From NCBI GenBank assembly GCA_020832285.1, contig JAFIFB010000120.1:62001-126000 (forward strand): a DNA stretch of 64,000 nucleotides, given 5' to 3'. Below are positions 1 to 64,000 of this stretch, one piece after another (within the stretch, counting starts at the first letter, position 1; every line of letters begins with the position of its first letter). The stretch is from Balneolaceae bacterium (GTDB taxonomy: Bacteria > Bacteroidota > Rhodothermia > Balneolales > Balneolaceae). The notes beneath the pieces are model-generated. The model did no database searches, was not told the DNA's origin, and worked only from the letters and a program-made list of their open reading frames with translations. The position numbers and the translations under genes are program-made.

Positions 1-773
1 ATGCTACGCAACCCCGTAGCATAAAGCTTCCCCGTTGGATTTACCTGTTCCGTAATATTTTTACTCTCCTCCTGAACCTGGTTCAGTGAATCGGCATAAA
101 ACTTCCAGACACCGCCATGTTTTTCCAATTGGGGGCAGGGATCCAATCCCGGAGAAGCGGGCAGCCGGTTCGTTTCCTGGCATACATCAGACGGTGCACC
201 GTACGGAATGTACATATAGCCGTTGTTATCGAATGAGATCGGTTTGGCAATATGTTCGTGTGAGCCGTGTTCGTGATCATCAATCACAAGTGTATCAAGC
301 CGGGTAGTGTCTGGCAGGAGTTCTCCCGGAATAAGCGGATAGCGCATTACATGAAGATGCGTGCTGAAGTAGAGATAACCATCACGTATTGCGATACCGG
401 TTTCGTAAGAGCCGCGCGATTCCCTGCCGCCAAACCGTTTGATCAGATCTGCTTTGCCGTCATTATTGGTATCCCTGAGTGCCACAATATTGCCTTCTTC
501 GGTTGCCCTCCGAAGCTTTACATAAATATCACCGTTCTCATTTACAACAATATGACGTGCCGGGCCCACACTGTCGGCAATCATTACGGCAATAAATCCA
601 TCGGGCAGTAACAGCGATTCGTCAGATGGGAGCTGAATGGGCGTGGGTTGACAGCCAGTGAATTGAAGAGTAAAGAAAGCTGTAAGAAGAATTATACATG
701 CTGACCTTATTCGGCTGGCATCAAAATAAGATGAAATGCAGAAATGATTCACCCGGCATAGTTTATATTCCAT
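1..773 (-). CDS. PQQ-type glucose/sorbosone dehydrogenase-like lipoprotein, 3' part off the window
   Basis: Reading the minus strand from the ATG at 773 gives an open frame of 257 codons that runs off the left edge, so the C-terminus is missing. The N-terminus has a hydrophobic stretch ending in FTGC, a lipoprotein-type signal, which places the protein outside the cytoplasm. The mature part has the repeated blade motifs of soluble sugar dehydrogenase propellers: RHIVVNENGDIYV, a DTNNDGKAD loop, GIAIRDGYLYFST and a terminal LYATGLR. That family oxidises sugars or aldoses, usually with PQQ. The catalytic His and the PQQ and calcium ligands are mostly beyond the edge, so activity cannot be judged. 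It is transcribed divergently from the lactonase-like gene at 1045. A non-enzymatic propeller protein is the main alternative. Confidence 0.65.
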   Translation of the reverse strand, partial: MEYKLCRVNHFCISSYFDASRIRSACIILLTAFFTLQFTGCQPTPIQLPSDESLLLPDGFIAVMIADSVGPARHIVVNENGDIYVKLRRATEEGNIVALRDTNNDGKADLIKRFGGRESRGSYETGIAIRDGYLYFSTHLHVMRYPLIPGELLPDTTRLDTLVIDDHEHGSHEHIAKPISFDNNGYMYIPYGAPSDVCQETNRLPASPGLDPCPQLEKHGGVWKFYADSLNQVQEESKNITEQVNPTGKLYATGLRS

Positions 774-1044
774 ACTGGTAAGTAAATTAGACAGGCGATA
801 CCCCGAACCTGCAAGTTTTAATTAAAGAATTGCGTATATGCTGGAAAATATTGATGACCAATTGCAGCAACTACCCATTCAATAAAGTATATTCAAATCA
901 ATACTTCAATTTTATACGGAAAATTTGTGATTATTTTTTTGATCCTCAAGGCTTACATTAAGAGGTGTAATCAGACTGATCATTAATACATTGTTATTTC
1001 CATCTATGATCTGAAAAAAGTCATAAACTCTTACATACAATTCT

Positions 1045-1989
1045 ATGAAAAGGATCGATTTTATAAAAAAGGTGGGAAGTGCCGTGTTTATTTCTGCACC
1101 GTTCCTGACTTTTTTACATGGCCAGAAACATCTCTTCTCTGATAATGACGAACTGTTTCAGGCCCGGCATTTTACTGAGCCGGGCAGTTTTACCGCCGGC
1201 ATTGAAGGCCCCGCAGTGGATATAGAAGGCAATCTCTACGCGGTAAACTTTAACCGGCAGCACACAATCGGGAAAGTTACGCCTGACGGAGATGCCACTG
1301 TTTTTGTTGAACTGTGGAACGGTAGCATTGCCAATGGCATCCGGTTCAGTAGCCGGGGAGATATGCTTCTTGCCGATTATGTGAATAATAATGTGCTTAA
1401 AGTGGACATGGAAACACATGAAATTTCAGTCTATGCACATGAACCGCGTATGAACCAGCCCAATGACCTGGCTATCGGGGCGAACGATATTGTCTATGCC
1501 AGTGATCCAAACTGGGCCGATTCCGATGGACAATTATGGCGGGTTGATCCCGATGGAAGCACTGTACTGCTTGAAGAGAACATGGGTACTACCAACGGAA
1601 TTGAGGTAAGCACGGATGAAACAAAGCTCTATGTGAATGAATCGGTGCAGCGTAATGTCTGGCAATACAATTTATCACCGGACGGAGAAGTGAGTAACAA
1701 AGAACTATTGATTCAATTCCCCGATTACGGAATGGACGGAATGCGGTGCGATGCCGATGGCAATCTTTACATTACCCGGTATGGGAAAGGAACTGTTGCG
1801 GTGGTATCACCTGAAGGAGAAGTGATTCGTGAAATTGAAATGGCCGACGGATCGAATATCAGCAATCTAGCGTTTGGCGGGCCCGACGGGCAAACAGTGT
1901 ACGTGACAGTTGCAGATATCGGTAATATTCAGGTCTTTCGTGCAGACAGACCGGGCAGAAGCTGGCTGCTATATGAGCAGAGGCGGTAA
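1045..1989 (+). CDS. SMP-30/gluconolactonase-like beta-propeller, exported
   Basis: This 314-residue protein belongs to the SMP-30/gluconolactonase family, metal-dependent lactonases that open sugar lactones to sugar acids. Expected metal-site positions are present: Glu54 in the first EGP blade, the MNQPND loop near residue 137, Asn184 in TNGI and Asp231 in GMDGMRCDADGNLY. The leader MKRIDFIKK followed by a hydrophobic stretch resembles a Bacteroidota Tat leader (MKRRDFIKK) with the second Arg replaced by Ile, so export is likely but the route is uncertain. An SDR gene follows after 32 bases, and a sugar dehydrogenase-like gene is divergent upstream. That pairing fits oxidation to a lactone and then hydrolysis. 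The true substrate is not visible. Confidence 0.8.
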   Translation: MKRIDFIKKVGSAVFISAPFLTFLHGQKHLFSDNDELFQARHFTEPGSFTAGIEGPAVDIEGNLYAVNFNRQHTIGKVTPDGDATVFVELWNGSIANGIRFSSRGDMLLADYVNNNVLKVDMETHEISVYAHEPRMNQPNDLAIGANDIVYASDPNWADSDGQLWRVDPDGSTVLLEENMGTTNGIEVSTDETKLYVNESVQRNVWQYNLSPDGEVSNKELLIQFPDYGMDGMRCDADGNLYITRYGKGTVAVVSPEGEVIREIEMADGSNISNLAFGGPDGQTVYVTVADIGNIQVFRADRPGRSWLLYEQRR

Positions 1990-2021
1990 AAATCTAATTC
2001 CAAATTAATGATATCTGACAG

Positions 2022-2813
2022 ATGTCTTTAAATCTAACCGGAAAAAATATCCTGGTAACCGGCGGCGGAGGTACGGGAGTTGGCAAAGGTATTTGTGAAG
2101 TGCTTTCCGGACTGGGAGCCACAATTCTCCTGAATGAGAAAAAGGCCGGAGATGCAGAACAGGCTGCAAAAAAATATCCCGGAGCGATACCTGCCGGTGC
2201 TGATATTACCGCTGAGGATGAGGTTGAGCAGATGTTCAGCGAAGTAAAAGATAAAGTGGGTGTTCTGCACGGCCTTGTAAACAATGCGGGAATCGGCCTG
2301 ATCAAACCGGCTTATAAAGCTTCATCTGAAGAATTTGATCGCGTTTTTTCAACGGATGTGAAAGGACTTTGGCATGTTTCTAAAATGTTTGCAAATCAAC
2401 TGATCGAACATAAACTTCCGGGATCGATTGTTAACATCTCCTCCGTTCATGCTCATTCCACCGTCCCGAAATTTGCTATATATGCAAGTGCCAAATCTGC
2501 CGTGGAAGGATTAACACGAGGGCTTGCAGTTGAACTGGGGAAGTACAATATCAGGGTGAATGCGATTGGGCCGGGTTATGTCTACTCACAACAAAGTATG
2601 GATTTGATAAGCACCTGGGCGGAAGATCCGATGGAGTGGGTTAAGGCCCATACAACAGATCAGCAGGTGCTGAACTATGAAATCCAACCCGAGGATTGCG
2701 GATATGTCGCTGCATTTTTACTATCTGAACTCAGCCGGTCTGTTACAGGCCAGACTATCTATGTGGATAACGGAAGCACGAGTTTACTTTACAACCGTTC
2801 GTTTACTGAGTAA
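2022..2813 (+). CDS. Short-chain dehydrogenase/reductase, cytoplasmic
   Basis: This is a classical 263-residue SDR oxidoreductase. It has a glycine-rich cofactor loop near residues 13-20 (TGGGGTGVGKG), a central NNAG motif, the catalytic Ser in NISS, and the YxxxK pair Tyr154/Lys158 in YASAK. The end of the first beta-alpha unit carries Asn-Glu rather than a basic residue, which suggests NAD(H) rather than NADP(H). There is no signal peptide, making it the clear cytoplasmic exception among the enzymes here. It follows the lactonase-like gene by 32 bases and probably shares its transcript. Substrate is unknown; sugar alcohols, sugar acids and hydroxy acids are all possible in this family. Confidence 0.85.
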   Translation: MSLNLTGKNILVTGGGGTGVGKGICEVLSGLGATILLNEKKAGDAEQAAKKYPGAIPAGADITAEDEVEQMFSEVKDKVGVLHGLVNNAGIGLIKPAYKASSEEFDRVFSTDVKGLWHVSKMFANQLIEHKLPGSIVNISSVHAHSTVPKFAIYASAKSAVEGLTRGLAVELGKYNIRVNAIGPGYVYSQQSMDLISTWAEDPMEWVKAHTTDQQVLNYEIQPEDCGYVAAFLLSELSRSVTGQTIYVDNGSTSLLYNRSFTE

Positions 2814-2974
2814 AATGGTTGTACACAATTTCCAATATCAAACCGACTTTATTATGTTAATGCATTAAGCGTTTGATTGCGGCCACTGCATGAGCACGAA
2901 ACATTATGTTCACAATTGAAAGCTGACAGCTTTTTACTATTGATATCAGACTAAACTAAACCGTTAGAGTCGTT

Positions 2975-4186
2975 ATGTTAAGCCGCAGAAAACTTTTAAG
3001 CCTTCTTGCCGCATTTCCGTTTACCGGCTGGCTGATCGGAAAAGCCGGGAATGAAACTAAAAGTAATGATCGTATGGACATGATTTTGCAAAGGGATTTT
3101 TTCAAAGAGCTCGGGGTCAGGCGGTTTATCAACGGCCAGGGAACCATCACCACGCTTTCCGGTTCACTAATGCCCCCTGAAGTACTCGATGCTATTCAGT
3201 TTGCATCTCGTGATTTTGTAAAGCTGATTGAATTGAATGAAAAAGTTGGTAATCGGATCGCGCAGATGCTCAATTGTGAAGATGCACACGTAACGGCAGG
3301 AGCAGCTTCTGCTATTCAGCTTGCCGTTGCGGCTTCCATAACCGGCAGTGACCGCGAGAAAGTGAGGAAGATCCCAAATATTCCCGGCCCTCAAAAAGAG
3401 GTGGTGATGCCCAAAAACCATCGTATATACGAGCAGCAATTTACAGCGTGCGGTGTGAAAATTGTGGAAGCCGATGGTCCTGAAGAGCTGGAAAAATCGA
3501 TCAATGAAAATACGGTGATTGGATTTTATTTTAATGCATCGCACCACCAAAGCATCTCCAGAGAGGAGTTTGTTGAGATATGCAGAAGTAAAAATATCCC
3601 TTCATTCAACGATGCTGCGGCTGATGTTCCTCCCGTGGAAAATCTTTTCAAATATATTGAAATGGGTTTCGACCTGGTTACATTTTCCGGTGGCAAGGCC
3701 ATTCGCGGACCTCAGAGTGCGGGTTTGCTGTTTGGTAAAAAAGAACTGATCGAAGCAGCCAGGCTGAACCACAGTCCCTACGGTTCTATCGGAAGGGGAA
3801 TGAAGGTAAACAAAGAAGAGGTGATCGCCATGATGGTAGCTCTTGAAAGATATCTCGAAAATGATCATGAAAAGGAGTGGGAAATGTGGGAGCAGTGGGT
3901 AGAAAAAATTGCCGAAAATGTACGAACAATTCCATCGGTTCAAACCGAAATGTTTGTCCCTGAAGTAGCCAATCATGTGCCGCACCTTCGCATCACATGG
4001 GACCCGCAGAAAATTGAGATCACTTCTGCTGAAGTGCAGGAAGCATTAAGCAAAGGAGAGCCGGCTATCGAAATTTTCAGCCGGGAAGAAGCGCTGGAGC
4101 TGAATGTGTTCATGATGAAACCCGGTGAACCCGAAATTGTGGGCAATCAAATCGAAAAAATATTGGAAAAGGCAACCAGGAGTTGA
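2975..4186 (+). CDS. SelA/DgaE-like PLP-dependent enzyme with Tat-type leader (copy 1)
   Basis: This 403-residue fold-type I PLP enzyme is of the SelA-like group that includes D-glucosaminate-6-phosphate ammonia-lyase (DgaE). The Schiff-base lysine is Lys241 in FSGGKAIRGPQSAG, the family signature, and the PLP-binding aspartates are in FNDAAADVPP (Asp213, Asp217). The N-terminus is MLSRRKLLSLLAAFPFTG, with a twin-arginine S-R-R-x-L-L pattern and a hydrophobic stretch, so the folded PLP enzyme is probably exported by Tat. Cytoplasmic DgaE relatives lack such a leader. A close paralogue lies at 13600. Family knowledge suggests amine elimination from a 2-amino acid or amino sugar acid, leaving an enamine for the nearby RidA proteins. 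It is not a selenocysteine synthase by context. Confidence 0.85.
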   Translation: MLSRRKLLSLLAAFPFTGWLIGKAGNETKSNDRMDMILQRDFFKELGVRRFINGQGTITTLSGSLMPPEVLDAIQFASRDFVKLIELNEKVGNRIAQMLNCEDAHVTAGAASAIQLAVAASITGSDREKVRKIPNIPGPQKEVVMPKNHRIYEQQFTACGVKIVEADGPEELEKSINENTVIGFYFNASHHQSISREEFVEICRSKNIPSFNDAAADVPPVENLFKYIEMGFDLVTFSGGKAIRGPQSAGLLFGKKELIEAARLNHSPYGSIGRGMKVNKEEVIAMMVALERYLENDHEKEWEMWEQWVEKIAENVRTIPSVQTEMFVPEVANHVPHLRITWDPQKIEITSAEVQEALSKGEPAIEIFSREEALELNVFMMKPGEPEIVGNQIEKILEKATRS

Positions 4187-4513
4187 TGTGATAAATTTTC
4201 GCTTCTGCTATTCATTAATCCATTATTTTTTGAATTATACAGGTTCATTTTATCTGAAAATAATCTGTTTAATAAAGGCGGATAATTTTAAAATTTGCAA
4301 AACCTTTATTTAATTCTGTTATTCAATTATCAATATTGATAGTAATGAACCTTTTAAGTTAAAAAAGGGTGCATCAACGGTAGTATTTATGATCATGTAA
4401 AAGGGCAGATACATTTTTGATGTAGTTACACTCGTTCGTGGTTTCAATGAGGGGTAAAATGTCGTATAGCCTGTACATTTATATACAACAACCTTAATAA
4501 GGTTTATGACGTT
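4187..4513 (+). other. AT-rich intergenic region with no recognised element
   Basis: About 330 bases separate the first PLP enzyme from the first amidohydrolase. The stretch is AT-rich and has no convincing reading frame, strong hairpin or copy of the dispersed repeats found elsewhere. It probably contains the amidohydrolase promoter, but I see no clean TTTG/TAnnTTTG pair. Confidence 0.5.
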
Positions 4514-5794
4514 ATGAATATGTTGGATTCGACTAATTTGTTGTTCAGTCAGGGGTTAATAATTTTTTTCTTTCTTCTCTGTATCCCGCTGCTTGCACAC
4601 GCACAGCAATACGATCTCATCTTAAAGGGAGGGCATTTAATTGACCCTAAAAATGAAATTGACTCCCCTTTTGATATCGCTGTTAAAAATGGGGAAATTG
4701 CCAGGGTAGCCGAGAATATTCCCGCCGAAGATGCTGAAAAAGTTGTGAACATTGAAGGTTACTTCGTCACACCCGGCCTGATTGATATTCACGGACACCA
4801 TTTTTTCGGCACCGAGCCTAATGCTTACCTCAGTAACAGTTTTACAGCCCTGGCCCCGGATGGTTTCACCTTCCGTGCAGGAGTAACCACGGCCGTGGAT
4901 GTGGGCGGCCCGGGCTGGACCGATTTCAGGCTGTTTAAGGAACAGGTAATTGACCGCTCTCAAACCAGGATTCTTGCTTTCATCAATATCGTTGGAGTGG
5001 GAATGAAGGGGGTGGTTCCATACGAACAAAATTTGAACGATATGGATCCCAAAATGACTGCCCTGGTTGCGAATCAGTTTCCTGAGATTGTGGGTGTGAA
5101 AATTGCACATTACAGCGGCCATGAGTGGGAGCCGTACCGTCGCACTATTGAAGCCGCAGAGGCTGCCGGAATTCCAATAATGGTTGATTTTGGCGGGGCC
5201 GATCCGCCGCTGCCGCTTGAAGAGCTTTTCTTCGATATTCTCAGGCCCGGCGACATTTATACACACGCTTATGGCGGTGGGGTTACAGCTCATGGCGGGC
5301 GGCAGTCTGTAACCGATGAAAACGGAATCCTGAGGCCGCGAATGCTGGAAGCACAGGAGCACGGCATAATTTTTGATGTAGGTCATGGCGGCGGAAGCTT
5401 TTTTTATGATGTTGCGGTTCCTGCCACAGAACAGGGTTTGTGGCCCAATACCATCAGTACTGACCTGCATACCGGAAGCATGAATGCGGGGATGAAGGAT
5501 ATGCTCAATGTGGTGTCGAAATTCCTGAATCTGGGTATGTCTTTGCCCGATGTGGTGAAAGCATCTACGTGGAAGCCAGCCCAGGTTATTCAGCGCGAAG
5601 ATCTTGGCCATCTGAGCGAAGGAGCAGTGGCTGATATTGCCGTATTCAGCCTTGAAGAAGGCGATTTTGGATTTGTGGATTCCAGGGGTGTGGTAAAACC
5701 GGGAACTCAAAAACTGTACACAGAACTTACACTTCGGGAAGGAAGGGTTGTCTGGGATTTAAACGGACTGGCAGCGCCCACCTGGGGTGAATAA
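4514..5794 (+). CDS. Exported amidohydrolase/deacetylase-family metallohydrolase (copy 1)
   Basis: This 426-residue amidohydrolase-superfamily enzyme is related to the EF_0837/Atu3266 deacetylase group. Metal-site residues are visible: His93 and His95 (DIHGHH), the probable carboxylated Lys196 (VGVKIAHYSGH) with His199 and His203 nearby, His251 in THAYGGG and Asp317 in STDLHTG. The N-terminal hydrophobic segment ends LLAHAQQ, a Sec signal peptide, so it acts outside the cytoplasm. In other genomes this family often accompanies SelA/DgaE-like PLP enzymes, as it does here, where N-deacylation ahead of amine elimination makes sense. Its closest relative is the paralogue at 7066. The start could also be the Met two codons later. 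Confidence 0.85.
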   Translation: MNMLDSTNLLFSQGLIIFFFLLCIPLLAHAQQYDLILKGGHLIDPKNEIDSPFDIAVKNGEIARVAENIPAEDAEKVVNIEGYFVTPGLIDIHGHHFFGTEPNAYLSNSFTALAPDGFTFRAGVTTAVDVGGPGWTDFRLFKEQVIDRSQTRILAFINIVGVGMKGVVPYEQNLNDMDPKMTALVANQFPEIVGVKIAHYSGHEWEPYRRTIEAAEAAGIPIMVDFGGADPPLPLEELFFDILRPGDIYTHAYGGGVTAHGGRQSVTDENGILRPRMLEAQEHGIIFDVGHGGGSFFYDVAVPATEQGLWPNTISTDLHTGSMNAGMKDMLNVVSKFLNLGMSLPDVVKASTWKPAQVIQREDLGHLSEGAVADIAVFSLEEGDFGFVDSRGVVKPGTQKLYTELTLREGRVVWDLNGLAAPTWGE

Positions 5795-5803
5795 CCACTG
5801 GTC

Positions 5804-5927
5804 TAGTGTCGTGTCAAGCTTATAATATTGGTTGAGACCTTACAGGTTTTATTCGATATTTCATATATAACTAGCATACTTTGTTGAAACCTGTCAGGTC
5901 TTTAACCGACAAATTTGAGTTGACTTA
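5804..5927 (+). repeat. Dispersed palindromic repeat, family R1 (copy 1)
   Basis: A roughly 120-base element begins TAGTGTCGTGTCAAG and ends GAGTTGACTTA. Inside it, arms GAGACCTTACAGGTTTT and AAACCTGTCAGGTC are nearly complementary and would form a long hairpin. Recognisable copies lie at 37643, 42462 and, inverted, at 21185. All are intergenic. Confidence 0.8.
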
Positions 5928-6013
5928 TACATAAGAATTATTGAAAGTTTGCTGTTTTCTGCTTAGAGCAAAATTTATTTAAACCACACATATTTTTAAA
6001 CACCCTGAGTTTT

Positions 6014-6493
6014 ATGAAAACAGTTAAAAATCACTCCTCGCGGCGGGCAGCAATCAGGTCAATGTTTGCAGCGATACTGGGCGGTACTGCAGGAATTTTT
6101 GGTGTGTCGCGGGCAGAATCTTCTCCCGGGAAGAAGGTAAAACTGGCAGAAAGTGAATCATCCGCCCAACCGCTGATTGCCCAGCATGTGGTTCATGGAA
6201 ACCTTGTATTTGTGAAGGGAATGGGTGCGCACGATGAACCCGACATCAAAAAGGCTACCACCATTGCCCTCGATCAGATCGAACGGGAACTGGAAAATGC
6301 CGGGAGTTCAATGAATAATGCGCTTCAGGCAACCGTTTTTCTTGCCAACATCCGCGACTATGATGCCATGAACGAAGCGTACAGGGGACGATTCGGAGAC
6401 AATCCGCCCGTGCGCTCAACGGTGGCCTGTTATAAGGGAATTCCTGGGAATTCACTCGTCGAAATCGACTGTATTGCGGCACTTCAGCGATGA
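6014..6493 (+). CDS. RidA/YjgF-family protein with Tat-type leader (RidA-1)
   Basis: This 159-residue RidA family member has an added N-terminal leader. RidA proteins hydrolyse reactive enamines and imines released by PLP enzymes to keto acids and ammonia. The substrate-binding Arg is present as Arg134 in PVRSTVACY, and the C-terminal VEIDCIAA matches the family's EIExxA segment. The leader holds SSRRAAIRSMFAAILGG, a twin-arginine pattern, so this member is probably periplasmic, unlike the usual cytoplasmic RidA of about 130 residues. It stands 43 bases before a close tandem copy and near Tat-type PLP enzymes, which argues for enamine clearance in the same compartment. Confidence 0.85.
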   Translation: MKTVKNHSSRRAAIRSMFAAILGGTAGIFGVSRAESSPGKKVKLAESESSAQPLIAQHVVHGNLVFVKGMGAHDEPDIKKATTIALDQIERELENAGSSMNNALQATVFLANIRDYDAMNEAYRGRFGDNPPVRSTVACYKGIPGNSLVEIDCIAALQR

Positions 6494-6536
6494 TAAATCA
6501 AATATTATCCATTCATAAACACATAAATTATTCCAC

Positions 6537-7034
6537 ATGAAAGTTACTGAAACCAAAACATCAAGAAAATCAGCCCTGAAATCGATGTTTGCAGCTGTGG
6601 TATCAGCAGGGGCAGGTTTGCTGGGTGTATCAAAAGCCGGTGCTTCCGGTTTGAACAACAAAGATGTATCCATCAAAAAGATTCCGGACCAAAAACAATC
6701 GGAATCCGGCAGGCAGCCGCTTTTTTCGAGTGTGGTTGTTCACGACGGACTGGTGTATGTAGCCGGAAAAGGGGAGCATGGCGAAGGAGATATCACCGTA
6801 CATACAACCTCGGTGCTTGATCAGATTCAAGCTGAACTGGAAGGAGTGGGCTCATCGATGGAAAAAGTGCTGAAAGTAAATGTTTACCTCCACGATATGC
6901 GCGACTATGATGAGATGAATGCAGCTTATCGCGGGCGGTTTGGTGACAGTCCGCCAGTACGTTCTACAGTAGCCTGCTACAACGGCATTCCCGGAAACTC
7001 CCTTGTTGAAATCGACTGCATCGCAGCACTCTGA
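6537..7034 (+). CDS. RidA/YjgF-family protein with Tat-like leader (RidA-2)
   Basis: This tandem paralogue of the preceding RidA protein is 165 residues long. The functional Arg is conserved (Arg142 in PVRSTVACY) and the last 40 residues are almost identical to RidA-1. The leader TSRKSALKSMFAAVVSAGAG has Arg-Lys where a Tat signal has Arg-Arg, so the export route is less sure, but a hydrophobic leader and a following spacer are plain. An amidohydrolase gene starts 31 bases downstream, and the RidA-1, RidA-2, amidohydrolase and RraA genes are likely one operon. Confidence 0.85.
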   Translation: MKVTETKTSRKSALKSMFAAVVSAGAGLLGVSKAGASGLNNKDVSIKKIPDQKQSESGRQPLFSSVVVHDGLVYVAGKGEHGEGDITVHTTSVLDQIQAELEGVGSSMEKVLKVNVYLHDMRDYDEMNAAYRGRFGDSPPVRSTVACYNGIPGNSLVEIDCIAAL

Positions 7035-7065
7035 TTGATTACGGCAATCTTAAAATCAAAGAACC

Positions 7066-8325
7066 ATGACCCGAAAATATTTCCATCACCGGTATTTGCT
7101 CATTCTCCCGTTGATCCTTCTGATTGTCCTGCCGGTTCAAAGCCTGGCACAAAATTACGATCTGTTACTTAAAGGCGGCCATGTGATCGATCCGAAAAAT
7201 GAGATAGACGCACCCCGCGATGTTGCCATCAAAGACGGAATCATTGCAAGGGTTGCACCGGATATATCTGAAGAAAGTGCAGAACGAGTGGTGGATGCAA
7301 ACGGCCTCTACATCACTCCGGGATTGATTGACATACACAGCCACAATTACCACGGTACCATTCCGAACCGTTCATGGAGTAACAGTTTTGGATCTTTGCC
7401 GCCCGACGGTTTCACGTTTCGCTCTGGTGTAACTACCACGGTTGATGTGGGCGGGGCAGGCTGGAGAAACTTTCAGCATTTTAAAGAGCAGGTGATTGAC
7501 CGTTCCCGGACCCGTGTGCTTGCGTTTATCAACATAGTGGGGGATGGCATGAGCGGCATGCCCGAGCAGAATCTGAACGATATGGATCCGCGGATGACAT
7601 CTATCGCAGCCAACCGTTATTCGGAAGTTGTGGGTGTAAAAATTGCTCATTACAGTGGTCACGACTGGGAGCCTTATCACCGAACCGTAGAAGCCGCTGA
7701 GCGTGCCGGAATCCCGGTGATGGTCGATTTTGGCGGAGCGCAACCACCCCTTCCACTCAATCAGCTGCTGCTTGAAGTTCTTCGTCCCGGTGATATCTAT
7801 ACACACGCTTTTGGCGGGGGTGTGGCGGTTCGTCAGGCTGTAACGGATGATGAAGGCAACCTGAGGGACGGAATGATGGAGGCACAGGAACGCGGAATTA
7901 TTTTTGATATCGGCCATGGAGGAGGTAGTTTCTTTTACGATGTGGCTGTGCCTGCTACGGAACAGGGGCTCTGGCCGAACACTATCAGTACCGACCTGCA
8001 CACCGGCAGTATGAACGACGGTATGAAAGATATGCTCAATGTTGTTTCCAAAATTATGAATCTGGGGATGCCGCTTCAAAAAGCCATTGAGGCGTCTACC
8101 TGGAAACCTGCACAGGTGATCCAGCGTGAAGATCTGGGCCACCTTAGCGAAGGCGCTGAAGCCGATATTGCAGTACTGAGGTTGAAACAGGGGAATTTCG
8201 GTTTTCCGGATGCTCGCGGATATAATATCACCGGAAGCCGTAAACTCGAAGCGGAGTTAACCCTGCGGGAAGGGCGTGTTGTCTGGGACCTGAACGGCAT
8301 CGCTGCCACTCCATTTCAAGAATAA
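7066..8325 (+). CDS. Exported amidohydrolase/deacetylase-family metallohydrolase (copy 2)
   Basis: This 419-residue paralogue of the enzyme at 4514 shares long identical stretches around the active site. It has His91 and His93 (DIHSH), the probable carboxylated Lys192 (VGVKIAHYSGH), a THAFGGG histidine and the Asp of STDLHTG. The Sec signal peptide ends LPVQSLAQ. It is packed between RidA-2 (31 bases upstream) and the RraA-like gene (24 bases downstream), so it is almost certainly cotranscribed. Keeping two copies suggests two related acyl substrates or two regulation states. Deacetylation is inferred from the family, since the superfamily also contains dihydroorotases and other amidases. Confidence 0.85.
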   Translation: MTRKYFHHRYLLILPLILLIVLPVQSLAQNYDLLLKGGHVIDPKNEIDAPRDVAIKDGIIARVAPDISEESAERVVDANGLYITPGLIDIHSHNYHGTIPNRSWSNSFGSLPPDGFTFRSGVTTTVDVGGAGWRNFQHFKEQVIDRSRTRVLAFINIVGDGMSGMPEQNLNDMDPRMTSIAANRYSEVVGVKIAHYSGHDWEPYHRTVEAAERAGIPVMVDFGGAQPPLPLNQLLLEVLRPGDIYTHAFGGGVAVRQAVTDDEGNLRDGMMEAQERGIIFDIGHGGGSFFYDVAVPATEQGLWPNTISTDLHTGSMNDGMKDMLNVVSKIMNLGMPLQKAIEASTWKPAQVIQREDLGHLSEGAEADIAVLRLKQGNFGFPDARGYNITGSRKLEAELTLREGRVVWDLNGIAATPFQE

Positions 8326-8349
8326 GTAATCTGAAACAAATCATCTGTT

Positions 8350-9300
8350 ATGTACGGAAAATCCATCCTTTTTTTATCTCTGATTATTTTGTTGTCCACA
8401 GCAACACTTTACGCACAATCGATTCCTGATGATCATATTGTAGCATCGGTGGAAGAAGTGCTCTACTACACCTCTGAATGGGACGGTGAGCGCCTGCCGG
8501 ACGGCCGCCCTAAAGTTGATGACGAATGGCTTGAAAGGCTCAAAAATGTAAAAGTGGAGGATGTCTGGCAATATCTGAACGAAATGGGCTACCGAAATCA
8601 GTTTGAAGGTGGCTGGAAAATTCTGCACGAAGATCGCCCGATGGTCGGAAGAGCACTCACCACGCAATACATGCCCAAGCGCCCCGACATCATGGAGAAA
8701 AAAGAGCGGGAGGGCCTGGATGCCGGACATATTGGTGCGATGAATTCCTGGCCTATTGATATGCTGCAAAATGGAGACATCTATCTTGCTGATTCGTTCG
8801 GGAAAATTGCCCAGGGCACACTGATTGGCGACAAGCTCGGAAACTCGATTTTTGCAAATTCAGAAAACGGAGTCATTTTTGACGGGTCACTCAGGGATGC
8901 GGAAACCCTTGCTAATATCGATGGTTTTAACGCCTTTGTGCGCGGCTGGCACCCTTCATTCCTGGAAGAGACTATGCTGATGGGAATTAATGTGCCGATA
9001 CGTATCGGAAAAGTAACGGTGATGCCGGGAGATGTTATTCTTGCAAAAAGCATGGGCGTGGTATTTATTCCGCCGCACCTTGTGGAAGAGATCGTAACCA
9101 CAGCAGAAATCGTAGCACTGCGGGATGAGTTTGTACATCAGAGGGTCCGGGAAGGTGTATACACACCTGGTCAGGTTGATGCACGGTGGACCGATGCGAT
9201 GGAAGAAGATTTCATGGAGTGGGTTCAGGACGGCCGTTTGGATCGCCTGCCGGTAACACTGGAAGAGATGCAGGAATTTCTGCAGCACCGAACGTGGTAA
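8350..9300 (+). CDS. Exported RraA-like class II pyruvate aldolase/decarboxylase
   Basis: This 316-residue protein contains the RraA/HMG-aldolase fold. It has the D-X20-R-D signature of 4-hydroxy-4-methyl-2-oxoglutarate aldolases exactly: Asp161, then twenty residues, then Arg182-Asp183 in DGSLRD. That argues for retro-aldol or oxaloacetate decarboxylase chemistry rather than RNase E inhibition. The N-terminus is a clean Sec signal (SLIILLSTATLYAQS), unusual for this normally cytoplasmic family. It is also longer than the usual 160-240 residues, with extra segments before and after the core. It closes the RidA/amidohydrolase operon. In the proposed pathway it would split a 2-keto acid into pyruvate and an aldehyde. 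Confidence 0.8.
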   Translation: MYGKSILFLSLIILLSTATLYAQSIPDDHIVASVEEVLYYTSEWDGERLPDGRPKVDDEWLERLKNVKVEDVWQYLNEMGYRNQFEGGWKILHEDRPMVGRALTTQYMPKRPDIMEKKEREGLDAGHIGAMNSWPIDMLQNGDIYLADSFGKIAQGTLIGDKLGNSIFANSENGVIFDGSLRDAETLANIDGFNAFVRGWHPSFLEETMLMGINVPIRIGKVTVMPGDVILAKSMGVVFIPPHLVEEIVTTAEIVALRDEFVHQRVREGVYTPGQVDARWTDAMEEDFMEWVQDGRLDRLPVTLEEMQEFLQHRTW

Positions 9301-9327
9301 AATCAATCGACATTTTAAGTTTGATAG

Positions 9328-9478
9328 TAGTGTCGTATCAAGCATGAAGTTTCGTAGGAAACCCGCAAAGTTTTTTTATTTAAAATCTTCCAATTTTGAA
9401 GAAAGTGATAAATACAGAAAGGAAACTTTGCCCCTAAGGGATGCCCTTGGCACGGGTTTTACCCGATGTTTTATAATT
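9328..9478 (+). repeat. Dispersed repeat, family A (copy 1)
   Basis: A roughly 150-base element starts TAGTGTCGTATCAAG. It contains a characteristic CTAAGGGATGCCCTTGGC segment and ends near a TTTATAATT. An inverted copy lies at 14821-14972, so the pair brackets the symporter-to-second-PLP-enzyme block. A weak relative of the GGGATGCC segment is at 61585-61625. Confidence 0.8.
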
Positions 9479-9538
9479 GAAAGGACAGCAGGTTTTACAG
9501 GAATTGTTGTGAGTAAATTGAAATTGTGGCCGTAAAGT

Positions 9539-9727
9539 CCCCTCTCAAGAGGGGAAATGTGAAGACAAAAAGGCGGAGCCTGATTTGTCGAACGAGGGGT
9601 GTGTTCTGGGTATAGAGCCATTTTCTGTGTCCTGAGCCCGTTTCAAGGCTTGGTAAACACCCCCCTCGTCAGTCAATAAATCACGACAAGTCGTGTTTTT
9701 GAATAACTTATCCCCTCTCGAGAGGGG
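9539..9727 (+). repeat. Dispersed repeat with palindromic termini, family B (copy 1)
   Basis: A 189-base element is bounded by CCCCTCTCAAGAGGGG and CCCCTCTCGAGAGGGG, each itself palindromic. Inside are GACGAGGGGTGTG-like segments and an ACGACTTGTCGT hairpin. A full copy in the opposite orientation is at 37853-38049 and a remnant at 42634-42690. Confidence 0.8.
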
Positions 9728-9853
9728 ATTATAGTTATCTCCAAAAAAACTAATTACAAGAATTCTTGCAGAACCCATAATTAAGGGAACTCAAACAAAA
9801 AACTAACTAATTTAAATAGAAACAGGCTGATAGCCTGAATTAAACCTCTGCCA

Positions 9854-10993
9854 ATGACAGAAAAAATTTACAGAGCTTGTCTTATTCTCGCGGGTCTTTG
9901 CATACCGGTAATCATAGTAATGCTGGCTCTGGGCTATGGGCCGGAAACGGGTGTTTTTGTAATCGGATTTTTTACGCTGGCTGCGATTGGAATCCGCAGT
10001 CTTTCCCATCTGAAAGGTTTTTCATTTACCATTTGGGTTTTCGCGGCTGTTTCCCTTGCTATGTTTTATCCGCAAACGATTACAGATGTGAGAGGTTACA
10101 ATACGGAAGGGTTAATTGTTCCACTTGTTCAATTGATTATGTTCGGGATGGGGACAGCAATGAGTGTTCAGGATTTTGTAGGGGTCATAAAAATGCCAAA
10201 AGGGGTGTTTGTCGGGCTGGTATGTCAGTTCTCCATCATGCCGATTGTGGGCGTTACGCTGGCACTTTCGATGGGTTTCCCGGCAGAAATTGCTGCGGGT
10301 ATTGTACTGATCGGTTCATCGCCAAGCGGTGTGGCCTCAAATGTGATGGCATTCCTGGCCAAAGGAAATCTTGCACTCTCCATCACACTTACGGCTGTTG
10401 CCACTCTTATGGCTCCTATCATGACGCCATTTCTTATGCAAACATTTGCAGGCCAGTTTGTACCCATAGAATTTATGAGCATGATGATGAGTATCATCAA
10501 CATGATTATATTGCCGATTGCGGCCGGCCTTCTGTTTAACCGCATTTTTCGCGGGAGGGCCCAGTGGCTGCACAATGCCATGCCGGCAATCTCAATGGCA
10601 GGTATCGTGATCATTATCGGCGTCATTACCGCAGCAGGCAGGGATAATTTGCTGGTAATCGGTTTTCTGCTGATACTGGCTGCCATCATTCACAATGCAG
10701 CCGGGTATATCCTGGGATATTGGGGATGCCGCCTGTTTGGAATGGACGAAAGAGATTGCCGTACCATCGCTTTAGAAGTGGGAATGCAAAACGGAGGATT
10801 GGCCTCAGGCATTGCAGTGGAAATGGGCAGAGCCGCCACGATGGGACTTGCCCCGGCTATTTTCGGTCCCTGGATGAATATTTCGGGATCATTCCTGGCA
10901 AACTGGTGGCGCGACCGTGCACCACTTGATGAAGAAGAAGTTGGCACTGATGAGGCCGGTCAAACAGATGATTTAAAAAAAAATGAAGATTGA
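9854..10993 (+). CDS. Bile acid:sodium symporter (BASS) family transporter
   Basis: This 379-residue inner-membrane protein has about ten hydrophobic helices and the BASS fold signatures, including a conserved glycine-rich GSSPSGVASNVMAFLA in one discontinuous helix and ALEVGMQNGGLASGIA in the other. Family members move bile acids, pyruvate or other organic anions with sodium. Placed between an exported catabolic operon and a carbohydrate-binding protein, it is a good candidate for importing the keto acid formed outside the cytoplasm. Substrate is inference. It ends in a charged Glu/Asp-rich tail. The upstream 550 bases are filled by repeat families A and B. Confidence 0.85.
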   Translation: MTEKIYRACLILAGLCIPVIIVMLALGYGPETGVFVIGFFTLAAIGIRSLSHLKGFSFTIWVFAAVSLAMFYPQTITDVRGYNTEGLIVPLVQLIMFGMGTAMSVQDFVGVIKMPKGVFVGLVCQFSIMPIVGVTLALSMGFPAEIAAGIVLIGSSPSGVASNVMAFLAKGNLALSITLTAVATLMAPIMTPFLMQTFAGQFVPIEFMSMMMSIINMIILPIAAGLLFNRIFRGRAQWLHNAMPAISMAGIVIIIGVITAAGRDNLLVIGFLLILAAIIHNAAGYILGYWGCRLFGMDERDCRTIALEVGMQNGGLASGIAVEMGRAATMGLAPAIFGPWMNISGSFLANWWRDRAPLDEEEVGTDEAGQTDDLKKNED

Positions 10994-11088
10994 TTTTTTT
11001 AAAGTTCAAAAAATAAAAGTTGAAAAGTAATATTTGAACCACCCATTTTTGGGGTTCGCAAGTGTGACGAAATTAATTTAAACAAAGC

Positions 11089-12270
11089 ATGAAGTTCAGA
11101 AATCTATTTTTACTATTCACAGTTTGCAGCCTGGCGCTTCTGGTTGCTTTTTCCGTTGCTCCCGAAAATGAAAAAAAGCTTTTGGTTGATGATGAAAAAT
11201 CAGCCGGTATATATCTTGCTAATGATGCGCAAAGGCAGGGTTTTGCCGTTCCGATGATTCCGTTTCAGCCGAAACATTATATCGTTTACCGCACTGATGA
11301 ACCGATTGAGATCGACGGGCGGATCGATGAAGAGGCCTGGGCGAAAGCAGAGTGGACGGATTATTTTGTGGATATTGAAGGCCATCTTAAACCATCGCCA
11401 AGATATCGTACGAGGGCCAAAATGCTTTGGGATGATGACTATTTTTATTTCGCAGCAGAACTGGAAGAGCCCAATGTGTGGGCTACTCTCACTGAGAGAA
11501 ACTCCGTTATTTTCCACGATAATAACTTTGAAATCTTTATTGATCCGAACGGGGATACCCACAACTACTTCGAGTTTGAAATCAATGCCTTCGAAACTAT
11601 CTGGGATCTTTTTCTGACGCGTCCCTATCGCGATGGCGCCCAGGTGATCAACCAGTGGAACCTGCTTGACTATCAGGCAGGTGTTTATATCGACGGGGAA
11701 ATTAACAATCCCGGGGTAGAAGATAACAAGTGGACAGTAGAAGTTGCACTGCCCTGGAGTGCTTTGCAGGAAACAGCTCCCGGCAGAAGGCCTCCCCGGC
11801 ATGGCGAACAGTGGAGGGTAAACTTTTCGAGGGTTGAATGGCTGCTGGATGTTGTTGACAACGAATACCAGAAACGAATCAATCCGGAAACGGGCAATGC
11901 ATATCCCGAGGATAACTGGGTCTGGTCTCCCCAGGGCCTTGTAAATATGCACTATCCCGAAATGTGGGGGTTTGCTCAATTCTCGGAAAATACTGTAGGT
12001 GAAGCTGAAGATGAATTCGAATGGAATCGCGACGAGGAGATTAAATGGGCACTGAGGCAGGTCTACTATGCGCAAAGAAACTACAGAAGCGAACATGGAG
12101 TATTTGCCGATGATTTCCGCAAGCTGAAAATGGCACTGCTTGAAATTGAAGGGTACGATTTTAAACCCACGATTGAGGTCACTAGCAATATGTACGAAGC
12201 CATTGCTGAAAGCATTGACGGCGAACGAACCTGGCATATCCGCCAGGATGGAAGAATCTGGCAACAATAA
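11089..12270 (+). CDS. Exported CBM9-like carbohydrate-binding domain protein
   Basis: This 393-residue protein has an N-terminal hydrophobic leader and a CBM9-like domain (about residues 65-300). Typical features are the opening PIEIDGRIDEEAWAKAEW, the strand DDYFYFAAELEEPNVWA and NNFEIFIDPNGDTHNYFEFEINA. Such domains bind sugars or occur at the end of secreted enzymes; no catalytic domain is visible here. The C-terminal 90 residues (AQRNYRSEHGVFADDFRKL and following) form a small extra domain often seen with this family. It lies 95 bases after the symporter and 27 bases before a RidA gene, so it likely belongs to the same unit and may hold substrate at the cell envelope. Confidence 0.8.
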   Translation: MKFRNLFLLFTVCSLALLVAFSVAPENEKKLLVDDEKSAGIYLANDAQRQGFAVPMIPFQPKHYIVYRTDEPIEIDGRIDEEAWAKAEWTDYFVDIEGHLKPSPRYRTRAKMLWDDDYFYFAAELEEPNVWATLTERNSVIFHDNNFEIFIDPNGDTHNYFEFEINAFETIWDLFLTRPYRDGAQVINQWNLLDYQAGVYIDGEINNPGVEDNKWTVEVALPWSALQETAPGRRPPRHGEQWRVNFSRVEWLLDVVDNEYQKRINPETGNAYPEDNWVWSPQGLVNMHYPEMWGFAQFSENTVGEAEDEFEWNRDEEIKWALRQVYYAQRNYRSEHGVFADDFRKLKMALLEIEGYDFKPTIEVTSNMYEAIAESIDGERTWHIRQDGRIWQQ

Positions 12271-12297
12271 TATAAATCCAAAATAAAACCTGAAACC

Positions 12298-12897
12298 ATG
12301 GCCAAAACCCAATCCAGCAAAACTAAAAAAACCGTTACCCTATGGTTTTTGATTCCAACCCTGTTATTAACCGTTGCTTTATTTACCGGAATGGAAAGAA
12401 CTTCAGGTACAGATCAGGACCCGCTTTACGATTATGATGTGGAGGAAAGGATCGCGGAGCTTGGTATTGAACTGCAAACTCCCACCCCGCCAACCGCCAA
12501 TTATGTGCGTGCTATCCGCACCGGAAATCTTGTGTTTCTTGCCGGCCACGGGCCCGACAGGCCGGAGGGCGGCCAGGTAACAGGGACTATGGGAACCGGT
12601 GAACTGACCCTTGAAGAAGGGCAGGAAGCAGCGCGTTTTACCGGAATCTCTCTGTTGACATCACTCAAAACAGAAATCGGTGATTTGAATAAAGTCAGCC
12701 GGATCGTTAAAGTTACAGGAATGGTCAATGCCGATCCGTCGTACACCGAACATTCACAGGTTATTAACGGATTCAGCGATCTGATGGTGGAAATTTTTGA
12801 GGACCGGGGACGTCATGCACGCGCATCCGTCGGTATGAGTTCGCTGCCCGGCAACATTCCTGTGGAGATCGACATGATTGTGGAAGTTGCCGATTAA
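12298..12897 (+). CDS. Membrane-anchored RidA-family protein (RidA-3)
   Basis: This 199-residue protein has a single N-terminal transmembrane segment (WFLIPTLLLTVALFTG) preceded by Lys residues, so the RidA domain faces the periplasm. The domain belongs to a different RidA branch from the pair at 6014/6537, with a longer loop (GPDRPEGGQVTGTMG). The key Arg is Arg175 in HARASVGMSSLPG and the C-terminal VEIDMIVEV is conserved. The next gene is a close paralogue carried as a lipoprotein. Role: probable hydrolysis of enamine or imine products from the neighbouring PLP enzyme. Confidence 0.8.
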   Translation: MAKTQSSKTKKTVTLWFLIPTLLLTVALFTGMERTSGTDQDPLYDYDVEERIAELGIELQTPTPPTANYVRAIRTGNLVFLAGHGPDRPEGGQVTGTMGTGELTLEEGQEAARFTGISLLTSLKTEIGDLNKVSRIVKVTGMVNADPSYTEHSQVINGFSDLMVEIFEDRGRHARASVGMSSLPGNIPVEIDMIVEVAD

Positions 12898-12960
12898 TCC
12901 GCATTTTAAATTCAGCTTATTTCCTTACAAAAAATTCTTTTTAACCTGAAAAATATACTC

Positions 12961-13512
12961 ATGAAATCATTGATCACGATATTACTTGCAGCCGGACTTC
13001 TCATTTCCTGTGCAGATGAACAAGCTCAGCAAACCACGGGAAATGACCATGATGTTGCAGAACGGCTTGCTGAACTTGGAATTGAACTTACAGAACCCGG
13101 TCCGCCGGTTGCCAATTTCGTGTATGCTGTTCAGACTGGAAATCTTGTTTTCTTATCCGGCCATGGTCCGGACAGGCCAGAAGGCGGCCAGGTAACCGGG
13201 AAACTGGGTACAGGTGAACTAACCCTTGAAGAAGGCCAGGAAGCAGCACGACTCACCGGAATAGCCCTGCTTGCATCACTCCAGCAGAAAATTGGTGACC
13301 TGAACCGAGTTGAACGTATTGTGAAGGTGAACGGTATGGTAAACGCCGATCCATCTTTCACCCAGCATTCACAGGTTGTTAACGGATTCAGTGATTTGAT
13401 GGTAGAGATTTTTGGTGATAAAGGCCGCCACGCCCGGGCATCGATCGGGATGAGTTCACTTCCCGGAGATATAGCTGTGGAGATTGATATGGTGGTTGAA
13501 ATCTCGGATTGA
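12961..13512 (+). CDS. RidA-family lipoprotein (RidA-4)
   Basis: This 183-residue protein is nearly the same as RidA-3 through the catalytic domain (Arg159 in HARASIGMSSLPG), but its N-terminus is a lipoprotein signal, LLISC, followed by an acidic spacer. The two paralogues thus use different envelope anchors. A PLP enzyme gene follows by 87 bases, so a PLP-lyase/RidA partnership is visible in gene order. RidA proteins carried as lipoproteins are not something I know from characterised systems. Confidence 0.85.
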   Translation: MKSLITILLAAGLLISCADEQAQQTTGNDHDVAERLAELGIELTEPGPPVANFVYAVQTGNLVFLSGHGPDRPEGGQVTGKLGTGELTLEEGQEAARLTGIALLASLQQKIGDLNRVERIVKVNGMVNADPSFTQHSQVVNGFSDLMVEIFGDKGRHARASIGMSSLPGDIAVEIDMVVEISD

Positions 13513-13599
13513 GGGATTTGATCTTTTAAACCGGTCAGGCTTTCGGAGGACTGGTTCGAATCCATAAAAAATTTTTAATCAAACCAAGCCTGAAACCTG

Positions 13600-14811
13600 A
13601 TGATCAACCGACGCAAAACCTTAAAAATATTGGCAGGTCTGCCTTTTATTGGCGGAATGGCCGCCTCCGCACTCATTACAAAACCGTCCGGCGCAAAGCT
13701 GGAGAGGCCAAGGTATTCCCGTGATTTTTTTACCGAACTGGGACTGAGGCCTTTCATTAATGCGCGCGGCACTATTACGGCCCTGTCTGGTTCTCTGATG
13801 CTGCCTGAGGTGATGGAAGCTGTTAACTATGCATCGCAGCAGTTTGTGAGCCTGAACGATTTGCAGGACAGGGTGGGTGAGCGAATTGCTGAAATGCTGA
13901 ACTGTGAAGCGGCGATGGTTTCATCGGGTGCTGCAGCGGGTATGACTCTCGGTACAGCAGCCTGCATCACCGGCGATGACCGGGAGAAAATACGCCTGCT
14001 GCCAAATCTGCCCGGACCAGAGCGTGAGGTTATTATCCAGAAAACTCACCGCTTTGCCTATGACCACGCTGTAAGAAATTGCGGTATAAAACTGGTTGAA
14101 GTGGATGGGCCCGAAGAGATGGAGCAGGCCATTAACGAACGAACTGTGATGATGCTCTTTTATAATGCTGCTTCGGAACACAGTGTCAGCAAGGTAGAAT
14201 TTGTAGCTATCGGCAAACGTCACAATGTACCCACCTTTAACGATGCTGCTGCTGATGTGCCCCCAGTCGAAAATCTTTTCAAATATACGGAGATGGGTTT
14301 TGATCTGGTTACATTTTCAGGCGGAAAAGCAATGAAAGGCCCCCAGAGTGCCGGACTTCTATTTGGCCGAAAAGATCTTATTGAAGCAGCTAAAATGAAT
14401 AATAATCCAAATGCCGATTCCATAGGGCGCGGTTTTAAAGTAAATAAAGAGGAGATACTGGCTATGATGGTTGCGCTGGAAAATTACCTCGGTCGCGACC
14501 ACGAAAAAGATTGGCAGGAATGGGAAAACCGGGTTGATCGGATCGCCTCGGCCGTAGAAAATATTCCAACGGTGGAAACCGAACAGTATGTACCGGCAGT
14601 AGCCAACCACGTGCCGCACCTGAGAATCACATGGGATGAAGAAGAACTGAAGGTTACACCTGAAGAAGTGAGAGAAAAGCTGAGGTTCGGACATCCCTCT
14701 ATTGAGGCTGCCGGGGGCGGGAATTCGCTGGATTTGAGTGTTTTTATGATGCAGCCTGAAGAAGTGGGCATTGTGGGACGAAGGATAAGAGAAGAGCTCA
14801 CTTCAAATTAG
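13600..14811 (+). CDS. SelA/DgaE-like PLP-dependent enzyme with Tat leader (copy 2)
   Basis: This 403-residue paralogue, equal in length to the enzyme at 2975, has the Schiff-base lysine Lys243 in FSGGKAMKGPQSAG and PLP aspartates in FNDAAADVPP (Asp215, Asp219). The leader MINRRKTLKILAGLPFIGG fits the Tat consensus (N-R-R-K-T-L-K) well, better than most proteins in the window. It ends the block of CBM9-like protein, RidA-3 and RidA-4. An inverted copy of repeat A follows within 10 bases of the stop. The likely reaction is elimination of ammonia from an amino acid or amino sugar acid outside the cytoplasm. Confidence 0.85.
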   Translation: MINRRKTLKILAGLPFIGGMAASALITKPSGAKLERPRYSRDFFTELGLRPFINARGTITALSGSLMLPEVMEAVNYASQQFVSLNDLQDRVGERIAEMLNCEAAMVSSGAAAGMTLGTAACITGDDREKIRLLPNLPGPEREVIIQKTHRFAYDHAVRNCGIKLVEVDGPEEMEQAINERTVMMLFYNAASEHSVSKVEFVAIGKRHNVPTFNDAAADVPPVENLFKYTEMGFDLVTFSGGKAMKGPQSAGLLFGRKDLIEAAKMNNNPNADSIGRGFKVNKEEILAMMVALENYLGRDHEKDWQEWENRVDRIASAVENIPTVETEQYVPAVANHVPHLRITWDEEELKVTPEEVREKLRFGHPSIEAAGGGNSLDLSVFMMQPEEVGIVGRRIREELTSN

Positions 14812-14820
14812 TATTGTGTC

Positions 14821-14972
14821 TATAATAAAACATCGGGTAAAACCCGTGCCAAGGGCATCCCTTAGGGGCAAAGTTTCCTCTCTGTATTTATCACTTTCTT
14901 CAAAATTGGAAGATTTTAAATTAAAAAAATTTTGCGGGTTTCTTACGAAACTTCAGGCTTGAGACGACACTA
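14821..14972 (-). repeat. Dispersed repeat, family A (copy 2, inverted)
   Basis: This is the reverse complement of the element at 9328-9478, including the GGGATGCC core and the terminal TAGTGTCGTCTCAAG (read on the minus strand). It starts just after the second PLP enzyme gene. The two copies form a widely spaced inverted pair around 9.48-14.82 kb. Confidence 0.8.
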
Positions 14973-15047
14973 GATCTTTTCTGTTTTATGGTGCAAAAAA
15001 CCCATTTTTATTTGAGATGACCGGATTTAGGTCATGCGGAGTGCTTT

Positions 15048-15085
15048 AAACCCTCCAAGGGTTTGAAACCCTTGGAGGGTTTTTG
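15048..15085 (+). terminator. Perfect 17-bp inverted repeat with T tail
   Basis: The arms AAACCCTCCAAGGGTTT and AAACCCTTGGAGGGTTT are exactly complementary, separated by one base and followed by TTTT. It would end transcripts coming from the second PLP enzyme gene 237 bases upstream, though it could also be a dispersed hairpin. Confidence 0.6.
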
Positions 15086-15154
15086 CAGAAAAGCAACCTG
15101 TAGTGTTAAGCCAACTCATATGTCTCACCCGATATGTTAACTTGACTTGTACTG

Positions 15155-15276
15155 TGTCATCTGTAAAAGTGTGGGAGAGTCATCAGACGAGTCGATCCGG
15201 GATTATTTCAATTATCAGAATAAGTATGTTTTTCGAAAAACTCGTCAGATGACTTACAATTCTTATTATGTTTGAC
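15155..15276 (-). repeat. Dispersed palindromic repeat, family C (inverted copy)
   Basis: It has paired arms around GTCATCAGACGAGTCG and CTCGTCAGATGAC, with ends resembling TGTCAA/TTGACA. The same element is at 29698-29820 and 44477-44600 in the opposite orientation. Confidence 0.75.
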
Positions 15277-15691
15277 GCGATGACCTGCCCGGAAAATTCA
15301 AGGAGAATTGATCTTAAAAAAAATATAAGATTTCGGTTATTTTGTTGAATGAAGTCCAATTCTCAATGAAAATTGCCATCCAAACGATGCCGTTATTGGG
15401 GTAGTATTTTTTCTGGAAGTCCGGCTCGTACAATTCTCAAAAGACGTGAAATTTCCGGCTAAAAGTTTAAATCGGCCATTTCTGAACTGTCAAATGTAAA
15501 AAATGTAAATTAGTATTATCAATCGGGTGTGGGCAGGTGCCAGTTATTAATGAGATGGTTCTTAAAATATTGATATATATAAATATAGATTTATATTATA
15601 TTTTTACGGTTTATCTTTATTAAACCCTTCTTCTGCTGCATTATCCTCGAAAATACAAGACTTAGGGAGTAATTTTTAATTATTGAGCAGA

Positions 15692-15725
15692 TGAAACCGG
15701 TTTCAGGCACTTTGGAACCGGTTCC
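15692..15725. promoter_or_regulatory. Two LacI-type operator palindromes upstream of susC-1
   Basis: Two perfect palindromes, TGAAACCGGTTTCA (15692-15705) and GGAACCGGTTCC (15714-15725), have centres exactly 21 bp apart, two helical turns. The CCGG centre and dyad are typical of LacI/GalR operators. The second site recurs upstream of the other two susC genes. No LacI-family gene is in the window. Confidence 0.65.
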
Positions 15726-15746
15726 ACTTGAATAGTTTTTCGCCTA

Positions 15747-15777
15747 TTTAAAACCTTTTAGTATGTTTTTAAATATG
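15747..15777 (+). promoter_or_regulatory. Bacteroidota-type promoter of susC-1
   Basis: TTTA (15747-15750), 19 bases, then TAAATATG (15770-15777) aligns base for base with the better match upstream of susC-2. The operator lies just upstream of the -33 element, as an upstream or activating site would. Confidence 0.5.
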
Positions 15778-15931
15778 TAAAACTGCCGTGAAGGTTGCCT
15801 ATAGATTAAGGTCAGGAAAATTCAACGATTTAAATCGGGTAGCATTCAAATAAAATACGGTGGTAAATAATCAGCAAGATAAGGTAGGATTTATCTCATT
15901 CTATCAACTTCAACAACATAAAAATAAACCT

Positions 15932-18900
15932 ATGCAACAATACAAATACTTTCGCTTCATTAATTTGTGCGTATTGTTATTGTTTGCAGTCAACTTTACG
16001 TTGCATGCACAAGAACGAACAATAACAGGTACAGTTACCTTTGTCGAGGATGGCTCATCGCTTCCGGGGGTAAACGTAATGGTGGTTGGAACCCAGATTG
16101 GTACAACTACAAATGTTGACGGAGAATACTCTCTCCGGATTCCAGAAGATGCCCAGCAGCTGCGGTTCTCATACATTGGAATGTCTGCACAAACTTTTGC
16201 AGTTCCATCAGATACCGATGTATTAAATGTGGTAATGGAAGCACATGCATCAGCTATGGATGAATTAGTTGTTACTGCTCTTGGTATTACAAGGGAAAAA
16301 AGAACCATTGGATATTCTTCCACTTCACTGACCGGTGAAAATGTTTCTGTTTCATCTCAGGTCAATCCCGTTAATGCTCTTCAGGGAAGAGTGGCCGGGC
16401 TTGATATTCAGCAGACAGATGGCGGAACCTTTGGTGGCAGTCGTATTACCCTGCGCGGTAATTCTGTACTTGGTGGAAATAACCAGCCGATTTTCGTTGT
16501 GGATGGTGTGGTGTATGAAAATCAGACATCCGGTGCTGATCAGTGGGGAGGTAGTGACTGGGGCAACCAGCTCAAGAACCTGAATCCTGATGAATTTGAG
16601 TCGGTTACCGTGTTGAAAGGAGCTGCGGCTACGGCACTCTACGGTTCTCGTGCAATTAACGGTGTAGTTGAGATTACAACCCGCCAGGGTCAGTCTCGGC
16701 CCGGTATTGGTGTTCGTTTCAGCCAAAGAACTCACGTTAAAGATCCTTATGACGGACCTGCTTTTCAAAACGTGTTTGGGCCGGGAACAATTCCTGGTGC
16801 TGCCAGCGGTTTGAGCGACCCGTGGAATGTTCAAAATGAATTTTTTGTCGACTCTGAGGGCAGACCTTTTTACCAGCGAAACCAGCTTTCATTCGGTCCC
16901 CGAATGGACGGGCAGACGATGGTTCTGGATCTTGACGGACAGACGATGATACCGAACAATCCTCAACCAAATAACTTTCTTGATCTCTATGAGAGAGGAT
17001 TTTATAGCAATACAAATCTGCAGATTGATGGCGGCAGTGAATCAACGACATTCTTGATTTCCGGAACGAACACAACCGAAACCGGGACAACACCCAATAA
17101 CGACTTCAATCGTTCGTCGATATTTTCAAGGGTTACTCATCAATTGAATGATTACATTCGGGCAGATGTGGGCTTAAGCTATGCACACAGCACGGCTGAA
17201 AATCCACCCGGTAATAACCTTCAGCACGCCTTTATTACATCTAACTTCTTCAGAAACTACGATACAGCCAAGTGGAGAGATCAGTACAGAGCTTCGCACG
17301 GGGGTGTTCCCTCAACGGCGCATGGAGATCAGCTTGGGTCTGTGCCGAACCTGAACGTATTTTTCGCTCTGAATGAAAACAGGAATCAGAGAGTTGAGGA
17401 GACCTTGCGTCTTACCACGAAAGTTAACTTTAATATTGCCGAGTGGTTTAATATTGATCTGGATGGTTACATCAATAATTACTATATCCGTAATGAAAAC
17501 AGGGTATTAGGACAAGGTTTTGCAAATGCGGGCGGATCCTATATGCTTGGTCACCAAAGAAGAGAAGAGCTCGACGGAAAGATCTTCTTTAACTTCCTTG
17601 GGCAGATCTCTGAGGATCTTTCCGGTTCATTCACAATTGGAGCAGAACACTTCAGCCAGGAGGCATCTTCAACCAGTGCAAACACCAACGGCGGGCTGAC
17701 TGTGCCCGGCCAGTACTTCCTTGCCAACAGTGTAAACACACCTACAGCGAATGCAAGTGTGTTCGGAACCAAGCAGATGAACTCGGTATTCAGTTATGCA
17801 AACGTGGAGTGGAGAAATCAGCTTTTTCTTAATCTTACCGGTCGTCATGACTGGACATCCACACTGACCTATTCCGACGGAACAGGAAACAACAACTATT
17901 TCTATCCTTCGGTAAGTTTGTCATGGCTTGCAACCGAAACCTTTGATCTGCCGGATCTCTTTTCTTATGTGCAGTTCAGGGGATCTTATGCCGAGGTAGG
18001 TAATGACTACAGTATCTACTCTATCAACCCCGGGTTTGCTCACCAGGGCAACCTTCAGGCACTTACCGGACAGAACCTTGTAAGGGTTTCCCATAACAGC
18101 ACTGTGGTACCAAACCTTGATCTGCAGCCAGAGCGTAAAAAAGCCTGGGAGTTTGGTACGGATGTCCGCGTTCTGAATGAAAGAGTAGGACTCGATTTTA
18201 CATGGTATCGTGAGAACACAATTAACCAGATTCTCAATATTCCTGTACCCTCTGAAACCGGAGTAACCGCACAGTTGATCAACGCTGGAGATATTCAAAA
18301 CCAGGGCATTGAGATTGCTCTTAACACGCGAATTATAGAGCGGCCAGATCTGCGATGGGGTATCGACTTTACGTACACCCGCAACAGAAATATGATTAAA
18401 GCTCTGTATCAAGATATCGAACGGTTCAACCTCTATGAGAGTGCCACATTTGGTAACACCCGTGTGGGTACCGTTGCGTTTGTAGGTGAAGAGTGGGGAA
18501 TTCTCTACTCAGATTCTGCCCCCGCAGTAGATCCTGAAACCGGAATGAAACTCCTGAACTGGAACAATTCATTACGAGGTGCAACTCATTTCCGATCAGG
18601 CGAACAGCAGGAAGTGGGTAACATGAATCCCAAATTTCTTGGAAGTGTAAGTACAAACGCATACTACAAAGGATTTAGCCTCAGTGTGTTGTTAGATGCT
18701 AAGATTGGAGGAGATGTTTCCAACTATGCCGGCCGATATGGTCATTCATACGGGAATCTGGAATCATCGCTCAAGTGGCGTGACCTGGAATATGGCGGAA
18801 TGGAGTGGACTTCCCGCCACACCGGAAATACCTATACAGATGGTATGATCCCTGATGGAATATTCCGGGATGGCACCACGATTGATGGTGTGGATGTAAG

Positions 18901-19267
18901 CGGCATGACCTATCAGCAAGCTTTCGATGCAGGCCATGTTGATCCTACACATGCCGGTTTCTGGCACCAGCAAAACAACAACTGGGGAAATGGAGTTATC
19001 AACGAAAATGTAGTTCACGAAAATTCCTATATCGGAATTCGTGAAGTGATGCTTGGTTATGACGTTCCTGTTCGAATTGCCAACAGCTTAAACGTGAATA
19101 GCCTCAGAATAGCCGTATTCGGAAGAGATCTTGGCTTCCTGTACAAAACCATGCCGAATAATATGCATCCGTTCTCTGTGCGAAATACCCATGCAGGATC
19201 TGCACACGTTTGGGGTGTTATTCCCTACATTCGGACCATTGGCGTGAACCTGGATATCCAATTTTAA
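15932..19267 (+). CDS. SusC-like TonB-dependent outer-membrane transporter (pair 1)
   Basis: This 1111-residue protein counts from the Met at 15932, chosen because it aligns with the start of the paralogue at 30223 and gives a proper signal peptide (CVLLLFAVNFTLHAQ); the frame is open from 15860. After the signal come a carboxypeptidase-regulatory-like domain (ITGTVTFVEDGSSLPGVNV), a TonB-box-like DELVVTALG, the plug domain (ALQGRVAGLD, ITLRG, IFVVDG, VLKGAAATALYGSRA) and a long beta-barrel ending in an aromatic residue. It imports oligomers or other large solutes with the SusD lipoprotein encoded 40 bases downstream. No polysaccharide-degrading enzyme is next to it, so the ligand cannot be named. 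Confidence 0.92.
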   Translation: MQQYKYFRFINLCVLLLFAVNFTLHAQERTITGTVTFVEDGSSLPGVNVMVVGTQIGTTTNVDGEYSLRIPEDAQQLRFSYIGMSAQTFAVPSDTDVLNVVMEAHASAMDELVVTALGITREKRTIGYSSTSLTGENVSVSSQVNPVNALQGRVAGLDIQQTDGGTFGGSRITLRGNSVLGGNNQPIFVVDGVVYENQTSGADQWGGSDWGNQLKNLNPDEFESVTVLKGAAATALYGSRAINGVVEITTRQGQSRPGIGVRFSQRTHVKDPYDGPAFQNVFGPGTIPGAASGLSDPWNVQNEFFVDSEGRPFYQRNQLSFGPRMDGQTMVLDLDGQTMIPNNPQPNNFLDLYERGFYSNTNLQIDGGSESTTFLISGTNTTETGTTPNNDFNRSSIFSRVTHQLNDYIRADVGLSYAHSTAENPPGNNLQHAFITSNFFRNYDTAKWRDQYRASHGGVPSTAHGDQLGSVPNLNVFFALNENRNQRVEETLRLTTKVNFNIAEWFNIDLDGYINNYYIRNENRVLGQGFANAGGSYMLGHQRREELDGKIFFNFLGQISEDLSGSFTIGAEHFSQEASSTSANTNGGLTVPGQYFLANSVNTPTANASVFGTKQMNSVFSYANVEWRNQLFLNLTGRHDWTSTLTYSDGTGNNNYFYPSVSLSWLATETFDLPDLFSYVQFRGSYAEVGNDYSIYSINPGFAHQGNLQALTGQNLVRVSHNSTVVPNLDLQPERKKAWEFGTDVRVLNERVGLDFTWYRENTINQILNIPVPSETGVTAQLINAGDIQNQGIEIALNTRIIERPDLRWGIDFTYTRNRNMIKALYQDIERFNLYESATFGNTRVGTVAFVGEEWGILYSDSAPAVDPETGMKLLNWNNSLRGATHFRSGEQQEVGNMNPKFLGSVSTNAYYKGFSLSVLLDAKIGGDVSNYAGRYGHSYGNLESSLKWRDLEYGGMEWTSRHTGNTYTDGMIPDGIFRDGTTIDGVDVSGMTYQQAFDAGHVDPTHAGFWHQQNNNWGNGVINENVVHENSYIGIREVMLGYDVPVRIANSLNVNSLRIAVFGRDLGFLYKTMPNNMHPFSVRNTHAGSAHVWGVIPYIRTIGVNLDIQF

Positions 19268-19307
19268 TCAGCGGATGTTCTCAAAAGCATCTTAAAAAAA
19301 TAAGATT

Positions 19308-21014
19308 ATGAAGAAAATAACTCAATTTATGGCCGTCATCCTGTTTGCAGCGATGATGAACTCCTGTACGGATGATTTTGCCGCGATTAATGAAAATCCG
19401 GCACAAATCAACAATCCGAATCCGGCCCATCTGTTTACAGAATCACTCTATGAGATGGGCAATTACAAGTACACGGAGTGGTTTTATGACAACTACAACT
19501 ACTTCTGGCGCTGGAATCAGTCCACGGTGTTTATCAGTGGGAATGAATCCCAGTATACAGATGTAGGCGCTACTGGAGGCCGCTACAGCAGCACATATAC
19601 GATCTCAAGAAACCTGTATGAAATCAGGCGGCAGATTGATGCTATGAGTGCTGATGAACAGGCCGAACGGGCACACATGAAGGCCATTACATATATCCCC
19701 TCCATATATCAGGCCATACGTGCATCCGACCTATATGGTTCTATGCCATGGAGCGATGCAATGCAGGGACGGTATGATGGTAATTTCACACCCCGGTACG
19801 ACACCCAGCAGGAGCTCTTTGAGCAGTGGATCGATCAGTTGAATGCTGCCATTGACGTTCTGACGAGCAACCCATCTGGTCAGCTCAATTTTGGGCCGCA
19901 GGATTTTGTCTATGGTGGTAATTCCGCGAACTGGGCACGTTTTGCCAATTCACTGAAATTGCGTATCGCCGTTCGGGTAGAAGGGCAGGATCAGCAGTGG
20001 GCACAGCAAATTATTGATGAAGCTCTCAGCAACCCTGCTGGAATCATTGAAAACCGCGACCAGGAGTTTAGCTGGGCACCATCTGGTGAGTACACAGGCC
20101 AGGCTCACGACTTCTGGGGAAACCCATCGGCAGCGTACAACTTTATCAGCAAGCTTGTTGAGCTGGAAGATCCGCGAACACACTTCTATTTTGAGCCCAA
20201 TAATTTTACTCAGAATGCAGTGAATACATTTGCAGAGCAGGGCAGAAATTTGCCCGATTGGATCAATCCGGATGAACCGGTTACACGGTGGCATCGTTAC
20301 AGAGGTGGCCCGGTAACTCCTGCATTGTCAAATACATTGCCATGGTATGGCAGTTTCACGGATAACGATGGTTCAAACTACAACCAGCTTTCGCATGTAA
20401 ACCGGCGCTTTTTCAACCCTGCATATGACGGTGGAAATGGTTATTACAGAGATGCCCTCTATTCTGCAGCCGAAGTTGCACTCTATATGGCTGAATTTAT
20501 AGAAAAAGGGTATGTGACCGGCCAAGGCTCAGCTCAGGAATGGTACGAAAGAGGTATCCGTATGTCGATGGAAACCGTTGATGATATCGGCCGTGTTGCA
20601 CAGGTGTTCGATTATGATGAAGTAAGCATTACCGATGCCCAAATCAATGAATACCTTGCACAGGATCATGTAGCACTGAACGGTTCGGATCACCTGGAGA
20701 AAATTTATTTCCAGCAATACATCAATAACTTCCGATATCCGACCGAGCAGTTTGCACTTACCCGCAGGACAGGATTCCCAAGTGTGAATGGTAATATATT
20801 ATTGTGGGAGCCACCTACTACGGGTGGCGCAGAGGTCGCAATACCGAGAAGATTGACGATTAATGAGCCGAGTAACCCCATTAATATTGATAACTTCCGA
20901 AGCGCCATGCAGGAACAGGGCTGGAGTGCCGGAGCTAACACTGGTTCTGTACTGAACCAGGAACGCGTATGGTGGGATGCCAACAATCCTAACTTTGGAA
21001 GAGGTACTTTCTGA
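19308..21014 (+). CDS. SusD/RagB-like nutrient-binding lipoprotein (pair 1)
   Basis: This 568-residue surface lipoprotein has the lipobox MMNSC and the N-terminal DDFAAINENPAQIN typical of SusD-like proteins. Helical TPR-like segments and a characteristic end (SVLNQERVWWDANNPNFG) support the family. It works as the lid of the adjacent SusC channel. It is closely similar to the SusD at 33609 over the full length and only distantly to the one at 24768. A strong terminator follows 36 bases after the stop. Confidence 0.92.
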   Translation: MKKITQFMAVILFAAMMNSCTDDFAAINENPAQINNPNPAHLFTESLYEMGNYKYTEWFYDNYNYFWRWNQSTVFISGNESQYTDVGATGGRYSSTYTISRNLYEIRRQIDAMSADEQAERAHMKAITYIPSIYQAIRASDLYGSMPWSDAMQGRYDGNFTPRYDTQQELFEQWIDQLNAAIDVLTSNPSGQLNFGPQDFVYGGNSANWARFANSLKLRIAVRVEGQDQQWAQQIIDEALSNPAGIIENRDQEFSWAPSGEYTGQAHDFWGNPSAAYNFISKLVELEDPRTHFYFEPNNFTQNAVNTFAEQGRNLPDWINPDEPVTRWHRYRGGPVTPALSNTLPWYGSFTDNDGSNYNQLSHVNRRFFNPAYDGGNGYYRDALYSAAEVALYMAEFIEKGYVTGQGSAQEWYERGIRMSMETVDDIGRVAQVFDYDEVSITDAQINEYLAQDHVALNGSDHLEKIYFQQYINNFRYPTEQFALTRRTGFPSVNGNILLWEPPTTGGAEVAIPRRLTINEPSNPINIDNFRSAMQEQGWSAGANTGSVLNQERVWWDANNPNFGRGTF

Positions 21015-21050
21015 TAAGTGCCTGGTTTAGTATAATATGTTAAAATTAAA

Positions 21051-21085
21051 AAAGGGTGCCCGTTTATTCGCGGCACCCTTTTTTT
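21051..21085 (+). terminator. Terminator of susCD-1
   Basis: Stem AAAGGGTGCC / GGCACCCTTT with an 11-base loop and a T run. The surrounding 55 bases recur in decayed form at 26970-27024. Confidence 0.85.
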
Positions 21086-21184
21086 GTTTCTATAAGACAA
21101 GAATTGTTGTGGGAAAATTTAAATAGTGGTTGTAAAAAACCAGCCATCCCCGGGAAGGTGTTCCAATTATCTCAATAACTAATG

Positions 21185-21300
21185 TTAAGTCAATTCTGAT
21201 TTGCCGGGTAAAGACCTGGCACCTTTCTACTTGGTATACTAACCATGTATGAGATAACGAACAAAACCTGTCAGGTCTCAAAAATGTTAGTGTCTTGACT
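21185..21300 (-). repeat. Dispersed repeat, family R1 (inverted copy)
   Basis: On the minus strand this reads GAGACCTGACAGGTTTTGT, a divergent middle, CCAGGTCTTTACCCGGCAAA and TTGACTTA, matching the other R1 copies. It is followed (21300-21350) by a partial family C sequence with GTAGTGTCAATTGCAAAAGTGTGAG. Confidence 0.65.
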
Positions 21301-21411
21301 TGTGTAGTGTCAATTGCAAAAGTGTGAGAAAGTCTTCAGGCGAATCGATATAAAGAAGAAAAAGGGAGTGCTTATAATTATTGTGAAGATTGAACCAGTC
21401 ACACACATTTT

Positions 21412-21423
21412 GGAAGCGGTTCC
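21412..21423. promoter_or_regulatory. LacI-type operator upstream of susC-2
   Basis: GGAAGCGGTTCC is one base away from the perfect palindrome upstream of susC-1 and susC-3. The flanks also align (TTTGGAA...GGTTCCAATTGAATA), and a degenerate counterpart of the second palindrome lies about 21 bp upstream. Confidence 0.6.
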
Positions 21424-21443
21424 AATTGAATATTTTTCACCTA

Positions 21444-21474
21444 TTTGAAATCTTTTAGTATTATTTTACATTTG
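21444..21474 (+). promoter_or_regulatory. Bacteroidota-type promoter of susC-2
   Basis: TTTG (21444-21447), 19 bases, then TACATTTG (21467-21474), a full match to the TTTG/TAnnTTTG consensus. The leader to the start codon is about 150 bases. Confidence 0.65.
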
Positions 21475-21627
21475 TAAATCCGTTGGGTTGAATGCTGAGA
21501 GATAGAGGGTCGGGTTATATCAACGATATTAGAAAGCTATCATATTAGATGAGACACAGCGGTAAAAACCAGCAAGGAAAATAGGCTCCATTCATGCTAT
21601 AATAATCAACATCATATATATAAATGT

Positions 21628-24600
21628 ATGAAACTATATAAATACTTTCACTCAATTATTTTGTGTGTTCTTCTGATATTTGCAAGCTTTACTGTTTTGC
21701 AAGCCCAGGACAGGACATTGACAGGGACAGTTACCATAGCCGAAGACGGTTCACCGCTGCCCGGTGCTAACATTATGGTTATAGGTACCCAAATAGGTAC
21801 CGTAACAGATATAGACGGGAATTATTCACTTACGATTCCTGAAAATTCAGAACAGCTTCGTTTTTCTTATGTAGGTATGCAGACTCAAGTAATTCCTGTA
21901 CCTTCTGATTCAGACGTCCTCGATGTTGCATTGAGGATGCAAGCCGGTGCCCTGGATGAGCTCGTGGTAACCGCTTTTGGTATCCCAAGAGAACGAAAAT
22001 CCCTTGGATATGCTATTCAGGACATCCAGGGGGATGTACTTCTTGAAACCAGAGAGGTAAACCTTGCTAATTCTTTAACTGGCAAAGTGTCTGGTTTACA
22101 GGTAATCCGGTCCAGTACTGGCCCGGCAGGTTCCTCTCAAATTGTTCTCAGAGGTCATTCTTCGATAACGGGCGATAATCAGCCGCTGATTGTTGTTGAC
22201 GGAATTCCAATCAATAACTTTACAGGTTCTGCTGATCCGGGCTACTGGGGCCCCGCCCTTGATATGGGCAATGGATTAGCTGACATCAATATGGAAGATA
22301 TTGAAAGCATGTCGGTTCTCAAGGGCGCTTCTGCTGCTGCGCTTTATGGTGCACGTGCCGGTAATGGTGTTATTTTGATCACCACAAAATCCGGACAGAG
22401 CCGGCCGGGGCTTGGAATGACTTTCTCCTCTTCTATTGGTTTTGAACAAATTTTTGCCAATCCTGACATGCAAAGAACGTTTGGACAGGGTACGGACGGC
22501 GGTTTTGATAATGAATCAAATTTAAGCTGGGGTCCAAGAATTACAGGCCAAAATGTGGAGAATTGGGACGGCAGGCAGGCACAATTGGCCGCATATGATA
22601 ATGTGGGCAATTTTTTTGGTACGGGTGTCAGTCAAAATTACAACTTGTCTTTCCAGCAGGGTTTTGAAAACACCACAATCTATACATCTGTTACACGAAG
22701 GGATGAAAGCAGTATGATTCCCGGTACAGAGCTAACCCGTACAAATCTCTCAACCAGGGCTGTTACAACATTTGGGGCTGATGATAACTGGTCTATTGAT
22801 GCCAAAGTTCAGTATTTGAATACTGAAGCAAATAACAGGCCTTTTCTTGGTCATAATCAATCCAATCCATTCTTCACCTTGTACAGACTGCCTGTAAGTA
22901 TGGATATCAGGCAGTTCGATCCATCGGTTGATGAAAACGGTAACATGGTCTGGTATGGTGGCAGCAGTCAATTGAATCCTTATTGGAGTACAGAATTCAG
23001 ACAAAACAGAGATACACGTGACCGATTTATTTTACAGGCAACGTTGCGCCACCAATTCGCTGATTGGATTGGTGCAGAAGTATCAGCCGGATCTGACTTG
23101 TTTACCACGAATACCGAAAGCAAGATGTTTGCAGGCGGACCTCTTTCGGCCGGTGGTCAGTTCTCCATGGGTAAAAACACATTTCATGAGCACAACTTCA
23201 GTTATCTGATTACTGCAAGCCAGGATAACCTTATTGACAGGCTGGGTATCTCAGGAAACTTAGGCGGTAATGTAATGATGCAGCAAAGTGAAGGTATCTC
23301 TGGAAATGCAGGTCAGCTTGAAGTTCCCAATCTGTTTGCACTTAACAACAGTACAACCAACCCGTCTGTGAGCGAGTCTTTCTCCGAACAGAGAATTCTT
23401 TCCCTTTATGGAACGCTGGAGTTTAACTGGGACAATTATTTCTACCTGGAAGGAACATTAAGAAATGACTGGGCATCTACTTTGAGTGAAGATAACAGGT
23501 CTTTCATGTACCCCTCCGTAAGTGCTTCATTAGTTTTGTCAGATATGTTAAACACAATGGATATACATCTCCCTTCGTGGGTAACATTTGCCCGATTGAG
23601 GGCATCAGTGGCACAGGTTGGTAATGCACTTGGCCCCTACCAGCTCTTCAATACCTATGTAATTGGTAATGACCCGCTTGGCAATACCACTGCAAACACA
23701 AGAGGAACGCTGTTTAATCCAAATGTGAAAAGTGAGCTCATCACTTCAAGGGAGGCTGGTTTTGATTTGCGATTTTTCAATGGCCGTTTTGGTGTTGACT
23801 TTACGTGGTACCAGTCCAATTCTACCAATCAGTTAATACCCATCCCGATGGATCCACTTAGCGGCTTCAACGCAAGGCTTGTAAATGCCGGTGATATCGA
23901 AAACAAAGGCGTTGAACTGATGGTTGATGCGGATATTATCCAAAGTCAATCCTTTATATGGAACACATCGTTCAATTTCTCTACAAACAGAAACAGGATT
24001 ATTGAACTGCATGAAAATGTTGATTTCTACAGCCTCGGCGGTTTTGATAACCTCACAATCCGGGCAGAAACCGGCAAACTTTTTGGTGAAATTGTCGGAA
24101 CAGGTTTCAGGCGTGTTGATGATGAATCAAGCCCCTATTACGGACAGAAAATTCTTGATGGCAACGGATTCCCGACTGCCGAACAAAACGTTCGATTGGG
24201 CAACCAGCAGGCATCAGCTCTTTTGGGTGTTTCCAACTCTTTTGGTTACAGAGGATTAAGACTGAGCTTCCTGGTTGATGCACGTATTGGAGGAGAGATA
24301 TTTTCGCAAACCAACCAGCAGATGCAGCTAATGGGAACAGCAGCAGTAACTGCACCTGGCGGCGAAAGAGAAAACCTGGTTGTTGAAGGTGTTGTGCAAA
24401 ACGATGACGGCTCATTCAGCCGGAATACTACAGAAATTACACAACAACAATACTGGAGTGTGGTTGCCGGAACCGGCAATTTGGGAATACATGAGGCCAA
24501 TATTTACGATGCCTCAAACATCCGGCTCAGATACATTAATGTAGACTATGATCTCCCGGGCAGATTTTTGGAAAATATCCCCGTACAACGAGTGCGTGTA

Positions 24601-24756
24601 GGAGCAACAGTAAACAATGTATGGCTTATCTCCAGCAATCTTAATGGGTACGATCCGGAATCTGTACACGCAGTCGGTACGAATGCATTGGGGTTTGAAA
24701 GTGCCGCACCCCCCACAACCAGAACTTTTTTGTTTAATTTAACAATATCATATTAA
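21628..24756 (+). CDS. SusC-like TonB-dependent outer-membrane transporter (pair 2)
   Basis: This 1042-residue protein has signal peptide CVLLIFASFTVLQAQ, a carboxypeptidase-regulatory-like domain (LTGTVTIAEDGSPLPGANI), DELVVTAFG as the TonB-box region, a plug with VLKGASAAALYGARAGNGV, and a barrel ending NLTISY. The first 120 residues are close to pair 1 but the barrel is strongly different, so it probably takes a different ligand. The SusD partner starts 11 bases after the stop. It shares the operator and promoter layout of pair 1. Confidence 0.92.
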   Translation: MKLYKYFHSIILCVLLIFASFTVLQAQDRTLTGTVTIAEDGSPLPGANIMVIGTQIGTVTDIDGNYSLTIPENSEQLRFSYVGMQTQVIPVPSDSDVLDVALRMQAGALDELVVTAFGIPRERKSLGYAIQDIQGDVLLETREVNLANSLTGKVSGLQVIRSSTGPAGSSQIVLRGHSSITGDNQPLIVVDGIPINNFTGSADPGYWGPALDMGNGLADINMEDIESMSVLKGASAAALYGARAGNGVILITTKSGQSRPGLGMTFSSSIGFEQIFANPDMQRTFGQGTDGGFDNESNLSWGPRITGQNVENWDGRQAQLAAYDNVGNFFGTGVSQNYNLSFQQGFENTTIYTSVTRRDESSMIPGTELTRTNLSTRAVTTFGADDNWSIDAKVQYLNTEANNRPFLGHNQSNPFFTLYRLPVSMDIRQFDPSVDENGNMVWYGGSSQLNPYWSTEFRQNRDTRDRFILQATLRHQFADWIGAEVSAGSDLFTTNTESKMFAGGPLSAGGQFSMGKNTFHEHNFSYLITASQDNLIDRLGISGNLGGNVMMQQSEGISGNAGQLEVPNLFALNNSTTNPSVSESFSEQRILSLYGTLEFNWDNYFYLEGTLRNDWASTLSEDNRSFMYPSVSASLVLSDMLNTMDIHLPSWVTFARLRASVAQVGNALGPYQLFNTYVIGNDPLGNTTANTRGTLFNPNVKSELITSREAGFDLRFFNGRFGVDFTWYQSNSTNQLIPIPMDPLSGFNARLVNAGDIENKGVELMVDADIIQSQSFIWNTSFNFSTNRNRIIELHENVDFYSLGGFDNLTIRAETGKLFGEIVGTGFRRVDDESSPYYGQKILDGNGFPTAEQNVRLGNQQASALLGVSNSFGYRGLRLSFLVDARIGGEIFSQTNQQMQLMGTAAVTAPGGERENLVVEGVVQNDDGSFSRNTTEITQQQYWSVVAGTGNLGIHEANIYDASNIRLRYINVDYDLPGRFLENIPVQRVRVGATVNNVWLISSNLNGYDPESVHAVGTNALGFESAAPPTTRTFLFNLTISY

Positions 24757-24767
24757 TATATATTGTC

Positions 24768-26675
24768 ATGAAAAAATTTATAAATCTTACATTATTATTT
24801 GCAGGAATTTTATTCCTGAATTCCTGCTCTGATGGTTTTTTGGATGTGAATACCGATCCGAAAGCGGCCAGTTTTGATCAGGTACAGGTAGAATACTTTA
24901 TCAATAATTCGATAACTGGCGCCCAGATGAATCCACATGATGCTGAACGTGCTTTTGTTCTCTATTGGAAAACTGCAGGGCGTCAGCATCGTCAAAATAG
25001 TTCACTGTCATTAGGTGGCTATGACGACGGCTGGACGAATGACTATTATGGTTCACTATCGAACTGGCTCCGGACCGCAAACCAAGCGGTTTTTGTTGGT
25101 GAGCAGCAGATTGAAGAGGGTGTCAATTTTGCTTATACCAACAACCTGATTCAGGTTGCACGCATCTGGCGGGCATATTTGATGAGCGAATTCACCGACA
25201 ATTTCGGGCCTATGCCAATCGACGCTTTTCAGGGAGAAAATCCTGAATTTGCAAGTGTAGAGTCTGTATACAATTATATGCTTGCCGAGTTAAGGGATGC
25301 TGTTAACAGTATTGACCCCGGAACGGCGATACCATCAAATATTCATAGGTTTGACAAGGCCTATGGTTTTGATCTCGAAAAGTGGATCCGATACGGCAAT
25401 TCAATGCGGATGAGACTTGCCATGCGCCTGTCTGAAGTCGATGAATCAAACGCACGTTCTCATTTTGAGGAAGCCGCTTCCGGGCCGATTATCACTACTG
25501 CTGATCACGCATTTAAAGTTCAGGAAGGTGGTGGCTGGGATGACCTTACTGCGGTAATGTCAAGAGAATGGAATGCTCAAATTCTTTCTGCAACTCTCAA
25601 TAACTTATATGTGGGGTTGGGTGGCATACCATCAGAAAGACAGGTGGCAGAGCGTTTTCAGGATAAGATCAAGCCGGCTGATTATATGGGATTAAGGCTG
25701 GAAAATCATTTTGGTATTTATACAAATGATCCATCTGCCGGATTTTGGCTTGATGGCCTGCCCCAGAATATCGACCCCAGGGCATATAAAGCTTTTATCA
25801 TCCCCGGTTGGACTGATAATCCTGATTTCAGCCATTTTCCCTCCTGGACTCAGGATGCCTTTACTACTGAACGTAACCTGATGAGTGAAAGTGGTGAACC
25901 ATTAAAGACGATTGATGCCACTGGCCATTGGAACGCAGCTCCGTTGGGCAACTGGGGAGACAAAGGCCCAAGAAACCAGCTGGCTGGTTATGTAGGAACC
26001 ACACCACGCCTTAGTCAAAGGTTCAGATCTGGTAATGATGAGCGAATATTTTTTGCGGAATGGGAAACGCATTTCCTTATTGCAGAAGCTGCCATTCGGG
26101 GATGGAGTGTTCCAATGGATGCTAAAACCGCATATGAAGAAGGGATCCGAACAAACTTCGAGTACTGGGGAGTTGAAGAGTATTTAGGTGAATATTTACA
26201 ATCTGATAGTTATAACCGTGCAGGTACATCGGTGAACTGGGATCATACTACAGAACCCCCGGCAACGGTTACCAAGCGTTATATAAACGGGTATACGAAT
26301 GAAGAGGGTACGTATCAATTCACTTATCCGGTTAATCATTTGTACTCAAACGGTAATGTGAAAAACGACTACTTGACAAAAGTGATAACACAAAAATATC
26401 TTGCTCAGCTTCCCTATTTACCATTGGAAGCATGGAATGATCATAGAAGATTAGGACTGCCATTCTTTGAAAATCCGTCGGTTGAACTTCCAATTGTAAA
26501 TTTACCAGCTCTCAATCAGGGCAATTACATGGAAAGCAGGGTCACGTTTTTCCCACAAAGGGTTAGATATCCTTCAAGGTTATCAAATGAAAACCCGGCC
26601 GGATATGAGCAGGCAGTTAGTTATTTGAACGGGCCTGATGCAGTACTTACACCCCTTTGGTGGGCTCAGCAATAA
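24768..26675 (+). CDS. SusD-like lipoprotein (pair 2), SusD/RagB superfamily
   Basis: This 635-residue lipoprotein has lipobox FLNSC and the opening DGFLDVNTDPKAA. It is of the SusD-like type with a long C-terminal region (WETHFLIAEAAIRGW, then a YLAQLPYLPLEAWNDHRRLGLP segment). It differs greatly from the SusD proteins of pairs 1 and 3, in step with its divergent SusC. Tight coupling (11 bases) to susC-2 supports a complex of the two products. Confidence 0.9.
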   Translation: MKKFINLTLLFAGILFLNSCSDGFLDVNTDPKAASFDQVQVEYFINNSITGAQMNPHDAERAFVLYWKTAGRQHRQNSSLSLGGYDDGWTNDYYGSLSNWLRTANQAVFVGEQQIEEGVNFAYTNNLIQVARIWRAYLMSEFTDNFGPMPIDAFQGENPEFASVESVYNYMLAELRDAVNSIDPGTAIPSNIHRFDKAYGFDLEKWIRYGNSMRMRLAMRLSEVDESNARSHFEEAASGPIITTADHAFKVQEGGGWDDLTAVMSREWNAQILSATLNNLYVGLGGIPSERQVAERFQDKIKPADYMGLRLENHFGIYTNDPSAGFWLDGLPQNIDPRAYKAFIIPGWTDNPDFSHFPSWTQDAFTTERNLMSESGEPLKTIDATGHWNAAPLGNWGDKGPRNQLAGYVGTTPRLSQRFRSGNDERIFFAEWETHFLIAEAAIRGWSVPMDAKTAYEEGIRTNFEYWGVEEYLGEYLQSDSYNRAGTSVNWDHTTEPPATVTKRYINGYTNEEGTYQFTYPVNHLYSNGNVKNDYLTKVITQKYLAQLPYLPLEAWNDHRRLGLPFFENPSVELPIVNLPALNQGNYMESRVTFFPQRVRYPSRLSNENPAGYEQAVSYLNGPDAVLTPLWWAQQ

Positions 26676-26751
26676 CTAAAAGTTGATTTATATTTGTAGT
26701 TTAATACAAATAGAACCAACTTAATTTATTGTACAATTTACCGTGATGGGC

Positions 26752-26781
26752 AAAAAAACCGGAGTTATTTCGGTTTTTTTG
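26752..26781 (+). terminator. Terminator of susCD-2
   Basis: Stem AAAAAAACCG / CGGTTTTTTT with a nine-base loop, 76 bases after susD-2. The A-rich left arm makes it usable on both strands. Confidence 0.75.
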
Positions 26782-26969
26782 TTTAATACAATTCTAAAAT
26801 CTTAGTGAATGGTTGCAGGTTGATTTAAAATCATCCAGTATATTATTAATTTTAATATATTTATAGCTGATTTTATGAAAAATAAAAGTACATATAAGAA
26901 TACCATTATTACATATTTCATAGTATTAAATTTATTGCTCTGGTAGATATAAAAATGCTGATTCAAACA

Positions 26970-27024
26970 ATATGTTAAAATTGATAAAGGATGCCCGTTT
27001 GTTCGCGGCACCCTTTATTTTTGT
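26970..27024 (+). repeat. Decayed copy of the susCD-1 terminator region
   Basis: AATATGTTAAAATT, AAAGGATGCCCGTTTGTTCG and CGGCACCC repeat the bases around 21034-21085 with a few substitutions, one of which weakens the stem. It lies about 300 bases after susD-2, just before the hydrolase gene. Confidence 0.75.
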
Positions 27025-27064
27025 AGTACCTTTTTTTACTTAACCCGGATAAACTTACACGATC

Positions 27065-29548
27065 ATGATCCATCACCTGATACCAATTGTAACCTCTCTT
27101 CTGCTTGTTTTTTCTTCTTATGGAATAATTCCTGAAAGAGCGCACAGCCAAAACACCATCACGTTTGATGAAGGCCTGGCTGTTCCCATGAGCCACAACT
27201 ATTCACGCACGGCCGTTCATACCGATAAGATTGAATGGCAGCTGATACATGGTGAATTTGAATCTCCCGAAGCCGGACAAATTGCAGGGATAAATGCTAA
27301 TGGAGATACCCTGCGCTGGCATTCTGTGGAAGTGAATGATGAAGGCCGTTTTGCAGGCCAGGCAATGCGGTCGGGCTATCTTTATCTCAGCTTTGAATCG
27401 GATGAAGAGAAAGTGATGTGGCTGCATGCCGACGGCCACAATATGGCCTATGTGAATGGTGTTCCGCGTGCCGGTGATATTTACGCCTACGGATATGTGT
27501 ACCTGCCCATAGAAGTGCAAGAAGGTAAAAATGAAATTCTGCTCAGAAGTGCACGCTGGGGCGGTATTCGGGCAAGCGTAGAGCCGGCTGAAAAAGAGAC
27601 CGGATTTTTACCAGGCGATCTGACCCTGCCGCACATTCTTTCGGGCGAACAGGAGCCGCTTTGGGGCGGAGTGCAGATCATCAACAGCACATCCAGCTAT
27701 GTTGTAGGGGCTGAAATAAAAACCACGCTTAACGGAAATGAAATGGTTACGGAACTTCCATCCATTCCGCCGATGACAGTTCGAAAAGTCCCGTTTCAGT
27801 TCGATCCCTCCGCAGCAGGTGAAGACCAGGGTGATGTGGATGTTGAGCTCGAAATTCACCATAACGGCAGCCAGATCGATGAAACGACTATCCGGGTAAC
27901 GGTGATGGATCCTTCGCGTCAATACAGCCGCACGTTTATCAGCGAAATTGACGGGAGTGTTCAATATTATAGCGTGGCACCACAAGCAGGCGGGCAAGAA
28001 GGTGGATCAGCCCTCTTCTTATCTGTGCATGGTGCTGAAGTGGAGGCGATCAGCCAGGCCCGCGCCTATCAGCCGAAAGATTGGGGAACCCTGGTGGCTC
28101 CAACCAACCGCCGGCCGCGGGGATTTAACTGGGAAGACTGGGGGCGCATGGATGCTCTCGAGGTGCTTGAAATCGCCAAAGAAATATACAATCCTGATCC
28201 GCAGCGAATTTATCTGACCGGCCACTCAATGGGAGGCCACGGCACCTGGTACCTCGGGGCCACCTATCCGAATTACTGGGCAGCCATCGCACCCGCTGCA
28301 GGATACCCGACGCTCCGCGGATATGGCTCGCACGATGGCACAGTACCCGATCATGATGATCTTACTGATGTTGAATCGATGCTGCTGCGTTCAAGCAATC
28401 CCGGTGATGTGATGAGTTTGATTCCAAACTATCAGTCCCACGGCGTGTATGTGCTCCACGGAGATGCCGACCGCGTTGTGTCGGTTGAGCACGCCCGAAT
28501 TATGCGCTACGAACTGGGCAAATTCCACCCCGATTTTACCTACTACGAATATCCCGGTGGTTCACACTGGTACGGAAATGAAAGTGTAGACTGGCCTCCC
28601 TTGTTTGAATTCTTCAGGGATCGAACGATTCCACTTTCTAAAGAAAAAGATGAGATTCAGTTCATTACGGCCAATCCGGGGATTTCTCACGAATATCACT
28701 GGGCTGCGGTTGAGCAACAGATCAAACCGCTGGAGATGAGCCGGTTTCAAATCGAAAGGGATCGGGAAGAGAATATTATCAGCGGTAGTACAGAAAATAT
28801 TTCCCGGATTAGTTTCGATCTCAGTCTGTTTGATGCCGGACAAGATGTGAGCATTGAGCTGGATGATGCTCCGCCCATAGATCATACAGTGACGGATGGT
28901 GCATCCATTTCATTAACATTTGACGGTTCAATATGGAGTGAAGCTGCTCCGCTTGCAGCTGAAGAAAAAGGTCCGCACAGGTACGGTGCCTTCAAAGAAG
29001 CTTTTAGAGACCGGATGGTGTTTGTGTACGGCACATCAGGCAGTGCAGAAGAAAACCGGGCCACCTATAATAAAGCCCGGTATGATTCAGAAACATGGTA
29101 CTATCGCGGAAATGGGGCGGTGGATATGGTTGCCGACCGTGATTTTTCACCGGAAGAGTACAGCGACAGAGGCGTGATTTTATATGGAAACAGCGATACA
29201 AACAGTGCATGGAGCAGTCTGTTGGCCGAAAGTCCTGTCCAGGTTTCAAGAGACCACATCGAAGTTGGAAACCAGCGGTTTGAAGGGGACGACCTTGGCA
29301 CCTACTTCCTCTACCCGCGTCCCGACAGTGATATCGCAAATGTTGCCGTGATCAGCGGAACCGGAGTGAAAGGAATGAAAACAGTGACTGGGAACCAGTA
29401 TTATGCAGGCAGCAGCGGATTTCCGGATTTTATGGTTTTCAATTCATCCATGCTTCTGAGCGGAACTGAGGGCGTCTTAAGTGCAGGTTTCTTCGATAAC
29501 AACTGGGGCCTGGATTCGGAGAATACAGTGATCATTACTTCATATTGA
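27065..29548 (+). CDS. Secreted prolyl-oligopeptidase-like alpha/beta-hydrolase (esterase or peptidase)
   Basis: This is an 827-residue exported enzyme with an N-terminal signal peptide ending RAHSQ. The N-terminal third is beta-rich and looks like a sugar- or cell-binding-type domain. The central alpha/beta-hydrolase carries Ser388 in GHSMGGHGTW, Asp469 in HGDADRVV and His501 in GGSHWYG, a complete triad in the expected order. The C-terminal 300 residues are unrecognised. Proteins of this layout are annotated as prolyl oligopeptidases or esterases. Flanked by SusCD pairs, it is the only depolymerase or deesterase candidate in the transport locus, so the imported ligand may be an ester or peptide rather than a plain polysaccharide. 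Confidence 0.82.
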   Translation: MIHHLIPIVTSLLLVFSSYGIIPERAHSQNTITFDEGLAVPMSHNYSRTAVHTDKIEWQLIHGEFESPEAGQIAGINANGDTLRWHSVEVNDEGRFAGQAMRSGYLYLSFESDEEKVMWLHADGHNMAYVNGVPRAGDIYAYGYVYLPIEVQEGKNEILLRSARWGGIRASVEPAEKETGFLPGDLTLPHILSGEQEPLWGGVQIINSTSSYVVGAEIKTTLNGNEMVTELPSIPPMTVRKVPFQFDPSAAGEDQGDVDVELEIHHNGSQIDETTIRVTVMDPSRQYSRTFISEIDGSVQYYSVAPQAGGQEGGSALFLSVHGAEVEAISQARAYQPKDWGTLVAPTNRRPRGFNWEDWGRMDALEVLEIAKEIYNPDPQRIYLTGHSMGGHGTWYLGATYPNYWAAIAPAAGYPTLRGYGSHDGTVPDHDDLTDVESMLLRSSNPGDVMSLIPNYQSHGVYVLHGDADRVVSVEHARIMRYELGKFHPDFTYYEYPGGSHWYGNESVDWPPLFEFFRDRTIPLSKEKDEIQFITANPGISHEYHWAAVEQQIKPLEMSRFQIERDREENIISGSTENISRISFDLSLFDAGQDVSIELDDAPPIDHTVTDGASISLTFDGSIWSEAAPLAAEEKGPHRYGAFKEAFRDRMVFVYGTSGSAEENRATYNKARYDSETWYYRGNGAVDMVADRDFSPEEYSDRGVILYGNSDTNSAWSSLLAESPVQVSRDHIEVGNQRFEGDDLGTYFLYPRPDSDIANVAVISGTGVKGMKTVTGNQYYAGSSGFPDFMVFNSSMLLSGTEGVLSAGFFDNNWGLDSENTVIITSY

Positions 29549-29560
29549 TCACTGCAGGGA

Positions 29561-29595
29561 AAACTTGTAACTGAGATCTGCCTGGTTACAAGTTT
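29561..29595 (+). terminator. Hairpin downstream of the hydrolase gene
   Basis: Arms AAACTTGTAAC (29561-29571) and GTTACAAGTTT (29585-29595) are perfectly complementary. There is no long T run after the stem, so termination is plausible but not certain. Confidence 0.5.
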
Positions 29596-29697
29596 AAACT
29601 GAACTCGATTATTTATCGGTTTAATAGCAAAAGGCAGTTCTTCAAAGGCTGTTCAACTCTGATGTTGAGCAATATTTTTTGTTGATTGCTAAAGTTA

Positions 29698-29820
29698 TGT
29701 CAAAGTTAAATCGTCGGGTAAGTCATCAGACGAGTTTTTCAAAAAATATACCAATGAAGATGATTGGGATGATCCCGGTTCGACTCGTCTGATGACTCTC
29801 TCACACCTATTCAGTTGACA
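29698..29820 (+). repeat. Dispersed palindromic repeat, family C (copy)
   Basis: The ends are TGTCAA and TTGACA. Internal arms GTCATCAGACGAG and CTCGTCTGATGAC are perfect complements, with a GGGATGATCCC dyad between them. A near-identical copy is at 44477-44600. Confidence 0.85.
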
Positions 29821-30003
29821 AGATACTACTCTCAAAGTGTGCAAAAAACAGCCCAGTACTCTGCGTTTTTCTCACATCCTAACTCATCAAGATTCCTGCA
29901 AGTTTTTAATTCTTGTTAAGCGATGAAAAATAATTTTAACATTGAAGAAGAGCTTTTCACAAGTTTTCACAAAAAGGCGTATAAAATTGTAAAATAAGGA
30001 TTT

Positions 30004-30015
30004 GGAACCGGTTCC
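30004..30015. promoter_or_regulatory. LacI-type operator upstream of susC-3
   Basis: A perfect GGAACCGGTTCC, identical to the susC-1 site. A TTTTAGTA box starts 31 bases after its end (30046-30053), as at susC-1, and a weak -7-like TAAATGGT is at 30059-30066. No partner palindrome is seen 21 bp upstream. Confidence 0.65.
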
Positions 30016-30222
30016 ACCTTGAGTCTTCTTCAGTCGGGAGAATGCTTTTAGTAAGTTTTAAATGGTAATTGTCCCGCTTTCAATATGGCGTGGTATCAAT
30101 TTTTCGGGGTGTCCCGTCAAGCTGTTTACGATCTGCGCTCTTTCAAAGTGCAGGGATGTAGTTACCTATTCAAAACTAACAGACAGAGTAAAAATTCTGT
30201 CCAAACTAAATAAAGAAAGGTT

Positions 30223-33200
30223 ATGCAACAATATAAATACTTTCGGTTTTTAAGTATGTGTGTACTGTTATTGTTTGCTTTCAATTTTACGTTGGATGCA
30301 CAGCAAAGAACTATAACAGGTACGGTTACATTCATTGAGGATGGAGACCCGCTGCCGGGTGTAAATGTTATGATACCAGGCACCCAAACAGGTACGACTA
30401 CAGATGCAGATGGAAATTATTCATTGGAAATACCGGATGATACGAATATGCTTTCGTTTTCCTTCATCGGTATGGCCACAAAGGAAGTTGCTGTTCCGGA
30501 GGACACAGATGCTCTTGATGTGGTGATGGAATCTGAAGCTGCAGCTATGGACGAACTTGTAGTTACAGCTTTAGGGGTTACCAGAGAACAAAGAACAATC
30601 GGTTACTCTTCTACATCCATGAGGGGAGAAGATATATCCGGATCATCCACTGTAAATCCTGTAGATGCCCTTCAGGGAAGAGTTTCCGGGGTGGATGTTC
30701 AGCCAACCGATGGCGGTACATTTGGTGGAAGCCGGATCACCCTTCGGGGAAATTCTGTACTTGGAGAGAACAATCAGCCCATATTTGTAGTAGACGGGGT
30801 TGTGTATGATAATCAGACTTCAGGCGGATCACAGTATTCGGTCGGCGGTGATGATTGGGGAAACCAGCTTAAAAATCTGAACCCTGATGAATTTGAATCG
30901 GTAACAGTACTGAAAGGTGCAGCAGCTACAGCACTTTACGGATCACGCGCGATCAACGGAGTTGTAGAGATTACCACACGGGAAGGAACCGACCGGCCCG
31001 GTATCGGAGTACGGTTCAGCCAGCGCACGCATGTAAAAGATCCGTACGATGGCCCCGCTTTTCAGAATGAATTTGGACCCGGTACAATTCCCGGAAATGC
31101 AAGCGGTCTTGATGATCCGTTTAATGTACAAAATGAATTTTTTACAGATTCTCAAGGCAGGCCGTACTATCAAAGAACAGACCTCTCATACGGTCCGAGA
31201 CTGGACGGGCAAACCGAAGTGCTGGATGTGGATGAACAAACCATGGTTGCAAATAATCCGCGGCCAAATAATTTTCTGGATCTGTATCAGCGCGGCTTTT
31301 ACAGCAATACAAACATTCAGATTGACGGCGGAAGTGAATCAACCACATTTATTGTTTCAGGTACAAACACAAGTGAGACCGGTACAACTCCGAACAACGA
31401 CTTTAACCGGGCCTCAATCTTTTCAAGAGTGAACCATCAGTTAAACGACTATATCCGGGCTGATGTGGGCCTGAGCTACTCACATACAACGGCTCAAAAC
31501 CCGCCAAGAAATGATTATCAGCACCTATTTGTAACTTCTGCACTGCCAAGAAACTACGATACGGCCAGGTGGCAGGATGAGTACATGGCTGATCATGGCG
31601 GTGTTCCATCTACAGATTTCGGCGACCCGAATGGGAATGTACCGGGACTGAATATGTTCTTTAATGTGAATGAAAATAATTTTGAACGCGTTGAAGAATC
31701 GTTAAGGCTCACAACCAAAGTGAACTTCAATATTACTGATTGGTTTAATATTGATCTGGATGGTTACATCAACAACTACTACATTAACAGTGAAAGCAGA
31801 GAGCTTGGACAGGGATTTGCCAATGAAGGTGGTTACTATTCTCTGGGCCATGAGCGTAGAGAAGAGGTTGATGGTAAAATATTCTTCAATTTCCTTGGTC
31901 AGATTTCACAAGATCTTTCCGGTACGTTTACAGTTGGAGCAGAGCATTTCCGGCAGGAAGCTTCTTCTTCCAGTGCAAACACCCAAGGCGGATTAACCGT
32001 GCCAGGGCAGTATTTCCTGGATAACAGCGTTAATACTCCTAACGCAAATGCTGATATTTTCGGCACCAAGCACCTGAACTCAATATTCAGTTATGCTAAT
32101 CTGGAATATCGCGATCAGCTTTTCCTGAACCTGACCGGCCGCCATGACTGGACATCAACCCTGACCTATGCCGATGGAAGTGGAAATAATAACTATTTCT
32201 ATCCTTCTGTCAGCCTGTCGTGGTTAGCAACAGAAACCTTCAATCTGCCAGATTTTCTTTCCTATGTGCAGTTCAGAGGATCGTATGCCGAAGTAGGTAA
32301 CGATTACAGTATCTATTCCATTAATCCCGGATTTGCGCACCAGGGAAATTTGCAATCGCTCGCAGGGCAGAATCTTGTACGGGTTGCCCACAATAGTACG
32401 GTGGTACCCAACCTCGACTTGCAGCCAGAGCGTAAAAAAGCGTGGGAGTTTGGTGCAGACATTCGAATGCTCAACGAAAGAGTGGGTTTGGATGTCACCT
32501 GGTACAGAGAGAATACGATTAATCAGATTCTGGAGATTCCTGTACCGCAACAAACCGGTGTTACCGCGCAGTTGATTAATGCAGGTGACATTCAAAATCA
32601 GGGTTTCGAAATTGCACTGAATACCCAGCTTATTGAACGCTCAGACCTGCGCTGGGGTGTGGATATGACATACACCCGAAACCGTAATAAGATTGTTTCA
32701 CTTCATGAAGATGTAAACAGATATGATCTGTACGAAAGTGCCACGTTCGGAAATGTAAGAGTAGGTACAGTTGCTTTTGTTGGAGAAGAGTGGGGAGTTC
32801 TTTATTCCGATTCGGCGCCGGCCATTGACGAGGAAACAGGAATGAAACTTCTGAACTGGAATGAATCCCTGAGAGGTGCGCACTACATCCGATCCGGTGA
32901 ACAGCAGGAAGTTGGAAACATGAACCCGTCGTTTATGGGAAATCTTTCCTCGAACCTGTTTTTTAAAGGACTGAGTTTTAACATTCTGCTCGATGCTAAA
33001 ATCGGAGGCGATGTTGTGAACTACGTAGGCCGGTATGGACACTCCTACGGAAACCTGGAATCTTCATTGCAATACCGCACACCTGAACATGGCGGAATGG
33101 AATTTACTTCCAGGCACACAGGTAATACATACGAAGATGGAATGATACCTGAAGGAGTTTTCCAGGATGGCACCACTATTGATGGCGTAGATGTGAGTGG

Positions 33201-33564
33201 TATGAGCTATCAGGATGCGTATGATAACGATCTTGTTGACCCCACGCATGCCGGTTTCTGGCACCAGCAAAACAACAACTGGGGACAGGGAGTCATCAAC
33301 GAAAATGTGGTTCATGAAAATTCATACATCGGTGTTCGCGAAGTGATGCTTGGATATGACCTGCCTACCCGAATTACAGATGCACTTCATGTAAACAATT
33401 TACGGGTATCGGTATTTGGCAGAGACCTCGGCTTTTTATATAAAACCATGCCGAACAATATGCATCCGTTTTCAGTGCGAAACACACATTCAGGTTCTGC
33501 ACATGTCTGGGGTGCCGTCCCTTATATACGAACATTTGGCGTGAATCTTAATGTGGATATTTAA
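30223..33564 (+). CDS. SusC-like TonB-dependent outer-membrane transporter (pair 3)
   Basis: This 1113-residue close paralogue of the transporter at 15932 is colinear over its whole length, with signal CVLLLFAFNFTLDAQ, a carboxypeptidase-regulatory-like domain, DELVVTALGVTRE, plug (ALQGRVSGVD, ITLRG, IFVVDG) and barrel. Differences are scattered rather than concentrated in one loop set. The barrel segments nearest the C-terminus are almost identical to copy 1. Its SusD starts 44 bases after the stop. Recent duplication with shared regulation is the simplest view. Confidence 0.92.
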   Translation: MQQYKYFRFLSMCVLLLFAFNFTLDAQQRTITGTVTFIEDGDPLPGVNVMIPGTQTGTTTDADGNYSLEIPDDTNMLSFSFIGMATKEVAVPEDTDALDVVMESEAAAMDELVVTALGVTREQRTIGYSSTSMRGEDISGSSTVNPVDALQGRVSGVDVQPTDGGTFGGSRITLRGNSVLGENNQPIFVVDGVVYDNQTSGGSQYSVGGDDWGNQLKNLNPDEFESVTVLKGAAATALYGSRAINGVVEITTREGTDRPGIGVRFSQRTHVKDPYDGPAFQNEFGPGTIPGNASGLDDPFNVQNEFFTDSQGRPYYQRTDLSYGPRLDGQTEVLDVDEQTMVANNPRPNNFLDLYQRGFYSNTNIQIDGGSESTTFIVSGTNTSETGTTPNNDFNRASIFSRVNHQLNDYIRADVGLSYSHTTAQNPPRNDYQHLFVTSALPRNYDTARWQDEYMADHGGVPSTDFGDPNGNVPGLNMFFNVNENNFERVEESLRLTTKVNFNITDWFNIDLDGYINNYYINSESRELGQGFANEGGYYSLGHERREEVDGKIFFNFLGQISQDLSGTFTVGAEHFRQEASSSSANTQGGLTVPGQYFLDNSVNTPNANADIFGTKHLNSIFSYANLEYRDQLFLNLTGRHDWTSTLTYADGSGNNNYFYPSVSLSWLATETFNLPDFLSYVQFRGSYAEVGNDYSIYSINPGFAHQGNLQSLAGQNLVRVAHNSTVVPNLDLQPERKKAWEFGADIRMLNERVGLDVTWYRENTINQILEIPVPQQTGVTAQLINAGDIQNQGFEIALNTQLIERSDLRWGVDMTYTRNRNKIVSLHEDVNRYDLYESATFGNVRVGTVAFVGEEWGVLYSDSAPAIDEETGMKLLNWNESLRGAHYIRSGEQQEVGNMNPSFMGNLSSNLFFKGLSFNILLDAKIGGDVVNYVGRYGHSYGNLESSLQYRTPEHGGMEFTSRHTGNTYEDGMIPEGVFQDGTTIDGVDVSGMSYQDAYDNDLVDPTHAGFWHQQNNNWGQGVINENVVHENSYIGVREVMLGYDLPTRITDALHVNNLRVSVFGRDLGFLYKTMPNNMHPFSVRNTHSGSAHVWGAVPYIRTFGVNLNVDI

Positions 33565-33608
33565 ATCAACGGACATACCCGAAATGCACTTTCAAAAAAA
33601 AAAATATT

Positions 33609-35318
33609 ATGAAGAAACTAACTCAATTTATGGCCGTGATCGTGGCAGCTGTCATGATCACCGCCTGCACGGATGATTTCGCCGCGATTAACGAAAATCC
33701 GGCTCAAATTAACGATCCGAATCCGGCTCATCTGTTTACCGAGTCGATCTACCAGATGAATCACTACACATACACAGAGTGGTTTTACGACAACTACAAC
33801 TACTTCTGGCGCTGGAATCAGTCTACTGTTTTTATCGACGGTAACGAATCACAGTTTAACCAGGTAGGAGCTGTTGGCGGCAGGAATTCCAATACCTACA
33901 CTATTTCAAGGAATCTGGATGAGATCCGGAGAATTATTGATGACATGGATGCCGAGGATCAGGAGATCCGAACACACATGAGGGCGATTACATACATTCC
34001 GTCTGTTTATCAGGCAATTCGCGCATCCGACCTTTATGGAGATATGCCGTGGAGCGAAGCGATGCAAGGACGCTACGAAAACAACTACACGCCTGTTTAT
34101 GATCCCCAAAGCCAGCTCTATGAGCAGTGGTTGTCCGAGCTGGATGCCGCAATTGAGGTATTGGTTAGTGATGATTCCGGCCAGCTTGATTTTGGCAATC
34201 AGGATTTCATCTATGACGGTGATTCGATGAGCTGGGCAAGAATGGCCAACTCTCTGAAATTACGAATTGCCGTTCGTGTTGAAGGACAAGATCCCCAGTG
34301 GGCTCAGCAGATTATCGATGATGTTCTTGCGAGTCCGGCAGGAATTATTGAGACGGCAGAAGAAGAATTCCGATGGGCGCCATCCGGTGAATACACAGGT
34401 GAAGCTCACGATTTCTGGGGCGAACCTTCCGCAGCCTACAACTTCATTAATAAGCTGGTAGAACTGGAAGATCCGCGCACGCATTTCTATTTCGAACCCA
34501 ATGATTTTGATCAGGATGCTGTGGATACTTTTGTGGAAGAAGAAAATAGCATGCCCGACTGGATCGATGCCGATGAGCCTGTTGACCTTTGGTCTCAGTA
34601 CAGAGGCGGGCCGGTCAGCCCTGCATTGTCAGGCAGTTATCCCTATTACGGCAGTTATACAGATAACAGTGGAAGCAGTCATGCACAACTTTCTCATGTG
34701 AATCGCAGATTTATGGATCCGTCCTATGACGGGGGCAGCGGATATTACAAAGATGCCCTTGTTTCGGCAGCTGAGGTGGCTCTCTATATGGCCGAATTTA
34801 TCGAAAAAGGATATGTGACCGGTCACGGTACTGCTGAAGAGTGGTATGACAGAGGGGTACGGGCATCGATGGAGACGAGTGATCGCATCGCCGAAGTTGC
34901 CCAGGTTTCTGGTTACAGCGATCTTCAGGTAACCGAAAGTCAGATCAACGACTATCTGGCACAGGAGGATGTTGCACTGAACGGGATCGGCAATCTGGAG
35001 AAGATCTACTTCCAGCAGTACATCAATTTTTTCCGGTACCCGACTGAGCAATTTGCCTTGACACGCCGAACCGGATTTCCAAGTGTTGATGGGAATATTA
35101 TGGCGTGGGAGCCTCCGATTTCAGGGGGAAGTGAACTTCCATTGCCGAGACGGTTTCCTATAGACGAACCATCAAACCCGCAGAATATCGACAACTTCCA
35201 GGCCGCCATGCAAAATATGGGCTGGACTGTGGGTGCGAACAGCGGATCCGTACTCAACCAGGAGCGTGTCTGGTGGGACGATGGCAACCCCAATTTTGGA
35301 ACCGGAAGCTTTGATTAA
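33609..35318 (+). CDS. SusD/RagB-like nutrient-binding lipoprotein (pair 3)
   Basis: This 569-residue lipoprotein has lipobox MITAC and a start DDFAAINENPAQIN identical to the SusD of pair 1. The two proteins align along their whole length, including the terminal SVLNQERVWWDD. Surface residues are more acidic here (many Asp/Glu replacements), which could tune ligand choice. It forms the lid of the preceding SusC. Confidence 0.92.
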   Translation: MKKLTQFMAVIVAAVMITACTDDFAAINENPAQINDPNPAHLFTESIYQMNHYTYTEWFYDNYNYFWRWNQSTVFIDGNESQFNQVGAVGGRNSNTYTISRNLDEIRRIIDDMDAEDQEIRTHMRAITYIPSVYQAIRASDLYGDMPWSEAMQGRYENNYTPVYDPQSQLYEQWLSELDAAIEVLVSDDSGQLDFGNQDFIYDGDSMSWARMANSLKLRIAVRVEGQDPQWAQQIIDDVLASPAGIIETAEEEFRWAPSGEYTGEAHDFWGEPSAAYNFINKLVELEDPRTHFYFEPNDFDQDAVDTFVEEENSMPDWIDADEPVDLWSQYRGGPVSPALSGSYPYYGSYTDNSGSSHAQLSHVNRRFMDPSYDGGSGYYKDALVSAAEVALYMAEFIEKGYVTGHGTAEEWYDRGVRASMETSDRIAEVAQVSGYSDLQVTESQINDYLAQEDVALNGIGNLEKIYFQQYINFFRYPTEQFALTRRTGFPSVDGNIMAWEPPISGGSELPLPRRFPIDEPSNPQNIDNFQAAMQNMGWTVGANSGSVLNQERVWWDDGNPNFGTGSFD

Positions 35319-35353
35319 TATGATGTGAAATAACCTCATATAATATCTCTTTT

Positions 35354-35390
35354 AAAAGGGTGTCATGTAAACTGTGGCACCCTTTTTTTT
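35354..35390 (+). terminator. Terminator of susCD-3
   Basis: Stem AAAAGGGTG / CACCCTTTT followed by a T run, 36 bases after the stop. It is similar in design to the pair 1 terminator. Confidence 0.8.
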
Positions 35391-35414
35391 GTATAATGCC
35401 TGCTGTTATGTTAT

Positions 35415-35451
35415 AGCTCAAGTTCCGAAAAAAAGCGATAAAGTGGCTGCA
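35415..35451 (+). repeat. Short dispersed repeat, family E (copy 1)
   Basis: AGCTCAAGTTCCGAAAAA, then GCGA and GTGGCTGCA. A matching segment is at 41713-41750. Confidence 0.5.
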
Positions 35452-35800
35452 GAAAAATAAAATGTTATTCCGATATTTCAGACATCAATTAAATAAGAAT
35501 AGTGAAAATATAACCTTACGAATTTCAATATGTGGAGTTCTTTTTATATTTATTTTAACCGGCCTTGAATCGGTTGGCGGGAACAGTGTGTTTTCAGCGA
35601 CGCTATGGCAACATTTTATACCGGCCGGATCTTAGATTATAAACAATGAGTGTGATGGACCATTAAAAGGGTGCCACGTCGATGAAAAGCCCCGAGGGAT
35701 CAAAGAGTGGCGTTGATGAGGTTTTGCGGATCAACCATCGGATTCTGTGCAACTGCTTTCGCAAGAATGATTCCGATGGTTACTTTTTCTTATAGTGCAA

Positions 35801-36003
35801 ATGAGGCTGTCCAAGAAGTTAGTTTCAAGATCCTAAAACCTAAAAATTTTAAGTTTATCAAGATGTTGAAAAAGAGCACCCCTCCTTGCGGCGTGTTTTC
35901 CGCCGGAGGGAGGGGACGGGGGTGGGTCAGAAAAGATCGGGACTTGTTAATTCCTAAATAATTTAGGCAGTCTTTAGATAATTTTGTCTTTTTGGACAAC
36001 CTC
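35801..36003. mobile_element. MITE-like element with 12-bp terminal inverted repeats
   Basis: GAGGCTGTCCAA (35801-35812) and TTGGACAACCTC (35992-36003) are inverted repeats with one mismatch, enclosing about 180 bases with a GC-rich palindromic patch (TTGCGGCG...CGCCGGAGG) and no transposase. The ends resemble those of insertion sequences, but target duplications are not clear. Confidence 0.45.
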
Positions 36004-36343
36004 TTACAACATGCCTCGTGCCGGATGGCACTTTTTTTAGTCTATTCCTCACGCGTCATCATTTGGATAACAAGTTTCATTTAAAAATGGGTTTCATTCA
36101 ACAAAACAATCGAACTCTAACATTTTGTGTAAGATCAACTACCCCGAAAAATTCTTTGGGGGATCGGGATTTCGCTATGCTCAACCCGCCGTCAACCCCG
36201 AGTCGTCGGGGCTTGACTTTTTGGTCCTTTTGGGTCAAGTCAAAAATACAGTGTAAATGAGGCCGATAAAATTGGTTTCCATATCAAAATATGGGGTAAC
36301 TTCTCAAAAATTAGATTTATAGAAATTCTTGAATATCATTATA

Positions 36344-36410
36344 GATGTAGCACTACAAATCGTTCTTTACGTGTTATTGAGATCGATATTTGAGATTTTT
36401 CGGAAGATGT
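36344..36410 (+). repeat. Dispersed repeat, family D (copy 1)
   Basis: GTGTAGCACTACAAA-like start and a GATTTTTCGGAAG end. The related copy at 42371-42435 shares both ends with a diverged middle. A partial family C sequence follows directly (36431-36450, GTCATCGGACGAATTTTTT). Confidence 0.5.
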
Positions 36411-36477
36411 TATAGATAAAACTACGGGGAAGTCATCGGACGAATTTTTTGAAAATTGAGCCAATTAAGATAATTGG

Positions 36478-36714
36478 ATGTTATACCTAATGCGAATACG
36501 ACCACTAACAAAAGAAGACAATGTGTTTCTCCGGATAGCGCTTTATCACGCCATCCATGTTCCTCCCGGTGAAGAAAAGCCTGATCCTGATTTAGTAAAA
36601 CATCCGGATCTTGCACGTTGTGCCAGTTTACTGCGGACAAGGAGTGGGAACTTTATTGCTAAGTCGACTATTGCAGGAAGCTTTAGAAACAGCATTTACA
36701 TAATGCCTTCATGA
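36478..36714 (+). pseudogene. Truncated GNAT acetyltransferase remnant
   Basis: The short frame reads IRPLTKEDNVFLRIALYHAI and HVPPGEEKPDPDLVKHPDL, which looks like the first 45 residues of a GNAT N-acetyltransferase of about 150-170 residues. The acetyl-CoA-binding motif never appears; the rest of the frame is unrelated. It sits directly against a partial family C repeat, which suggests that repeat-linked rearrangement removed the rest. Confidence 0.5.
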
Positions 36715-36765
36715 AAAGCTGTTATTATCAGGCTGGCAGAGAAAATTCAAACAGATGTATCAGGG

Positions 36766-37632
36766 ATGTTCAGCTCATTGCTTTTTATTCTAATGTCCGG
36801 AATAATTTTTCCGGATGTTGAAATGGATGCCGATAAACCGGCTTACCTGCTCTATAACCAGGATGGGGAGGTGATCTCATATTCCGTGCTGGTAGAAAAA
36901 TCGATGGAAAGCGACCTGATTTTCTTCGGCGAGATCCACAACAGTGCAATTGCACACTGGCTTCAGCACGAGCTGGTAAAGGATCTTTCAACCGATACCC
37001 TGAGAACCACCCATGTCGGAATGGAGATGTTTGAAGCCGATCAGCAGCTGCTTATAGATGAATACTTCGGCGGACAAATCGCCCAAAGCAGTTTCGAGAA
37101 TGAAGCAAGGCTGTGGGATAACTATCAAACCGATTATAAACCGGTTGTTGAATTTGCCAGGGAAAACGGGCTGAGGCTCGTCGCCACAAACATTCCGCGG
37201 AGATATGCCACCTCCGTTTACAGGCAGGGGCCTGATGTACTGGAAGGCCTCAGCAGTTATTCGAAACAATGGATCGCACCGCTGCCGGTCGAAGTGGATA
37301 AGGAGCTGCCCGGCTATAAGAATATTGCCCAGGCAGCACACGGCCATGGCGGAGAAAACCTGGTCTATGCACAGGCGGTCAAAGATGCCACAATGGCCCA
37401 TTTTATTCTGCTCAATATGGGAGCTGGTGACCGCATGATCCATCTGAATGGCTCTTATCACTCCAATAACCGGGAAGGAATTGTTTGGTATATTAAAGAC
37501 GCCGTTTCCGGTTACGAAATTTTAACGATCAATACGATTGTTACCGATGACCCAACGGATGTTGACCCGGATCACCTGCAGGCGGCTGATGTAACCCTGG
37601 TCGTGCCTTCACGTATGACCACTACGTTTTGA
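36766..37632 (+). CDS. ChaN-like (heme-binding/TIKI superfamily) exported protein
   Basis: This 288-residue protein of the ChaN/TIKI superfamily has the conserved FFGEIHNSAIAHWLQHEL (Glu56, His58), VGMEMFEADQQ, LVATNIPRRYA and a late NGSYHSNNREG. ChaN proteins bind heme and have been linked to iron uptake; TIKI relatives are metalloproteases. An N-terminal hydrophobic segment suggests export, although no lipobox Cys is seen. Its position 5' of hemB, htpX and hemL supports a heme or iron role, though repeats separate it from hemB and it is probably its own transcript. Confidence 0.75.
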   Translation: MFSSLLFILMSGIIFPDVEMDADKPAYLLYNQDGEVISYSVLVEKSMESDLIFFGEIHNSAIAHWLQHELVKDLSTDTLRTTHVGMEMFEADQQLLIDEYFGGQIAQSSFENEARLWDNYQTDYKPVVEFARENGLRLVATNIPRRYATSVYRQGPDVLEGLSSYSKQWIAPLPVEVDKELPGYKNIAQAAHGHGGENLVYAQAVKDATMAHFILLNMGAGDRMIHLNGSYHSNNREGIVWYIKDAVSGYEILTINTIVTDDPTDVDPDHLQAADVTLVVPSRMTTTF

Positions 37633-37642
37633 AGCAGCCTTT

Positions 37643-37762
37643 TGTCGTGTCTATAATTAAAATACCGATTGAGACCTGACAGGTTTTGTCCGGTATTTCA
37701 GAGATAATCAGCATACAATGTTGAAACCTGTCAGGTCTTTATTCGACAAATGAGAGTTGATA
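37643..37762 (+). repeat. Dispersed palindromic repeat, family R1 (copy)
   Basis: Arms GAGACCTGACAGGTTTTGT and AAACCTGTCAGGTCTTT are complementary over about 14 bases, with the usual start TTGTCGTGTC and end GAGTTGAT. Confidence 0.8.
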
Positions 37763-37852
37763 TAACACTCCGTATATTATGAAGTACATTCAAACGAACT
37801 GATTCAGTATTCGTCACTATGATTATTTTAATTTTTTTGAAACAATGAAAAT

Positions 37853-38049
37853 CCCCTCTTGAAAGGGGAAAAGTTAGTCAAAAACACGACTTGTCGTGAT
37901 TTTTTGACTGACGAGGGGTGTGTTCACAGTACTATGAAACGGACTCAGTACACAGAAAATGGGCCTATATCCAGAACACACCCCTCGTTCGACAAATCAT
38001 CCGTAGGCTGACGGATATTTGTCTTCACATTTCCCCTCTCAAGAAGGGG
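37853..38049 (-). repeat. Dispersed repeat, family B (full copy, inverted)
   Basis: Ends CCCCTCTTGAAAGGGG and CCCCTCTCAAGAAGGGG surround the same internal segments as the element at 9539, in reverse order. It fills most of the gap before hemB. Confidence 0.8.
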
Positions 38050-38102
38050 ATTGTTTGGACCATCATATCAATTTAAACACAACAATACCTGTAGTCCCAT
38101 AA

Positions 38103-39110
<1,008 letters not shown>

Positions 39111-39170
39111 TAATGGGAATAGTAAAACGTCCCGTTAATAAGGGATTTTTTTGTGGTTGATAACGAATCG

Positions 39171-39205
39171 GTCTGTCAGTGTGCGCCAGCTCCTGACAGC
39201 GTCAG
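39171..39205. repeat. Short REP-like palindrome (copy 1)
   Basis: CTGTCAG, 13 bases, then CTGACAGCGTC. The same sequence with minor changes is at 41634-41664. Confidence 0.6.
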
Positions 39206-39285
39206 CTGATAAGTCACCAAGCTTATCTACAACCATTTAACTTGTTAAAAAGAATATCATCAACTAATAAAACGAATTAATAAAA

Positions 39286-40176
39286 ATGAAAAGAATTCTT
39301 CTTTTTCTGGCTACCAACTTTTCAATTCTTATCGTGGCAAGTATTACGATGTCTCTGTTGGGAGTCGGGTCCTTTTTGGATGAATCGGGAACCGGCCTGA
39401 ACCTGCAGGCACTGCTTGTATTCTGTCTTGTTTTTGGTATGGGTATATCGCTTGTGTCGTTATTATTTTCCAAGAAAATTGCCAAGTGGACCACCAAAGT
39501 TCAGATTATTGACAAACCCCGGAATGAGCGTGAGCAGTGGCTGGTACGCACTGTGGAAGAGCAGTCCAAGGCAGCCGGAATCGGTATGCCCGAAGTTGGA
39601 ATTTTCCCCGCACAGCAGTCCAATGCTTTTGCAACGGGAGCCAATCGTAACAAAGCTCTGGTTGCGGTAAGTGAAGGAATGATGCAGCGGTTCGACCGTG
39701 AAGAGATCCGGGCGGTTATGGGCCATGAAATCGGCCACGTCGCTAACGGCGATATGATCACTCTCGCTTTGATCCAGGGTGTCGTGAACGCTTTTGTCAT
39801 GTTCCTGGCACGAATCGCAGGTTTTGTTGTAGACCGCGTTGTTCTGAAAAATGAACAAGGACTTGGAATTGGCTACTTTGTAACCACGATTATTGCAGAA
39901 ATTCTGCTCGCATTTTTGGCTTCCATGATTGTGTTCTGGTTTTCCAGGAGACGAGAATTTGTGGCCGATGAAGCCGGAGCACGGCTTGGCAGCCGCCAGG
40001 GGATGATTTCCGCGCTGCAAAGGCTTCAAAGAGAAAGCAATATCCCGAATCAGATGCCGGAATCTATGCAGGCGTTTGGTATTACAAGCGGAAAGCGAAA
40101 AGGACTTAAAGCTCTTTTTGCCACACACCCTCCGCTGGAAGAGAGGATTGCCGCACTGCAAAATATGAGTGACTAA
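39286..40176 (+). CDS. htpX: HtpX membrane-bound zinc metalloprotease
   Basis: This 296-residue M48 peptidase of the inner membrane takes part in quality control of membrane proteins. Two N-terminal hydrophobic segments are followed by the zinc motif HEIGH (His147, Glu148, His151) and the third ligand Glu224 in [12 protein letters not shown], with two more transmembrane segments between. Length and layout fit the family. It lies between hemB and hemL, an arrangement with no known functional reason. Confidence 0.95.
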
Positions 40177-40267
40177 CCGGATATTTGATGAGATATCCGA
40201 GTTGCACACCTCGCTCAATCAGGAATAAACAAAATCTCAATACTTGATACTTAATACTCCGTTACTC

Positions 40268-41578
40268 ATGCTACTGAATAAAAGCGAATACCTGTTTGAA
40301 CGAGCACAGAAATTTATTCCCGGCGGGGTGAACTCTCCGGCTCGGGCGTTTAAATCGGTGGGAGGCGTGCCTGTTTTTTTTAAAAAAGCCAAAGGCTCGA
40401 TCATCACCGATGAAGACGGCAATGAATATATCGACTACGTTGGCTCCTGGGGCCCCATGATCCTGGGGCACGCTTATTCACCCGTGGTGAAAGCTGTTCA
40501 GGATGCATCATTCAACTCCACATCATTCGGTGCGCCCACTGAGATTGAGATTCAGATGGCCGAGCTGGTTCAGAAGATGGTGCCCAATGTGGAGCGCGTA
40601 CGCATGGTGAATTCCGGCACTGAAGCGTGTATGAGTGCCATCCGTGTAGCCCGCGGATATACCGGCAAGGAAAAGATTATCAAGTTTGAAGGGAATTATC
40701 ATGGCCATGGCGATTCGTTTTTGATCAAAGCTGGAAGCGGTGCCCTCACGCTGGGCAAACCGAGCAGCCCCGGTGTAACTGAGGGAACGGCCAAAGATAC
40801 CCTCAACGCCGATTATAACGATTTGAAGAGTGTGGAAAAACTTCTCAAGAAGAACAAAAAAAATGTGGCTGCGATTATCCTGGAGCCGGTTGCCGGCAAT
40901 ATGGGTTGTATCCCTCCCGAACCCGGATTTCTTGAAGGATTGAGAATGTTGTGTGATAAACACAAAACCCTGCTGATTTTTGATGAAGTGATGACCGGTT
41001 TTCGCCTGGCCCGAGGCGGCGCGCAGGAACGGTACAATGTATGGGCCGACCTGGTTACTTTTGGAAAAATTATCGGGGGCGGACTGCCGGTGGGTGCCTT
41101 CGGCGGGAAAAAGGAGATCATGGATGTGGTATCGCCGGTCGGACCGGTTTACCAGGCGGGAACACTATCCGGGAATCCTTTGGCGATGAGTGCCGGTTAC
41201 GCACAGCTCAATGCTCTCGAAAAGCATCCTGAGTTCTATGTGGAGCTCGAAGAAAAAACAGATTACCTGGCTAAACGCCTAAAGGTGGTACTAAGTGAAC
41301 ATGAGGTCGATTACCACATGAATCAGGCGGGTTCGATGATCAGCATCTTTTTTACATCTGAAAAAGTAAACGGATTCAAAACCGCCAACACCACCGATCA
41401 GAAATTTTTCCGCCTCTTTTTCCACGAAATGCTAAAACGGGGCGTCTACCTGCCGCCATCACCCTTCGAAACCTGGTTCCTGGCCACATCACTGACTTAC
41501 GAAATGCTCGACAAAACCATCCTTGCCGCCAACGAAGCACTGGCCGAAGCCAAAATCAGGTACAAAGAAGAAAAATAA
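40268..41578 (+). CDS. hemL: Glutamate-1-semialdehyde 2,1-aminomutase
   Basis: This PLP enzyme makes 5-aminolevulinate from glutamate semialdehyde (C5 pathway). The PLP lysine is Lys267 in [17 protein letters not shown]. Other signatures are [21 protein letters not shown] and [10 protein letters not shown] chose the ATG at 40268 (436 residues, [14 protein letters not shown]) over an in-frame TTG at 40244 because family members begin at this point. Together with hemB it supplies the first heme steps. Confidence 0.96.
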
Positions 41579-41633
41579 ACCAATTTTCACTCCAGATTTG
41601 TTCCAAAGTCCACGAAGAGGTCCACACACAGAC

Positions 41634-41664
41634 CTGTCAGCGTGCACCAGCTCCTGACAGCGTC
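41634..41664. repeat. Short REP-like palindrome (copy 2)
   Basis: CTGTCAGCGTGCACCAGC then CTGACAGCGTC, matching the element downstream of hemB. It lies 56 bases after the hemL stop. Confidence 0.6.
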
Positions 41665-41712
41665 GGCAAATAAGGTGCCTGAACACTCTAAGGCCAGAAC
41701 GGGCCAAGACTC

Positions 41713-41750
41713 AGCTCAAGTTTCGAAAAATGGCGAAGTAGTGGCTACAT
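41713..41750 (+). repeat. Short dispersed repeat, family E (copy 2)
   Basis: AGCTCAAGTTTCGAAAAA, GCGA and GTGGCTACA match the segment at 35415. The bases from here to about 42370 hold no gene that I recognise, only GC-rich patches such as CCCGGGGCTATTTGATAGCC that look like further repeat debris. Confidence 0.45.
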
Positions 41751-42370
41751 TTGTGTCTCGATACTTGATGCTCTGTCGCGCCCTTTGCGGTTACCCTCCT
41801 GCCCGAATATTGGCCTGTACTTGATTTTAAATCGAGCCACCCTTCTGGCAAGAACCGCAGAAGTATCTACCTCTCAAATCAAATTGACCATTAAACTTCC
41901 GATTTAAACCGATTTTTTTCACAAATCGAGCCGGAGGTTTTTGGTTTTGGGCTCCCTCTAATCCCCGGGTTCCGCAAAAGCGCTACACCCGGGGCTATTT
42001 GATAGCCGCCCGCTTTGGGGCTAATTCAGGTGTAAGTATCAAACAATGTGCATTGAGTCTGATCTTTGCACAAAATCGAATATCGAGTATCGTTCAATCG
42101 TAATTCGAGCACTGCTAAATCAAAATGAATGGAGGCGTTGATCCAAGAAACCTGCCCCTACTTCGGAATCGCTGTGCGACAAGGTTGTTTAATCCAAACT
42201 GCTAAACACGAACACCGCTGTGCAGTGACCATGGGCTACGGACATGTCGCACCTCTGGTGCTTTCATTATCTGAATCATTTGGAATCATTATTTTTTAGT
42301 ATCCATAGAGACCAAACATGCCACCCATAGCGAGATTGGAATGGAAGGCAGAACCAGTTTTAAAATAATG

Positions 42371-42435
42371 GGTGTAGCACTACAAAACGTTAATTGAAGA
42401 TAATTAAGGTCGATTTTTAAGATTTTTCGGAAGTT
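42371..42435 (+). repeat. Dispersed repeat, family D (copy 2)
   Basis: GGTGTAGCACTACAAAACG at one end and GATTTTTCGGAAGTTG at the other, as at 36344. It is immediately followed by an R1 element. Confidence 0.5.
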
Positions 42436-42461
42436 GAGGTATGGAACGGAAGGGATTTATG

Positions 42462-42583
42462 GTGTCGTGTTAAGTTTATAATATCGAGTGAGACCTGACA
42501 GGTTTTGTTCGATATTACATACATAAATAACATGAATTGTTGAAACCTGTCAGGTCTTTACAGGACAAAATAGAGTTGACTTA
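42462..42583 (+). repeat. Dispersed palindromic repeat, family R1 (copy)
   Basis: GTGTCGTGTTAAG start, arms GAGACCTGACAGGTTTTGT and AAACCTGTCAGGTCTTTA, and end GAGTTGACTTAA. It is the best preserved match to the copy at 5804. Confidence 0.8.
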
Positions 42584-42633
42584 ACTGAAATTCCCACTTT
42601 GATGGGTTGGGATTTCGAAAAGGATTCAAAGAG

Positions 42634-42690
42634 AGCAAAAATTAGTCAAAAACATGACTTGTCGTGATATATTGACTGAGAAATAGTGAT
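42634..42690 (-). repeat. Family B remnant
   Basis: AAATTAGTCAAAAACATGAC, TTGTCGTGAT and TTGACTGAG match the first third of the element at 37853. The rest is absent. Confidence 0.6.
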
Positions 42691-42957
42691 TTTACCAAGC
42701 CCTTAAAAGGCGCCATAACACAGCCTCTACTACGCGAAAGTCCCTATTTCAAAGTTTCAGAGCATAGTAATGCTTCGAAGAGCAGGCCGGGGCAAAGTGA
42801 GCCAGCCTACGCTAAAGCTTCGGATGGCAGACACCGCGAACGACGCCCCGGGAAGGAATCGTCACCAAACCACCCCGAACCGGTCAGGATAGAGAAGAGG
42901 GAATGCATGGGCCTTCATAACAATTTACCCGCAACAATTCTCATAGGGCCAATCTTC

Positions 42958-43809
42958 TTACGAATTCCAGGAATAAGTCCACTTAATAGCTGCCGACAAA
43001 GCAATTTTATTATCCGGACCCAGAACTCTCATTTCAGCTTTGAAGTTATCCACATCTTTGCAGGTGATGGTCATCTCTTCACCAACATAAAGCGGCCCTT
43101 CCGCCCGGTAGGAAATCTCTTCTATTAATTTGCCGTCGGTTTTTCCTTTAAAATCATTCACCATCAGCACAAGCAGAAGCGGCGCGTGAACCGGCAAGCT
43201 GGGGTAACCCTCTTTTTCAGTAGCATAGAGATAGTCGTAGTGTATTCTGTGACTGTTAAAGGTTAGGGCTGAAAAACGGAAAAGCTGTACAGTATCGGCC
43301 CTGCGGTTTTTTTTCCAGTCGTAATCAATGTCCATCGGTTTGGTGCGGATGGGATGTGCCCCTTCTTCAGATGCTTCCCGGAAGACGATTTTCTGCTCTT
43401 CGTCAATTGCTAATGCACCGTACGAGCTGATTTGGTGACGAATGGTAATAAAACAGAGTTTCCCCGTGGCACCTTCTTTTTCATCAATTCCGATAATGGT
43501 TGATTTCTTTTCAGCAGGTGAACCAGCCTTCAGAGGTTTTTTAAAACGAATAGTGCCGCCCGCCCACATTCGCCGGGGCAATTCAACAGACGGTAAAAAG
43601 TTTCCCGGTTTCTGGTGTCCGTTTTCACCGAGCTCATCTGGTTTATCAGCAGGGTTGAAATAGACCCAGTGAGAACAAGGCGGCAGAACCGTTCCGGCCA
43701 TGACAGAGCCGGGATCTCTGTTCAGCATCGCTTCAAACCGCTGTAGTTGTTCCGGAGCCAGCGAATCGCTGCTGTCTGCCGATTTACCAATCCATTCATC
43801 GTAACTCAT
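42958..43809 (-). CDS. HTD2/mesaconyl-C4-CoA hydratase-like acyl dehydratase (double hotdog)
   Basis: This 283-residue protein counts from the Met at 43809 (MSYDEWIGKS), which fits relatives better than the upstream start at 43896. The N-terminal half is the FAS1-like dehydratase domain. The C-terminal hotdog contains FRFSALTFNSHRIHYDYLYA and GYPSLPVHAPLLL, the signature of the HTD2/3-methylfumaryl-CoA hydratase group (normally FNGHRIHYD and VHGPL, so two Gly positions have changed to Ser and Ala). It would hydrate or dehydrate a CoA thioester. It stands alone between repeat tracts with no pathway neighbours, so the substrate is open. Confidence 0.8.
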   Translation of the reverse strand: MSYDEWIGKSADSSDSLAPEQLQRFEAMLNRDPGSVMAGTVLPPCSHWVYFNPADKPDELGENGHQKPGNFLPSVELPRRMWAGGTIRFKKPLKAGSPAEKKSTIIGIDEKEGATGKLCFITIRHQISSYGALAIDEEQKIVFREASEEGAHPIRTKPMDIDYDWKKNRRADTVQLFRFSALTFNSHRIHYDYLYATEKEGYPSLPVHAPLLLVLMVNDFKGKTDGKLIEEISYRAEGPLYVGEEMTITCKDVDNFKAEMRVLGPDNKIALSAAIKWTYSWNS

Positions 43810-43964
43810 GATCTGTTTTTTATAAAATTCAGGTATCAAATTCAGTATGTCATTACTGTAATGTATTGAACAGATTGCAATAATCCATCCGTTCATTTCT
43901 TTTTATCTGCCCGGACAGAGGTAGGATCATGTTGAGGCGTTGTTTTGGTTCGTCCTGAGAAAAA

Positions 43965-44262
43965 GGAGATCTCTCCATGCACTCGCTCCACTCGTTTAGT
44001 CGAGATGACAACAACTGTTATTATTACAGTAGGCGGCGTATAAGATCCCCATGTTTGCACTGCCCTGATTTACGCCGCTGCTGTGCTTTTTGCAAAAATG
44101 TCCTTGCTAATAAGCTGAAGCGTGGTTTACCAAGCGGCGCGAAAATAAGCGTCGGCGTGGCTATGAATGATATGCGCCGCTCCCTACAATTAAAAGCCCC
44201 TGTCATTTCGACCGGAATTCTACGGAGCGAAAGCGTAGTAGAATGGAGTGGAGAAAACTCCT
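43965..44262. repeat. Inverted pair of short dispersed repeats enclosing about 200 bases
   Basis: GGAGATCTCTCC ... CGAGATGACA (43965-44010) and TGTCATTTCGACC ... GGAGAAAACTCC (44201-44262) are inverted versions of a common Bacteroidota-type repeat. The bases between them contain palindromic GGCGGCGTA/TACGCCGCT segments and no credible gene. Confidence 0.5.
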
Positions 44263-44476
44263 TGTGATGGGAGGGGATTTTTTTAGGCGTTGTTTATGCT
44301 GGCCTCCATCACTGGAAATTGTCTCAACTTCATCCCGACTGGAATGTATCGGGAATTGGCAACCGGTGACAGTTTTATAAAAAGTGTGTAATTGGACTAT
44401 AATCAACGATTTTTACGTTTACAAACACACCCCTCGCTAAACTCACCCGGCTTTGCCGTTTCGTTTACTACTGTTA

Positions 44477-44600
44477 TGTCAAAGATAAAACGTCGGGTTA
44501 AGTCATCTGACGAGTTTTTCAAAAAATATGCCAATGTAGATGATTGGGATGATCCCGGATCGACTCGTCTGATGACTCTCTCACACTTTTACAGTTGACA
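44477..44600 (+). repeat. Dispersed palindromic repeat, family C (copy)
   Basis: Ends TGTCAA/TTGACA extend outwards as TACTGTTATGTCAA and the reverse complement of TTGACAGGACACTAC. Internal arms GTCATCTGACGAG and CTCGTCTGATGAC pair with one mismatch. It is nearly identical to 29698-29820. Confidence 0.85.
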
Positions 44601-44800
44601 GGACACTACGTTACCCACTTCGTTAAAACTTCGAGGGCCAGGAAAGCTTCAAGGGTTAGAAAAATTTCTTAGGGCAGGCTTTTGAGCAAAATTAGCCCGC
44701 ATATCCGGAGGTTGCTGATGGAGGTAAGAGTTGCCGGGCAGGCTGCCCGGCGTACGTTTTCTCAGCCACCTTATCTTATGGCACCAAATTTTCTAAATGG

Positions 44801-45160
44801 TTATTGAGGCGGCTTCTGTCCCATCTGTTTTTCCATTTCCGACCGGTCAACAAACTGGAGCTGGTTGCTGAGGCTGGTCTGCAGCTCTTCAATATCGTTT
44901 TCAGAGAGAACTTCGCTGAGGTCTTTTACGCCCGATTTAATGATCAGATTGAAGACCATCCGGTTAAAAAGCATCTGGTGTGCGGCAGATGTGAGCTGCA
45001 TTAATTGCTGCTGAGGCACTTGTGCGCCCGATAGTTTGATCTTGTTAAATACAGGTTCAAGGAGTTTTTCTATTTTTTTATCGAGCTGAGATTCAAGCTC
45101 TTTTGCCTGTTTGTTTTCTTTACTGGTCACTTCTTTACCTGATGGATCTACCAATTTCAT
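44801..45160 (-). CDS. Small hypothetical protein, helical
   Basis: This 119-residue protein starts MKLVDPSGKEVTSKENK and has no signal peptide or membrane segment. It is highly charged, predicted to be mostly helical (ESQLDKKIEKLLEP, MLFNRMVFNLIIKSG), and ends with a Met/Gln-rich tail. I do not recognise a family. A frame this long with normal codon use and even composition is more likely real than chance. It is convergent with the dispersed repeats and divergent from the AT-rich island that follows. Confidence 0.6.
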   Translation of the reverse strand: MKLVDPSGKEVTSKENKQAKELESQLDKKIEKLLEPVFNKIKLSGAQVPQQQLMQLTSAAHQMLFNRMVFNLIIKSGVKDLSEVLSENDIEELQTSLSNQLQFVDRSEMEKQMGQKPPQ

Positions 45161-45564
45161 TGTGTAGGATTATATTTATTTAATGTTTTCTGCCTCATAA
45201 GACAGCGGAATTTAAGATTTAAGCACATTCAGGTGCTCTGCGACGAATAGTTATTAAATCGCCATACGATAAGATACCCTTTCTAAATGCGAAGATAAAA
45301 CCAAAAAGCCTTAAAACAGCTTGATTTTGTGGTTTTTGTGTGGCGAAATCAGGGTGTGAGGGATTAAGATGGAGTCTGTACAGGGGCTGGTTGAATATTA
45401 AAATATACACATTAAATATTTTTAATAGAACGCATTCTATACCATTAATGAAGTCTAACTGCAAAGATTTCATGAACACCATAATTTATTAATACAGAAA
45501 GAAAGTAAATAGAAGAGAAGCTCAAAATTTTAAAATCTATTCAAAATATAAACTAAATCGTGTC
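45161..45564. other. AT-rich divergent intergenic region
   Basis: About 400 bases between the divergent small protein and the lipoprotein. Composition is markedly AT-rich. No repeat copy, operator-like palindrome or RNA gene was recognised. It presumably holds both promoters. Confidence 0.4.
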
Positions 45565-46245
45565 ATGAAAAAATTGATTTCTATAAAAAATGTAACTTTA
45601 ACATCGTTGGTTTTTTTCTTTGTGCTCAGTCTGTCTGCGTGTAGTGATATTGCGGGGCCGGAGGAAAGCACATCAAGTGAATTTGATTTTCAAACACAAG
45701 TACATGAAAATAGTGAGTCAGATTTACGCCGTCGTATTGCAGATCGTTCAATAGGTGGGGCTGGTACTTGCACATCGGGTGCAACTCACGATTTAAATTA
45801 CGGAAGAAATGCTATAACCATGGGTTCAGTCAAATATAGCTTTACAAATGATGGTGGTATAACTATAACTTATCAGGCAAATGATGGCTGGACAATAAAC
45901 GACATAGCAATACAGATTGCAAAGGATAAGAGCGGAATTCCCCATAATAATGGTGGCGCAATACCCGGGCGGTTTGATACTCATCAAAACGAGTTTAACC
46001 CTGGTGTTACTTTTTATTCTTATACAGTATCAGCTGAATATTTAAACAGCATTGGTATTAATAAAGAAAGCAGTTTTGTAATTGCGGCAAAAGCCTCCGT
46101 TTCAAATGGTGGTAATGGTCAAGGTGGTGGAAGCGGAGAAACAGCTTATGCAGGAAATGAGGATGGCGGAAGTGCAAACTTTTGGACATATATCTCCGCT
46201 AAGTATAATCCATGCAGTGGTGGAGTTTTTAATTCTGCTGGATAA
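45565..46245 (+). CDS. Lipoprotein of unknown function
   Basis: This 226-residue lipoprotein has a long N-terminal hydrophobic segment ending SLSAC. The mature part contains a GAGTCTSG segment, a central region with many Asn, Gly and aromatic residues, and a Gly-rich stretch (SNGGNGQGGGSGE) before a final CSGG. Two Cys residues in the mature part could form a disulfide. No family is recognised. The gene is AT-rich like the beginning of the next one, and ends at a very strong terminator. Confidence 0.65.
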   Translation: MKKLISIKNVTLTSLVFFFVLSLSACSDIAGPEESTSSEFDFQTQVHENSESDLRRRIADRSIGGAGTCTSGATHDLNYGRNAITMGSVKYSFTNDGGITITYQANDGWTINDIAIQIAKDKSGIPHNNGGAIPGRFDTHQNEFNPGVTFYSYTVSAEYLNSIGINKESSFVIAAKASVSNGGNGQGGGSGETAYAGNEDGGSANFWTYISAKYNPCSGGVFNSAG

Positions 46246-46281
46246 CAGATAGCTAAACTAAATCTTAACAACTTTTTGAAG

Positions 46282-46315
46282 GGAGTAAATAAAATTTTAT
46301 TTACTCCTTTTTTTT
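46282..46315 (+). terminator. Strong terminator after the lipoprotein gene
   Basis: A 26-base perfect palindrome (GGAGTAAATAAAA and its complement) is followed by eight T residues, 36 bases after the stop codon. Confidence 0.9.
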
Positions 46316-46548
46316 AATACTGCGGGTTTTGTTAACATGTAATTGCATAAGTTATGAAAATATCAATTTTATGTAGACTTGTGATAATTTCATGATTATC
46401 ACTTATTGGGTCGACATTAGTTGAGTTTTTTATTACAATCAAGTGCGTATGCTATTTTTCAAAGCTAATAGTATATTCATCTTAATTTGTTAAGAGTAAC
46501 TTATAAGTGCTGTCTAATAGTATTATAAACTAACCTTAAGGGATGGTT

Positions 46549-49194
46549 ATGGATAAAATAAAACTTTGCATCATCTTGAGTGAAGGACGCAAAAAAATAA
46601 TAATGTTTAATTATTTTGCAGTTGCTGTTTTAGTATTGTTATTTGCAACCTTTTTTATTTCCGATGTAAGTGCACAAACACAATCAATTGAGATGAATGA
46701 GGACAGCGTCCCTGCTGATAATGAAGGACCTGCTACAACAATAGAAATTCCACTTTTTCACAATATTAATAATCCGAATGATAATGATTTCGATCCATAC
46801 TATCCTGAACTGACAGCAACCATTTCATTTGATAATTTTCCATATTCTGTTAGCCAGGCCACGGGTACCGGCAATCCACCAGTTGTTTTAGGGTGGAGAT
46901 TTAACCCCGAAGGTGAATTAGCTGATGGGATATCTACTGGGGTAGAAGAGGATATGGTCGTACCGTTTACTGCGTTGGATGAAAGTATAGATCCAGTTTT
47001 TAATGAGTATGACATTTCTGAAATGCAAGGATTTTACTCTTCTACAGAGCCAACCATTGGAGCAGGAATAGATTTTACAGCAAACAGAGGAGCATTTATT
47101 GCAGCCAGTTTTGAAGGGCTTGGAGGAAGTGGAACACCCTACGAATCAGGAGCACGTTATCATATCGCAGATATGACTATCGAGTTTAACAGGCCTGTAA
47201 CAAACCCCATTTTCCACTTTTTTGGACTTGGGGGTGTTTGGCAGTATGACTCTGAAGAACCAGATTTCAACTTTTACATAAATGCGGGAACTGTTGAGTT
47301 TGATTTGGTAACAGAAGGTATATCACTGGAAGTACTTTCGGCCAATCCAGGAGGTGAAAATGAAGAATTTGGCCTGGATGTTGTTGTAAATAACGGAACG
47401 ACACAAATTATAAATACCTGGAACATACCGGAAGTGATAGATACCGAGGATAGTGAACAAGATGACAGCGGTGTTGCGAATGGTTCAATCATTGTTAGAG
47501 GTGAAGATATTCAAGTTATTACTCTTCGGATGTTTGCAAGAGCAATAAATGATATAGATGCTGCCAGAGATGCTTACGCTACTGGTGCTATTCCTTGTTT
47601 AGTTGAAGAAGGCTGTTACTTAGGAGACTCTGGATTTGGATGGAATGGAGGTGCAACTGGTGAAGGTGGTGATGAAATACCCGAGTATAACATTGCTCAT
47701 GACCTATTTATCCTCAGTATAAGCAAAGAAGTCCAACCCGACGAAACCACCCTCACCGGCGACGAGTGCTTCCGCATGCTTTCCAACCCGATAGCCGGAA
47801 CAAATTTAAGCGAATTTCTTGCACCACTTTGGACACAAGGGCCTGAAGATTCAGATCACTCTGGATCTGATTTCCCCAATATATTTACTTGGGATATTGG
47901 AAGTTCGGCAAACTCTGGTTGGCAAGCATTAACGGAATCTGTTAGACTTGATCAGACTGAATTAGAACCATGGGAAGGCTTCTTAATGTCAGTTTTTGCT
48001 GATGAATTTGAGGCTGATCCTTATGCAGAATTTGTCGATTTTACACTTTCAGTAACGGGTTCTGAACATCCAACAGACCTACTTGATTTTTCTTCCAATG
48101 CAGGTGAAACAGATGGCTGGATATTGTTGGGCAATCCTTATAAAGATCCCATAAATATTTCAAACTTTTTTCAGAATTCTTCAGGTCTTGGAGAGTACGT
48201 CTATATTTGGGATCGTAATTATACCAGTGGAATAGAAGATCCTGAGCTGGCTGCCGGAGATTTCGGAACCTGGAGGGTGAGTACCGGAAGTACCGGGGAT
48301 ATTATAGACCATATAATTGCACCCTTCCAAGGCTTCTTTGTTCAAAAAAATGCGCAATTATCTGAAGTTGATTTTTCGAACAGAGATGATATAGTGGCAA
48401 GCGGGGGCGGGCAATTTTACGGTAAAGAAGCTGTCACCAATACCCTGCGCCTCGAAGTCAAGGGAGAATCGCTCTACAACTACATGTGGCTCGAATTTTC
48501 GCACGATGGCGATTTCAACAAAACACGGGGTGATGCACCTGCTTTAACCCCTCTTTCCACGGAATATGCTATGTTCGGCTCTCAAAAAGAGAATGGAGGA
48601 ATGTTTACCATCGGGCACTTCCCTACTCCGTCTGAGGATTTTGAAATTCCTGTGGCTTTCGAATCTACACGGCCGGGCACCTTCAAAATTACCGCAACCG
48701 ATTTTAATGTCTCATTCAGCAGCGACCTCTATTTCATCGATCTGCACAACGACAAGAGTATCCGCATCGATGAAAATTTCCGGTATGAATTTACAACCAA
48801 CCAGGCAGCAGCCAAACCAAACAGCTTTGAGCTCTCCTGCGGTGTGATGAACCCGCAAAATGCTGTGGCGGAATCGGGCCAACGGTTTATGATCTCCTCG
48901 CAGCCGCGCGATTCACAGAGCGAAATGCCCCGGGAGGTAGCTCTGAATCAAAACTACCCGAATCCATTCAACCCAACCACACAGATCACCTACGAACTCC
49001 CGCAGCATGCAGATGTACATCTTGTGGTGTACGACATGCTGGGCCGGGAAGTGGCCACTCTCGTAGAAGGCGCGGTTGAAGCAGGCGTGCACAGCGTCAA
49101 CTTTGACGGGGCCAATCTTTCAAGCGGCGTTTATATATACCGCCTCCAGGCCGGTAACACTGTTCTTTCACGCAAGCTTACTCTGATTAAATAA
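46549..49194 (+). CDS. Secreted protein with type IX secretion C-terminal sorting domain
   Basis: A protein of about 881 residues. I prefer the ATG at 46549, which has AAGGG six bases upstream; the ATGs at 46543 and 46603 are alternatives, the last giving the most standard signal peptide (LLFATFFISDVSAQ). The N-terminal 380 residues are Asp/Asn-rich and unrecognised. A middle module begins near DECFRMLSNPIAG, and the last 80 residues are a T9SS type A sorting domain with NYPNPFNPTTQITYELP, VYDMLGREVATL and SSGVYIYRLQAG. The protein is probably exported by Sec and then moved to the surface by T9SS. Base composition changes along the gene: the passenger region is AT-rich and the C-terminal part GC-richer. 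Confidence 0.85.
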   Translation: MDKIKLCIILSEGRKKIIMFNYFAVAVLVLLFATFFISDVSAQTQSIEMNEDSVPADNEGPATTIEIPLFHNINNPNDNDFDPYYPELTATISFDNFPYSVSQATGTGNPPVVLGWRFNPEGELADGISTGVEEDMVVPFTALDESIDPVFNEYDISEMQGFYSSTEPTIGAGIDFTANRGAFIAASFEGLGGSGTPYESGARYHIADMTIEFNRPVTNPIFHFFGLGGVWQYDSEEPDFNFYINAGTVEFDLVTEGISLEVLSANPGGENEEFGLDVVVNNGTTQIINTWNIPEVIDTEDSEQDDSGVANGSIIVRGEDIQVITLRMFARAINDIDAARDAYATGAIPCLVEEGCYLGDSGFGWNGGATGEGGDEIPEYNIAHDLFILSISKEVQPDETTLTGDECFRMLSNPIAGTNLSEFLAPLWTQGPEDSDHSGSDFPNIFTWDIGSSANSGWQALTESVRLDQTELEPWEGFLMSVFADEFEADPYAEFVDFTLSVTGSEHPTDLLDFSSNAGETDGWILLGNPYKDPINISNFFQNSSGLGEYVYIWDRNYTSGIEDPELAAGDFGTWRVSTGSTGDIIDHIIAPFQGFFVQKNAQLSEVDFSNRDDIVASGGGQFYGKEAVTNTLRLEVKGESLYNYMWLEFSHDGDFNKTRGDAPALTPLSTEYAMFGSQKENGGMFTIGHFPTPSEDFEIPVAFESTRPGTFKITATDFNVSFSSDLYFIDLHNDKSIRIDENFRYEFTTNQAAAKPNSFELSCGVMNPQNAVAESGQRFMISSQPRDSQSEMPREVALNQNYPNPFNPTTQITYELPQHADVHLVVYDMLGREVATLVEGAVEAGVHSVNFDGANLSSGVYIYRLQAGNTVLSRKLTLIK

Positions 49195-49217
49195 TCAGAT
49201 TCAGAGATAAATCTTTT

Positions 49218-49256
49218 AAAAAACCTGCCAGATTTTCCGATACCTGGCAGGTTTTT
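49218..49256 (+). terminator. Terminator of the T9SS cargo gene
   Basis: Stem AAAAAACCTGCCA / TGGCAGGTTTTTT with a 13-base loop, 24 bases after the stop. Confidence 0.85.
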
Positions 49257-49499
49257 TGTGTCTTTCTGTATTATTCACAAATAAATTTTTTCAGTGGATT
49301 CGGTGAGGGAGTGATTGTGTAACGGGGAGAGTGGGTGAAGAGGTGAGATCCGAGCGGTGCTGTATAAGGCGTAGGTATGGTTGTGAATGGTTTGTGCCCC
49401 ATTTTCTATTCAAACTGGTTACGGAATTGAGGAATAGAGTTTAGGGATTGATTCAGGGTCTGGCGTGTCGTCCCGTAACGGGACTTGGCTGGCATGGCC

Positions 49500-49870
49500 T
49501 TTCAACTAAAACCCCACAGTGAACTGTGGGGCTATGTTCGGTCGTCTCTGTGAGACTAAAGATCTCTTGTATATTTTGATCAAGTGGATTAGGGGTTTCA
49601 ATTGACTGAGCAGGTTTGTGATTTAAATCCCGTCAGGGATGACCGAAAGCAGCCCCATGATTAAGCGTGGGGTGAAAGGAGATGGCATTCAATTTCTGAG
49701 TCCCGGCAGGGACGGTACTACTGAGTGTCAAATGGAATTGTTTTTGGTTCACAACGCTGACAGATCCGGTGGGTACCGCCGAGGGGTCGGGACGCCGAGG
49801 TCGATGTCAGGTTGTTTGAATCGAATCTCTAAAGGCGTACGATCTGTGGGGCTATATTTCTACCTGCCCG
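49500..49870. repeat. Tract of short CCCGTxGGGA / CCCCACAGT-type repeats
   Basis: CCCGTAACGGGA, CCCCACAGTGAACTGTGGGG (49512-49531, a palindrome), CCCGTCAGGGATGA, GCCCCATGATTAAGCGTGGGG, CCCGGCAGGGACGG and TGTGGGGCTATATTTCTACC occur within 370 bases. These are typical intergenic repeat modules of this phylum. A short frame across them (49639-49926) is not credible as a gene. Confidence 0.55.
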
Positions 49871-49971
49871 GAAAAAGTTTTAAAAAATGGGGAAACTTCA
49901 GGCTAAAAAAAGAGTTCTCTTTTTAAACTCAATATTATCATATTGTCTGAGTATCATTTTCAGGCTTTTGT

Positions 49972-50562
49972 ATGAAGAAATTTTTTTGCCCGATAATTCT
50001 TGTTTTATTTCTGGTTTCGGAACAGGAGCTCTCTGCACAGGATGTTTATGATGAGCTTCAGTTAACGGTAACCGGCCACCGGCTTATGTCAGGTACTACC
50101 ATCTATGAGAACTGGAACGCTTCACCCGGTATCGGGTTTGAGGTAAATCTGCCCTACTATGCCGGCAACCTGGAACTGGGGATTCGGTATGTTCGCTTTG
50201 ATGAGTATGAGTTCGAAAATTCCGGATTTCATTCTCACTATCTTTTTGCAGGATGGAATTACAAATACCGAACATCAGAACATGTGTCCGTTATTCCGGG
50301 TATTCGGATCGGCAATATGTTCAATCTGCACGATCAGGATAAAATTTACGACGATGAATACCGCTTCAGTCGTGAAGAGAGTGAAATTTCCTATGAAGTA
50401 CAGCTTCGAATTCAGTTTGAAATGAGCCGCCACACAGCTTTTTATATTTCCGGAGCTTACAACAGAACCATTTTTAATATCCCGTTTTCTGCATGGTACG
50501 GTTCTGTAGGGCTGAGCGCAAAACTCGAAACACCTGCCTGGGTCAGAAGATTTCTCAAATGA
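49972..50562 (+). CDS. Small outer-membrane beta-barrel protein
   Basis: This 196-residue protein has a signal peptide ending EQELSAQ and alternating beta-strand segments with aromatic ends (LELGIRYVRFDEYEF, HYLFAGWNYKYR, ISYEVQLRIQFEM, HTAFYISGAYNR). It fits an eight-strand OmpX/OmpW-like barrel. Its stop codon overlaps the start of the next gene as ATGA, so the two are translationally coupled. No closer family was recognised. Confidence 0.7.
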   Translation: MKKFFCPIILVLFLVSEQELSAQDVYDELQLTVTGHRLMSGTTIYENWNASPGIGFEVNLPYYAGNLELGIRYVRFDEYEFENSGFHSHYLFAGWNYKYRTSEHVSVIPGIRIGNMFNLHDQDKIYDDEYRFSREESEISYEVQLRIQFEMSRHTAFYISGAYNRTIFNIPFSAWYGSVGLSAKLETPAWVRRFLK

Positions 50563-52547
50563 AGCAAATTAAGAGAGTCCTGTTTGTCATTTTGTTTATT
50601 GTTTTTCATAATCCTGTGTCAGGACAGGCCCTTTCCGAACTTGTGCCATCAGAAAGTGATTCAGTACATGCTTCTTATATCATGGGGACTGAAGATTACT
50701 TCTGGCAAACAGGCTGGAACTACTCTTCCATCGAGCGGATGTCGGTTATGATCAATTCGGGAAATTATGGGTTTTACGGCCCTCAGCCAACTTTTATGCT
50801 GAACGATATTCCATTTGACCCCACCTTTTTTGGAATAACCTATTCCCAGTTATTCCCGGTACCTTATTTAAGAGTAAAAAACAGAGAAATTCACCAGGCA
50901 TCTGGTGTTCATGAGGGTGTGGTCTACCATTCCGGATTAATGCAGATTCATTCGGAACCGTTAAAAAGGGGAATTTCCATTTTTGGATCCGGCCAGATAG
51001 GCCACAACAGCGGTGAGCCGGGCCCCTGGGTATTTGATCCCGAGAGCGTTTCACCCAACGTAGAACGTTTTGGCCCCTGGGTAGATGGCGGACTTTCTGT
51101 TAGCCTGGGAAACTGGTATGCGAAAGGGGTCTTGCGATACAACTCTTATGTCAATATCGATGAGTTTATACAAACCAGGTTGTTCAACACGCGAGGCTAT
51201 CCCGAAGAAAATCTCTGGCTTGACCTGGAAGCAACCACAACCCTGGGTTTGGCAGAAGCTGGTTATGATGGCAGGTATGCAACGATCCGCCTGCAAGGCA
51301 TACAATCGGAAAGCAAAGAGTTTCTGTTTTTTCAGCCCCTTGCAAGAGAGGTGCCAACCGGACTCACTACTGAACAATACTCTGCTCTGGCTAACTTTCG
51401 GTTTAATGATCAAACAGGGATCCGCACCTTGTTTCAGCTCAGGGAAAAAGCCACGGAATACCGAAGAAACCGTTTTGATCACAGCTTCGGGTGGGCACAA
51501 ACCAAACAGATTTTCAGGGGATCATTTTACCAAAGAGGAAGAACATTTGCCCTTGATGTTGGGGCGGAAACAGAATGGACTGAAACAGAAGCTCGCGGAA
51601 TGGATCGGGAAGATCTTTCCATTTTATCATTTTTCTTGAAACCTGAATTTCGGATTTCGGAGGATGTCCGGGTTGGAACAACAGCTGTCGTACAAACCAA
51701 AGAAGATTCCAGTCCTGTGGTCCAGTCTTCTGCATTTATTCATGCATATCTGTCACCGGGCTGGGATACAAAGATTAAAGTGAGCCATGAAGAACTCTAT
51801 CCGCAAATTTCAAATCCAGTGGATGCCTGGTCAAGGAGTGGGTACGATCTGTACATGAGCCTTGGAATTTTGTCCAATCTCCCGCCGGAAATTGAAAATA
51901 ACCGCCTTCGTTCATTTTCAAACCACCACTATTTCAATCTTTCCCCTTCCATCAACCTGGAAGCTAATATAAGTTTGGTACAGCACCTGTCTCTGAATAT
52001 TCCTGCACAGTATCCGCATTACAACCGTTCCTTCAATACCCACCCCGGTTTATACACAATTCATAGAGAAAGCGGAACACACCTGCGTGCGGGTATCACT
52101 ATTTCTCACTCCTGGAATGACAGGCTGGCCCAGCGGATGGATTTAAGTCTGAACAGAACTCTAGAAGGGAGTGAAGAATACCGTCAATATCAGCAAATGT
52201 CACCCGCTTACCACCTTCAGTATTCGTTCTCTTTTAAGCCTTATCACGATATTAAACTGGGGTTAAACGCAGAATTTATGCCCGAAAGAAACTGGAGTGA
52301 ATTTGAAAACCTTGATGGCAGGCTGAACCGCTCTTTTCACGTGCAATTTCCCTATTCGTATTATCGGTTCAGCAGCACATTGCCACAGATGATCAATGTG
52401 GATGCACGCGTATCCAAATGGTTTTGGCAGCAGCGTTTGCGCGCTTCACTGCTCCTGAAAAATCTTCTGAATAACCACTACCAAACCCATCCAATGGGAG
52501 TGAGAGAGAGTTTTGGTTATATGGTTCGACTTGAGATGAGGTTTTGA
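50559..52547 (+). CDS. TonB-dependent receptor-like outer-membrane barrel protein
   Basis: A 662-residue protein starting at the ATG that overlaps the preceding stop (ATGA); the frame is open further upstream, but the signal peptide RVLFVILFIVFHNPVSGQ fits this start. Residues 45-150 resemble a plug (YGFYGPQPTFMLNDIPFDP, LRVKNREIHQASG). The remainder has barrel strands ending LRASLLLKNLLNNHY and a final Phe. No carboxypeptidase-like domain and no obvious TonB box are visible, unlike the SusC proteins. The coupled small barrel suggests a two-protein outer-membrane unit with unknown cargo. Confidence 0.75.
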   Translation: MKQIKRVLFVILFIVFHNPVSGQALSELVPSESDSVHASYIMGTEDYFWQTGWNYSSIERMSVMINSGNYGFYGPQPTFMLNDIPFDPTFFGITYSQLFPVPYLRVKNREIHQASGVHEGVVYHSGLMQIHSEPLKRGISIFGSGQIGHNSGEPGPWVFDPESVSPNVERFGPWVDGGLSVSLGNWYAKGVLRYNSYVNIDEFIQTRLFNTRGYPEENLWLDLEATTTLGLAEAGYDGRYATIRLQGIQSESKEFLFFQPLAREVPTGLTTEQYSALANFRFNDQTGIRTLFQLREKATEYRRNRFDHSFGWAQTKQIFRGSFYQRGRTFALDVGAETEWTETEARGMDREDLSILSFFLKPEFRISEDVRVGTTAVVQTKEDSSPVVQSSAFIHAYLSPGWDTKIKVSHEELYPQISNPVDAWSRSGYDLYMSLGILSNLPPEIENNRLRSFSNHHYFNLSPSINLEANISLVQHLSLNIPAQYPHYNRSFNTHPGLYTIHRESGTHLRAGITISHSWNDRLAQRMDLSLNRTLEGSEEYRQYQQMSPAYHLQYSFSFKPYHDIKLGLNAEFMPERNWSEFENLDGRLNRSFHVQFPYSYYRFSSTLPQMINVDARVSKWFWQQRLRASLLLKNLLNNHYQTHPMGVRESFGYMVRLEMRF

Positions 52548-53027
52548 CACAATCCGGGGGATCAATAAAAATTGATCTGCTAATTGCGACTGAATACCTG
52601 AAGAATATTAGCATTTAAATTGATAATAACTGAATGATTGGTTCTCGCAGAGTTCCGCTGATTGATGCGCGGATTTTCGCAGAGAGTTCATCGAATCATT
52701 GTTTATTACTTTGTACAACACTGAGATGAACTCACTAATCAGAAGAAATTGGTTGGTAATAGGAATAAGATTTAAATCTGAGCTTAGTTTAATGTTAACA
52801 AGTCATTACCCCTCAAGGTTCTGTAAACACGAAATCCAGCACGTACAATATCATGAAGACAAGCTGTCAACTGAAGTAATGTGTCTTGTATCCATATAAT
52901 TGCAGATAGAATTGAAAAACTGATCTATTGAGTTTCTCCTGAATGCGTTATTTTTGGCACACCACCTGGTTTAAGATAATGTTGATGTATCATCATGTTG
53001 CATCTGAAAAAGCTTACATGTAATTCT
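52548..53027. other. Intergenic region with TCGCAGAGTTC direct repeat
   Basis: About 480 bases. At 52645-52690 TTCTCGCAGAGTTCCGCTG is followed by GCGCGGATTTTCGCAGAGAG, a decayed dispersed motif. A 66-codon frame here (52699-52899) has no protein-like features. Nothing else was recognised. Confidence 0.4.
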
Positions 53028-54146
53028 ATGAAAGCTACTAATAAAATTTCGATCACTTTTATGTTGATGTTAATCATTACCGGAATATCATTTTTTGAGA
53101 ATCTGTTCCGGAATAATGAACAAGTGATGTTTTATCACAGCTATGCTTATCAGGACGGGGAGGAGTGGGTGATTCCGATGCGTCTATATGTCTATGAATA
53201 CCGGCCATCTATCCAGCGGCTTGTTACCAGTCTTATTCGCCGGTCGTGGGACCTGTCTGATGAAGAGGCGGCACGTGTAAACATGAGAATTCAGGATTTT
53301 GTGGTCGACAGTGAATCGCGCGAAACGGTCCTGTTTTCATTTGAAAACGATCCCCAGAATGAGATTTTTGTACTCACAGACGAGTACGGTGAAGTACTGA
53401 GAACCGATCTAAACGGTGTTGTTAAAGGAGAGATTCGTTTGTCTGAAGATCGGATGGAAGAGATAACGGCTGTACAAAATCCCGAAAACGGCTGGCTTAA
53501 AGTCCGTGCAGTTTCTCCTGATCATACTGGGGAGGGATATATCAAACCGGTTTCTCCTTATGGCACTTCCGTAATTTCTGATGTGGATGATACTGTGAAA
53601 ATCACCGAAATACCTGCCGGGGCAGGCATTGTGGTGAGAAACACCTTTTTTAAAGAATTTTCACCTTCAACAGGTATGGCAGAGATGTACCACAATTTTG
53701 GGGATGATGTTTTCTTTCACTACGTCTCGGGATCGCCCTGGCAGCTTTTTCGAACTTTATCGGGCTTTCTTTTTGGCGATGATGTGGATTTCCCTAAAGG
53801 TACCTTTCACATGAAGAGCGTCACCAAAAACTTTTTGAGCCTCAATACCTGGCGCGATTTGAGCGATTTGGTGCTAAACGAAGATGTGACACTTGACCAG
53901 AAAGTGCGTCAGATTACTGAGATATTTGAGCATTTTCCTCACCGGGATTTTATTCTGATTGGGGATTCCGGTGAAGCTGACCCCGAAGTTTTCAACCTGA
54001 TCCAACATACCTTTCCCGATCAGGTAAAAGAAATTTACATCCGCGATGTAGTAAACGCCCGCGAACTTACCCCGGAACGCCTTCAAGGGATGCAGGTTAT
54101 CCCGGCTCCAACCATAGAACGGGGCGTCTCACAGTTTGATCATTAG
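53028..54146 (+). CDS. App1-family (DUF2183) HAD-type phosphatase, envelope-anchored
   Basis: 372 residues from the ATG at 53028; the open frame reaches 52995, but this start gives a compact N-terminal anchor (ISITFMLMLIITGISFF). The C-terminal half is the App1 phosphatidate phosphatase-like domain with the catalytic DVDDT (Asp185-Thr189), SGSPW near residue 242 and GDSGEADPE near residue 310. The N-terminal half is a beta domain typical of bacterial homologues. It probably dephosphorylates a lipid or other phosphoester at the membrane. It has no operon partner: the next gene is on the other strand. Confidence 0.85.
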   Translation: MKATNKISITFMLMLIITGISFFENLFRNNEQVMFYHSYAYQDGEEWVIPMRLYVYEYRPSIQRLVTSLIRRSWDLSDEEAARVNMRIQDFVVDSESRETVLFSFENDPQNEIFVLTDEYGEVLRTDLNGVVKGEIRLSEDRMEEITAVQNPENGWLKVRAVSPDHTGEGYIKPVSPYGTSVISDVDDTVKITEIPAGAGIVVRNTFFKEFSPSTGMAEMYHNFGDDVFFHYVSGSPWQLFRTLSGFLFGDDVDFPKGTFHMKSVTKNFLSLNTWRDLSDLVLNEDVTLDQKVRQITEIFEHFPHRDFILIGDSGEADPEVFNLIQHTFPDQVKEIYIRDVVNARELTPERLQGMQVIPAPTIERGVSQFDH

Positions 54147-54291
54147 TTAATGGTTGATCCTAAGATGAAAAAATCTATTACTTACACCAATTAACTATTA
54201 AGGACAATGCCATGATCGAATATCGCTACGTCGTTACATCTAAAAAATCGAATATCATTACTTTTTTTGGTTCAAGATATTGTTAATTTAA

Positions 54292-54320
54292 GATTTAACG
54301 ATTTAACGATTTAACGATTT
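54292..54320. repeat. Short tandem repeat of GATTTAAC
   Basis: About three and a half units of an 8-base repeat lie between convergent genes. It is too short for a functional claim. Confidence 0.7.
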
Positions 54321-54374
54321 GGCAATTTAAGTAAGTTGTTATTAATATTTCCCAACACACAACACACAACCACA

Positions 54375-55115
54375 CTACATCCTCCTGCTGATCATAATCA
54401 AACGTGAGCTCTTCTCCGCATTAAAAGGTTTTCCGGTATAATCCCCGTAAATATTTTCGATTGAGAAACCACACTCATCCAAGCTATCTTTGAACCAGTT
54501 CAGGTCATAAAGTTTCACTCGTTCCTGGTAATGTACCGGTTCATCCAGTGATGGGTTTTTAAAAGTGATATCTTTGAAAACCATTTCATCTTTTATGTAA
54601 CGACGGATCTGAAAGTCGATCTCTTTAAATGAGCCGCGATCTTCGGGTATTATCTCTCTTTTTATCTGTGCAGCGTTCAGGAAATCGATTACAAAGACCC
54701 CTTTCGGGCGGAGCATCTGTCTTGCACTTTTCAGTACGCTCATGTTTTCATCATCATCCAGAAAGTATCCGAAGGTAGTGAACAGGTTCAGGATTGCATC
54801 GAAGGTTCCGTCTAACGGTTCACGCATATCTCCGGTTAAGAATTCAACATTTTTCAGATTTTTATCGGATGCCCGTTTTTTGGCTTTTCTGATCGCTTCC
54901 TCCGAGAGGTCCACACCTGTCACACGATATCCCCGTTCGGCAAGGGTGATAGAATGGCGTCCTCTGCCACAGCCGAGGTCAAGTATCTTCGGATAGTTCT
55001 CTTTGGGAATTGCTTCCTCAATCAAGCCGGCAAGTTGTGCGGCTTCTTTTTCATTTCGGTTGGCGTATAATTTTTCGTAGAGAGGGCTGTCAAACCATTC
55101 CTCAAACCAGCTCAT
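54375..55115 (-). CDS. Class I SAM-dependent methyltransferase
   Basis: This 246-residue Rossmann-fold methyltransferase has motif I KILDLGCGRGRHS (residues 43-55), the acidic strand-2 end VTGVDLSEEAI, and LTGDMREPLDGTFDAILNLFTTFGYF for motifs around strand 4. The C-terminal half resembles the methyltransferase type 11/25 group, which acts on small molecules. Substrate is unknown. It is read divergently from pyrF. Confidence 0.88.
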   Translation of the reverse strand: MSWFEEWFDSPLYEKLYANRNEKEAAQLAGLIEEAIPKENYPKILDLGCGRGRHSITLAERGYRVTGVDLSEEAIRKAKKRASDKNLKNVEFLTGDMREPLDGTFDAILNLFTTFGYFLDDDENMSVLKSARQMLRPKGVFVIDFLNAAQIKREIIPEDRGSFKEIDFQIRRYIKDEMVFKDITFKNPSLDEPVHYQERVKLYDLNWFKDSLDECGFSIENIYGDYTGKPFNAEKSSRLIMISRRM

Positions 55116-55218
55116 ATCAATCCGTTAAATTTTGAATAAAAAATGTTAATGCAGCGGTGAAGGCCTTATCTTTGGCTTTAATATTTTCTGTTGTAAAAGT
55201 AAGGAGCCACCAGTTTTT

Positions 55219-56058
55219 ATGAATTTTACTGAAAAGTTAAGGAAGTCCGTTTCATCAGCCAACTCTGTTTTGTGCGTGGGCCTTGATCCGGTCCCGGAAC
55301 GGATTCCGCGGCCGCTGAAAGATGCTTTCCCCGAACCATCCCGCCAGATGCTGGAGTTCTGCCGGAGGGTGATTGAAGCTGTAAAACCTCATGCCTGTGC
55401 ATTCAAACCCAATACGGCCTTTTTCGAAGCGATGGGAAGTGAAGGATGGTCTGTGCTCGAGCAAGTGGTTGAGATGGTGCCTTCGAACCGGGTGCTGATT
55501 ATCGATGCAAAACGCGGAGACATCGGGAATACAGCGGCACAGTATCGAAAAGCTCTTTTTGACAATCTCAATGCAGATGCAGTCACCCTCAACCCGCTGA
55601 TGGGGCTCGACACACTTGATCCTTTCCTGGACGATCCTGCCAAAGGACTTTTTATTCTTACAATGACATCAAACAGGGGTGCGGGCGACTTTTTACAGCG
55701 CCGGTTTGAAGGGCGGATGAGCCTTGGAGAATACATTGCCGAAGAAATTGCTAAAAAACAGACCAAAAGTAAGACTCATCTCGGAATGGTGGTAGGAGCC
55801 ACGCAGGGGGAGTCGGCTGCTTCTGTGATGGGAGCTTTCCCGGAAGCCCATCTGCTTATTCCAGGAATCGGTGCGCAGGGGGGATCGGTTGATGAACTCG
55901 CCCGGATTACACAAAATCATAAAGGGATCCCCGTTATAAGCTCATCCAGATCGATTATTTACGCCGGTGGTGATGAAACCGGATGGATGGAACAGGTTGC
56001 CCATAAAGCAGCAGAGGTAAAAGAGTCGCTCCGAAAAATTACCGATAGATATGTCTGA
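55219..56058 (+). CDS. pyrF: Orotidine 5'-phosphate decarboxylase
   Basis: This 279-residue enzyme, of the longer bacterial type, carries out the last step of UMP synthesis. The catalytic DAKRGDIGNT is at residues 96-105 (Asp96, Lys98, Asp101). Other family features are LCVGLDPVPERIP, FKPNTAFFE and the phosphate-binding SSRSIIYAG near the C-terminus. Its end overlaps the start of rnhA by 8 bases, which implies cotranscription and coupling. Confidence 0.95.
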   Translation: MNFTEKLRKSVSSANSVLCVGLDPVPERIPRPLKDAFPEPSRQMLEFCRRVIEAVKPHACAFKPNTAFFEAMGSEGWSVLEQVVEMVPSNRVLIIDAKRGDIGNTAAQYRKALFDNLNADAVTLNPLMGLDTLDPFLDDPAKGLFILTMTSNRGAGDFLQRRFEGRMSLGEYIAEEIAKKQTKSKTHLGMVVGATQGESAASVMGAFPEAHLLIPGIGAQGGSVDELARITQNHKGIPVISSSRSIIYAGGDETGWMEQVAHKAAEVKESLRKITDRYV

Positions 56059-56503
56059 TAATCTTCCGGTTGTAATTCTGTACACCGATGGTGCTTGCAG
56101 CGGAAATCCCGGCCCGGGAGGATGGGGGGCATTGCTGATCCACAAAAATATGGAAAAAGAGCTGAGTGGTGGTGAACATCACACCACAAATAACCGCATG
56201 GAGATGCAAGCTGTAATTGAGGGCCTGAAAGCACTGAAACGACCCTGTCATGTAAAAATTCACAGTGACAGTGCTCTTATTGTAAACGCATTCAATAAAA
56301 GATGGATTGATGGCTGGCAAAAGCGGGGCTGGAAAAAAGCCGATAAAAAACCCGTAGAGAACAAAGAGTTGTGGCAGAAAATGCTACAGCAGACAGAGAA
56401 ACATCGCGTTGAATGGATAAAAGTAAAGGGTCACTCCGGTAATGAGCTGAATGATCGTGTAGACCGGCTTGCAGTGGAGGCTTCTAAAAAACATCAGAGG
56501 TGA
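56051..56503 (+). CDS. rnhA: Ribonuclease HI
   Basis: This 150-residue enzyme degrades RNA in RNA-DNA hybrids. The four acidic residues of the DEDD site are visible: Asp13 (YTDGACSGNPGPGGWG), Glu51 (NNRMEMQAV), Asp73 (IHSDSALIVNAF) and Asp135 (NDRVDRLAVEA). The basic handle (KRGWKKADKKP) is present. The start overlaps pyrF in another frame; this ATG is the only one consistent with the family's N-terminus. Confidence 0.95.
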   Translation: MSDNLPVVILYTDGACSGNPGPGGWGALLIHKNMEKELSGGEHHTTNNRMEMQAVIEGLKALKRPCHVKIHSDSALIVNAFNKRWIDGWQKRGWKKADKKPVENKELWQKMLQQTEKHRVEWIKVKGHSGNELNDRVDRLAVEASKKHQR

Positions 56504-56524
56504 TGATATTCCTTTTTATCCTGT

Positions 56525-57619
56525 TCAATAATCGAACGCCGATCGGAAGGTGAGAAATTCGTTGATATTATTAAGATCCATCACTCCGACCAGTTTCCCG
56601 TTTTCCATTACCGGGAAAAAATTACGGTTGTTCCGCCTGAGTTTTCGATAGGCTGAGTGAAGAGGTTCGTGAGGGTGCAGAATGACAAAATCGGTATCCA
56701 TGATCTGGCGGACAGGTGTTTCTTTACCGGTTTTCTTGAGGGCTTCGGCCAGATCAGCCATATAAATTATTCCTTGTATCTGATAATCGTCAGACACGAT
56801 AAAATCTTGTTCTGTAGTGGCAAGGATTCGCTCTACCGCTTTTTGCAAAGGTTCCTCGGGGCGGAGGGTGGAATACTGGGTAATCATCGCATCGCGGATG
56901 GTGTAGCCATCCATCAGGTCAAGCTGCTGGATCATGATGTTTTCCGAGTGAGCGCCAAACCAAACAAATACTGCAATAACTACAAGTATGATACTGTAAA
57001 ATAGTCCGTAGAGGAAAAAGAGCAGAGCCAGGAATTTTCCCAGGCCTGTTGCAATCCGGGTAGCTTCAACCCGGCCCATTTTCATTGACAGGACAGATCG
57101 AAATATCCGACCTCCATCCATCGGAAATGCCGGTATCATATTAAAAAGAACCAGGGCAAAGTTTGCCATCAGCAGATAAAACATAAAGTTTTGAGAGGTG
57201 ATGGTGCTCAGTTCTTCCTGTAGTGTTTCGGGGTCCATTCCTGCGTAGGCATCAATCGACACAAATGGAATTAGCAGCAGGGCGATTACAACATTAACAG
57301 CCGGGCCCGCTACGGCGATCATCAGTTCTTCTTTTGGATTGTCGGGAATTTTTTTAAGATTGGCAACTCCACCGATTGGCAGCAAGGTAATACTGCGGGT
57401 CCCGATTCCATATTTTCTCGCGGTAAGTGCATGGCCAAATTCATGAAACACCACGCAGATAAAAATACAGATGATGAAAAGGGAATGCCAAAAAAGAGTG
57501 GTAAAGTCACCTCCCTGGGTAAAAACAAGAAATGCGATAAAAAGAAAAAGCAGCCAAAAGGTCCAGTGAATCTGAACTTTGATGCCAGCGAATCTGCCAA
57601 GATTTAGGGATGAACTCAT
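56525..57619 (-). CDS. Site-2 protease (M50) with paired CBS domains
   Basis: This 364-residue intramembrane metalloprotease has HEFGH (His59, Glu60, His63) in the second hydrophobic segment and the second zinc motif NMIPAFPMDGG with Asp168. About six membrane segments precede residue 230, and two CBS domains (about 240-300 and 300-360) form the cytoplasmic end, a place where nucleotides can bind. The group cleaves membrane-bound regulators, although the target here is unknown. It is convergent with rnhA, 21 bases apart. Confidence 0.92.
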   Translation of the reverse strand: MSSSLNLGRFAGIKVQIHWTFWLLFLFIAFLVFTQGGDFTTLFWHSLFIICIFICVVFHEFGHALTARKYGIGTRSITLLPIGGVANLKKIPDNPKEELMIAVAGPAVNVVIALLLIPFVSIDAYAGMDPETLQEELSTITSQNFMFYLLMANFALVLFNMIPAFPMDGGRIFRSVLSMKMGRVEATRIATGLGKFLALLFFLYGLFYSIILVVIAVFVWFGAHSENIMIQQLDLMDGYTIRDAMITQYSTLRPEEPLQKAVERILATTEQDFIVSDDYQIQGIIYMADLAEALKKTGKETPVRQIMDTDFVILHPHEPLHSAYRKLRRNNRNFFPVMENGKLVGVMDLNNINEFLTFRSAFDY

Positions 57620-57690
57620 ACCAATATGTGGTCAGGAGTTATGTTTTATGGTTGTTATAGTAAAATAGTACAGAACAAGTCATAAAAAAA

Positions 57691-57718
57691 GCTGTGCAGA
57701 ACAGAAGTTCTGCACAGC
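57691..57718 (-). terminator. Bidirectional-looking terminator between minus-strand genes
   Basis: The 12-bp perfect stem GCTGTGCAGAAC / GTTCTGCACAGC with a four-base loop has seven A residues on its left, which become T residues in the minus-strand transcript. It would end the transcript of the gene at 57814-58638. Confidence 0.88.
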
Positions 57719-57813
57719 CTTTGATTTTTTCATAGACCCAAAATTTGGATCATAAAGCATGATATATCAATAATTAATACTTTATTTAGGATATTTACTG
57801 TGAGATATCCGGG

Positions 57814-58638
57814 CTAGTCGGGGATATCGATATTAGTCTCAACTTCAAGAGTAATCATTCTCATGGCCATTCCATCTTCTTCAAGCATTTTTTCGAAGCG
57901 TTCAATCTGCGGGCGAATGGTTCGCTCCATGATCCGGCGCTGCATTCCTGAGGCGTTGTCCATCTGCTCCTGAAGCTGGCGGAGTCCCTGCCGGGCTTCG
58001 GCAAGGTCTTCGGCCGAAAACTGTTCGGAAATTCCTTCAATTTTCATCTCTGTGAGAAACGGCATTTGAATTCCGTTAACATTCTGGTAATCCTTCATGT
58101 TAATATCCACTGAGCCGGAAAATTCCTGGTCGAACTGCAGCTCAAAACTCATTCTTAGTAACACATAATCACTGGAATCAATATAAAGACGGCCGCTTTG
58201 AGCTTCTCCTTCCTCTGGCTGAGTGCCGCCCATCATATCTCCGTAAAAAGCTGATACATCTTCAATAAAAAGCACATGTGCCGTTCTGCCATCGATGGTT
58301 TCGGTGCCTTCATAAGTGGCATTTTCCACGATGATGTCATAATTACGCTGGAAATTGTAATAATCGGCCGAAGGGCTGTCGGCACTGGAACTGACTTCCT
58401 GCATAGTTTCTGTGCCATCATCCATCGTTACTTTCCGGTAATAGGTAGTATCCGGTTCATCGGATTCAATAAGGCCTTCCATTTTGGTTATTACCATCAT
58501 GGTTTCGATGCCGGAAATGGAGTTACTGTACTCACTGATCATTCTGTCCAGAATATCAGCTGCGCTCTGTGCATGTATTGTTACAGCGGAAAACAAAATC
58601 AATACCGCTGTTAATAGAGTTGTCATGAGCTTTTTCAT
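57814..58638 (-). CDS. Exported protein with LolA-like features, function unknown
   Basis: This 274-residue protein has a Sec signal peptide ending VTIHAQS. The start of the mature part (ADILDRMISEYSNSISGIETMMV) and long beta segments (GRLYIDSSDYVLLRMSFELQF, VDINMKDYQNVNGIQMPFLTEM) resemble outer-membrane lipoprotein-sorting LolA/LppX-type folds. The C-terminal 70 residues are helical and Met/Gln/Arg-rich. Function is not assigned. It has its own terminator downstream and diverges from the amt gene upstream. Confidence 0.65.
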   Translation of the reverse strand: MKKLMTTLLTAVLILFSAVTIHAQSAADILDRMISEYSNSISGIETMMVITKMEGLIESDEPDTTYYRKVTMDDGTETMQEVSSSADSPSADYYNFQRNYDIIVENATYEGTETIDGRTAHVLFIEDVSAFYGDMMGGTQPEEGEAQSGRLYIDSSDYVLLRMSFELQFDQEFSGSVDINMKDYQNVNGIQMPFLTEMKIEGISEQFSAEDLAEARQGLRQLQEQMDNASGMQRRIMERTIRPQIERFEKMLEEDGMAMRMITLEVETNIDIPD

Positions 58639-59042
58639 GTCTTAATGATTTAATTCGGTTGATTGGAATTCCAATGTTATTTCTTTTTCAGAAAAGCATC
58701 AATAGTTCATTCATTATAAACGAAAAATTAACCAAAAACGGGTCAGTTTACTATTATTTATTCACTGAAAGATCGTATAGCTGGTTTTAAACTTGCTTAG
58801 TTGTTGTGTTACATAATGTAACAAAGGGTTTTGCTCTCAAAAGTATCTTTTTTTTAAGGTGCTGTTACTCATTCCTAAAAAGAAAAGCCCGATATAGTGG
58901 TTTTGCTTAAAAATAAAAGCGCTTTTTCATGTGTGTAAAACAAGATTTTGTAAAAATTGACTTTTGATTAAAATTATTTTGCAAAATTCGTGTTTCACAT
59001 TGAAATTTAAGGCGTTCAAATTATTAACCAAACACTATTTTT
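58639..59042. promoter_or_regulatory. Divergent promoter region upstream of amt
   Basis: 400 AT-rich bases between the divergent exported protein and amt. A 12-base palindrome AAAAGCGCTTTT is at 58915-58926, 117 bases before the amt start, and could be an operator. No clear TTTG/TAnnTTTG pair with a 19-20 base spacer was found. Confidence 0.35.
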
Positions 59043-60479
59043 ATGAGTAAAACGCTGAAAGCAGTTATTCTTTTATTTGTAATGGCTCTGCTTGCGGGTT
59101 ATGTAGCTATCCAGGCCCAATCGGATTCGCTGCCCGTTGTGGAAGAATCTGTTGCGGTGGAAACAGTTGCCATTGAGGCCGCCATGCAGGAAGGGTATAC
59201 AACAATGGAAGAGTTTATCGCCTCTCCGGACTATGTAAAATTTGTTATTGATAATCTGTGGATTTTGATTGCCGCCTTTCTGGTATTGCTGATGCATCTT
59301 GGCTTTGCATCGGTTGAGAGCGGGCTTACCCAGTCGAAAAATGCAGTGAATGTGATCTATAAAAATGTATTTATTCTCTGTACCGGAATTCTCATCTATG
59401 CCTTTATCGGTTTCCAGATAATGTATCCGGGTGATTTTAACGGAATCTTCGGATTTGGGGGCTTTGGGATTGGTTTTGATCCGTCTGACCCTGTTGGGAT
59501 GCTTACTCCGGCATACGGTGAAGAGATGACGATCTGGACTGATTTTATTTTCCAGGCGATGTTTGCAGCTACAGCAGCAACGATCGTTTCGGGTTGCGTT
59601 ACAGGACGTATTAAACTGCCTGCATTTATGCTTTTTGGTGCACTTCTTCTGGCTTTTGCCTACCCGGTAACCGGAAGCTGGGTATGGGGCGGAGGCTGGC
59701 TCGATGAGCTTGGCTTTTATGACTTTGCCGGTTCTACACTTGTTCACGGTGTTGGAGGTGCTGCCGGCCTTGCATGTGTGATTTTGCTGGGTGCCAGGTC
59801 AGGAAAATACAAAAATGGAAAAACTGTGGGGATTCCTGCTCACAACATTCCCCTGGCTACCGTAGGGGTGTTTTTACTTTGGATTGGCTGGTTTGGATTC
59901 AACGGCGGTTCAGTACTCAGTGCTGATCCGGCTGAAGTTTCCTTCGTATTTGTAACTACGGCCCTTGCCGCCTGTGCGGGTGCACTTGCTGCAATGGTGA
60001 CCACCCAGGTTGTAATGAAAAGCCTGGACGCACCGATGGCACTCAACGGAATTCTTGCTGGCCTTGTAGGCATAACTGCCGGAGCCGATGTTGTTTCCGT
60101 AATGAGCGCTGTTACCATCGGAGCTATAGCTGGTGTTATTGTGGTACTGTCGATTGTAATGTTCGACAAGCTTAAACTGGATGATCCTGTGGGAGCCATT
60201 TCCGTTCATGGTGTGTGTGGCATCTGGGGAACTCTTGCAGTTGGAATTTTTTCTGCCCAGGCAAGTTTTTTGATACAGTTACTCGGAACCACAGTCATCC
60301 TGGCAGCTACATTTATCTTTTCTTATGCCGTTTTCGGTACCATCAAAGCCGTGATGGGTGTGCGTGTATCACCAGAAGTGGAGTCTGACGGGCTGGATAT
60401 TTCCGAGCACGGAAACCAGGCTTATCCCGATTTCTCTCCGGTAAAAACAACTACTCAGCTTGGCCAGGTGCCTGGCTGA
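59043..60479 (+). CDS. amt: Ammonium transporter
   Basis: This 478-residue Amt/MEP channel has an N-terminal signal-like segment (AVILLFVMALLAGYVAIQAQ), then eleven transmembrane helices. The twin pore histidines are in STLVHGVGGAAGLA and ISVHGVCGIWGTLAVG, and the conserved ASVESGLTQSKNAVNV region is present. The usual partner glnK/glnB does not follow; a hairpin and a porin gene do instead. It takes up ammonium, and ammonia released by the catabolic cluster in the first 15 kb could be its source, although that link is speculative. Confidence 0.95.
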   Translation: MSKTLKAVILLFVMALLAGYVAIQAQSDSLPVVEESVAVETVAIEAAMQEGYTTMEEFIASPDYVKFVIDNLWILIAAFLVLLMHLGFASVESGLTQSKNAVNVIYKNVFILCTGILIYAFIGFQIMYPGDFNGIFGFGGFGIGFDPSDPVGMLTPAYGEEMTIWTDFIFQAMFAATAATIVSGCVTGRIKLPAFMLFGALLLAFAYPVTGSWVWGGGWLDELGFYDFAGSTLVHGVGGAAGLACVILLGARSGKYKNGKTVGIPAHNIPLATVGVFLLWIGWFGFNGGSVLSADPAEVSFVFVTTALAACAGALAAMVTTQVVMKSLDAPMALNGILAGLVGITAGADVVSVMSAVTIGAIAGVIVVLSIVMFDKLKLDDPVGAISVHGVCGIWGTLAVGIFSAQASFLIQLLGTTVILAATFIFSYAVFGTIKAVMGVRVSPEVESDGLDISEHGNQAYPDFSPVKTTTQLGQVPG

Positions 60480-60502
60480 TTCAGCAGTCAATAAATAAAA
60501 AA

Positions 60503-60535
60503 AGGAGCACTTCCTGATGGGGTCAGGGTGCTCCT
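60503..60535 (+). terminator. Hairpin between amt and the porin gene
   Basis: AGGAGCAC / GTGCTCCT with a further inner pairing CCTGA / TCAGG. The T run is poor, so partial termination or transcript stabilisation is likely. Confidence 0.65.
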
Positions 60536-60587
60536 GTTGTTTCCGCTCCTATAAATAATTCACAGAAACTTATCTCAATGTACAGCT

Positions 60588-61259
60588 ATGAAAACAAAAC
60601 TTAAAACTATCATTCTCCTTTTTGCAGGATCCTTATTCCTTTTTAATGATGCCTTTTCACAAGTAAATCTCAGTGCCGAGGTTATGAACCGCTATGTATG
60701 GAGAGGAGCCGATTTCGGCAATTCGCCCAGCATTCAGCCTGATATAAATTTTACAGCAGGAAATTTCGAAATTGGAACCTGGGCCGCATTCGCCACCAAC
60801 GGTAATCCCGATGGGACTGAAGTGGATTTCTACGCAGGCTACACAATTGAATCTGCTGCAGGCGATTTCTCATTTCTGGTTACAGATTATACCTTTCCCG
60901 AAGATCCAATGCATAATTACTTCAGCAGTGAATCTCACTTTGTGGAGCTTGGTCTTGGTTATGCTGGTACGGAATCATTCCCGGTTAACTTTTTTATCGG
61001 TACATTTGTGACCAACGATGATGATAACTCCATCTACTCCCGGATTGGGTATGAGGCAGGGGATGTAGAGCTTTTTATGGGCTTTACCCCATCTGAATCA
61101 GCGCTTTACGGAACTACCGGTGCAGCCATAATTGAAACTGGAATATCGGTTTCTAAAAGTGTGCAGATTACCGAGTTTTTCTCCATCGGACTAACCGGTT
61201 CAGTCATTGCCAATCCAAACACGGATGATCTTTACTTTTTGTTTGGTTTCGGTTTTTAG
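60588..61259 (+). CDS. TorF-like outer-membrane porin family protein
   Basis: This 223-residue barrel protein has a signal peptide ending FNDAFSQ, then NLSAEVMNRYVWRGADFGNSPSIQPDI, which is typical of the TorF/TIGR02001-type porins. Regular aromatic-tipped strands continue to a C-terminal LFGFGF. It likely lets small solutes through the outer membrane. The gene directly follows amt and may be partly cotranscribed; a role in ammonium entry is suggested only by position. Confidence 0.75.
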   Translation: MKTKLKTIILLFAGSLFLFNDAFSQVNLSAEVMNRYVWRGADFGNSPSIQPDINFTAGNFEIGTWAAFATNGNPDGTEVDFYAGYTIESAAGDFSFLVTDYTFPEDPMHNYFSSESHFVELGLGYAGTESFPVNFFIGTFVTNDDDNSIYSRIGYEAGDVELFMGFTPSESALYGTTGAAIIETGISVSKSVQITEFFSIGLTGSVIANPNTDDLYFLFGFGF

Positions 61260-61950
61260 AAAGAATTATGACTGTTTTATTCACCAGTAAATTGTGTTCT
61301 GATTGTACCGCAGGGACTGAATGGCAACAAAGGAATAAAGTCGAGAACGGTTTTATGAAATAGCATCTCGACTTTATTCGACCCTATCGTTGTTGATTGC
61401 CAGTGACAGTTGGCCCTATCCATTCGGACCCATCCCCCGGCTCCTTATGCCGCAAACAAACGGCACAAGGAAGGGGTGACGTTTTTTAGGGTTTATGGAT
61501 AGTTTAAAAAGTCCCTCACCCGAAGGGTCGGGTTTTCGAAAAACACTCAACTTGTCGGGCTGGTGCTTTTCCAGTGTAATAGGGAGGGATTTCCCCAACG
61601 GGATGCCTTTGGCAAGGGTGGGTCTGCAATGACCGACATGAGAACTCTTTTTGAAAGAGGAATAGAGTTTAGGGGTTGCCCCATACCCTGTCCGGAAAAC
61701 ACCCTTCAACAAAGTTGAAAAAAGCATAAAAGCATATTGATCGTCAAGGAATAGCACCTTCCCAGGGTGCTGCATGAAGATTTGATTTCAAAGTTATAAC
61801 AAAATGCCTCAGAATCAGTTAAAAAAACTTCAAAAAATGTAAAACACGTTAAATCCTATGAAAACAGGTGCATTATTGGAACAGAGTTATATAGTATGTG
61901 TTATACTTGAAGAAACTATGTTATAAATAAGATGAACCAAAAAGGAAATT
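61260..61950. other. Intergenic tract with long-loop hairpin and repeat debris
   Basis: At 61334-61378 the arms AATAAAGTCGAGA and TCTCGACTTTATT form a perfect 13-bp stem, with TGGCAACAA and TTGTTGATTGCCA further out. At 61585-61625 CCCCAACGGGATGCCTTTGG resembles the core of repeat A. Frames crossing the tract lack protein features. The last 150 bases are AT-rich and likely contain the promoter of the following lipoprotein. Confidence 0.45.
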
Positions 61951-62505
61951 ATGCTTAAGAAATTAGGAGTACTTCTGTTAGTTGTGCTTTTCGCAGCTTG
62001 TCAGAGTGATACAGAACCCCAACAGCAAACAGCAGATCAGCCGCCGCAAGATCCAATGATGCAAGAGCAGCAGCCCATGGCAGATGCTGATGTTTCGGAT
62101 GATGAACTTGAAACGTTTGTTGAAGTGAACATTACCTTCCAGGAAACCCAGATGGGAGCCCAGGAAGAGATGATGGGAATTCTTGAAGAGGAAGATATCT
62201 CGATAGAAAATTATAATCAGATTGCTCAGGGAATGCAGATGGGGCAGTCTGAAGAAGACCTGGAAGTAAGCTCTGATGAGATTGATAAATTTGAGCGGGC
62301 ATCAGAAAGAGTTGCAGAAATCGAAGAACGCCTGGATGCTGAATTCGAAGAAGCTGTAGCTGCATCTGGTATGGACTCCGAGCGTTTTATGGAAATCAAT
62401 ATGATGATCCAGCAAAATCCTGAACTTATGCAGCGTGTTCAGCAGATGATTCAGCAGGAAGGGGGCATGGAAGGTCAGCAACAACCACCTGCCGATGAAT
62501 ATTAG
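61951..62505 (+). CDS. DUF4168-like lipoprotein
   Basis: This 184-residue lipoprotein has lipobox LFAAC, then a Gln/Pro/Met-rich linker of about 30 residues. The following helical domain (SDDELETFVEVNITFQETQ; IDKFERASERVAEIEERLDAE; ERFMEINMMIQQNPELMQRV) fits DUF4168, periplasmic helical proteins of unknown function. It ends in another Gln/Pro-rich tail. It has its own terminator and is convergent with the histidine kinase. Confidence 0.75.
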   Translation: MLKKLGVLLLVVLFAACQSDTEPQQQTADQPPQDPMMQEQQPMADADVSDDELETFVEVNITFQETQMGAQEEMMGILEEEDISIENYNQIAQGMQMGQSEEDLEVSSDEIDKFERASERVAEIEERLDAEFEEAVAASGMDSERFMEINMMIQQNPELMQRVQQMIQQEGGMEGQQQPPADEY

Positions 62506-62540
62506 ACTTTAAATTTTAATAAATTCAATAAAATCATCAG

Positions 62541-62574
62541 CGCCATTCCTGGTATCCGGGGATGGCGTTTTTTT
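62541..62574 (+). terminator. Terminator after the DUF4168-like gene
   Basis: Stem CGCCATTCC / GGGATGGCG (one G-T pair) followed by seven T residues. Confidence 0.85.
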
Positions 62575-62590
62575 ATACCTGGTTATTATC

Positions 62591-64000
62591 CTAAAGTGGA
62601 AGCGTAACAGTAAAGATCGCACCGCCTTTTGCAGAATTTTTTGCAGAAATGGTGCCCCCGTGCTGATGAATAATGTCACGGGAGATGGACAGGCCCAGTC
62701 CCAGTCCGAATTTCACTTCCGATTTTTTTGTGGAGAAGTTCGAATCAAAAATTCTCTCAATAATCTCTTCATCAATTCCCGGCCCGGAGTCTCGGATTTC
62801 AACCCAGAGGGTTTCCTGATTATTGTTGCACTGGATAGAAAGTGAGCCGTTTTTACCCATTGCATCGGCAGCATTCAGAATGATATTGGTCCAGACCTGG
62901 TTCAGTGCTGCTGCGTTAGCACGGATCATCGGTACTTCAGGCAGGTCCAGGTCAATGTCGTAATATTTGATTCGGTTGCTGGTCAATTGCAGCGTATCGT
63001 GAATACCTTCGCGGATGTCGATTTTTTCCCACTCACGCTCGGTGTCGGTACGGCTGTAGCTCTTCAGGCTTTTTACAAGGCCTGCAATCCTGTTCCCGGA
63101 TGATTCAATATTCTGGAACATTTTACCCAGTTCAAATTGGTTCAGGTAAAAATCGAGTTCCTCCCCTTTCAGAACTTTATTCTCCAAAAGCCGGGCAGTT
63201 AAACTTTCCGGAACCTGTGCCAGTAACCTCAGTTGTGCAGGTGTGGCCTCAGTGAATGATTCTTTCAACTGAGCTGTTAATTCCCGGAGTGTAGCCGTAT
63301 CGGGATAGCCCGCTTTTCGGCCGGCATTATACAGGCTGATGAAAAAATCAAGATCGTCGGGTTCTTTCTCAAGTAGTAACATCAGGCTGGAAATGCGTTC
63401 CTCAAGCGTTTCTGTAGAGCGGAGGAGTGAGGCTGTTGGATTGTTTACTTCATGAGCAAAACCTGCCACAAGCTGACCCAGTGTCGCCATTTTTTCCTGA
63501 TAGATAAGCCTGTCCTGTGCTTCTTTTAGTTCACGGTAGGCTTTCTGCAGTTCGTTTCGTTCTTCTCTCAGCTTGTTATTGGCCGAATTGAGCTTTATCT
63601 GCAGGATGATGGTATTTCGGAACCGGTCCAGAAGATTGGCCAGAATCAGCTCGTCCATATAATTTCTGAACTGTTTATTTTTTTTAAACAGGGAACGGAC
63701 CTCCTCATCAGGGATCTTCAGAAGCACAGAAGGTGCCGCAGCTACGGCTGTAGTCAGGGACGGTTCGCCGGTCGTAAATGCGATAATGCCGATAAACGAT
63801 CCAGCCTCAAGCCGTGCAATAGGAAAATCGGTATCGGTATCAGGCTTTTTCTTATAAAGTTCGACAGATCCTTCCAGGAGGAGAAAAATATCTTCCAGTG
63901 GATCTCCCTCCTTCAGCAGTACCTCTCCCTCAGCTACACTTTTTAAAAATCGTTCGGAATGACCCGAATCATCAAAAAGCCTGCGAATGAGCTGAACCAC
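62591..64000 (-). CDS. Cyclic-nucleotide-binding domain histidine kinase, N-terminus at window edge
   Basis: At least 469 residues; the first codon visible is a GTG at the very edge, so the true start may lie outside. Residues 1-115 form a cNMP-binding domain (GEVLLKEGDPLEDIFLLLEG, GSFIGIIAF). A coiled coil (about 138-172) leads to the H-box GFAHEVNNPTASL with His183. The ATPase domain has NIILNAADAM, DSGPGID and FGLGLGLSISRDIIHQHGG. A segment of about 90 residues (roughly 207-297) is inserted between the two helices of the phosphotransfer domain. No response regulator gene is seen. Signal and target are unknown. Confidence 0.9.
   Translation of the reverse strand: MVQLIRRLFDDSGHSERFLKSVAEGEVLLKEGDPLEDIFLLLEGSVELYKKKPDTDTDFPIARLEAGSFIGIIAFTTGEPSLTTAVAAAPSVLLKIPDEEVRSLFKKNKQFRNYMDELILANLLDRFRNTIILQIKLNSANNKLREERNELQKAYRELKEAQDRLIYQEKMATLGQLVAGFAHEVNNPTASLLRSTETLEERISSLMLLLEKEPDDLDFFISLYNAGRKAGYPDTATLRELTAQLKESFTEATPAQLRLLAQVPESLTARLLENKVLKGEELDFYLNQFELGKMFQNIESSGNRIAGLVKSLKSYSRTDTEREWEKIDIREGIHDTLQLTSNRIKYYDIDLDLPEVPMIRANAAALNQVWTNIILNAADAMGKNGSLSIQCNNNQETLWVEIRDSGPGIDEEIIERIFDSNFSTKKSEVKFGLGLGLSISRDIIHQHGGTISAKNSAKGGAIFTVTLPL

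Follow-up and report, generated by a model that had tools for sequence, protein, structure and literature searches.

Conserved twin-arginine leader on a DgaE-like PLP enzyme and a cassette of leadered proteins suggest deamination in the envelope of a Balneolaceae bacterium

The window, i.e. the whole stretch of 64,000 nucleotides analysed (contig JAFIFB010000120.1, positions 62,001 to 126,000), contains two genes for PLP enzymes together with genes for Rid-family proteins, amidohydrolases, an RraA-like aldolase, a transporter and further predicted envelope proteins (Table 1). The two PLP enzymes share 57% identity, both carry a twin-arginine leader, and copy 2 falls in a different subclade of the tree from copy 1. 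The motif around Lys241 of copy 1 reads SGGKAIRGPQ. A preliminary description had taken the ORF of copy 1 for a complete PLP enzyme with Lys241 behind a twin-arginine leader, and the ORF, this motif and the alignment with the catalytic lysine of DgaE confirm this; the export leaders of the neighbouring proteins had gone unmentioned. The metal ligands HxH, K, H and D of the amidohydrolase adjoining copy 1 are conserved in comparison with 2ogj and 8je0. As leaderless RidA copies are present elsewhere in the genome, the leadered RidA proteins are additional ones.

Table 1. Features of the cassette and of PLP enzyme copy 1 (positions in the window).
Feature	Position	Strand	Remarks
GSDH beta-propeller/cytochrome c lipoprotein	1..773, runs past left edge	-	601 aa; L044:10968-12773; PF07995 and PF00034
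SMP-30/gluconolactonase-like protein, predicted exported	1045..1989	+	PF08450
SelA/DgaE-fold PLP enzyme, copy 1, predicted exported	2975..4186	+	ATG, 403 aa; N terminus MLSRRKLLSLLAAFPFTGWLIGKAG
Twin-arginine leader MLSRRKLLSLLAAFPF of copy 1	2975..3046	+	about residues 1-24; candidate cleavage G-K-A at 22-24
Twin arginines R4-R5, codons	2984..2989	+	R4 invariant, R5 at least 90% R in 68 sequences
Catalytic Lys241 (Schiff-base lysine), codon	3695..3697	+	invariant in 68 sequences; aligns with K213 of 7lc0
Amidohydrolase/deacetylase (cog3964 type)	4514..5794	+	hydrophobic Sec-type leader; NF006689 414 bits (cut-off 371)
RidA, Tat-type leader (SRRAAIR)	6014..6493	+	PF01042; catalytic Arg conserved
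RidA, Tat-type leader (SRKSALK)	6537..7034	+	PF01042
Second amidohydrolase/deacetylase	7066..8325	+	Sec-type leader
RraA-like aldolase	8350..9300	+	PF03737; Sec-type leader; aligned RD motif
SBF/PanS-like inner-membrane transporter	9854..10993	+	PF01758; NF047939 241 bits (under cut-off 400)
CBM9-like domain protein, predicted exported	11089..12270	+	PF06452
Rid-family protein, N-terminal hydrophobic anchor	12298..12897	+	
Rid-family lipoprotein	12961..13512	+	LLISC lipobox; orthologue with same leader
PLP enzyme, copy 2, predicted exported	13600..14811	+	403 aa; start MINRRKTLKILAGLPF; leader MINRRKTLKILAGLPFIGG

An RR or RK leader was found in 17/17 homologues from the same genus and family (three of them RK), with R4 invariant in all 17, P15 and G18 invariant in the 16 intact ones, and bodies down to 34% identity. 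The pattern held in 68 aligned homologues (bodies again down to 34%), where R4 and P15 were invariant and R5 was replaced, where seen, by K. For export signals, a crude pattern scorer was used. Among 84,980 species scanned, all 80 nearest loci, from Balneolota, Bacteroidota and Acidobacteriota, had an RR/RK leader; for six of them the automatic start at an internal Met was replaced by the true start, which carries RR in each case. Since such a scan could favour leadered sequences, TIGR01437, a model without leader positions, was run as a control on 394 genomes of the phylum, and 13/13 matches had the RR/RK leader. A comparable pattern arose in 94 of 20,000 composition shuffles of residues 2-40; a chance origin of the leader was rejected on account of its conservation. 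Of the 34 changes within codons 1-30 of the three more diverged orthologue pairs, 24 fell on codon position 3, a bias absent from the 60 bases upstream of the ORF in the same pairs. By this pattern of substitution, the leader evolves as coding sequence. It has the make-up of a Tat substrate, i.e. at the true N terminus, conserved twin arginines (R-K in a few members) ahead of a hydrophobic stretch, and a TatC is encoded in the genome (PF00902, 195.8 bits, cut-off 25.1). Judged by sequence, the leader of copy 1 is real and conserved. Only about 33 of the 80 loci have an A-x-A site after the leader, so some family members may remain anchored.

An ordinary cytoplasmic DgaE-like lyase would result if translation began at Met34 or Met36 and the leader stayed unused. 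Both residues are found just ahead of the conserved core, at the place where DgaE proteins that lack a leader begin. However, the 96% orthologue has Ile instead of M34, a Met is missing at this place in copy 2 and in the remaining family, and M36 is likewise unconserved, whereas the leader occurs in all homologues examined, evolves as coding sequence, and is accompanied by leaders on the neighbours in the same cassette. A start at Met34/Met36 was hence rejected, and we regard an unused leader as highly improbable. A conserved alternative start skipping the leader, which the preliminary description had named as evidence against its own reading, was thus searched for and not found; the Tat leader that it proposed for an enzyme of the SelA/DgaE fold is strongly supported by conservation in every homologue seen. 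Its further statement that PLP enzymes of this fold act in the cytoplasm in every known case is contradicted by PvdN and PtaA of Pseudomonas, PLP enzymes exported by Tat in the folded state with PLP bound (PMC6206403), of which PvdN belongs to fold type I (PMC7497351). An exported PLP enzyme is therefore not new in kind. PvdN and PtaA modify a siderophore side chain, whereas a DgaE-like family occurs here together with leadered RidA, amidohydrolase and aldolase.

Leaderless relatives from Rhizobium, Aminobacter, Haladaptatus, Haloarcula, Klebsiella and Lacticaseibacillus begin within about 10 residues of the core. In the tree, the 67 nearest leadered rows form one clade (100/100 support) in which every row is leadered and which excludes the leaderless sequences (DgaE, Rhizobium and Haladaptatus); long-form leadered proteins and plasmid outgroups sit on long branches, and their exact placing is unsure. 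The long form (about 530-575 aa) has an extra C-terminal stretch and a Tat-type leader (L029, L030, L136, L137, L159:6701-8299). One related Balneolaceae genome (G039; L033-L039) has about 10 copies of the leadered PLP gene on several contigs. One copy (L024) contains an internal TAA stop, and in L093, a record titled Arcobacter sp. (MAG), the PLP copy and the adjoining RidA resemble the Bryobacterales locus L098; this record is probably mislabeled.

Copy 1 scored 41.9 bits with the Pfam SelA model (cut-off 22.8) and 210 bits with TIGR01437, the subfamily model of the DgaE family (under the cut-off of 385). It missed the curated cut-offs for DgaE (170 bits against 600) and for the SelA equivalog TIGR00474 (50.8 bits against 267.9); membership in true DgaE or SelA was rejected on this basis. 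No SelA N-terminal domain was found ahead of the PLP core, the model aligning to SelA only from about residue 63. The AlphaFold2 model of copy 1 (mean pLDDT 90.9, low confidence at residues 14-30) was closest to Cap15 among solved structures (8t7j; Z 39.0, rmsd 2.0, 347 aligned), alongside DgaE (7lc0; Z 37.5, rmsd 2.4, 349 aligned), with SelA well under both (Z about 26). The model assigns copy 1 to fold type I, like DgaE, SelA and Cap15. With DgaE it shares the fold, the catalytic lysine, the core length and 27-31% identity. D213 is invariant, like K241, in the 68 sequences and aligns with D189 of 7lc0; the catalytic lysine that is K213 in this chain is numbered Lys-217 in the text of PMC9529869.

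DgaE differs from the leadered family in that it is leaderless, acts on a 6-phosphate, and has phosphate arginines as well as His162/163. A docked DgaE model places Arg301, Arg332 and Arg346 close to the phosphate of the substrate (PMC9529869). The corresponding columns of the leadered family mostly contain S/H, V/G/N and G, respectively, the alignment near R332 varying with the method. Since these arginines are not conserved, an unphosphorylated substrate would fit. His163 of DgaE protonates the enamine, and the H163A mutant releases it (PMC9529869). In the leadered family, the columns of His162/163 mostly contain A/N/S or gap/N/T; copy 1 has HH nearby, at 190-191, where its 96% orthologue has PH. 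The enamine release by H163A, a family without the conserved histidine and the presence of RidA were, taken together, counted in favour of a lyase. Histidine loss and RidA do not strictly go together: in Rhizobium and Aminobacter, the leaderless relatives combine HH with a RidA gene.

Neighbouring genes were counted in 41 loci of Bacteroidota/Balneolota whose flanks are complete. The PLP gene is accompanied by an amidohydrolase in 37 of them and by a Tat-type RidA in 32 (median gap 26 bp), followed by GSDH-cyt c (30), RraA (23), lipoprotein-type Rid (20), SBF (14) and SMP-30 (12); except for SMP-30, the partners are nearly always on the strand of the PLP gene. GSDH-cyt c occurs in 42/87 neighbourhoods, and this beta-propeller/cytochrome c lipoprotein may represent an oxidising first pathway step. 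Most Acidobacteriota loci have fewer partner genes. A simple scorer assigned export leaders to 83/88 Rid proteins, 53/58 amidohydrolases and 32/34 RraA proteins, several of the remainder being truncated or leadered by eye. On an annotated plasmid of Granulicella tundricola, RraA, PLP enzyme, RidA, a second long PLP enzyme, amidohydrolase and lactonase stand in a row. Each of them has a leader, which is of Tat type in the two PLP enzymes, in RidA and in the lactonase. In RefSeq, the PLP enzyme is labelled only 'aminotransferase class V-fold PLP-dependent enzyme'.

The DgaE cassette of Klebsiella (consecutive genes for amidohydrolase/deacetylase, DgaE, KDGP aldolase and lactonase) resembles that of the window in amidohydrolase, aldolase and lactonase, but its aldolase is DgaF-like, whereas that of the window is RraA-like. 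In Aminobacter, an ABC transporter, an amidohydrolase, RidA and the PLP enzyme are found together. The PLP enzymes of Rhizobium, Aminobacter and Klebsiella are leaderless, as are RidA or amidohydrolase where present, and ABC or PTS-type genes adjoin; the N terminus of the Klebsiella lactonase, in contrast, is signal-like. Given these leaderless cassettes of Klebsiella and Aminobacter, one functional set seems to exist both inside and outside the cytoplasm; the case for a catabolic role rests mainly on this.

Cap15, the top structural match, is an O2-dependent oxygenase and not a lyase, which counts against a lyase. The leadered protein might accordingly be an exported O2-dependent PLP oxygenase/decarboxylase like Cap15 or PvdN, which makes or tailors a compound instead of degrading one; the higher Z of Cap15 and the Tat export of PvdN agree with this. 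We consider it improbable, as the sequence scores favour DgaE (137 bits) over Cap15 (98 bits) and the set of amidohydrolase, RidA, aldolase and lactonase parallels the catabolic cassette of Klebsiella. The substrate of Cap15 is a beta-hydroxy alpha-amino acid; Cap15 itself belongs to a Streptomyces antibiotic pathway, and the description consulted here mentions no export cassette.

The reading preferred here, with a probability of about 0.65, is that of a Tat-exported DgaE-like ammonia-lyase working in the envelope with RidA, amidohydrolase and aldolase as partners. From the leaders, the fold and the cassette, we infer how the protein is exported, which reaction it catalyses on which substrate, and in what order the steps follow. 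The enzyme would fold and bind PLP in the cytoplasm and then cross the inner membrane via Tat. The amidohydrolase would free the amine from an N-acyl substrate; the PLP enzyme, most likely an envelope ammonia-lyase, would let the 3-hydroxyl of an unphosphorylated 2-amino-3-hydroxy acid leave as water and release an enamine/imine. The co-exported RidA would hydrolyse the latter to a 2-oxo-3-deoxy acid and ammonia, and the RraA-like aldolase would split the oxo acid. Uptake of the oxo acid by the SBF/PanS-like transporter is possible. The conserved leadered cassette suggests that a whole deamination pathway is located in the bacterial envelope. Only tentatively, and at less than even odds, we extend this to a complete envelope catabolism of an N-acylated amino sugar or another beta-hydroxy amino acid, comprising oxidation, deacylation, ammonia loss, RidA action and aldol cleavage; ammonia and enamines would arise outside the cytoplasm, only small oxo acids would be imported, and the PLP and RidA proteins would be folded before Tat export.

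A specific form of the ammonia-lyase reading is the degradation of N-acetyl-amino sugars by an oxidative envelope route, in which GSDH-cyt c would oxidise the sugar, SMP-30 open the lactone, the amidohydrolase deacetylate, the PLP enzyme and RidA form 2-keto-3-deoxyaldonate, RraA cleave this and SBF import the product. The cassette holds a predicted envelope enzyme for each step, and an amino-aldonate substrate is attractive because the same chemistry has been shown in the cytoplasm for GlcNAc1A: in the ong oxidative chitin pathway, a deacetylase (OngB) is followed by a PLP deaminase (OngC), and a RidA protein of the cluster, OngD, is needed for growth (PMC9537276). In contrast to the proposed route, the ong pathway is cytoplasmic, OngB is a relative of D-aminoacylase, and OngC is of fold type III (PMC9537276); as copy 1 is of fold type I, the parallel is functional only. 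An AA10 LPMO and a GH20 hexosaminidase were not found in the genome, so that a chitin/LPMO substrate in this strain was rejected. Taken as a whole, this route is rather unlikely.

What appears to be new, as far as sequences tell, is the setting, i.e. a conserved cassette of leadered proteins around the PLP enzyme. No description of a DgaE-like family exported with RidA, deacylase and aldolase was found in the literature searched, nor one of an exported RidA or a Tat-exported DgaE-like enzyme, a Rid-family survey included; this negative result is weak, most subscription journals being outside the search. Deamination of amino compounds in multiple steps is usually assigned to the cytoplasm. If the ammonia-lyase reading is true, reactive enamine chemistry can be held apart from the cell's own PLP enzymes, the large set of proteins bearing only the aminotransferase class V-fold label gains a function, and Tat has a new passenger family dependent on cofactor loading.

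Further along the window, three SusC/SusD-type pairs follow the cassette (15860-35318), and another pair lies upstream of the window (L044:1306-6006). A large secreted protein with a T9SS-like C-terminal sorting tail (SGVYIYRLQAGNTVLSRKLTLIK) is encoded at 46543-49194.

Follow-up and report, generated by a model that had tools for sequence, protein, structure and literature searches.

An RraA-like protein with a predicted export signal from a Balneolaceae bacterium: a candidate aldolase among predicted exported sugar-acid enzymes

Findings

The 316-residue RraA-like protein encoded at positions 8350-9300 (+) of the 64,000-nucleotide stretch of Balneolaceae DNA analyzed here (the window) belongs to a recurrent set of predicted exported sugar-acid enzymes. 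This is a stronger finding than the reading of its activity, which we hold with somewhat more confidence than doubt, namely that it is an aldolase of 2-keto-3-deoxy sugar acids that would end an exported Entner-Doudoroff-like route. Family, fold, motif, leaders and gene linkage were computed, and from these we infer catalysis, substrate, order of steps, compartments and transporter cargo.

The RraA-like protein and its predicted N-terminal signal

The open reading frame begins with ATG, 24 nt after the end of an amidohydrolase gene, and its product scores 72.5 bits with the Pfam RraA-like model PF03737 (cut-off 24.5); this family assignment, proposed in an initial annotation, is also borne out by the RraA fold of the structural model. 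The same annotation had pointed to an exact motif of D161, twenty residues and then R182-D183, which is indeed exact and occurs only once in the protein, and to a Sec signal peptide. The N-terminus, MYGKSILFLSLIILLSTATLYAQ, has a short basic region followed by a hydrophobic core and then ...A|Q, with a predicted signal at residues 1-22. Conservation was assessed on 87 different RraA rows of at least 220 residues at an E value of 1e-8, with shorter pieces dropped, two of them from a split gene at locus L034. Q23, the first residue after the predicted signal, is invariant in a 51-row alignment of RraA-like relatives (the window protein with 50 of the 81 listed rows, hand-picked for spread), and a crude hydropathy test finds a signal-like N-terminus in 84 of the 87 rows. 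The three misses are a row cut by a contig edge, one with a doubtful start and one that is signal-like to the eye yet falls under the threshold. Export was judged by such sequence features and conservation, with crude tests, and on these grounds a Sec-type export signal is supported.

The only other PF03737 match in the genome is a leaderless protein of 226 residues on contig C70 (1369-2049 (-) of locus L001), whose gene is separated by 3 nt from that of a short-chain dehydrogenase at 562-1365 (-). This dehydrogenase is 65% identical to the one encoded in the window at 2022-2813, and the L001 pair possibly represents an oxidative keto-acid route like that of FlDet, the Flavobacterium enzyme considered below.

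Structural model and putative active site

The AlphaFold2 model of the protein has a mean pLDDT of 93.7, and its top structural matches by Foldseek and VIA-align all have the RraA fold: 5X15 (Z 25.2), 3K4I (23.5), 3NOJ (21.8) and yeast YER010C (20.4), with E. coli RraA at Z 17.2. Matches under Z 8, such as dihydroxyacid dehydratase and PPDK, were treated as common arrangements. The closest solved fold, 5X15, is Streptomyces coelicolor RraAS2, which shares 26% identity with the window protein but is, by its entry title, a member of the RNase ES inhibitor family. RraAS2 is cytoplasmic. The RraA fold is also that of PDB 5IR2, described as a "cellulase" from a gut-ecosystem study, a name that looks like a misannotation.

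The initial annotation took the motif as that of a pyruvate aldolase and made the conservation of its three residues a point to be checked. R182 and D183 are invariant in all 87 rows; D161 falls short of universal, with position 161 being D in 72, S in 8, N in 3, G in 3 and A in 1. An acid occupies position 259 in every row (D259, with E in two). The likeness of the protein to the HMG/CHA aldolase 3NOJ (PMC5065237) extends to the RraA fold, the D-X20-R-D motif, a conserved acid near the position of E199 and the probable pyruvate-site arginine. In that enzyme roles have been assigned to R123, D124 and the metal ligand E199, which in sequence alignments falls within one residue of D259; most homologues are described there as carrying one of two metal motifs (PMC5065237).

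The 15 rows that lack D161 bear on the latter point. An acid is found at position 186 in 10 of them as against none of the 72 rows with D161 (Fisher p 7.5e-10, uncorrected for kinship), and the remaining five, which lack both, are three N161 rows and two outgroup-like G161 paralogues. In a quick tree built without columns 161 and 186 six independent pairs differ at position 161, and the acid at 186 goes along with the change in four of these and the opposite way in none (sign test p 0.125). The second metal motif presumably has the form G-X20-R-D-X2-E/D. These substitution patterns thus suggest that the family has two ways of keeping a metal site; this points to an enzyme but to no reaction in particular. 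The aldolase interpretation of the motif is favored by the fold and by the retention of metal-site and pyruvate-site residues in several phyla, but the motif on its own is not diagnostic because FlDet, a dehydratase/decarboxylase that is inactive on KDG, is likewise RraA-like.

Gene neighborhood in the window

The neighbors of the RraA-like gene are predominantly predicted exported enzymes. A divergent gene at 1-773 (-), which runs off the window (C125, 60968-62773), encodes a homologue of GSDH/cytochrome c fusion proteins, of which the window contains the N-terminal part; it is 52% identical to an L053 protein that combines GSDH with cytochrome c domains. The other genes described here up to position 14811 are on the forward strand, beginning with an SMP-30/gluconolactonase-like protein (1045-1989; profile match) that carries an N-terminal signal in its sequence and the leaderless short-chain dehydrogenase (2022-2813). 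A DgaE-like protein of the PLP ammonia-lyase family with a Tat-type signal (SRRKLL) and an SGGK lysine at K241 is encoded at 2975-4186, and a second one (signal NRRKTL, lysine K243) at 13600-14811. Against the DgaE model NF047797 the pair score 170.3 and 156.6 bits, under the cut-off of 600, and against the subfamily model TIGR01437 they score 209.8 and 200.8 bits, under the cut-off of 385.3. Two paralogous predicted exported amidohydrolases (4514-5794 and 7066-8325) exceed the NF006689/PRK09237 cut-off of 371 with 414 and 418 bits respectively, and the second, a putative N-deacetylase, has the DIHSH, GVK, THA and DLHTG motifs. The expected catalytic motifs were found in the DgaE-like proteins and amidohydrolases of the window.

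Four RidA-family genes lie in this one cluster (6014-7034 and 12298-13512). Three were recognized by profile matches, at 6014-6493 and 6537-7034 with Tat-like N-terminal extensions (SRRAAI and SRKSAL) and at 12298-12897 with an N-terminal hydrophobic segment; the fourth, at 12961-13512, has a lipoprotein-like N-terminus (LLISCADE) and is similar in sequence to the third. Judged by sequence, the arginine with which RidA binds the substrate carboxylate seems to be missing from these proteins, at what we take to be its position. Model matches to the DgaE-like proteins, amidohydrolases and RidA proteins start about 28 to 58 residues late, as added leaders would give, and the genome encodes TatC. 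Downstream of the RraA-like gene are an SBF/BASS-family transporter (9854-10993), a putative pyruvate/keto-acid importer with a PanS-like score of 241 bits, under the equivalog cut-off of 400, and a predicted exported CBM9-domain protein recognized by profile (11089-12270). Further downstream three SusC/SusD-like pairs stand in a row (15860-35318), two of them closely alike, which suggests a duplication.

The association of a DgaE-like lyase with a PRK09237/EF_0837-like amidohydrolase recalls the DgaE/DgaF and EF_0837-type clusters (NF047797, TIGR01437, TIGR03583). Those clusters are cytoplasmic and use the DgaF aldolase, whereas the window proteins have Tat or Sec leaders and miss the DgaE cut-offs, and an RraA-like protein occupies the aldolase slot.

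Phyletic distribution and gene linkage

A single scan of genome contigs for relatives recovered 67 loci spanning, going by record titles, Balneolota, Bacteroidota, Rhodothermota, Acidobacteriota, Verrucomicrobiota, Calditrichota, Planctomycetota and Chloroflexota; this subfamily of predicted exported proteins is widespread, and the window protein is no singleton. Nearby genes were taken as non-overlapping open reading frames of at least 100 residues rather than curated gene calls, and the labels ENO (enolase superfamily), UxuA-like and the others denote the best BLAST match to chosen reference proteins. Within 8 kb of the RraA gene ENO is found at 27 loci, a UxuA-like gene at 9 and a DgaE-like gene at 6, with at least one of the three at 37; SBF is found at 27, and a dehydratase/lyase or SBF at 44. 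No listed partner lies within that distance at the other 23 loci, several of which are on short contigs and many others in Acidobacteriota. Where at least 5 kb is available on both sides (34 loci), a dehydratase/lyase is present in 20 and a dehydratase/lyase or SBF in 22. ENO representatives carry MR_MLE domains when whole proteins are scanned with Pfam (a 70-residue fragment gave no match). The models for galactonate, gluconate, mannonate and rhamnonate dehydratases all match below their cut-offs, and we assign ENO to none of these sugars.

Most of the dehydratases and lyases at these loci bear putative Tat-type leaders. Counted over the first 60 residues, 39 of 42 ENO, 18 of 20 DgaE and 11 of 12 UxuA-like proteins have an RR motif, as against 116 of 713 other open reading frames. 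The hydropathy part of the Tat/Sec test is crude (it passes 10 of 42 ENO proteins and also 239 of the 713 others), and because it fails on most Tat signals the motif count was used for Tat-type proteins.

Individual loci illustrate two versions of the linkage. At L110 (genome G011) genes for SusC, SusD, RidA, GSDH/cytochrome c, DgaE (leader ISRKKML), SGL, RidA, amidohydrolase, RraA (of the S161/D186 type) and SBF follow on one strand, and at L124 (G065) SusC, SusD, two UxuA-like proteins, RraA, ENO, SBF, ENO, a PQQ dehydrogenase with a cytochrome domain and SGL do likewise. PQQ or GSDH/cytochrome genes also stand beside DgaE and RidA at L064 and L053, and a deacetylase-type amidohydrolase, a PLP lyase and RidA, identified by family, are linked in the window, L110, L053 and L074. 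Genomes G067 and G068 have a DgaE cluster without RraA, which is encoded elsewhere with ENO and SBF; RraA is hence not bound to the DgaE cluster, and we read this as one shared downstream RraA serving two front ends. At six Bacteroidota loci (L038, L042, L046, L048, L086 and L087) genes belonging to one cluster, c13, stand beside ENO and RraA; the one scanned, from L042, encodes an alpha-L-rhamnosidase and hints at L-rhamnose as a possible feed of this form of the route. The split RraA copy at L034 (4924-5541 and 5489-5803, in two overlapping frames) lies beside an intact copy and ENO and represents a frameshift or an assembly error.

Co-occurrence was further assessed in 92 genomes of the family to which the window belongs; these are related and not independent, and p-values computed on them should not be taken at face value. 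Exported RraA was counted in the 17 genomes with a best E value of 1.2e-91 or better, leaving out two weak cases among 19 (G054 and G055). ENO or DgaE is present in 16 of these 17 genomes as against one of the 75 others. DgaE occurs in 8 of the 92 genomes, every time with RraA, ENO in 14, of which 13 have RraA, and SBF in 24, that is, 16 of the 17 with RraA and 8 of the 75 without. G073 is the sole RraA genome with neither ENO nor DgaE; matching coordinates suggest that its locus L009 and L029 are the same contig, in which case this genome has a UxuA-like gene.

Proposed pathway and alternative explanations

We propose that the RraA-like protein would be exported by Sec and then act, either in the periplasm or at the cell surface, as a class II lyase of the pyruvate type that uses a divalent metal. 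In this enzyme R182 would hold the pyruvate or enolate, and D183, together with D161 and D259 of a neighboring subunit, the metal. In the route that the gene linkages suggest, a PQQ/GSDH-type quinoprotein dehydrogenase would oxidize an aldose or an N-acetyl amino sugar to the lactone, which the SMP-30 lactonase would open to the acid. Neutral sugar acids might then be converted to 2-keto-3-deoxy acids by an exported dehydratase of the enolase superfamily or UxuA-like type, and amino-sugar acids by deacetylation through the amidohydrolase followed by the Tat-exported DgaE-like ammonia lyase with RidA. As the last enzyme of this non-phosphorylating route RraA would split the 2-keto-3-deoxy sugar acid into pyruvate and an aldehyde, and the SBF transporter of the BASS type may import the pyruvate. 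The idea of its cargo comes from plant BASS2, which carries pyruvate, BASS5, which carries 2-keto acids, and PanS, which has been implicated in ketopantoate and pantoate transport (PMC10645422). A sensible last pathway step had been foreseen in the initial annotation, and the release of pyruvate at this point does fit the gene context.

By analogy with the ong pathway for oxidized chitin, the version of the route in the window probably serves amino-sugar acids; the ong pathway, which is predicted to be cytoplasmic, also combines a deacetylase, a deaminating lyase and a RidA-family protein to convert GlcNAc1A to KDG (PMC9537276). As described there, OngB and OngC turn GlcNAc1A via GlcN1A into KDG and ammonia, the RidA-family protein OngD is essential and KdgK phosphorylates KDG (PMC9537276). 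The family names differ from those in the window: OngB resembles D-aminoacylases and OngC is a putative deaminase of D-amino acids, whereas their possible counterparts here are PRK09237 and DgaE-like proteins. Unlike the window set, the ong proteins are predicted to be cytoplasmic, and no RraA is named among the ong genes in that account (PMC9537276). The likely substrate of the window protein is a 2-keto-3-deoxy sugar acid rather than the HMG, CHA or oxaloacetate of its characterized relatives.

Two other accounts of the protein are unlikely, to about the same degree. It might be an exported counterpart of FlDet from Flavobacterium UMI-01, with a 2-keto-3-deoxy aldarate, or a keto acid akin to it, as the substrate from which it would remove water and CO2. 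FlDet is RraA-like and acts on a 2-keto-3-deoxy sugar acid, being described as a dehydratase/decarboxylase that is specific for 2-keto-3-deoxy-glucarate (KDGR) and did not turn over KDG (PMC8563752), and a context of sugar-acid dehydratases would suit any enzyme of keto-deoxy sugar acids. It differs from the window protein in its length of 237 residues and in not being an aldolase, and it has no cleaved signal, since its native N-terminal sequence begins at Met (PMC8563752). FlDet was also reported to be unaffected by EDTA (PMC8563752), whereas the exported RraA family keeps a metal-type site, and no gene that makes a dicarboxylic sugar acid was recognized at L110 or L124, where some genes are unassigned.

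Similarly doubtful is an arrangement in which SBF imports the 2-keto-3-deoxy acid itself, for cytoplasmic cleavage after phosphorylation, while the exported RraA trims another keto acid or decarboxylates oxaloacetate. The genome has a KDPG-aldolase family gene, which makes uptake and phosphorylation of KDG possible and gives room for cytoplasmic cleavage; the link of PanS to ketopantoate and pantoate (PMC10645422) would fit the import of a keto acid, and the name of 3NOJ, an aldolase/oxaloacetate decarboxylase, would fit the side activity on oxaloacetate. The KDPG-aldolase gene is, however, on another contig (C70), away from the RraA cluster, and no KDG kinase was seen by eye in the clusters, some of whose genes are unassigned.

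It is improbable that the protein belongs to an aromatic pathway, as an HMG/CHA aldolase or an oxaloacetate decarboxylase exported by chance: 3NOJ shares the fold and motif, but at 20% identity, and comes from an aromatic pathway, whereas the window protein is predicted to be exported and lies among sugar-acid enzymes; the equivalog models are far from being reached (NF006731, 53.1 against 179 bits; TIGR02798, 52.3 against 304.5 bits), and no ring-cleavage genes were recognized in the RraA neighborhoods. The HMG/CHA aldolase is cytoplasmic, as is RNase E. The least credible reading is that of an RraA-type regulator of RNase E, or of a binding protein without catalysis: the fold is shared with E. 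coli RraA, but the score with the RraA equivalog NF006875 is 35.8 bits (cut-off 136), and the predicted signal peptide and the conserved metal-type site also count against it. Curated cut-offs and gene context led us to reject both the RNase regulator and the HMG/CHA aldolase.

Implications

The reading of the window protein as an exported aldolase of 2-keto-3-deoxy sugar acids is plausible. The wider proposal, of which we are somewhat less than evenly persuaded, is that Balneolota, Bacteroidota, Acidobacteriota and others carry out a complete extracytoplasmic, ATP-independent catabolism of sugars to pyruvate, in which the front ends for neutral sugars and for amino sugars are interchangeable and BASS transporters mediate Na+-coupled uptake of the pyruvate. 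To our knowledge the RraA-type family is known only inside cells. In the open-licence PMC literature we found no exported RraA aldolase or extracytoplasmic Entner-Doudoroff route, nor an account of an extracytoplasmic role for the Tat-exported dehydratases and PLP enzymes.

Periplasmic oxidation of sugars to acids is well known. The predicted exported set suggests that these bacteria may go on, still outside the cytoplasm, to degrade sugars as far as pyruvate, and such splitting of the carbon chain would, if true, mean that central carbon metabolism is laid out differently. The respiratory chain would receive electrons ahead of uptake, phosphorylation would consume no ATP and a single keto-acid importer would serve many sugars. 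It would also provide a function for a large group of exported proteins that are now named after an RNase regulator, and for the Tat-exported dehydratases and PLP enzymes.
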